Notes under the pieces: generated by a model | What the model was told of the DNA's origin: nothing | The model's database searches: none | Seen by the model: the letters and a program-made list of their open reading frames with translations, nothing else | Virus record (IMG/VR): IMGVR_UViG_3300046737_000034 | Location: 1 to 26,884 of that record | Direction: 5' to 3' (one strand) | DNA: 26,884 nt | Origin: a virus | Position numbers and translations under genes: made by a program | Shown: positions 1 through 26,884 of the stretch, one piece after another | How the letters are laid out: each line of letters begins with the position of its first letter | How positions within the stretch are numbered: the first letter of the stretch is position 1

Positions 1-787
1 TAATGGCGTAGAGGGAGGGCATTATTCCAAAAAATGATAGCTCAAGTATTGTTATCCATAAAAAGCTTGTATAGCTAAGAGGGGTGGTAATAGATACTGG
101 GGTTATCTTAACAGCATAATATACACAAAGCTGTGTTATACCAGAGGATGCGCCCCCTAAGATTAGCGGCAACCAATGATTCATATGAATAGGTTCCCAC
201 CCAATAATTATAAAAGGCAGCAAACAAATACACATGAACACATTTGGATATAAGGACATCAATAAGACGTGGTCTTTGTTGTATTTTCGAATGATAATCT
301 TTTTAGTGGAGGCAATAATCGCCCCTAATAATACTATGACGCTCCCAATATTAAACGTTAGCTCTGGTCTTAAAGCAATGATAATTCCTAGGACAGAGAA
401 AGTCATTGCAATCACCTTTGGGAGACTCACCTTCTCTTTTAATACAAAGATGCCCATATAGACGATAAAGATACCTTCACTATATCCAAGTACATATATA
501 TCGCTGAGCTTAAGTATCTTGTAAGCATATAAAAATAGTAAGGTAGCTGAGAAATTAACAATGCAATGAGCAAGCCTAGCTATTGGTTGTTTTGCAATGA
601 ATTTATCCTTTATGTTTCCAAGGTAGAAGATAAGCCCTAAGATTGGAATCATCTTCATGAAGGCCCGTATACCTACCATTTGAAGAAATGGATAATTGGG
701 GAGCGCTATGTTCTTGAATGATAGGTCTGATATAACCGCTAAGAATATCCCAAATATCATCAACAATGGGCCTTTGTATCTATTCAT
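1..787 (-). CDS. EamA/DMT-family membrane transporter, C-terminus cut by window edge
   Basis: The minus frame is open from ATG at 787-785 to the window edge, giving 262 visible residues beginning MNRYKGPLLMIFGIF. The product is dominated by hydrophobic segments (roughly eight to nine helices visible) with short charged loops. An EamA-type repeat end is recognisable: a Gly/Tyr/Ser-rich helix, then 'FVLKEKVSLPK', a further hydrophobic helix and 'ALRPE'. A second repeat begins after it ('ITTPLSYTSFLWITILE'). The family exports or imports small metabolites across the inner membrane; the substrate cannot be told. The ATG overlaps the thg1-like stop (TGATG), so the two are probably translationally coupled. 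A drug/metabolite transporter is unusual cargo for a phage, and this end could instead be bacterial DNA flanking a prophage. The family call is fairly sure, the role is not. Confidence 0.75.
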   Translation of the reverse strand, partial: MNRYKGPLLMIFGIFLAVISDLSFKNIALPNYPFLQMVGIRAFMKMIPILGLIFYLGNIKDKFIAKQPIARLAHCIVNFSATLLFLYAYKILKLSDIYVLGYSEGIFIVYMGIFVLKEKVSLPKVIAMTFSVLGIIIALRPELTFNIGSVIVLLGAIIASTKKIIIRKYNKDHVLLMSLYPNVFMCICLLPFIIIGWEPIHMNHWLPLILGGASSGITQLCVYYAVKITPVSITTPLSYTSFLWITILELSFFGIMPSLYAI

Positions 788-1485
788 CAATCTTTCCGTA
801 TATTATCAATGATTCTACGTAGGAATTCTCTGTCTTGAGTGAATATAGGCGGCTCAACCCTTTCCCACCCACTTTCTAACCTAATGATGCAGCGGCCTCT
901 TTTAGAGCCAATGGCATAATTATTCCAATTTTGTCCTTTCTGAAATATCATTTCTTGTAATTGATCTACTTTCTTTCCAATCAATTCCTCATGCGAATAT
1001 AAACTTCGAGCCACCATTTGTATACTATTCTTGGTCGCATCTTTTTGCCGCCATATGAAATAATTCTCAACTTCGACCGGGTCTGGAATAATGAACGCCC
1101 GCGCATCAAATGATGCAACATCATCAACAATAGATAACTTGTTGAATATACCAGTTGCTAAGCTAGCTGAAACGCTTACTATTTTCTGAAGATTTCCATT
1201 AAACCACATTTCTGTATTAATTGTGTCAAAATCTGCTAATAGCAAATTGATTTCATCGGATTGAATAAAGGCTAGTTTTGCACATTGAATTTCTCTACAA
1301 AGAAATTTCGCCGTGTAATCCATTGAGTCCATAACCTTGCAGTCAAATGGCTTATCACAATTTTGTAAGAGTTTGTGAAACCCTTTTCCATCAATACGGA
1401 TAATCGTATAAGTTCGTCTTGGAAGTTTAAATCGATACCTGTCCTCATATTGTGATTTAATTCTATCACCAATGCTATCCTTCAT
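787..1485 (-). CDS. Thg1-like protein (3'-5' RNA polymerase, tRNAHis guanylyltransferase family)
   Basis: The 232-residue product has the hallmarks of the Thg1 superfamily: 'IIRIDGKGFHKL' (residues 28-39), 'FIQSDEINLLL' (73-83), 'QKIVSVSAS' (100-108), 'FDARAF' (126-131) and 'FIWRQKDATKNSI' (143-155). D32, D77 and E78 match the two-metal carboxylates of the family (human Thg1 D29, D76, E77). The C-terminal part has a 'NWNNYA..SKRG' segment instead of the HINNLYN motif of eukaryotic Thg1, which points to the Thg1-like protein (TLP) branch. Known TLPs add nucleotides in the 3'-5' direction, and bacterial ones favour repair of 5'-truncated tRNAs over adding G-1 to tRNAHis. The length is normal and the gene looks intact. 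GGAG lies six bases before the ATG. It follows a broken frame (TAATG overlap) and overlaps the transporter start. The family call is strong; the biological role here is inference. Confidence 0.92.
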   Translation of the reverse strand: MKDSIGDRIKSQYEDRYRFKLPRRTYTIIRIDGKGFHKLLQNCDKPFDCKVMDSMDYTAKFLCREIQCAKLAFIQSDEINLLLADFDTINTEMWFNGNLQKIVSVSASLATGIFNKLSIVDDVASFDARAFIIPDPVEVENYFIWRQKDATKNSIQMVARSLYSHEELIGKKVDQLQEMIFQKGQNWNNYAIGSKRGRCIIRLESGWERVEPPIFTQDREFLRRIIDNIRKD

Positions 1486-1805
1486 TATTTACTCCAATCT
1501 TCTAATACCTTTCTTGCTATTTCATTCAACCTCACCAAGAATTCTTGAAAATTATACGTCTCATGTAAAAAAACCTCAGATGTTGTTTACTAAGATTCAT
1601 TCCATACCCCATTACGTTCTACGTAGAACGTTATTTGTTAATCAAATAACTCAACCATAAGCTTTGCCGCTTCTTCGACAGAATACGAAAATACAAATAT
1701 AAAGCTTCTTGGACTTTCTGGATATATTTGAAAGTTTTCCATAAATCCCAGGCGATAGAATATAGACCGCAATACCAATTCTCTACCAATTTTAAAATAT
1801 TGGTA
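1485..1805 (-). pseudogene. Broken small reading frame directly upstream of the Thg1-like gene
   Basis: A single minus frame reads as protein-like sequence but is cut by TAA (1640-1638) and by TAG-TAA (1592-1587). The pieces are: a 34-residue stretch from ATG at 1742 (MENFQIYPESPRSFIF...), or up to 20 codons more after a TGA at 1808-1806; 15 residues (QITFYVERNGVWNES); and 33 residues ending 'NEIARKVLEDWSK'. The last stop shares a base with the thg1-like ATG (TAATG), as in coupled phage genes, which suggests that an intact gene once preceded thg1. No family is recognised. The 34-codon piece could instead be a small intact gene. No frameshift is needed to join the pieces, only stop-to-sense changes. 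Confidence 0.45.
1614..1631. repeat. Perfect 18-bp palindrome, operator-like
   Basis: ACGTTCTACGTAGAACGT is identical on both strands and lies about 130 bases before the thg1-like start, inside the broken frame. Its core TTCTACGTAG also occurs at 813-822 inside the thg1-like gene. The symmetry would suit a dimeric DNA-binding protein; no binding protein is known. Confidence 0.5.
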
Positions 1806-1820
1806 TCAAAAATTTACCAA
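1773..1820. repeat. Cluster of TACCAA(T) repeats with one inverted copy
   Basis: On the plus strand TACCAAT occurs at 1773-1779 and 1784-1790, its inverse ATTGGTA at 1799-1805, and TACCAA at 1815-1820. The second and third copies form an inverted repeat around an AT-rich centre. The cluster sits just downstream of the tRNA 3' end. It could be a set of protein-binding sites or, in the transcript, a processing hairpin (TTGGTA...TACCAA) trimming the tRNA 3' side. Confidence 0.4.
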
Positions 1821-1831
1821 AGCTTATTAAA

Positions 1832-1916
1832 TGCCCAGGACCAGACTTGAACCGGCACGGATGATTAGTCCGAGGGATTTTAAGTCCCTTGCGTCTACCA
1901 ATTTCGCCACCCGGGC
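1832..1916 (-). tRNA. tRNA-Leu(UAA)
   Basis: The minus strand folds as a class II tRNA. Acceptor GCCCGGG (1916-1910) pairs with CCTGGGC next to discriminator A at 1832. The D-loop contains GGTAGAC, the anticodon arm AGGGA-CTTAAAA-TCCCT has anticodon TAA, there is a long variable arm, and the T-loop is TTCAAGT. CCA is not encoded, so it must be added after transcription. The T-stem contains G-U pairs. The gene begins 13 bases after the stop of the winged-helix gene on the same strand and so is probably cotranscribed with it. UUA is a common leucine codon in the virion genes, which fits a phage-borne tRNA. Its 3' end faces the thg1/transporter side. Confidence 0.95.
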
Positions 1917-1929
1917 ATAGAACACTTAT

Positions 1930-2778
1930 CTAATCATGTTCGTTTAACCTTGGTCCAGGATTTTCGTTTTTAAGCATACTTTTCACAAGATGCAAAGATG
2001 CCTGCGCAACCTCCTTTGTTTTCTTCCCTTTTGGCGAATACATGTTCTTCAACAATTCCTTTGTTTCCTCGCAGGTCACATGCTGTCGTTTCATTATACC
2101 CATTTGATTATCTCCACTAGGGGCAGGCCGCTTGCTATTCAACCTATGCCTTAGATATCCACCAGGATTTCTGATGGTTTCAGTTTGCTTGTTCATTAAC
2201 TCAAGTTCGCTTGCTATCCTAGCATAACCAAAGTGATTTAACCAAAATATAGCGTCGTTCTTAAATACGCCATGATTTATCAATTGCTGGATTAGCTCCC
2301 ACTTATTCACAGTCTTAATCTCCTCATCATTACCATGATGTTTAATGGATCTTACTAATGGATAGGTAGCAGCCAGTTCTATAGGGGGGGTAGCAGCCAG
2401 TTCTATAGGGGGGGGTACCTCGGAAATACCCTTGGAACACTTATCCACAATATCTGTGGGTAACTTTTTAGCCTCAAACTTAACAACCTCTCCCCGCTTC
2501 TTGAATATAGAAAGGTTGATTTGATACTCCGTTGCACGATGCTGACTTGGGATAGCATCCCTAACCTTAATGAGATAATCCTTATCTACAAGTGATTTAA
2601 CTAAATCCGTTAAATGTCGGCGAGATAGTTTTACGCTCTTCGCAATCCTAGCTAGACTTGGATAAACAGAGCTTCCGTCATCCGATGCAAATCCTGCCAT
2701 CCTTTCTAATACATGCGACTCAGAGCTAGTTAAGCTGTTCTCGTCATTCCAAATTAAATTTAACAATCTCATGCTCAT
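1930..2778 (-). CDS. Winged-helix protein, likely phage replication initiator
   Basis: The 282-residue product has an N-terminal winged-helix domain (about residues 17-95) with the recognition region 'SVKLSRRHLTDLVKSLVDK', of the helix-turn-helix type common in phage replication proteins. A proline-rich linker (about 120-140) carries a perfect tandem repeat, PPIELAAT twice. The C-terminal half contains 'INHGVFKNDAIFWLNHFGYA' and 'IRNPGGYLRHRLN', which resembles the helical tail of phage O-like/primosomal replication proteins. The ATG overlaps the stop of the preceding gene (ATGA). The linker is encoded by two C-tracts (8 and 7 on the coding strand) that could slip. A transcriptional regulator is the main alternative. 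The DNA-binding domain is fairly sure, the replication role moderate. Confidence 0.65.
   Translation of the reverse strand: MSMRLLNLIWNDENSLTSSESHVLERMAGFASDDGSSVYPSLARIAKSVKLSRRHLTDLVKSLVDKDYLIKVRDAIPSQHRATEYQINLSIFKKRGEVVKFEAKKLPTDIVDKCSKGISEVPPPIELAATPPIELAATYPLVRSIKHHGNDEEIKTVNKWELIQQLINHGVFKNDAIFWLNHFGYARIASELELMNKQTETIRNPGGYLRHRLNSKRPAPSGDNQMGIMKRQHVTCEETKELLKNMYSPKGKKTKEVAQASLHLVKSMLKNENPGPRLNEHD
2367..2414. repeat. Perfect 24-bp tandem repeat with G7/G8 tracts
   Basis: The unit TAGCAGCCAGTTCTATA followed by seven G is present twice back to back (2367-2390 and 2391-2414), and the second G-run has an eighth G at 2415. It adds eight residues in frame to the linker of the winged-helix protein. 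Such G-runs stand out in this AT-rich DNA. Confidence 0.95.
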
Positions 2779-3041
2779 AACTTACTCCCAACATTTATCC
2801 TGTAAGTGTCACTCGAATTCTCTGAAGCGACTTTGGAAAGATAACCTTTCTTAGTTAATGATTTAACTAAAATTGATATTAAGCGACGCGAAAGTCCGAT
2901 TTCTTTTTCGACCTTGCTTGCGGTTGGGCATACTAAATCATCATCAGATGAAAATTTAGCCATTACTTCTAAAGTATTCTTTTCAGAATCTGTTAGTTCT
3001 CGATTCATACTACTTACTCCATCGGTGTATTTTTGATCCAT
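2775..3041 (-). CDS. Small winged-helix DNA-binding protein, paralogue of the next gene
   Basis: The 88-residue product is essentially one winged-helix domain. 'LTDSEKNTLEVMAKFSSDDD' and 'IGLSRRLISILVKSLTKKGYL' align without large gaps to the N-terminal domain of the adjacent 282-residue protein ('LTSSESHVLERMAGFASDDG', 'VKLSRRHLTDLVKSLVDKDYL'). The two genes overlap by ATGA and look like a tandem duplication in which this copy lacks the C-terminal part. ATG at 3041 has GGAG four bases upstream. An internal ATG at 3008 has GGAG eight bases upstream and is an equally possible start (77 residues). A regulator of the replication gene or of its own operon is possible; the exact role is unknown. 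Confidence 0.65.
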   Translation of the reverse strand: MDQKYTDGVSSMNRELTDSEKNTLEVMAKFSSDDDLVCPTASKVEKEIGLSRRLISILVKSLTKKGYLSKVASENSSDTYRINVGSKL

Positions 3042-3319
3042 CAATCTCCGGCAACTATATAGCTAACTTATATCTCAAAAAATAATATACAAATTGCTTG
3101 AATATCTTTTTTGGAAATGTTATTAATTAGATACCTAGAGGCTGATAGCTTTGGTATTTTGAATTAGTGTTATTAGTTCATATGTACTCCTTCTTTTTTG
3201 TTTGCTGTTGTTGAGTTCATTCCACCTTCTTCTCCTTTTGGGCGGGATGATGACAATGCGAACTGATAGTTAAAAGAACTACAGCTGCTAGGCTTGACAC
3301 GTCTGTTAAACGAAAAGAC

Positions 3320-3359
3320 GGGCACAGGTAAGCGAACCTTATTTGTGCCCATTTTTTTT
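3320..3359 (+). terminator. Strong rho-independent terminator with no obvious upstream gene
   Basis: GGGCACA (3320-3326) pairs with TGTGCCC (3344-3350), with an inner GGT/ACC pair, followed by A and eight T. The direction is rightward, yet no plus-strand gene lies before it in the window. On the minus strand the stem is followed only by a mixed T-rich tract, so it may act weakly in that direction too. Confidence 0.75.
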
Positions 3360-3423
3360 GTCTGCATCTTGATCCCTTTCGCTTGAATAGCGGGATTCAT
3401 AGACTACCATTTCTTAAATGCGC

Positions 3424-3444
3424 GATGCAAAATATTATTGCATC
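3424..3444. repeat. 7+7 inverted repeat, operator-like
   Basis: GATGCAA (3424-3430) and TTGCATC (3438-3444) are perfect inverse copies separated by seven AT-only bases. The spacing of the half-sites is about two helical turns, suitable for a dimeric regulator. It lies upstream of the possible rightward promoter. Confidence 0.45.
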
Positions 3445-3489
3445 CAAGCCGTAATACTTTTCAAACCAAACCGCTTTTTATGTGAACTA

Positions 3490-3528
3490 TTTACAAACCT
3501 CACTTGTACTATTACACTGTTCTATAGT
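3490..3528 (+). promoter_or_regulatory. Possible sigma70-type promoter(s) for the portal operon
   Basis: TTTACA (3490-3495) and TACACT (3513-3518) are 17 bases apart, and TATAGT (3523-3528) is a good -10 hexamer without a clear -35. The site is 160-200 bases before the portal start. The matches are modest and the region is AT-rich, so chance is a real alternative. Confidence 0.3.
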
Positions 3529-3571
3529 CATAGATGTATTGGTTTCTTGAAAAGGTTCCAATTATGACACC

Positions 3572-3635
3572 AAGGAAGAATGGTTTTTTGTAATGAATGC
3601 CCATATTTTTTACAAGGATAAAATCATTCTTCCTT
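3572..3635 (+). promoter_or_regulatory. Long imperfect hairpin in the portal leader
   Basis: AAGGAAGAATG (3572-3582) is the exact inverse of CATTCTTCCTT (3625-3635). The stem continues as GTTTT with AAAAT and then TTGTAA (3588-3593) with TTACAA (3610-3615), leaving a four-base GGAT bulge and a loop of about 16 bases. No T-run follows, so it is unlikely to be a terminator. It could stabilise the late mRNA, be an RNase site or be a protein-binding site. Confidence 0.55.
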
Positions 3636-3687
3636 AAACCTGTTGTAGGGACGCGATGGTTAGCGTTTCAAGGTGCAAGGATTGGCA

Positions 3688-6183
3688 GTGTCCACTTTCC
3701 CATTCAATACATTCAATCCACAGCAAATGCCAGGAATGAATCCTGAAGGTCAGGAGTTCCCAGGCTTTCCTCCTATGGATATGCCACAAGAAGAGAATCC
3801 GCAAGAAGAGGATGCTCCATTAGAACAAAAGCAGGATTTCTATGCGAACCTTGCTGAAGATATGGACAAGAGCGTCCTTAAGCGACTGGCTACTCAATTA
3901 TTAGAAAATATCGAAAATGATGATTCCGCTAGAGAGGGTTGGTTAAAAACCATTAATGTTGGATTGAGATACCTAGGTTGGAAAGTGGAAGAATCTAGAA
4001 ATACTCCATTCATGAACGCTTGTTCTGCTTACGATACAAGTATGTCAACCGCCTTAATAAATGCTTACTCTGTTATATATGCGGAGTTGTTCCCAGCTTC
4101 AGGGCCTGCTAGATCTGAAATCATTGGTATCCCCACACAAGAAACTGAAGATCAAGGAGAGCGCGTAAAGCTCTTTATCAATAACTTTTTAACTAATATT
4201 AATAGAGATTACTACCCAGACTCTCGAACATTGGTCATGTATGTCGTGTTTTGCGGGAGTGGGTTCAGGAAGGTTTATCAAGATCCAATCTTGAATCAAC
4301 CAGATTTAAAGTTCATTAAACCTCAAGATTTCATTGTTAACCCAAATACTACGAGCTTAATGTCATCAGACAGGATGAGCCATAAAGTCTTCTTATCACG
4401 CAAAGACGTTATGTTACGTCAGTTAAGCGGTGAGTTTGTTGAAGATGCGTTGCCTGCCGTCATTGAAGAAAATCAAATGGATAAGAAGTCGATACAAAAA
4501 ACCATTGAGAAGATGGATGGCGTTCAACCTGATACGACTGAGAATAAGAGCTTATTTATATTCTATGAGACGCATGTTGATTTAACAGATGAAGACATAA
4601 ATTCCGGCAGAATAAGTAGAGAAAAAAGTAGTGACGAACTCCCTAAGCCTTACATTGTAATGATTTGTGAAGTCACTAAGACCATTGTTTCTATAAAAAG
4701 AAACTGGAAAGAAGGAGATAACACATACCATAGAGCTGAATACTTTGTGCCTTATATGTACTTACCAGGTTTCGGCATCTATGGAACAGGATTGGCACAT
4801 TTAATGGGCTCAAACTCAATTGTGTTGAGTAACGTGCTTAGGCAATTAATGGACGCAGGGACACTTAAGAATTTTCCGGGTGGTCTCAAGGTTTCTGGTC
4901 TTAAGATTGAGACGAACGATTTAGCTATAGGTCCCGCTGAATTTAGGGAGATTGAAACTGGCGGGTTACCCATTCAGCAATGCGTGATGTTGATGCCATA
5001 TGCAGAACCTTCAACGGTTTTAATGCAATTGCGCACTGACTTGATGATGCAGAGTGCCAAAAATGGAATGGCGGCTGATGTGCAAGTCCCAGAACTTGGC
5101 ACGAATGCCCCAGTTGGAACGACATTATCAATGATTGAGGTTAATGGTCGTGCACAGTCAACCGTTCTGCGTTCCTTTAGGAACTCGCTAAGCCATGAGC
5201 TAAAACTTTTATTCAATCTATTTGGTGATCATCTAGAAGATAAGCCTTATACGTTTTCTGTTCCTGGAAAAGAAACGGCTATTATGAGAGCCGATTTCAA
5301 TGAAAAGGTAAACATTGTTCCAGTTTCAGATCCAAACGTCTTAACCAGTACTCATCGTCTATTAAGGGCAGAAGCTATTTACAAGATAGCGAGTTCGGCA
5401 CCTCAAATCTACAACATGCGTGAAATCAATAAGATGATGTTACATGCCATGAATGTAGACAATATAGACAAGCTTTTGATTGAAGAGCCGCAGCCTGTTG
5501 TGTTGGACGCCATGAGCGAAAACATGAATATTTTGGCTGGGAAGCCGGTGATGGTTAATGCTCAGCAAGACCACAAGTCTCACAAACCTATTCATACTGC
5601 ATTTGCCTTAGAAATGAAACAATCTGGGAATCTTGCGTCATATGCTTCAGCTATAGAACATGAACAAATGCATAAAGCAATGGAAGCGGCAGAGATGTTG
5701 ATTCAGCAGAAGGTTCATCAGCAGGTTCAGCAGCAAATTGAATCGGGTCAAATCCATCCTGCCTTTGCTGATAAGGTTTTTGAACAAATGCATTCCCAGG
5801 CGATGCAACAATTATCTCAGACGCCAGCACCACAACTATTGCAAGACATGGAGATTCAGAACGCGGTCTCTAAGATGGATGCGGAGGAATTGGCGCAGCA
5901 GCAACAGCAAATGCAGCAACAGCAACAACAAATACAAGAACTTCAGCAAGTTCCAAACAAGATCATGATGGAAGACATTAACCAAAGAAAAGAAGCTGCT
6001 CACCTTAAGAATGATGAGACGAAATTGAAAGTCGAGGAGGATGCTTTTAAGGCGCAACTGCACTTTGAGAGCGAGAAAGCGAAACTGGAAGCGCAAAAGG
6101 ATATGGCTACAGACAAGCATCTTGTTGATATAGCCATTGCCGAAATGAAACAGAATCCAACACGTAATCCTGAGGGGTATTAG
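3688..6183 (+). CDS. Portal protein
   Basis: The 831-residue product has the layout of podovirus-type portals: a Met/Pro-rich lead, then 'GWLKTINVGLRYLG', 'NACSAYDTSMSTALINAYSV', 'YAELFPASGPARSEIIG', 'SGFRKVYQDPILNQPDLKFI' and 'PQDFIVNPNTTSLM'. The portal is the dodecameric ring at one capsid vertex through which DNA is packaged and ejected. Residues from about 640 to 815 form a long Gln-rich helical/coiled-coil tail (many QQ runs around 740-770), longer than the core fold needs. The start is taken as GTG at 3688, with AAGGA six bases upstream; a GTG at 3673 is less well placed. It is the first gene of the rightward operon. No terminase large subunit precedes it, which is unusual for this gene order. 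Confidence 0.88.
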   Translation: MSTFPFNTFNPQQMPGMNPEGQEFPGFPPMDMPQEENPQEEDAPLEQKQDFYANLAEDMDKSVLKRLATQLLENIENDDSAREGWLKTINVGLRYLGWKVEESRNTPFMNACSAYDTSMSTALINAYSVIYAELFPASGPARSEIIGIPTQETEDQGERVKLFINNFLTNINRDYYPDSRTLVMYVVFCGSGFRKVYQDPILNQPDLKFIKPQDFIVNPNTTSLMSSDRMSHKVFLSRKDVMLRQLSGEFVEDALPAVIEENQMDKKSIQKTIEKMDGVQPDTTENKSLFIFYETHVDLTDEDINSGRISREKSSDELPKPYIVMICEVTKTIVSIKRNWKEGDNTYHRAEYFVPYMYLPGFGIYGTGLAHLMGSNSIVLSNVLRQLMDAGTLKNFPGGLKVSGLKIETNDLAIGPAEFREIETGGLPIQQCVMLMPYAEPSTVLMQLRTDLMMQSAKNGMAADVQVPELGTNAPVGTTLSMIEVNGRAQSTVLRSFRNSLSHELKLLFNLFGDHLEDKPYTFSVPGKETAIMRADFNEKVNIVPVSDPNVLTSTHRLLRAEAIYKIASSAPQIYNMREINKMMLHAMNVDNIDKLLIEEPQPVVLDAMSENMNILAGKPVMVNAQQDHKSHKPIHTAFALEMKQSGNLASYASAIEHEQMHKAMEAAEMLIQQKVHQQVQQQIESGQIHPAFADKVFEQMHSQAMQQLSQTPAPQLLQDMEIQNAVSKMDAEELAQQQQQMQQQQQQIQELQQVPNKIMMEDINQRKEAAHLKNDETKLKVEEDAFKAQLHFESEKAKLEAQKDMATDKHLVDIAIAEMKQNPTRNPEGY

Positions 6184-6185
6184 TC

Positions 6186-7016
6186 ATGAGTGAATTTGGT
6201 AAGAGTGGATATCACGGCCCAGACTCCATGAGAGAGAAAGCTGAAAAGATTTTCAGAGAATCCGGTGAAATGAAAGAGATATCTAGAGTGGTTCCAGGAA
6301 GCTATTCAGCGCGTAGTCGTGACAAAACACGGTTTTATGCAAAGGGTGGACATGTTGAGGAGGGTTCCCATTGTCACAAGATGGAGAAATCCCAGTATGA
6401 CATGAAGATTCCTCGTATTACAAAAACACCCGTAGTAAACGTTGAGAATTTTGAAAAAGCAAGCCGAATGAGAAAAGGCGGGAAGGTTCATAAGAAGGCC
6501 GATGGTGGTCTGATGCAGAATGCCTACGAGAGCAACATGGCTAACAATGCATTGAACTCAATGAACCCGGCTGTAATGAATGCGCCTAATGCTGCAATGA
6601 AGAGAGGCGGCAAGGTTCGCAAGAAGGCGGGTGGTGGAGAAGCCGCGCAATTTCGAAAGATGGTTGAGGCTCCTACTGTTGGAATGAGACCCATGAAGAA
6701 GGGCGGTTCTACTAAGAAGAAAGCCGAAGGTGGAAAGATGGCAGGTTATGCCCGTGGTGGAAATGTTTATGAAAGAGATATGGAGGGTGAACATCATCAT
6801 TCTTCTAACCACTATAGGGATTACTTGGCTGAAATGCGTGGTGAACATGGTGAACATGCAGCTCACGATCATTCCCATATTGGAAAATCTAAAGGAACAC
6901 CTTATGCAGAAGGTGGATATGCCATGGGTGGCGTTGGAAAGATTCGTCATAAGGAATCGACGAAATCAGGTAAGCAAACAGGGGGAAAAGGCTCAAAGGG
7001 CTCACCTTTTGCTTAA
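6186..7016 (+). CDS. GG-motif repeat protein, basic, with His-rich segment
   Basis: The 276-residue product begins two bases after the portal stop with GAGGGG before its ATG. Its C-terminal two thirds carry repeats: MRKGGKVHKKADGG, MKRGGKVRKKAGGG and MKKGGSTKKKAEGG, plus 'YAKGGHV', 'YARGGNV' and 'YAEGGYAMGG'. A His-rich stretch ('GEHHHSSNH', then 'GEHGEHAAHDHSHIG') lies around residues 200-235. The remainder is Lys/Gly-rich and probably disordered. I recall GG-type repeats of this kind in environmental phage proteins without assigned function. The position next to the portal suggests a virion or packaging-linked role; nucleic acid binding through the Lys-rich repeats and metal binding by the His cluster are guesses. 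It is real as a gene, since reading frame and RBS are good. Confidence 0.7.
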   Translation: MSEFGKSGYHGPDSMREKAEKIFRESGEMKEISRVVPGSYSARSRDKTRFYAKGGHVEEGSHCHKMEKSQYDMKIPRITKTPVVNVENFEKASRMRKGGKVHKKADGGLMQNAYESNMANNALNSMNPAVMNAPNAAMKRGGKVRKKAGGGEAAQFRKMVEAPTVGMRPMKKGGSTKKKAEGGKMAGYARGGNVYERDMEGEHHHSSNHYRDYLAEMRGEHGEHAAHDHSHIGKSKGTPYAEGGYAMGGVGKIRHKESTKSGKQTGGKGSKGSPFA

Positions 7017-7020
7017 TTGT

Positions 7021-7078
7021 GTAAAGCGTTACAAGGACGGTGCCCTGCTTTACGCAAATGGAGTTGTGTAGAGCAGGG
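7021..7078 (+). promoter_or_regulatory. Two mutually exclusive hairpins between genes
   Basis: GTAAAGC (7021-7027) can pair with GCTTTAC (7047-7053), while CCCTGCT (7043-7049) can pair with AGCAGGG (7072-7078). The two stems share bases 7047-7049, so only one can form at a time. No T-run follows. The second stem ends close to the ribosome-binding site of the next gene. Confidence 0.4.
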
Positions 7079-7093
7079 TTAACAGGGATGTTT

Positions 7094-7333
7094 ATGTCGA
7101 TATTTAATTATGTGGACGAATTGCTTTTGAGATTGAGGGATAGAGATAAGGTGTATGCAGATACACTATTAAATACTATTTTTCAGTCTTTAGAGGAGCA
7201 GAAGATGACTAAAGGAAAGAGAGAGGGAGTTAGGGATGCGATAAATGTCGTATTGCAATTAAATAAGGATTTTTTTGAGTCAAAGAGTTTAAAACCAGAA
7301 CTAAGGGAGTATGGAAATAATGAAGTTTACTGA
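7094..7333 (+). CDS. Small protein of unknown function
   Basis: The 79-residue product starts MSIFNYVDELLLRLRDRDKV and is mostly helical and charged, ending 'LREYGNNEVY'. ATG at 7094 is chosen because AGGG lies six bases upstream; the in-frame ATG at 7088 directly abuts that site. Its 3' end overlaps the start of the GroES-like gene by 14 bases. No family is recognised. The position between the portal-linked gene and the scaffold suggests a head assembly or packaging accessory, without direct evidence. Confidence 0.6.
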   Translation: MSIFNYVDELLLRLRDRDKVYADTLLNTIFQSLEEQKMTKGKREGVRDAINVVLQLNKDFFESKSLKPELREYGNNEVY

Positions 7334-7955
7334 TAGACGAGGACAAGGAAATAAGAATTTTGTCCTTCCAAAGAAGGAAGAGATTAAAAAGACCGCTTTA
7401 GAGATAGAACAAGAGAATCAGAGAGCCATGCAAGAACATTTGGACATGATTCGACAAGAAGAATTGCGTTTGAATGGAATTGAAGCGTCTAGAGCAAGAT
7501 GTCTGGATTCTTTTAGATTATCTCCCCGCTTACAAAAGCTGAGCTTTATAGAAGAGCATGAAGAAGCTGAAGCCATTCGACAGATAGAGGAATTATTAGG
7601 GTTTGAGAGACCGCGCGTCTGCGGGTACATGATTACCGTTAAGATTTATGTGCGAGATGAAGATGTTGGAAAGCTTTTAGACAAAGACGGTCGCGAGACT
7701 CTCTTATATGCGCCAGCAAAAGTCTCGGCGCACGACAAGTATAGAAACTGTAGTGGATTGGTGCTTTCTATAGGACCCATTGCTTATAAGGACCCTAAAT
7801 TCATGGGTGTGCCATGGTGTAAGGTTGGCGATTGGGTAATGATTGCCAGGAATGGAGGGCCGCAAGTCAATTATAGGGGAATTCCTGTAACCACTATTCC
7901 TGACGATAACATTTACTGGACTTTAGAATGCCCAACTCATGTAACCAGAGATTAA
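7320..7955 (+). CDS. GroES-like (Cpn10-fold) phage protein
   Basis: The 211-residue product has a helical, charged N-terminal region (about 1-95) and a C-terminal beta domain. The latter reads 'CGYMITVKIYVRDEDVGKLL' (from residue 101), 'LVLSIGPIAYKDP' (from about 147) and 'WCKVGDWVMI' (from 166), then a short beta finish. This is the pattern of phage co-chaperonin-like proteins: a first strand, a long mobile loop region, a G-x-V-L-x-x-G-P turn and a K-x-G-D-x-V turn. Co-chaperonins of this kind cap the host GroEL and help fold capsid proteins (as T4 gp31). The mobile loop here (about 112-135) lacks an obvious hydrophobic tripeptide, so interaction with GroEL is unproven. ATG at 7320 is preferred over 7311 for RBS spacing. 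It lies upstream of scaffold and capsid genes. Confidence 0.55.
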   Translation: MKFTDRRGQGNKNFVLPKKEEIKKTALEIEQENQRAMQEHLDMIRQEELRLNGIEASRARCLDSFRLSPRLQKLSFIEEHEEAEAIRQIEELLGFERPRVCGYMITVKIYVRDEDVGKLLDKDGRETLLYAPAKVSAHDKYRNCSGLVLSIGPIAYKDPKFMGVPWCKVGDWVMIARNGGPQVNYRGIPVTTIPDDNIYWTLECPTHVTRD

Positions 7956-7978
7956 AGGGGTAATAAGGTAATTTGAAC

Positions 7979-8005
7979 TAAACGATGACAGGGTGTCGTC
8001 GTTTA
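7979..8005 (+). promoter_or_regulatory. 12-bp hairpin with GGG loop before scaffold gene
   Basis: TAAACGATGACA (7979-7990) pairs with TGTCGTCGTTTA (7994-8005) with one G-U pair and a three-base GGG loop. It is not followed by a T-run. It lies between the GroES-like gene and the scaffold gene and could be an mRNA-stabilising or processing element. Confidence 0.5.
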
Positions 8006-8038
8006 AACGGATTTTACAAAACATTATGGAGGATGAAC

Positions 8039-9046
8039 ATGTCTGTAGAATACAAACAAGAGTTTCAGGTTGATAACGTAAGTAACCCAATGAAGCGGGA
8101 AGTGTTCGACGAAAATGATATGCGTCATTTTCAAGAAGACGGTCAACCAGAAAATGAAATACATGAAGAGCCTGAAATAGAGGAAGAGGCTTTCGAAGAA
8201 GAGCAACCGGAAGAAGAATCCGTAGAGGCTTCTGGTGAAGAACAGAAGAAACGTCAGAAAAGAGATCCGGCCAACGCCAGGATCAATCAACTTCAAAGAC
8301 AGCGGTACGCTGCCTTGCATGAGAGTGAACGCTTAAGGGATGAAAACGAGCGTCTAAAGCGTCTTGCTACCCTTACTACAGATATAGCTACTAAGCATTA
8401 TGAAGAGAGTATTTCTCAACGAATGCAACAAGCCATAACTCTCAAAAAACAAGCTGTTGAAAGCGGAGATGTTGAAGCTCAAGCTAAGGCCGAGACTGAT
8501 TATCTTGACGCAATGATTGACTATAAGACACACAATACTTCGAAAGCAAGAGAAGCCCTTCAGGCACAAGAGGCAGCATACCAAGGCCCTTCTCATACTG
8601 TTGGCCCAATCGTTAATGAACGTGAAGCCAGAAGTTGGATAGAACGTAATCCTTGGGCAAATCCAAATACTGAAGATTATGACGCACAACTGTTTCAGTT
8701 AGCAGATAGTGCCGCCTCTCAATTGGATTTGTATTGCTATCAGAATGGAAATCAACATTTGATTCAGTCTCCTGAATATTTTAGGGAATTGGATAATTAT
8801 GTTAATCAGGCGCGTCAGTCGATGGAATCACAACGCGCACAATCTCATGGAAGGAGTCAAATACCGATGCGTCAATCTACGAGAAGTCCTGTAATGCCTG
8901 TTAGAGGAAGCAACAATGCGCAATCTAGCGGAAGGCAGAAAATACAGCTTAATAGTGCTCAGAAAGAAATGGCTCGTTCATTAGGGGTAACGGATGAAGC
9001 TTATGCAAAAGATTTTAAAGAGAAATACACACGGATGGGAGGATGA
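8039..9046 (+). CDS. Capsid scaffolding protein
   Basis: The 335-residue product has a very acidic N-terminal third with Glu runs (about 40-70), a basic switch 'KKRQKRDPANARINQLQRQR', long coiled coil (about 85-185) with heptads such as 'ESERLRDENERLKRL', and a short C-terminal helix 'EMARSLGVTDEAYAKDFKE'. This is the usual look of phage scaffold proteins, which direct capsid subunit assembly and leave before or during packaging; the C-terminal helix often binds the capsid protein. ATG at 8039 has GGAGG upstream at an ideal distance. The location between portal and capsid genes agrees. No protease gene is seen, so the scaffold is probably removed intact. Confidence 0.75.
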   Translation: MSVEYKQEFQVDNVSNPMKREVFDENDMRHFQEDGQPENEIHEEPEIEEEAFEEEQPEEESVEASGEEQKKRQKRDPANARINQLQRQRYAALHESERLRDENERLKRLATLTTDIATKHYEESISQRMQQAITLKKQAVESGDVEAQAKAETDYLDAMIDYKTHNTSKAREALQAQEAAYQGPSHTVGPIVNEREARSWIERNPWANPNTEDYDAQLFQLADSAASQLDLYCYQNGNQHLIQSPEYFRELDNYVNQARQSMESQRAQSHGRSQIPMRQSTRSPVMPVRGSNNAQSSGRQKIQLNSAQKEMARSLGVTDEAYAKDFKEKYTRMGG

Positions 9047-9047
9047 T

Positions 9048-9590
9048 ATGGTAATTGAAAAAAGCGAACGAGCTGAACGAAAATCACGATCTGATGCAAT
9101 GCGAGAACTAGAGACTCGTATTTCACAATTGCGAAAAGGCTATCAGATGAATGGAAGAGATCCCCTTTACATCCCAAAGGAAGTTATACCAGAAGGGTGG
9201 GAATATCATTGGGGTCGCATGAGCTATGACGGTGGTAGACCAGATATGGCACGAGAACTGGAACTTAATCGTTGTGGTTGGACGCCCGTTCCTCCTGAAC
9301 GTCATCCAGATTTAGTGCCAAAAGATTACACAGGCAGGGCTCACCAGGCACTCGCCGTTATCTTGATTAATGGATTGATGCTATTAGAGAGACCAGAGAT
9401 ATTTGGTATAGAAGATAGACAGAGGCGTTCTCGCGGTAATTATGAACAACTTACCTCTATTAAGGGGTTGAAGAACTTCTTAGGAGATAACGAAGACGTT
9501 CCAGGCCTACAGATTAACAATTCTTTAGACTTCACTCATGAAAAGGGAGTTGTTGGAAGGAGAGTCTTGTCGCCGAATACAACATTCTAG
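9048..9590 (+). CDS. Conserved phage head-region protein of unknown function
   Basis: The 180-residue product reads 'IPEGWEYHWGRMSYDGGRPD', 'RELELNRCGWTPVPPERHPD' and then a helical segment with 'ALAVILINGLMLLERPEIFG'. I recall similar sequences (P-E-G-x-x-Y-x-W ... G-W-x-P-V-P ... R-H-P) in many environmental phages between scaffold and capsid genes, never with a function. ATG at 9048 has GGGAGG five bases upstream, and that site lies within the end of the scaffold gene. A terminator follows the stop. A minor head or assembly factor is the best guess. Confidence 0.7.
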   Translation: MVIEKSERAERKSRSDAMRELETRISQLRKGYQMNGRDPLYIPKEVIPEGWEYHWGRMSYDGGRPDMARELELNRCGWTPVPPERHPDLVPKDYTGRAHQALAVILINGLMLLERPEIFGIEDRQRRSRGNYEQLTSIKGLKNFLGDNEDVPGLQINNSLDFTHEKGVVGRRVLSPNTTF

Positions 9591-9594
9591 AACT

Positions 9595-9630
9595 AAAGCC
9601 AATGGTGTGAACTATTGGCTTTTTTTATTT
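9595..9630 (+). terminator. Rho-independent terminator after portal-scaffold operon
   Basis: AAAGCCAAT (9595-9603) and ATTGGCTTT (9614-9622) form a perfect nine-pair stem with a ten-base loop, followed by a T-rich run. It begins five bases after the stop of the preceding gene. Confidence 0.85.
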
Positions 9631-9640
9631 TATGTTATAC

Positions 9641-9668
9641 TTGTTTCGTGATAGGTGTTATCTATATT
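9641..9668 (+). promoter_or_regulatory. Promoter candidate for the capsid operon
   Basis: TTGTTT (9641-9646) and TATATT (9663-9668) are 16 bases apart, directly after the terminator and before the capsid leader. The -10 is good and the -35 partial. The position argues for it: strong separate expression of capsid genes is common in phages. Confidence 0.5.
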
Positions 9669-9894
9669 GAGTTGCAAAGGCTTTCTTCTCGCGAATTGAG
9701 CTGACGGATAGGATCCGTTCAGGTTGAAGTAGATAACACAGATTACATCGAGTGTACCAAATCTCGTTAAATAAGGTAGCGGTAACCATACCCCCCTCGT
9801 GCCAAACACACGTTAAATCAAAGCGGACCTGAGCTTTAAAACGGTCGGACAGTGACGTCCAAAGTAGTACTTAAATGGATTTAACGAGGTGTTT
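9669..9894 (+). promoter_or_regulatory. Structured 5' leader of the capsid genes
   Basis: About 225 bases without a gene. CTGACGGAT-AGG-ATCCG(T)TCAG (9701-9722) forms a hairpin with a bulged T. GGAC/GTCC (9847-9860) is a smaller one. CTCGTTAAAT (9763-9772) is the inverse of ATTTAACGAG (9879-9888), and CGTTAAATC (9811-9819) is the inverse of GATTTAACG (9878-9886). Both pairings would cover the bases at or beside the GAGGTG ribosome-binding site (9886-9891) of the decoration gene. A third local pairing, TTAAA-TGGA-TTTAA (9871-9884), competes with both. This resembles translational control of capsid synthesis. Confidence 0.55.
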
Positions 9895-10566
9895 ATGAGT
9901 CTTGGTTATAACGCTCCACGCGGTCTAATTCCTAGTCAATATTTGAATGGGTCTTCTTGGACCGGTCAAACTTCTCCTTACTACATAATTTCTGGTTTAG
10001 CGGCAACTCTTAATACTGGCGATCCAGTTTATTGGGATAACGCTACTGGCGGTATTACATTAGCAACTGCTGGAAGTACAAATCTCATTCTTGGTTCATT
10101 CCAGGGATGCAGATATACAGATTCAAGCGGTGTTACACAATTCTCCCCTAGATGGACAACTGGAACAGCAACTCTTGGCGCGGTTCCAGCTGAAGCGTTC
10201 GTGTGTGACGATCCAAATATTTTATTCAATGTCCAAATCGCATCCGGCGCGGGCGGAACAGTAGCCGCTCCATCGATTGCCCTTGCTAATTTAGGTTTAA
10301 ACGTAAATCTAAACGTTGCGCAAGGGACTGCTTACAACGCAGTTAATGGTGTTGTGCCTGCTGCTAACCCTGCGGCTAGCACCCCTCTTAACGGGCAATC
10401 TGTTTGGTATCTGGATTCCAATTCACCAATCGGAACCGGCGTTACTCTGCAAATGAAAATTATCAGATTTACACCTATTCCTGGAAACATTGCTGGATTG
10501 GTATTTAATAATGCGCTGTGCCTAATAAACACACACGCACTCTTAAGACCATCAGTTGGATATTAA
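9895..10566 (+). CDS. Probable capsid decoration/head stabilising protein
   Basis: The 223-residue product starts MSLGYNAPRGLIPSQYLNGS and is rich in Gly, Ala, Thr and Asn with predicted beta strands: 'YYIISGLAATLNTGDPVYWD', 'LILGSFQGCRYTDSSG', 'AFVCDDPNILFNVQIASGAG'. The pattern and the place directly before the major capsid gene fit the small structural proteins that coat or brace phage capsids. GAGGTG lies five bases before ATG 9895; a GTG at 9889 overlaps that site and is rejected. It is preceded by a long structured leader and its own promoter candidate. A head fibre or minor capsid role is the alternative. Confidence 0.6.
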   Translation: MSLGYNAPRGLIPSQYLNGSSWTGQTSPYYIISGLAATLNTGDPVYWDNATGGITLATAGSTNLILGSFQGCRYTDSSGVTQFSPRWTTGTATLGAVPAEAFVCDDPNILFNVQIASGAGGTVAAPSIALANLGLNVNLNVAQGTAYNAVNGVVPAANPAASTPLNGQSVWYLDSNSPIGTGVTLQMKIIRFTPIPGNIAGLVFNNALCLINTHALLRPSVGY

Positions 10567-10613
10567 AGATTTATAGGGCATTGAAGCCCGTAGTAATTAC
10601 AAGGAGTTTTAGT

Positions 10614-11516
10614 ATGGCGATTAACTCATCTCAAATCGCGTCGCTTTTGCGACCTGGTCTCTCGGCCGTGTTTGGTGATTACCAATTCTACCCAAGTCAA
10701 TGGACTGAATTATTTGAGACCTATGAGTCTGATAAGGCAGTTGAATACGAAACAGAAATGAGAATGCTAGGCCTCGGTCAAATCAGAGCTGAGGGTGCAC
10801 CAACCGCTAGTGACGTGATGGGTCAGCGCGTTATCTCGACCTATATCAATAGATATGTTGCCTTGCAGTTCCAAATCACGCGCGCCGCGATTATGGACAA
10901 CCTGTACAAGACAAAATTCCCATTAATGGTTAAGGCTCTTAAAAAGTCTATGGCCCAAACAAAGGACGTTTTAGCTGCCTCTGTTTTCAATAATGCCTTT
11001 GACACCGCCTTTGCGGGTGGAGATGGCAAGCCACTTTGTTCGACAACTCACCCAATCGACACAGGCGTTTATGCAAATGCGCCAGCCGTTAGCGTGGACT
11101 TGAATGAAGCTTCTTTGGAAAGCGCTTTGATTACAACTCAGCAGTTCAAAGACCAAGCGGGTTTGATTGTTATGACAAAGGCTCAAAAACTAGCCGTTGC
11201 TCCTCAAGGTCAATTTGTAAGTGAGCGTTTGTTGGGATCAGCCTTCAGAACAAACACTCCGAATAATGACGTTTCGGCCATTTATAACGGTTCTTACCTG
11301 CCAAAAGGCTGGGTATGTAATCAGTACTTTACATCACCTAACGCTTGGTTCTTGTTGACCGATGCTCAAGATGGTCTTAAGCACTATGTCAGAGAAAAGA
11401 TTGAGACAGATGTCTATACGGACTACTCTACTGATAATTTAATGGCAAAAGCTGTGGAAAGATACAGTTTCGGATGGTCAAACCCACGCGCTGTTTATGG
11501 TAGTAACGGACCTTAA
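10614..11516 (+). CDS. Major capsid protein (HK97-fold type)
   Basis: The 300-residue product matches the major head proteins of the type carrying 'LCSTTHPIDTGVYANAPAV', 'LESALITTQQFKDQAGLIV', 'NQYFTSPNAWFLLTDAQDGL' and a final 'ERYSFGWSNPRAVYGSNG'. Early 'TASDVMGQRVISTYINRYV' and 'FQITRAAIMDNL' are likewise typical. This subunit builds the icosahedral shell. No N-terminal delta domain is evident, in line with a separate scaffold gene. AAGGAG lies seven bases before ATG 10614. Gene order, with the scaffold two genes upstream and neck genes downstream, supports the call. Confidence 0.88.
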   Translation: MAINSSQIASLLRPGLSAVFGDYQFYPSQWTELFETYESDKAVEYETEMRMLGLGQIRAEGAPTASDVMGQRVISTYINRYVALQFQITRAAIMDNLYKTKFPLMVKALKKSMAQTKDVLAASVFNNAFDTAFAGGDGKPLCSTTHPIDTGVYANAPAVSVDLNEASLESALITTQQFKDQAGLIVMTKAQKLAVAPQGQFVSERLLGSAFRTNTPNNDVSAIYNGSYLPKGWVCNQYFTSPNAWFLLTDAQDGLKHYVREKIETDVYTDYSTDNLMAKAVERYSFGWSNPRAVYGSNGP

Positions 11517-11544
11517 TATTAGTCGGCTCTCTTAGGGGAAATAT

Positions 11545-12669
11545 ATGTCATTACTGTTAAATTTTACTGCGCCAACTGCATTAACCAGTCCTTTGCTGGT
11601 TGGTCCTCCGGTTGCGACGACTGGCGGGTCTATCGACAGTATTCCATCGCTGACATTAGTGAGTACTGTTCCTGTTTCAGCCACATTGGAGCTTCAGGGT
11701 ACAGCTAGCGGGCTTCTTCTGAATCGAGTGACGACTATTGAGCGTGATGCGATTGTTACGCCTGCGAATGGAATGTTGGTATATAACACAACGACAGACC
11801 AGCTCAATATTTACGCCGCTTCTGCCTGGACAATTGTAGAAGCAAGCGGTGGCGCAATTGTATCAACGTCCATCCAAAATGGTGCTGGTACTGTAGCGCT
11901 TCCAAGTTACACATTTACGGGCGATACGAATACCGGGATGTGGAGTAGTGCCGCTGATGTGATTGATTTCTCATCGGCTGGTGCGCGAACGCTTCAGGTT
12001 GAAGGTACTGGGGCTCTTGCTATTTCTGGTGGCACCAGTGCTGGTGGAATTCGTCTCTGGAATCAAGCGAACACATTCTGGTCATTGATTAAGTCCGCTG
12101 CGGTTGCTTCTAACCTCACCTGGACATGGCCTCTTATTGATTCCGCTGTTCCGGCTGGTGGAATATCCACGACAACAGCTATCCCAATGTCTTCAAATGC
12201 TTCTGGTGTATTAGCGTTCTCAAATACTGGAATGGCTTATGCCACTGGAACAATTACGTCTCAAAATATCATAGATATGGCTACAACTGGGGTCACGTTA
12301 CTTGGAACCCCTGGGGTTGGTTTTGCATATGTTATTCATAGTTTTGGTTTAGAGCTTATTGGTGGAACTGCATATGGTAACGGTGGAACAGTTTACTTGC
12401 AGTACGGTACAACCGGTGCTGGAACTGTTACGGCTACAGCTATGTTGCCTGCAACAGCGGTAACAGCTGCATCTACTGGCAATAATACATTTGCAACCGT
12501 GAATGGTTTAATCGGAGCAAACAAGAACGGAACAACGTTATCGGGAACACAGCAAACAACTGCCGCTACGTCAAATGCTGTTATTTCCATTACGGCATCA
12601 ACGGCATTTATTACAGGTACTGGTACAGCCAAGTGGTATATCTGGTACTCAATCGTGCCAATAACATAA
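11545..12669 (+). CDS. Fibre-like virion protein, probably head or tail fibre
   Basis: The 374-residue product is Thr/Ser/Gly/Ala-rich and modular: 'LLLNRVTTIERDAIVTPANG' followed by 'MLVYNTTTDQLNIYAASAWT' (about 56-95), 'GDTNTGMWSSAADVIDFSSA' (about 124-143), 'GIRLW...LTWTWPLIDSAV' (about 167-199) and a C-terminal beta domain of about 165 residues. The first module is widespread in phage fibres and adhesins and recurs in the 931-residue fibre and the 119-residue protein of this window. Fibres bind cell-surface receptors. Its place directly after the capsid gene suggests a capsid-attached fibre. AGGGGA precedes ATG 11545. Confidence 0.7.
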   Translation: MSLLLNFTAPTALTSPLLVGPPVATTGGSIDSIPSLTLVSTVPVSATLELQGTASGLLLNRVTTIERDAIVTPANGMLVYNTTTDQLNIYAASAWTIVEASGGAIVSTSIQNGAGTVALPSYTFTGDTNTGMWSSAADVIDFSSAGARTLQVEGTGALAISGGTSAGGIRLWNQANTFWSLIKSAAVASNLTWTWPLIDSAVPAGGISTTTAIPMSSNASGVLAFSNTGMAYATGTITSQNIIDMATTGVTLLGTPGVGFAYVIHSFGLELIGGTAYGNGGTVYLQYGTTGAGTVTATAMLPATAVTAASTGNNTFATVNGLIGANKNGTTLSGTQQTTAATSNAVISITASTAFITGTGTAKWYIWYSIVPIT

Positions 12670-12714
12670 ACGATAGGATTTATTTAACATTAAATAGGAA
12701 ATGGAGCGTAAGAC

Positions 12715-12969
12715 ATGGAAAAGTTAGTAGCGACAATTGAAACGCAGATTAAGGCATTACAAGAGGCTTTAAACAAGCATACAGATGCATTATCTAAATT
12801 GGAGAATGACAGGACCGTTATAATTGCTGAAATTAGCAAGCTTAATGGAGCTATTGTTGGGTATCGCGATTCAGCGAATCTTATGAAGCAATCATTGGTA
12901 TCCGATTCTAAAGAAGCAAATGATGCTCTGAAACCACTAGAAGGCGAAATTATCGCCGCAGGGGAATAA
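12715..12969 (+). CDS. Small coiled-coil protein
   Basis: The 84-residue product is helical throughout, with heptad-like spacing ('LVATIETQIKALQEALNKH', 'LSKLENDRTVIIAEISKLNG'). Two helices with a break near residue 45 would give a helical hairpin or trimeric bundle. Its stop shares a base with the start of the next gene (TAATG). Unknown function; possibly a chaperone or trimerisation partner for the fibre before it. A weak GGAAATGGAG stretch precedes the ATG. Confidence 0.6.
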   Translation: MEKLVATIETQIKALQEALNKHTDALSKLENDRTVIIAEISKLNGAIVGYRDSANLMKQSLVSDSKEANDALKPLEGEIIAAGE

Positions 12970-13682
12970 TGGCTAGATCAGCTGTTTTTACATGGCCAGC
13001 TTCCAGTGCGACCGCAATATGCGCGTCTCAAAACAGGGCATCCGCTGGTGCTCTGATTATCAATGGTGGTTTAGCGACTAATGCTTTACCACCAGACTCT
13101 AATGCTGTTGCGCCATTTGTGAAGTTTGTTGGATATTCGCGCGTTATTACGGTCAGTTCAGCCTCGAATGTCGCTACCGTTAACTTTACAATTACTGGCA
13201 CATATCGAAACTTACCTCAATCTGCCGTGGTGACGGGCGTTAGTGGTAATACTGTTGCAACCACTGCATTGTTTGATACGGTTACTGACGTTTCTATTAG
13301 TGCGACTCTTGGCGCATTTAACGTTACAGTTGGTACAGGAACAACAGGTCAGACCTTATGGTACAGATTTAATGATAATGCTTCTGTTTGCGCTATGACA
13401 GCTCAGATAGTTGTTACCGATACAATCAATTACACCTTACAGGGAACATTAGATTCGATTGAAACTACTGCGGCCCCTGCCGTATTTAGTCCTATATTCC
13501 CGATGATTGCTGCTACAACCAGTCTTGCCTATCCTTTAGGTATTTATCAGATAGCCAATACAGCCGCCGTTAATTACATCTTGTCTGCGCCGACACCAGT
13601 TAAGTATGCAAATATTCTAATCAATTCAGCCGGTGCCGCTGGGGCTTTAGTAGCAACCTTTGTTCAGCAAGGAGTTACTTAA
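12969..13682 (+). CDS. Beta-rich virion structural protein
   Basis: The 237-residue product starts MARSAVFTWPASSATAICAS and contains 'SRVITVSSASNVATVNFTIT', 'GVSGNTVATTALFDTVTDVS' and 'ISATLGAFNVTVGTGTTGQT'. The pattern of a strand with T-I-T-G-T, then a T-V-T-x-x-S-I-S repeat and V-G-T-G is one I recall from phage virion structural proteins annotated as unknown. Low charge and many Thr/Ser/Ala/Val residues fit an exposed beta-sandwich. Coupled by TAATG to the coiled-coil gene and adjacent to the small basic protein, it sits between capsid and neck genes. Confidence 0.6.
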   Translation: MARSAVFTWPASSATAICASQNRASAGALIINGGLATNALPPDSNAVAPFVKFVGYSRVITVSSASNVATVNFTITGTYRNLPQSAVVTGVSGNTVATTALFDTVTDVSISATLGAFNVTVGTGTTGQTLWYRFNDNASVCAMTAQIVVTDTINYTLQGTLDSIETTAAPAVFSPIFPMIAATTSLAYPLGIYQIANTAAVNYILSAPTPVKYANILINSAGAAGALVATFVQQGVT

Positions 13683-13901
13683 ATGAGTAGAGCTAAGAAA
13701 GAAGTAATGCGAGAGGGTGGAAATTTCATTCAGAAAGCCATTAAGAATCCTGGGGCATTGCATCGCAAGCTACATGTTCCTAAAGGCGAGAAGATTCCTG
13801 CTAAGAAGCTTACTAAAGCGACGCACTCCAAGAATCCAACTTTAAGGAAAGAGGCTATTCTTGCTCGCACCTTAAAGCGTCTACACAATGGACACAAATA
13901 A
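13683..13901 (+). CDS. Small basic phage protein
   Basis: The 72-residue product is strongly basic: 'FIQKAIKNPGALHRKLHVPK', then 'GEKIPAKKLTKATHSKNPTL' and 'ARTLKRLHNGHK'. The 'FI.KAIK.PGALR..L.V..GEKIPAKKL.KA' pattern is one I recall from many phages at this position, of unknown function. It could bind DNA or RNA or be packaged in the virion. AAGGAG lies ten bases before the ATG, inside the end of the preceding gene. Confidence 0.75.
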   Translation: MSRAKKEVMREGGNFIQKAIKNPGALHRKLHVPKGEKIPAKKLTKATHSKNPTLRKEAILARTLKRLHNGHK

Positions 13902-13913
13902 GGATGAGCGGTA

Positions 13914-14966
13914 GTGACTACTTCTGGAACTTACTCATTCTCATCGCCTGAAAGCGTTGACTTAATCACTGATGCTTATGAGCGCATTAGTATTTCTGGT
14001 TCCGAAATCACAGAGCAAAAGATAATCACTGCTCAGCGTTCTATCAATTTATTATTAAGCTCTATCCCAAATAAAGGTTTGAATCTTTGGACTGTGCAGC
14101 AGTTCATGATAAACCTGATTCCAAATCAAGCCTCTTATAATATGCCTGCTAATACTATTGATATAAAGGAGGCGAATCTAAGGCAATCCAATAGAAACCT
14201 TGGTGGAACCGCGTTCTCTTCAGCGGGCGGGACGGCTTCTAATGCATTTTCTAATAATCCAGCATTGGCTTGCACTCAGACGGCACCAGATGGATATATT
14301 AGTTATAACTGGAATACATCAGGTTACGCGATTTCATTGGTAGGTGTTCAGTCAAATGCAACCTTAACCTATACGTTAGTGTTTGAGTACTCTAATGACG
14401 ATATAACCTGGACTGAGGTAGGCTCGCAAGTCGCTCAATCGTATGCGGCTGGCATTATTGTATGGTTTGTCATTCCGGCCCCTACTAGAGGAACTCTTTT
14501 TAGGGTTCGTGAAACGGATGGAGAGACGCTTAATATACGAGAGCTTTATTTTAATACTGGCATTTATGATTTAATTATAATGCCTATGTCTCGTTTTGAG
14601 TATATGAGTATATCTTATAAGAATCAGTCCGGACCTCCGTCAAGTTATTACTTAGATAAGCAAATAAACCCTATTGTGAATATTTGGCCTGTTCCAACGG
14701 CTCAGTATAACAATTTGTATTTTACGGCTACGCAAGCAATTCAAGATATAGGGCAATTGAGAAATAACCCTCAAATTCCCGCTAGATTCCTGGAAGCATT
14801 GACGGCGGTTTTAGCCTATCAATTAGCCATAAAGTTCAGTCCTGAGCGAGTTCCTATGTTGAAGGAGCTTGCTGACCAAGTAATGACCTCGGCCAGCAAG
14901 TCTGACGTTGAGCGTGTACCACTTAGGATTTATGGAAATTACAGTCAGGGATGGGCTGAATCATGA
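13914..14966 (+). CDS. P22 gp4-like neck/DNA stabilisation protein with inserted beta domain
   Basis: The 350-residue product opens with 'LITDAYERISISGSEITEQK' and 'INLLLSSIPNKGLNLWTVQQ' (about 16-63), then 'LIPNQASYNMPANTIDIKEA' (about 66-87). After a break it resumes with 'LIIMPMSRFEYMSISYKNQS', 'GPPSSYYLDKQINPIVNIWP' and a helical end 'KFSPERVPMLKELADQV'. These outer parts match phage head-to-tail connectors of the gp4 family, which bind below the portal and seal packaged DNA. Residues about 100-215 form an extra beta-rich segment ('TLVFEYSNDDITWTEVGSQV', 'GTLFRVRETDGETLNIRELY') resembling a discoidin/galactose-binding fold. The start is GTG at 13914 with AAGGAT upstream. Its end overlaps the next gene. 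Confidence 0.65.
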   Translation: MTTSGTYSFSSPESVDLITDAYERISISGSEITEQKIITAQRSINLLLSSIPNKGLNLWTVQQFMINLIPNQASYNMPANTIDIKEANLRQSNRNLGGTAFSSAGGTASNAFSNNPALACTQTAPDGYISYNWNTSGYAISLVGVQSNATLTYTLVFEYSNDDITWTEVGSQVAQSYAAGIIVWFVIPAPTRGTLFRVRETDGETLNIRELYFNTGIYDLIIMPMSRFEYMSISYKNQSGPPSSYYLDKQINPIVNIWPVPTAQYNNLYFTATQAIQDIGQLRNNPQIPARFLEALTAVLAYQLAIKFSPERVPMLKELADQVMTSASKSDVERVPLRIYGNYSQGWAES

Positions 14967-15376
14967 CAATGAGACCGCACGGTAAGCATGTACAAATAGA
15001 CCCCGATTCTCCGAAAGCGTTAGGTATCTGTGATTACACAGGATTTGTGCATATGCGAAAGGATTTGGTGCGACAAATGGAGTGGAGAGGAAACGCACTT
15101 ATCTGGACAGGGCTTTATGTAGGTAGAAACTACCAAGATGTTCCTAATGAGCAGAATAGGCCGCCTATATTGCCTCCTGATCCAATCCCTGTTTTATGGC
15201 CACGCCCACCACGAACAACGCAGATTACGTGGAGTCAGGGTTTAGGAATTCCTTGGAATCAGTTAAGTCAAGTCACGTGGGGAACTTGGGGAACAATAGA
15301 GAATGGTTCTCAAGCTCTTCCTGAAGGCGAGAGATTACAGCAATTACAGCAAGTGCGTTTTATGGGGGGAGCGTGA
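14963..15376 (+). CDS. Conserved phage protein related to zinc-knuckle family but lacking the cysteines
   Basis: The 137-residue product reads MTMRPHGKHVQIDPDSPKAL then 'GICDYTGFVHMRKDLVRQME', 'WRGNALIWTGLYVGRNYQDV' and 'PPILPPDPIPVLWPRPP'. I recall a conserved phage family with C-D-x-C-G-F, then W-R-G and C-x-x-C before a PPDPVP motif. Here only one of the four cysteines is kept (C23), so zinc binding is unlikely. The rest is Trp/Pro-rich with 'ITWSQGLGIPWNQLSQVTWG'. It overlaps its neighbours by four bases on each side (ATGA and GTGA), so translation is probably coupled. The role in the neck or tail is unknown. Confidence 0.6.
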   Translation: MTMRPHGKHVQIDPDSPKALGICDYTGFVHMRKDLVRQMEWRGNALIWTGLYVGRNYQDVPNEQNRPPILPPDPIPVLWPRPPRTTQITWSQGLGIPWNQLSQVTWGTWGTIENGSQALPEGERLQQLQQVRFMGGA

Positions 15377-15732
15377 CATCTTTAACACTTTTAGAACCGG
15401 AATACAGTTACGGAGATGTTGTAACTCTCACCAATAATGGCGGTGGTTTAACGACGACTCTTTCTAATATTCAGGATGGTCTTGGTAACAATAGCACGGT
15501 GCAGTTATCAACGATTGCCGCGAACTTTAGTAGGGCCGGTGCTAATACGTTTCAGTTAGATGGGACAGCTGTTACGGCAACCGTAGATAGCATTAATTCT
15601 ATGTGCGCAACGGTTCCTACTTTACTGCCTTTAGCGGCAGACCCAGTAGGTGCTAATGGCATGATTTATTACAACACCCTAACTAATCACATTCGAGTAT
15701 TTGTGAATGGTTCTTGGGAAGATCTCTTGTAA
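15373..15732 (+). CDS. Small fibre-like protein
   Basis: The 119-residue product starts at GTG 15373, which overlaps the previous stop. It contains 'NIQDGLGNNSTVQLSTIAAN', common near the N-terminus of phage fibres, and ends with 'GANGMIYYNTLTNHIRVFVN' and 'GSWEDLL'. The second half corresponds to the module seen in the two larger fibres (YNT/D...L.IY....W). It may be a stand-alone fibre segment or an attachment piece. The best ribosome-binding site (GGGGGGAG) is very close to the GTG, so expression probably depends on coupling. Confidence 0.6.
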   Translation: MTSLTLLEPEYSYGDVVTLTNNGGGLTTTLSNIQDGLGNNSTVQLSTIAANFSRAGANTFQLDGTAVTATVDSINSMCATVPTLLPLAADPVGANGMIYYNTLTNHIRVFVNGSWEDLL

Positions 15733-15741
15733 GGTGAAAAT

Positions 15742-18537
15742 ATGCCAATAAATCTAGTATCTCCTGGACGTGTAACAACTGCATTCTTAATTACCGATAC
15801 CGGAACCGCTGCGGGCGGCTCTTCAGATGCAATCGCAGGATTGACTAAGGTCAATAATCAGCCAGTAACGGTCGCTTTGGAACTTCAGTCTTCTCTAGGT
15901 GGGTTACTGCTATCAAGGTTAACAACAGCAGAGCGTAATCTGATGGTTGTTACGAATGGATTCATGATTTACAACTCTGATGAGAATACATTCAATATAT
16001 ATCAAAATAACGTTTGGACTAGCATATCAAATACTCTCAATACTATATCTAGTGTTGTTTCCGGCTCTACAGCCGCAGCGTTAAGCGTTAATACGGTATC
16101 AGGGGTTGCCACAATCACATTAGGGGTAGAATTAGTCGAGTTGGCATTGCTTTCCGGGATTGGTTTTGTAACAAGGGTTGACGATCACACCTATACGAAT
16201 CGAGAATTTACAGTTGGTTCCTCTAATCTAACCATTGCTAATGGTGATGGCGTTGCGGGATTACCCGCTTATGACTTAAATACTACATTGACTAATTTAA
16301 CCTCGATAGATGTTGGTAATCTTTTATTATCTGCAAACACAATTGATTCTACGAGCGGCAGTATAACGCTGAACCCGAACGGTGGTGCCAGCATGGTATT
16401 CACTACTGGGTATTTGGTATTAAATGCAGACCCAACCACTTCCTTGGGTGCCGTTACCAAGCAATATGTTGATGCGATTGCGGCTGGATTATCCTTTAAA
16501 ACAGCGGCTTATGCCGGAACAACGGCCAACTTAAGTGCCACTCAAGCAGGTGCTGGCGTTGGAGCAACACTAACCAATAACGCTACGCAAGCTGCATTCT
16601 CTGTGGATGGTGTAAGCCCGCCTATAAACTCTCGTATATTGGTTAAAGATCAATCCGCAACATCCCATAATGGTATTTATTCTCTAACAACAGTTGGAAC
16701 AGGTGCAACTAACTGGGTTTTAACCAGAACTACAGATTATGACCAAGCAGTAGAGATAGTCCCAGGTAATATCGTTGCTGTAAATAACGGCACTATAAAT
16801 GCCGGAACATCTTGGGTTCAAACAGCTACGGTTACGACTGTAGATACAGATCCAATTCTGTTCAGTCAGTTCACATTTAATACCAGCAATGCTAAATATA
16901 TATTGCAAACTGCTACTTCGTTGTTACCAAACGCGCAAAGCTTAGGCGCGCTAACAACTGGATTATTGAAAAATACTGTCACTGCAAGCACTGGCGTATT
17001 AAGTAAAGCGGTGGCGGGCACTGATTATTATTCCCCAGGTAATCCAACTACAATTATTGATACGGCCACTTCGGTAGGGGTAACTGATAATTTATTTGTT
17101 GGTACTTTATCTGGAAACTTAACCCTAAGTGGCTCTAACAATAGCGGTTTTGGTGTTAATGTTTTAACCGCATTAACTAATGGCGGCAACAATACGGCAG
17201 GCGGCTTTCAGTCTGGTGTAAGCTTAACGTCTGCTAGTAACAATACATTATGGGGGTATCAATCCGGAGCTGCTTTAACATCAAGTCCTGCAAATGCATT
17301 TTTCGGATACCAAAGCGGTCATGCGTTACAAACAGGTGTGGGTGGTAATGCTGGTTTCGGGTATGCTTCACTCCAAATAGCAACTACATTGGTTGACTCA
17401 ACGGCATTCGGTGCTGATGCTGGTTCTGCTCAACTGTCTTATACTAGTTGCTCTTTTCTTGGATTTAATGCAGACGCATCCGTTAATGCATTAACAAATG
17501 CCACCGCTATTGGAGCAAACGCTAGTGTATCAGCAAGTAACTGTTTGGTATTGGGAAGTAGTGCCAATGTTGGTATTGGAGTTAGTAACCCATCCGAACT
17601 ATTACATGTTGTCGGTAATATTCGAATTTCTACTGCCAATGCCTTAAAGCTATACAATGCAGGAAATACGCATTTTGCAGGTATAAAGGGCGGAAATACC
17701 GCTTCTGATATTACCTGGACTTGGCCTATTACTGATGCCGTTGGTGCGCTTCAATCCGATGGGTCTGGAACGTTATCAATCGCACCGATTACTACTTTAG
17801 GATCGTTAACTGGTATCGTAAAAATCGATGCCTCTAGCTCAAGTAATGCACTTGGAATCTATACGGCAACTTATTCAACTGGAACAGCCAGTCAATCTGG
17901 AACCACCGTAACCGGTTCTGGCACAGCCTTCAACACTAATATGACTGGCGGGTTACTTGTTTGGGCAAATGGCACTAGCACTATTATTTATGCGGTTACC
18001 AGCTCAACTGTTTTACAGGTTTTAAGTACTGCAACCGTTACAAGTCAGGCGTTTGTCATTTATTATGGCGGCTTTGCAGCATCTGGAGCATTTGCAAGCG
18101 TAGGTTTTCTTGTTTTCTCTGGAAATTTCACGCCATCTTATGTTGGTGCACCATTAGACTATTATGAAGAACTTACTATAACTGCAAATTGGACCGGTGT
18201 TAACACTGTCTCCCGCAGCGTGTATTTGTCACGCATTGGCAATATTGTCACTATGCGAGTAGACCAGGTGACTAGCGGAAGCGGTAATTCTGTTGCGGTA
18301 TGGACATTTGGTACGGTTATACCTTCTAGGTTTTTACCTTCAACCAGTGCCGGAGATTTGAATTTTCCTATAAGAATCTCAACCAATAGTACGACGGCGT
18401 TAGGCTTGATAATCATTAATACAACCACGGCAACCGTTGGGACTGTCACAGCATACGCAACAATCACAGCTGGTAGCTTTGCGTCTACTGGTACATCTCA
18501 GATTTTTCAGTCTAGCTTCTCATGGACAATGCAATAA
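15742..18537 (+). CDS. Tail fibre / receptor-binding protein
   Basis: The 931-residue product has clear fibre modules in order: 'GLLLSRLTTAERNLMVVTNG' plus 'FMIYNSDENTFNIYQNNVW' (about 54-92); 'GAVTKQYVDAIAAGLSFKTA' with 'SRILVKDQSATSHNGIYSLT' and a beta end (about 230-380), a domain standard in tail fibres; Asn/Gly-rich repeats ('NNTAGGFQSG', 'NNTLWGYQSG', 'NAFFGYQSG') like the beta-roll of YadA-type heads (about 465-610); 'GIGVSNPSELLHVVGNI' (about 612-628); 'ITWTWPITDAVGALQSDGSG' (about 655-675); a 65-residue beta module shared with the tail hub (about 711-776); and a C-terminal beta domain that is probably the receptor tip. It likely forms trimers. AAGGTG precedes ATG 15742. Confidence 0.85.
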   Translation: MPINLVSPGRVTTAFLITDTGTAAGGSSDAIAGLTKVNNQPVTVALELQSSLGGLLLSRLTTAERNLMVVTNGFMIYNSDENTFNIYQNNVWTSISNTLNTISSVVSGSTAAALSVNTVSGVATITLGVELVELALLSGIGFVTRVDDHTYTNREFTVGSSNLTIANGDGVAGLPAYDLNTTLTNLTSIDVGNLLLSANTIDSTSGSITLNPNGGASMVFTTGYLVLNADPTTSLGAVTKQYVDAIAAGLSFKTAAYAGTTANLSATQAGAGVGATLTNNATQAAFSVDGVSPPINSRILVKDQSATSHNGIYSLTTVGTGATNWVLTRTTDYDQAVEIVPGNIVAVNNGTINAGTSWVQTATVTTVDTDPILFSQFTFNTSNAKYILQTATSLLPNAQSLGALTTGLLKNTVTASTGVLSKAVAGTDYYSPGNPTTIIDTATSVGVTDNLFVGTLSGNLTLSGSNNSGFGVNVLTALTNGGNNTAGGFQSGVSLTSASNNTLWGYQSGAALTSSPANAFFGYQSGHALQTGVGGNAGFGYASLQIATTLVDSTAFGADAGSAQLSYTSCSFLGFNADASVNALTNATAIGANASVSASNCLVLGSSANVGIGVSNPSELLHVVGNIRISTANALKLYNAGNTHFAGIKGGNTASDITWTWPITDAVGALQSDGSGTLSIAPITTLGSLTGIVKIDASSSSNALGIYTATYSTGTASQSGTTVTGSGTAFNTNMTGGLLVWANGTSTIIYAVTSSTVLQVLSTATVTSQAFVIYYGGFAASGAFASVGFLVFSGNFTPSYVGAPLDYYEELTITANWTGVNTVSRSVYLSRIGNIVTMRVDQVTSGSGNSVAVWTFGTVIPSRFLPSTSAGDLNFPIRISTNSTTALGLIIINTTTATVGTVTAYATITAGSFASTGTSQIFQSSFSWTMQ

Positions 18538-18546
18538 GGGTTATTT

Positions 18547-19179
18547 ATGACGATGACATATAATTCTTTAGTACAGCAGGTTCAGGATGAGCTTGATAGA
18601 TATGATACGTTATTCGTTTCCTATATTCCTAATTTAATTGCGCAAGCAACAGACCGAATCAATTCTGATTTAAAGAATATTGGATTTGAACAGTATGTAA
18701 CAGGCGCATTCATCGCAACGCATAATGTGCAACCTAAGCCTGCTCGCTGGAGACGCACAATCACATTTAATTATGGAACGGGTGTAGGATTTAATACTAG
18801 AACCGTTATTGAGCTTAGGCCGAAAGAGTTTTGCGTATCTTATGCGCCTGATTCTACAGAATTAGGAGCTCCTAGATTTTACGCTGACTATGGGTTTTAT
18901 AACTTTTTGATTGTTCCAACGCCAGATTTAGCATATCCATTTGAGCTTGGATACCTTGAAATACCAGAAGTTATTACCGCTAATAATCAAACCAATTGGT
19001 TAACGAATTATGCGCCAAGTCTTTTGCTGTACGCAGTTCTTTTGGAAGCGGTTATTTACTTGAATTTTCCTGAACGTGTTCCTGTCATGCAAGCTGAGTA
19101 TGACAGAAGATTGGGACCATTAGCAGCTCAAGACCAGGAAAGAAAGTTAGACAGAATCTCAAACTTGAGGACAGATTAG
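18547..19179 (+). CDS. Head-to-tail adaptor (SU10-adaptor type)
   Basis: The 210-residue product begins 'TYNSLVQQVQDELDRYDTLF' and 'IPNLIAQATDRINSDLKNIG', the helical opening of phage adaptor proteins that ring the portal. The middle is beta ('ARWRRTITFNYGTGVGF', 'VIELRPKEFCVSYAP') and the end is helical with 'YLNFPERVPVMQAEYDRRL'. The final helix resembles that of the gp4-like protein ('KFSPERVPMLKELADQVM'), so the two may share ancestry or bind a common partner. It lies one base before the tail hub gene. A second connector beside the gp4-like protein is usual for short-tailed phages. Confidence 0.65.
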   Translation: MTMTYNSLVQQVQDELDRYDTLFVSYIPNLIAQATDRINSDLKNIGFEQYVTGAFIATHNVQPKPARWRRTITFNYGTGVGFNTRTVIELRPKEFCVSYAPDSTELGAPRFYADYGFYNFLIVPTPDLAYPFELGYLEIPEVITANNQTNWLTNYAPSLLLYAVLLEAVIYLNFPERVPVMQAEYDRRLGPLAAQDQERKLDRISNLRTD

Positions 19180-19180
19180 T

Positions 19181-20926
19181 ATGTCCCAACCTGCTGACAA
19201 GATATTTCCATTAATGTTTCCGCCTGGAATACAGAGGGATGGAACTGGATTTTCTAGCAAATACTGGACTGATGGTTTATGGGTGAGATTTTATTCAACC
19301 GGTGGCGACATTGCAATGCCAAGAAAGATTGGTGGGTATAAGCAATTAACTACCACGGATAACATTGCAAGAGGCATCTATGTATTACCGAATCCTCCGG
19401 ACTTTAATGTATATATTGGTGACCAAGATGAGCTTTTTTATATACCGATAGATCAGTTCGGTAACGTATTAGGCCCCGTCCAAGCAAGGACACCCTACGC
19501 ATCAAATTATGCAACTGGAACAGCCAGTCAAGCCTTAACTACTGTTACGGGTATTGGAGCAGTCTTTATTCCTGCAATGGTTGGTGGGTTAATTGTATTT
19601 ACGAATGGTTCTCGTGGAAATATAACAGCATACATTAGCGCAACCTCATTAACAGTAGATAGCTCTCAAACTGTAGCTGCTCAAGGGTATACGATTTATT
19701 ACCATAAGATTCCACAAAATGCTAATAATGACTGGCAATTCGATACCATGTATTCAACCATCAATAATTCTGCTTTATTGATAGCATTTGCAGCCCCAAA
19801 CCTTTCCTCTATTGCCAGCATGGTCGAAAGCGCTGTTTATTATGGGGATGCCCTGGCAACTACACCACTTGCGCCAACCGGCTTTAATGTGTCTGGTGGA
19901 ATAGTCGTTCTATCTCCTTTCTTGGTTATGTATGGAAATGATGGCGGGATAATTATCTCTAATGCGAACGATCCAACAACTGAACTTTTCAACGCGCGTA
20001 TCACAAACTCAAAGATTGTATATGCACTGCCTGTTCGTGGTGGCAACTCAAGTCCTTCTGCATTGTTTTGGAGTTTAGATAGTTTAATCAGAATGACAAC
20101 CGTTGGCGGTGCTGAGCAATTCTCATTTGATACTGTGACTGCGCAGAGCTCTATCTTATCTAGCAGAGGTGTCATTGAGTACGATAATGTCTACTATTGG
20201 GCGGCGGTAGATCGTTTCCTGTACTACCAGGGAGTGGTTCAAGAATTGGTAAATAATAAATCTTTGGACTTCTTCTTTTCAAATCTAAACTACAGAGAAC
20301 GCCAAAAGGTATGGGCAACTAAAGTTACGGCTTTTGGTGAAATTTGGTGGTTCTATCCTAGTGGAGATAGTACAGAATGCGATCGCACACTTATATTTAA
20401 CGTAAGACATCAGTGTTGGTATGACACGCCTATTAATAGAAGTGATGGATACTTCGACCAAACGTTTTCTAAACCTATCTGGACAGATAACGTTCCAAAT
20501 GGAGGTGGAAAATACCCGGTTTGGATCCACGAGACTGGAGTAGACCAGAACGTAGGCAATGTGCTTACTGCAATAGATTCGTTCATTCAAACCGGTGATA
20601 TCGCCTATTGTGCGAATGGTCCAGGAGGGGAGCGCGTAGGCCTAGATAGATGGGTATACCTTACTCGCGTAGAGCCTGACTTTGTGCAAACCGGAGAATT
20701 AACCTTAACCGTATCTGGACGTGATTATGCACGCTCAAATCCTGTTAGTTCTAATCAAAACCCTTATTTAATTACTGAAGATCAACTAAAGCAAGACATG
20801 CGTGAACAGGCGCGTGAAATGCGATTGAAATTTAGGAGTAATGTCATTAATGGAAATTACTTTATGGGTAATACATTACTTGTATTGAGAATAGGGGACG
20901 GAAGACAAAGTGGAAATACTGTTTAA
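19181..20926 (+). CDS. P22 gp10-like tail hub / DNA stabilisation protein
   Basis: The 581-residue product opens with 'FPPGIQRDGTGFSSKYWTDG', 'LWVRFYSTGGDIAMPRKIGG' and continues in beta-propeller-like repeats ('GVIEYDNVYYWAAVDRFLYY', 'VTAFGEIWWFYPSGDSTECD', 'RTLIFNVRHQCWYDTPINRS'), then a C-terminal part with 'EQAREMRLKFRSNVINGNYF'. This agrees with the gp10/nozzle-type proteins of short-tailed phages, which close the portal channel. Residues about 110-175 are an extra beta module matching a stretch of the tail fibre in this window, with 20 identical bases. Order after the adaptor fits. A T7 gp12-like tail tubular protein is another name for the same role. Confidence 0.7.
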   Translation: MSQPADKIFPLMFPPGIQRDGTGFSSKYWTDGLWVRFYSTGGDIAMPRKIGGYKQLTTTDNIARGIYVLPNPPDFNVYIGDQDELFYIPIDQFGNVLGPVQARTPYASNYATGTASQALTTVTGIGAVFIPAMVGGLIVFTNGSRGNITAYISATSLTVDSSQTVAAQGYTIYYHKIPQNANNDWQFDTMYSTINNSALLIAFAAPNLSSIASMVESAVYYGDALATTPLAPTGFNVSGGIVVLSPFLVMYGNDGGIIISNANDPTTELFNARITNSKIVYALPVRGGNSSPSALFWSLDSLIRMTTVGGAEQFSFDTVTAQSSILSSRGVIEYDNVYYWAAVDRFLYYQGVVQELVNNKSLDFFFSNLNYRERQKVWATKVTAFGEIWWFYPSGDSTECDRTLIFNVRHQCWYDTPINRSDGYFDQTFSKPIWTDNVPNGGGKYPVWIHETGVDQNVGNVLTAIDSFIQTGDIAYCANGPGGERVGLDRWVYLTRVEPDFVQTGELTLTVSGRDYARSNPVSSNQNPYLITEDQLKQDMREQAREMRLKFRSNVINGNYFMGNTLLVLRIGDGRQSGNTV

Positions 20927-20989
20927 AAAAGGATGGTGTCAATTTGAACCCACCCTTTCAGTTGTACGATTTTATAGCGGGGAATATAG

Positions 20990-21217
20990 ATGGTAATCCC
21001 TTTGTATGTAACTCTAAAAGAGTGGGCAGCATCGTTGGTAATTGATTTTCCTGACGATAATATTCCGTTGCTGTATAATGAAGTCAATTGGAAAACGTGG
21101 GGAAATTTTTTAGTAGACTCGACGAGCTTCGCTGATAATTTTTCGCCTGCCACTAGTGGCTTTCTGGATTGGAAGCACTGGGCACAGGCTGTGTTTTTAA
21201 CAATGGCAAACTTTTAA
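20990..21217 (+). CDS. Small phage protein between tail hub and ejection genes
   Basis: The 75-residue product starts MVIPLYVTLKEWAASLVIDF and has a Trp-rich end ('NEVNWKTWGNFLVDS', 'FLDWKHWAQAVFLTMANF'). I recall short proteins ending in a W..WA..F pattern at this position in podovirus-like genomes. GGGGAA lies eight bases before ATG. A minus frame over the same bases is its shadow. The 60 bases before it hold no gene. Unknown function; possibly a tail or ejection accessory. Confidence 0.6.
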   Translation: MVIPLYVTLKEWAASLVIDFPDDNIPLLYNEVNWKTWGNFLVDSTSFADNFSPATSGFLDWKHWAQAVFLTMANF

Positions 21218-21231
21218 AAGGAACTTATTTT

Positions 21232-22269
21232 ATGTCATTCCTATCTAGCATCTTTAATCCTATCGGTAATGCCCTTTCAACTGTTGGAAATGGAATTTGG
21301 TCTGGCGTAAAAGGAATCGGTCATGTGATATCTCCGTTTGCCGGATTGGCAGGAAGTACCTTAGGCGGAATGGTAGGCGGTCCAGCCGGTGCAGCTCTTG
21401 GGGGTTCGCTCGGAAACATGGTCGGGGGTCTCATCGGCGGTGGCGGCGGAGGAGGCGGCCAACAACAACAGCAGCAAGCCGGTTACGGACAACAATTTGG
21501 CCAACAAGCTGGTCAGCAAATACAAAATCAAATGAATCCTTACATGCCGCAAGGTTATGGTAATTCATCCTTCAATCAGATGGCCCCTCAATACGGACAA
21601 CAATTTGGCCAACAAGCCGGTAATTGGATGCAGAATCAATTATCCCCTTATATGCAACCAGGACAAAATTTCGGACAAGGTGCACAACAGGCAGGTAATT
21701 GGTTGGGCGACCGTATCAGCGGAATGATGCCGCAGGCTTTTGGTCAATACGGACAGCAGGCAGGTAATTGGTTAGGTAATCAAGCTGGTAACTACCTGAA
21801 GGGTAGAATGTCTCCTGAAATGCAAGAAATGGATATGGGCAGATTTACGGGAATGTTACCCGGAGCATTTGGTAATTTAGGACGACAGGCTGGCGAATCA
21901 TTTAACAATCGATTTGAATCATCGTTGCCACAATCATTGCAAGGTATGGGGTATGCAACACCTAGAAACATCATGTCAAATATGGGCTCAAGATTTGGGC
22001 ACGCATTTGGTGGTGGTGAAGGGTATGCGCCTGTAGCCCCGCAAGCCCCTGAAGCACCAGCAAGCTTTAGCCGCCCTGGTGGATATCATGGTAGAAACAT
22101 TCCGCAAGCCCCACAAGCCCCTCAGATGCCAGAAAGATACAGTCGAAGAGGCGGGTACTATGGGCCGCAAAGATATGCAATGGGTGGCCATGTTGAACAG
22201 TTCCCACATCGCAGCAGCTTAAGTGACGCAATTGAAATGATGCATATGGGTGGGGAATCATACGCTTAA
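21232..22269 (+). CDS. Gly/Gln-rich internal (ejection-type) protein with glycine zipper
   Basis: The 345-residue product starts MSFLSSIFNPIGNALSTVGN. Residues about 30-75 are a glycine-zipper stretch ('AGSTLGGMVGGPAGAALGGS', then 'LGNMVGGLIGGGGG'), typical of phage internal proteins that enter the cell envelope during ejection. Residues about 75-220 hold roughly five imperfect repeats around 'YGQQFGQQAGNWMQNQ' and 'QYGQQAGNWLGNQAGNYL'. The end carries a Pro/Ala-rich linker ('APVAPQAPEAPASF') and 'RYAMGGHVEQF'. ATG 21232 has AAGGAA upstream. It heads a group of four or more probable ejection proteins. The membrane role is inference. Confidence 0.65.
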   Translation: MSFLSSIFNPIGNALSTVGNGIWSGVKGIGHVISPFAGLAGSTLGGMVGGPAGAALGGSLGNMVGGLIGGGGGGGGQQQQQQAGYGQQFGQQAGQQIQNQMNPYMPQGYGNSSFNQMAPQYGQQFGQQAGNWMQNQLSPYMQPGQNFGQGAQQAGNWLGDRISGMMPQAFGQYGQQAGNWLGNQAGNYLKGRMSPEMQEMDMGRFTGMLPGAFGNLGRQAGESFNNRFESSLPQSLQGMGYATPRNIMSNMGSRFGHAFGGGEGYAPVAPQAPEAPASFSRPGGYHGRNIPQAPQAPQMPERYSRRGGYYGPQRYAMGGHVEQFPHRSSLSDAIEMMHMGGESYA

Positions 22270-22288
22270 AAAAGTAGAGGAATTTACT

Positions 22289-23704
22289 ATGACTAATTTT
22301 TACGCACATGGTGGGCACGTAGGAGCTCATGCTGATAAACGAGATGCATTACAGCATAAGAATGAACGTCAACATGCACCTATTAAGCATATAGATTCGC
22401 CTGCGCACTTACGCTATGCCGCTGAAGAGATAAGAAAGGCTGGGCGCGGTAGAGATAAAATCCTTGCGCATATTAATCCTGAAGAAGCCAGAGAGTTAAG
22501 CGTTATGCACGGCGGTGACATTAACCGAAAAACTGGACTTCCTCAATTTGGGAAAAAATGGAATTTCTTTAGAAGGACATTGATGCCTGCGTTAGCCTCT
22601 ATCGGAGGTTTTTTGTTAGGCGGTCCACTTGGAGCAGCAGCAGCAGGCAGTGTTGCTGGGGCTATTGGAGATATGAATCACCCTCTTCAAGGAATTGGAA
22701 GGGGGCTTACATCCGCCGGACTTACAAGTCTGGGTGGTGGAATATTTGGCTTCGGTCCCGGAGCTGCTTCAGGAGCTGCGGGAGGCACAGGCGGTGGCTT
22801 GTCTAACCTATTCAGTGGAATGGGCGGTGGAGCGGGCGGTGGCGGCGGCTTGTCTAATCTATTCAGCGGGATGGGCGGCGGTGGCGGCGGCGGAGGCCTA
22901 TTACCCTCGGTAATGGGTATGGGTTCAATGTTTGGCGGAGGTCGAGGACAGCAGCAGCCCGATCATCCACAACAACAGCAGCAGCCGCAACAAGGTGCGT
23001 CTCAGAATCAAGGCGGATTCTTGAATAACCTTATGCAGAATCCTTTGCAGAGCGCATTGTTGGCTACCTCTATTCTTGGAACATTGCATGAAGGCAATAA
23101 CGCTAGAAAATATAACAAATCGTTGCAGCAACAGCATGATGACATGAGAGCCCAATTCAATGGTCAATCCGGCAATGCATACGCACCCCATAAACGTTCT
23201 AGAAAAAAAGACAGACGAAAGTTAATGCCTGGGGATGAGGGATATGACCCAGAGAATCGTTATTACGAAGATATTAACCCAGAGCCCGAATACTATGCGA
23301 GAGGCGGTTATGTGAATGGTGCCTCAGGTGGTCAAGATGATGATGTAAAGGCAAAGTTAAAGCCAAATGACTACATCATGGATGCTACCACGGTAAGTCT
23401 TGTAGGGGATGGAAACTCAAAGGCGGGTGCCGCTCGAATTAAGCGAGAGATAGAAGACAAGTTTGTAAAAGGTGGCATTACTCGAAATTATCCCGTGAGC
23501 CATAATAAGCGCGCAATTATAGATGCAAGATTATCGCCAGGTGAATACCGAGTTCCAAATCATGTAGTTGCATCTATTGGAAAAGGGAACCCGAGGGAAG
23601 GCGCTAAAGTGCTGGATAAGATGCGTCACAATCTTAGAAGACATAAAGGTGTTAAGACGTTTCTGCCTCCGAAATCGAAACCCTTAACGTCATACATGAG
23701 GTAA
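22289..23704 (+). CDS. Internal virion protein with glycine zipper and repeated SPGEY-type domain
   Basis: The 471-residue product begins MTNFYAHGGHVGAHADKRDA. 'KILAHINPEEARELSVMHGG' and 'DINRKTGLPQFG' (about 60-92) match a motif I recall from phage tail/ejection proteins (I-N-P-x-E-A-x-x-L ... G-G ... N-x-x-T-G-L-P-x-F). Next come glycine-zipper and very Gly-rich stretches (about 105-215), a Gln-rich linker and helices. The C-terminal 130 residues contain a domain in two copies: 'LKPNDYIMDATTVSLVGDGN' with 'SKAGAARI', and 'LSPGEYRVPNHVVASIGKGN' with 'PREGAKVLDKM'. A GG motif ('YYARGGYV') separates the parts. GAGG precedes ATG 22289. Role in DNA ejection is inference. Confidence 0.65.
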   Translation: MTNFYAHGGHVGAHADKRDALQHKNERQHAPIKHIDSPAHLRYAAEEIRKAGRGRDKILAHINPEEARELSVMHGGDINRKTGLPQFGKKWNFFRRTLMPALASIGGFLLGGPLGAAAAGSVAGAIGDMNHPLQGIGRGLTSAGLTSLGGGIFGFGPGAASGAAGGTGGGLSNLFSGMGGGAGGGGGLSNLFSGMGGGGGGGGLLPSVMGMGSMFGGGRGQQQPDHPQQQQQPQQGASQNQGGFLNNLMQNPLQSALLATSILGTLHEGNNARKYNKSLQQQHDDMRAQFNGQSGNAYAPHKRSRKKDRRKLMPGDEGYDPENRYYEDINPEPEYYARGGYVNGASGGQDDDVKAKLKPNDYIMDATTVSLVGDGNSKAGAARIKREIEDKFVKGGITRNYPVSHNKRAIIDARLSPGEYRVPNHVVASIGKGNPREGAKVLDKMRHNLRRHKGVKTFLPPKSKPLTSYMR

Positions 23705-23710
23705 TGAGAT

Positions 23711-24574
23711 ATGCCATATAATTTTGGTTTTGGTTCTAATACGTTGCCTAATTTTTTATTAGGTCCATTAGAAAGAATTTCTAAAGAAGCCGAAGAACTA
23801 AGGATGGCTAGGGATATGCCTTACGCGCCTATGCCTGGGTATGAGCGTCAAGCGCCTATTCCTGCAGATATGCTACAAGCGCATCAATTAGGAAGAAAGC
23901 CCAATAAGTGGAAGCGCGATATTGGGAATGCTAAGTTTTACGCGGAACAGGGTGCGCGTGGTTTTCCTGAAACGTATTCGCAATATATGGACCCTTACCA
24001 AGCGCAGGTTGCAGACAGATTGCGAGAGCAAGGTATTCGGACCCTAAGGGAAGGGATATTGCCGGAATTAGATTTAAGATTTATTGGCGCAGGTCATCAT
24101 GGTTCTTCTCGTCATAGGGGAATGTCTGAGAGAGTCTCTAGAGACATGCTTAACGAAATACAGGAACAACAAGCAAAATTACTATCTAGCGGATGGAGAG
24201 AGTCAGGAAGGATGCACGCAGCAGATAGAGCCAATGAAATGGCGGCGGCACAACAGCTCGGAAATCTTGGACTTCACGCTCAAGCAGGTCGATTATCTGA
24301 TATCTCATTGTTAGAGAATCAGGCAAGGTACTTACAAGCTCAAGACCAAATGCGCAGAAGTCTTGCTCATGAAACTTACCTGAATGAAGAGCAAAAGCCA
24401 TGGCAGAAACTCGAGAGACAGGCCGCCCTTATGCATGGAATGCCATATCAAAATATGACTCAGCATAGATTTGCTGAAGCACCGTTAAATGCGCCTTATC
24501 AGCAGTCTCAGGTGGGTGGGATTTCAGACGTGGCAGGTCAACTATATAAACTATCCAGGATGCACAACCCATGA
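23711..24574 (+). CDS. Tail/ejection-region protein, conserved phage type
   Basis: The 287-residue product is mostly helical. 'YSQYMDPYQAQVADRLREQG' and 'RFIGAGHHGSSRHRGMSERV' match a pattern I recall from phage proteins (Y-M-x-P-Y-x-x-x-V ... A-G-x-x-G-x-S-R) encoded among internal virion genes. The remainder has long amphipathic helices with many Gln, Ala and Arg. Its stop overlaps the ATG of the next gene (ATGA). Unknown molecular role; probably packaged or at the tail tip. Confidence 0.6.
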   Translation: MPYNFGFGSNTLPNFLLGPLERISKEAEELRMARDMPYAPMPGYERQAPIPADMLQAHQLGRKPNKWKRDIGNAKFYAEQGARGFPETYSQYMDPYQAQVADRLREQGIRTLREGILPELDLRFIGAGHHGSSRHRGMSERVSRDMLNEIQEQQAKLLSSGWRESGRMHAADRANEMAAAQQLGNLGLHAQAGRLSDISLLENQARYLQAQDQMRRSLAHETYLNEEQKPWQKLERQAALMHGMPYQNMTQHRFAEAPLNAPYQQSQVGGISDVAGQLYKLSRMHNP

Positions 24575-25761
24575 TGACACCAGCACAGTTAATGATGCAG
24601 CAAATGATAATGCAGCAGCAACAGCAGCTTCAGGGGAATCCTATTAGTCAAGGAACGCTTGAAGGTATGAGAGCGGCTGAGAAATCTATTCAGATGCATG
24701 AAGGCCAGAGAAGGAAGGCGTTTTCAGCGGGTATCTCTAACTTTGCTGCTCATCGCAGAAATGACAACGTACAACAAGGGCAGTTAGCAAGAACTGCGCC
24801 TCAATTGTTCGCGGATGCTCTTGGTAGTGCTGGCGATACCTATTTAGCAGAGGAGGCAAAGGCTAAAGAGTTAAATGCGCGCTTGCTGGCTCGTCAAATG
24901 GAGCAAGAGGCTAAGCGTCGCGAGGAACAGATGTATCTTGCGAAGATGCAATACGAGATGGAAAAGGGGGAATCTAAGGCGGCTGAAGATAGAGCTTATA
25001 ATAAGCGGTATTTAGATATCATGGAAAATAAAGTACATAAGGACAATGTAACGCCCGAACAAGAGATGAATCTATTTAAGAATGTTCCGGAAGGAGATGT
25101 CCCGTTAAAACTCATGGGAAAGACCGAAAGAGCTTCTGCTGTTAAAGATATGGTTGAAATGACAAAGGCTGGGAAGCCCGCAATGCATATTGTGAAGGAA
25201 GCTAAAGTATTAAATGAAATTCTTGGAAAATACCCAGATTTGTCTACTGATTTAGCAAGAGCTTGGAAACCGGGTTCGTCAAAAGAGCCTACCAGCGTGG
25301 ATTTGATTAGATTAAGTTCTATGGACCAGAAAAAAAGGACCGCTTTAGAGAAGGGTGAAAAAATTATTCAAGATTTGCTTGTGAGCCAAGTAAAGTCAAT
25401 GAAAGGAACTTCTACAACTGATATTATTAAACAAGCCATTGCTTCAGCTCTTCCTCATATGAGCAACAGTTCTGAAGCTAATCAATACATTTTAAGAAAT
25501 GTCATTGAGGAGTTCTCTGAAACAGCAGACCAAGCTCGCAGAGCTCAAAAAGGTTTAGTTGGTCAATATTATACACCAAGAAGAACTCCTGAAGTTGAGG
25601 AGGAGCATTCATCTCCTAATAGTCCAGAATTAGCGTCAGATATTCAGTCGCTTGCTAATCAAGTTCGTCAGGAGTACCCGGAATTATCGAATGCTACAGA
25701 TGAAGAAATAAAAGGATGGGTTGATGCCGGATATTATGAAAAGGCTAGAGCAGGGAAATAG
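24571..25761 (+). CDS. Helical internal virion protein
   Basis: The 396-residue product starts MMTPAQLMMQQMIMQQQQQL and is almost entirely helical. Charged coiled-coil (about 95-150: 'ARQMEQEAKRREEQMYLAKM', then 'QYEMEKGESKAAEDRAYNKR') is followed by a more globular helical region. The very C-terminus ('VRQEYPELSNATDEEIKGWV') resembles the short end helix found in many phage structural proteins. No enzyme motif is seen. The position in the ejection block suggests an internal virion protein. Either of two adjacent ATGs could start it. Confidence 0.6.
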   Translation: MMTPAQLMMQQMIMQQQQQLQGNPISQGTLEGMRAAEKSIQMHEGQRRKAFSAGISNFAAHRRNDNVQQGQLARTAPQLFADALGSAGDTYLAEEAKAKELNARLLARQMEQEAKRREEQMYLAKMQYEMEKGESKAAEDRAYNKRYLDIMENKVHKDNVTPEQEMNLFKNVPEGDVPLKLMGKTERASAVKDMVEMTKAGKPAMHIVKEAKVLNEILGKYPDLSTDLARAWKPGSSKEPTSVDLIRLSSMDQKKRTALEKGEKIIQDLLVSQVKSMKGTSTTDIIKQAIASALPHMSNSSEANQYILRNVIEEFSETADQARRAQKGLVGQYYTPRRTPEVEEEHSSPNSPELASDIQSLANQVRQEYPELSNATDEEIKGWVDAGYYEKARAGK

Positions 25762-25763
25762 TA

Positions 25764-26884
25764 ATGAGCCGAACGCCAGAAGAGTTAAATAATCTTATCT
25801 CTAGGAAAAGAACTCCTGAGGAGCTAAATAATCTTGTCTCTAAATACCTGGCCCCATTGAATCCTGGCGTTGATTTTATCCAGAAACAAAATAAGCCAAA
25901 TTTAACTAATAATGCAATCACTAGATATATAGAAAAACAAAATCTAAATCAAGAAGAAGATAAGTTGAGAGCTAAAGAGCCTGAGCATAACCTTTTAGAG
26001 CGAATCGGTATGGGGGCTCGGGGGGCTATAGAAGGTGTTGGAGAGGTAGCGGATATAGCAAATAAATATCTTATTCCCGGAGTTCTGAAAAGTAATCAGG
26101 CTCAGCGTTACATAGGTTCCCCCGAGCAATATCAAGCAGAGCAGGAACAGCTTGCCAATATAACAGAGGACTTGAAGCATTCAAATCTTACAAGACAACT
26201 TCCAAGACAATTTGAAAATCTTGTTGAGGATATTGTTGGGCAACCATCATTAAGGCCGTCAAAAGTAGATACCGTTGGAAATGTCATACATACTGGGGCA
26301 AAAATGGCCCTTCCTCCCTATATTGGTGGAGGTCCTGCAAAGACGTTTGCCGGAAGAGCATTGGGTCAAATAATTCCTGCATTTTCAGCTTCAACCGCAA
26401 TTCATGCAACTCCCGCAATATTTCAAGAAGGAACGGGAGCGCGTGGAGTAGAGGATATTGCTAAGGCAATTATAGGGGGGGTTGCTGGTGGAAAATTGGC
26501 GAGTCATATTACGGGACCAAAGCGCGAACTTATACATGATTTAGAGAAATTATCCTCACAGGGACGTTTTAAACAAAAGCCAAGCATTGGGGCTAAGATA
26601 CTCGCCACCGGGGCAGTTAACCCGGATGTTAGAGGTCTTGAGTTGGCCGCCCAGCATGGCGTAGAGGTTCCATTTAATGTTGGTCTTGACTCTAAAATCC
26701 AGAACTATGTTTCTAATAATACGTTTAGATCTATATTCACCGCCAAAGCGCTTAAGGAGGTTTGGCAGAAATCTAGCGAAAGTATGATTAATGCTGTCAG
26801 AAAATCTATAGATCACTTGGGTGATTCTAAGGCTAAGCCTACAAAGGCGTCTCAAGAGTACAAGAGCTTTTTAAAATCTGAATA
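25764..26884 (+). CDS. Large internal virion (DNA ejection) protein, C-terminus cut by window edge
   Basis: From ATG 25764 the frame stays open for 373 codons to the window edge. The product begins with a 13-residue direct repeat (RTPEELNNLISRK, RTPEELNNLVSKY; residues 3-28). Hydrophobic and Gly-rich helices follow ('AKMALPPYIGGGPAKTFAGR', 'IAKAIIGGVAGGKLASHI', about 180-255). Later, 'GLELAAQHGVEVPFNVGLDS' and 'KALKEVWQKSSESMI' resemble a segment I recall from large phage ejection proteins (A-x-x-x-G-V-x-x-P ... D-S-K). Such proteins are packaged in the capsid and cross the envelope with the DNA. CAGGGA precedes the ATG. The enzyme domain sometimes found in them (transglycosylase) is not in the visible part. 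Confidence 0.65.
   Translation, partial: MSRTPEELNNLISRKRTPEELNNLVSKYLAPLNPGVDFIQKQNKPNLTNNAITRYIEKQNLNQEEDKLRAKEPEHNLLERIGMGARGAIEGVGEVADIANKYLIPGVLKSNQAQRYIGSPEQYQAEQEQLANITEDLKHSNLTRQLPRQFENLVEDIVGQPSLRPSKVDTVGNVIHTGAKMALPPYIGGGPAKTFAGRALGQIIPAFSASTAIHATPAIFQEGTGARGVEDIAKAIIGGVAGGKLASHITGPKRELIHDLEKLSSQGRFKQKPSIGAKILATGAVNPDVRGLELAAQHGVEVPFNVGLDSKIQNYVSNNTFRSIFTAKALKEVWQKSSESMINAVRKSIDHLGDSKAKPTKASQEYKSFLKSE

What the first reader, a model, noticed from the sequence alone, without database searches (positions are those of the whole stretch)
1..1916. tRNA-Leu, Thg1-like polymerase and transporter carried as one cassette beside phage genes
A tRNA lies 13 bases after a phage-type replication gene and on the same strand as a Thg1-like gene, which overlaps a transporter gene. 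TLPs are known to rebuild 5' ends of tRNAs. A phage that carries a tRNA and a repair polymerase could resist host tRNA cleavage or fix its own tRNA. The transporter could supply or move a metabolite. The functional link is inference; the gene layout is seen directly.
Basis: partly seen in the sequence, partly recalled or inferred. Interest (0 to 1): 0.62.

Follow-up and report, generated by a model that had tools for sequence, protein, structure and literature searches.

The report
Phage tRNA, Thg1-like repair enzyme, transporter
A fragment of a bacterial virus carries a leucine tRNA, an enzyme that probably repairs damaged 5' ends of RNA, and a membrane transporter side by side; the enzyme and the tRNA are known kinds of phage cargo, and no relative carries the three together, so a working link between them is not supported.

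Summary
The layout is real. On the minus strand, after a phage replication-initiator gene (1930-2778), come a canonical tRNA-Leu(UAA) (1832-1916), a gene remnant (about 1645-1742), a Thg1-like gene (787-1485) and an EamA transporter gene (787 to the contig end, cut off). The Thg1 and EamA genes overlap by one base.

The record is a virus contig. Its head/tail block matches a 54-kb phage, G002, nearly gene for gene. The remnant between tRNA and thg1 matches the gene next to the replication initiator in G002, so phage DNA continues past the tRNA. The tRNA is therefore not the phage/host border.

The Thg1 protein keeps the catalytic and activation residues of Bacillus TLP (4KGK), so it is best read as a 3'-5' RNA-end repair polymerase. 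Phage Thg1 is well known: 127 phage records match. In other phages it lies near RNA ligase genes more often than chance.

The "one cassette" reading fails. None of 26 records, mostly capsid-related phages, has Thg1. No capsid-related phage tested, and no other Thg1-bearing virus tested, has EamA. Relatives carry single tRNAs of other kinds (Asn, Phe). Most likely these are separately acquired accessory genes in a variable region. A new member of a known kind.

The parts
1930..2778 (-). replication initiator (O-like, HTH_36); phage core gene, 34-37% identical to the one at the same place in G002
1832..1916 (-). tRNA-Leu, anticodon UAA; 85 nt, A73, no encoded CCA, long variable arm; 13 bases downstream of the initiator stop codon
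1645..1742 (-). remnant of a phage gene (C-terminal 28 aa, 50% identical to L093 5912-6235, the gene beside the initiator in G002); open frame runs from about 1800 to the stop at 1638
   Evidence: tblastn E 1.9e-6 over the whole window; 0 of 5000 shuffles reach the score
1614..1631 (.). 18-bp perfect palindrome ACGTTCTACGTAGAACGT, possibly an operator; function unknown
787..1485 (-). Thg1-like protein (TLP), 232 aa; D32, D77, E78 (metal carboxylates), K45 and S76 (activation), R30, K101, R129 (transfer) all present; GGAG ribosome site
1..787 (-). EamA/DMT-family membrane transporter, incomplete (C-terminus beyond contig end); ATG overlaps the thg1 stop by one base
3673..25761 (+). phage head/tail block (portal, capsid, adaptors, ejection-like protein), nearly gene-by-gene syntenic with G002

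Best explanation
The stretch is a variable accessory region of a roughly 50-58 kb tailed phage (genome size inferred from relatives), placed downstream of the replication initiator and probably read in the same direction as it. The Thg1-like protein is a phage-borne TLP: it activates a 5'-monophosphorylated, 5'-shortened tRNA (or similar RNA) with ATP or GTP and adds nucleotides 3'-to-5' against the acceptor-stem template, limiting RNA damage during infection. The tRNA-Leu(UAA) is a separate, ordinary phage tRNA that reads UUA, the commonest leucine codon of this phage, and may replace host tRNA lost to nucleases. The EamA protein is a translationally coupled transporter of unknown substrate. 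Shown: gene content, order, phage context, intact active site, and absence of the trio in relatives. Inferred: activity, operon transcription, and any benefit in infection.
For: Phage context: synteny with G002 through the structural block and the initiator. The remnant gene beyond the tRNA shows phage DNA continues leftward. No tyrosine integrase in the window or in G002. Enzyme: the best solved relative is BtTLP 4KGK, E 6e-56, and residues D30/D75/E76/K43/S74 named in PMC3701042 are matched by D32/D77/E78/K45/S76. The eukaryote-specific HINNLYN motif is replaced by ATKNSIQ, as expected for a TLP. Context: around phage Thg1 genes the recurrent neighbours include a CCA-adding/poly(A) polymerase head domain, RNA ligase, the HAD domain of RNA-repair proteins, RlaP and a weak macro-domain match. 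An RNA ligase lies within 2 kb of Thg1 in 6 of 27 records against 1.3 expected, P 0.0015. 34 of 47 records (46 Thg1-bearing viruses and the window) carry tRNA genes over the cut-off. Codons: UUA is 38% of leucine codons in the structural genes. Independent acquisition: relatives lack Thg1 and EamA and carry tRNA-Asn or tRNA-Phe instead.
Against: No expression or activity data. No polynucleotide kinase or RNA ligase was recognised in the genes scanned, though about half of the genome is missing and not every small gene was scanned. G002 has the same UUA usage and no tRNA-Leu was found in it, so codon compensation is not needed by that relative. The ligase test counts records, some of which are related, so its P value is optimistic. 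No control was run for tRNA content of large phages without Thg1. The Thg1 branch is long (1.22) and its place in the tree is not resolved.
Confidence: 0.62

Rival explanations
1. Dedicated counter-defence cassette: the phage supplies a tRNA-Leu, the TLP mends it or its host counterpart after cleavage, and the transporter moves a needed metabolite; the three are selected together.
For: Same strand, close spacing, one-base overlap of thg1 and EamA; phage tRNAs can defeat tRNA-cutting defences (PMC11555353; PMC10264068).
Against: The trio is found in no other record tested. Relatives carry tRNAs of other identities without Thg1. A remnant gene and a palindrome separate tRNA and thg1. A TLP cannot rebuild an anticodon-cut tRNA alone. 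The anticodon loop is ordinary.
Confidence: 0.1
2. The left 1.9 kb is host chromosome and the tRNA is the attachment site of a prophage.
For: tRNA genes are common attachment sites; two relatives carry a tyrosine integrase, and in G074 it lies about 1 kb from a tRNA. EamA is a mainly cellular family. The left 2 kb is slightly lower in G+C than the structural block.
Against: A remnant of a phage gene lies beyond the tRNA. The phage side is at the 5' end of an intact tRNA, the reverse of the usual arrangement, with only 13 bases between. No tyrosine integrase in the window or G002. No second copy of the tRNA 3' part in the window. The Thg1 belongs to the phage family phrog_4717.
Confidence: 0.1
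3. Assembly chimera: the left end of the metagenomic contig was joined to unrelated DNA, for example from another phage carrying Thg1.
For: No close relative shares this end; the contig stops inside EamA.
Against: The remnant gene lies inside the left region. The GGAG ribosome sites of the initiator and thg1 are alike. No abrupt composition break.
Confidence: 0.08
4. Thg1 modifies something other than tRNA, for example caps or tags 5' ends of phage or host transcripts, with EamA unrelated.
For: Substrates of bacterial TLPs in cells are not settled (PMC6471195).
Against: Neighbourhoods of phage Thg1 point to RNA repair; the bacterial and archaeal TLPs tested so far prefer 5'-shortened tRNAs (PMC6471195).
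Confidence: 0.1

Closest known systems
BtTLP, Thg1-like protein of Bacillus thuringiensis (PDB 4KGK/4KGM)
   Same: Nearly full-length alignment, E 6e-56; metal carboxylates, K43, S74 and M158 positions match
   Different: Phage-borne here; activity not tested; next to a tRNA and a transporter
Phage Thg1 / tRNA-His guanylyltransferase family phrog_4717 (e.g. Bacillus phage Bc431v3 gp143, Pseudomonas phage 201phi2-1)
   Same: Same family, E 8.8e-75; phage-borne; many such phages also carry tRNA genes
   Different: Apart from one 4.2-kb fragment, all listed phage records with a match are 88 kb or larger; this phage's relatives are about 50-58 kb. No close homologue (at most 61% identity)
Bacterial Thg1 RNA-repair neighbourhoods (polynucleotide kinase, RNA ligase, macro domain; PMC2904730)
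   Same: Same enzyme family; the link to RNA ligase is also seen near phage Thg1
   Different: No kinase or ligase seen in the part of this genome that was scanned
Phage tRNAs that evade tRNA-cutting defences (PMC11555353, PMC10264068)
   Same: A phage-encoded tRNA that could replace a depleted host tRNA
   Different: Leucine UAA tRNA with an ordinary anticodon loop; no defence system is linked to it
Phage G002 (IMGVR_UViG_3300046707_000080), closest relative found
   Same: Structural block mostly 45-86% identical per gene and same initiator position
   Different: Lacks Thg1 and EamA; has tRNA-Asn and other genes in this region

Membership tests
Thg1-like protein (TLP) family | Thg1 domain over the curated cut-off | tested here: met
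   PF04446 88.9 bits against cut-off 29.2
Thg1-like protein (TLP) family | Three metal-binding carboxylates and the activation lysine/serine | tested here: met
   D32, D77, E78, K45, S76 align with D30, D75, E76, K43, S74 of BtTLP
Thg1-like protein (TLP) family | Lacks the eukaryotic HINNLYN motif (TLP rather than true Thg1) | tested here: met
   ATKNSIQ at that place; BtTLP has ASKNSIS
Thg1-like protein (TLP) family | Templated 3'-5' addition on 5'-shortened tRNA | not testable with these tools
   needs an enzyme assay
Functional tRNA-Leu(UAA) | Cloverleaf, long variable arm, A73, intact anticodon loop | tested here: met
   RF00005 50.9 bits, E 2.4e-8; sequence read directly
EamA/DMT transporter | Two EamA domains, ten membrane helices | tested here: inconclusive
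   Two EamA stretches, 67.2 bits, but the C-terminus is beyond the contig end; helices not counted
Prophage inserted at a tRNA | Integrase and att repeat beside the tRNA | tested here: not met
   No PF00589 match in the window; no repeat of the tRNA 3' part in the window; phage gene remnant on the far side
Conserved tRNA-Thg1-EamA cassette | Same genes together in related genomes | tested here: not met
   0 of 26 records with Thg1; 0 capsid-related or other Thg1-bearing records with EamA

The most novel reading that the evidence does not exclude
A small phage uses a co-transcribed unit of a tRNA, a 3'-5' RNA polymerase and a transporter as one anti-defence device, in which the polymerase keeps the phage tRNA-Leu intact against a host nuclease that shortens tRNA 5' ends.
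Probability: 0.07. Interest if true: 0.65.

Novelty: new member of a known kind. Interest (0 to 1): 0.3.

Why it matters
What Thg1-like proteins do in bacteria and phages is still open; their cellular RNA targets are not settled. A phage that keeps an intact TLP beside a single tRNA would be a manageable system for asking which RNA the enzyme mends during infection. The excess of RNA ligases beside phage Thg1 genes supports a repair role for the family in phages, extending what was proposed for bacteria. The window itself adds one more divergent member, in a phage group not otherwise seen to carry it.

Tried and rejected
Phage boundary at the tRNA: rejected, because a remnant of a phage gene lies beyond it and the orientation is wrong. 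Conserved cassette: rejected by searches of relatives and of other Thg1 viruses. EamA as a clue to origin or substrate: best plasmid matches are about 25% identical, no solved structure matches, no named NCBI family passes its cut-off; a viral scan found none. Scan with the initiator alignment: only G002 again plus one weak match. Tree of Thg1: the window sits on a long, unplaced branch, so no donor can be named. The palindrome: one other exact match in the viral collection, about what chance gives, and no Rfam match there. Codon compensation for tRNA-Leu: compatible, but G002 has the same usage.

Full report
What is there. The window is a 26,884-base virus record of IMG/VR. On the minus strand from 3044 down to 1 lie a small helix-turn-helix gene (2775-3044), a replication-initiator gene (1930-2778; phrog_391 O-like, E 1.5e-9), a tRNA-Leu(UAA), a gene remnant, a Thg1-like gene (787-1485) and an EamA transporter gene that runs off the contig end. 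The plus strand from 3673 onward is a head/tail block: portal, major capsid, two SU10-adaptor matches (one below its cut-off) and a DNA-ejection-like protein.

The tRNA. ARAGORN gives 1831-1917, but Rfam gives 1832-1916 at 50.9 bits, E 2.4e-8. Comparison with the standard numbering shows G1-C72, A73 and no encoded CCA; ARAGORN's extra pair is U-1 with A73. The anticodon loop is CUUAAAA.

The enzyme. The Thg1 domain scores 88.9 bits against a cut-off of 29.2. The best solved relative is BtTLP, PDB 4KGK, E 6e-56. The residues named for BtTLP in PMC3701042 (D30, D75, E76, K43, S74) are D32, D77, E78, K45 and S76 here; R30, K101 and R129 match the transfer-site residues. The HINNLYN motif of true Thg1 is replaced by ATKNSIQ. 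These features make an active TLP likely; activity itself is untested. In published work the bacterial and archaeal TLPs tested prefer to restore 5'-shortened tRNAs, and the longest addition reported is 13 nucleotides (PMC6471195).

Phage or host. Almost every gene of the head/tail block has a counterpart in the same order in G002, a 54,134-base virus record: portal 74%, capsid 86%, others mostly 45-77%. The initiator is 34-37% identical and sits at the same divergent position. Left of the tRNA, the open frame ending at 1638 matches the last third of the gene next to the initiator in G002: 28 residues at 50% identity, E 1.9e-6 in a search of the whole window, and 0 of 5000 shuffles reach the score. 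Phage sequence therefore continues past the tRNA. The tRNA is intact with the phage on its 5' side, no tyrosine integrase is found in the window or G002, and no other copy of the tRNA 3' part is present.

Is it a cassette. A capsid profile found 29 related loci. A search of 26 records, 25 of them in this phage group and one unrelated record fetched by the palindrome, found no Thg1. No group member tested has EamA, and none of 47 other Thg1-bearing virus records has EamA. tBLASTn of the EamA protein against the loci fetched by then found none. Relatives carry one tRNA of another identity: Asn in G002, G070 and G075; Phe in G072 and G076. Many of these records are fragments, so absence is not proof, but seven are 49-58 kb long. 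The simplest reading is a variable region where single tRNAs and other accessory genes come and go. The one-base overlap of thg1 and EamA (TGATG) does suggest that these two are translated together.

What Thg1 does in other phages. ORFs around 86 Thg1 loci from viral and genome contigs were clustered. Recurrent neighbours are a poly(A)-polymerase head domain, YqeY, RNA ligase, the HAD domain of RNA-repair proteins, RlaP, nucleoside deoxyribosyltransferase-like and NADAR proteins, and a weak macro-domain match. In the 27 virus records with an RNA ligase over the cut-off, it lies within 2 kb of Thg1 in 6 records against 1.3 expected (P 0.0015), and within 10 kb in 11 against 4.9 (P 0.004). Thg1 positions for this test were worked out from the match coordinates. 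Some records are related, so these P values are optimistic. The pattern agrees with the RNA-repair neighbourhoods described for bacteria in PMC2904730 and with PMC7824862 on jumbo phages.

Known or new. Thg1 in phages appears already in PMC2904730 (201phi2-1) and PMC3601020 (Bc431v3 gp143). 127 phage records match this protein. Apart from one 4.2-kb fragment, all those listed are 88 kb or larger, whereas relatives of this phage are about 50-58 kb. That is mildly unusual. The closest Thg1 is at most 61% identical and the window's branch is long and unplaced.

Verdict. The phage-borne TLP reading is well supported, the repair function is likely, and the cassette and counter-defence readings remain speculation that the comparison with relatives weakens.

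Noticed in passing
window 1614-1631: Perfect 18-bp palindrome ACGTTCTACGTAGAACGT between the remnant gene and thg1. One other exact match in the viral collection (L149:5920), where it sits in a cluster of similar repeats near a T-arm-like sequence; no Rfam match there.
   Followed up: partly
window 2365-2412: Two exact tandem copies of a 24-nt unit (GGTAGCAGCCAGTTCTATAGGGGG) inside the replication-initiator gene; could be origin repeats or a coding repeat.
   Followed up: no
window 3572-3635: 16-bp inverted repeat, 94% complementary with a 32-nt spacer, in the divergent region between the initiator and the portal gene.
   Followed up: no
L093, L130, L150, L151, L152, L157: Phages of this group carry single tRNA genes of differing identity (Asn, Phe); in L150 and L151 tRNA-Asn lies beside a large-terminase-like gene (read by eye).
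   Followed up: partly
G074:C1:323-1909: In a relative, a tRNA lies about 1 kb from a tyrosine integrase gene, so some members of the group may be temperate and use a tRNA as attachment site.
   Followed up: no
L010, L014, L018, L028, L049, L064, L072, L073, L077, L088: Recurrent RNA-repair and nucleotide-metabolism genes around phage Thg1, including YqeY about 10 bases away (median) in nine Thg1 clusters, and NADAR and deoxyribosyltransferase-like proteins.
   Followed up: partly
L093 2478-3503: A patatin-like protein (GGGxRG and GTSTG motifs, read by eye) in the accessory region of the related phage G002.
   Followed up: no
window 16888-17063, 19495-19705: Stretches of the large tail genes match more than one gene in relatives (L116, L117), suggesting shuffling of tail modules.
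   Followed up: no
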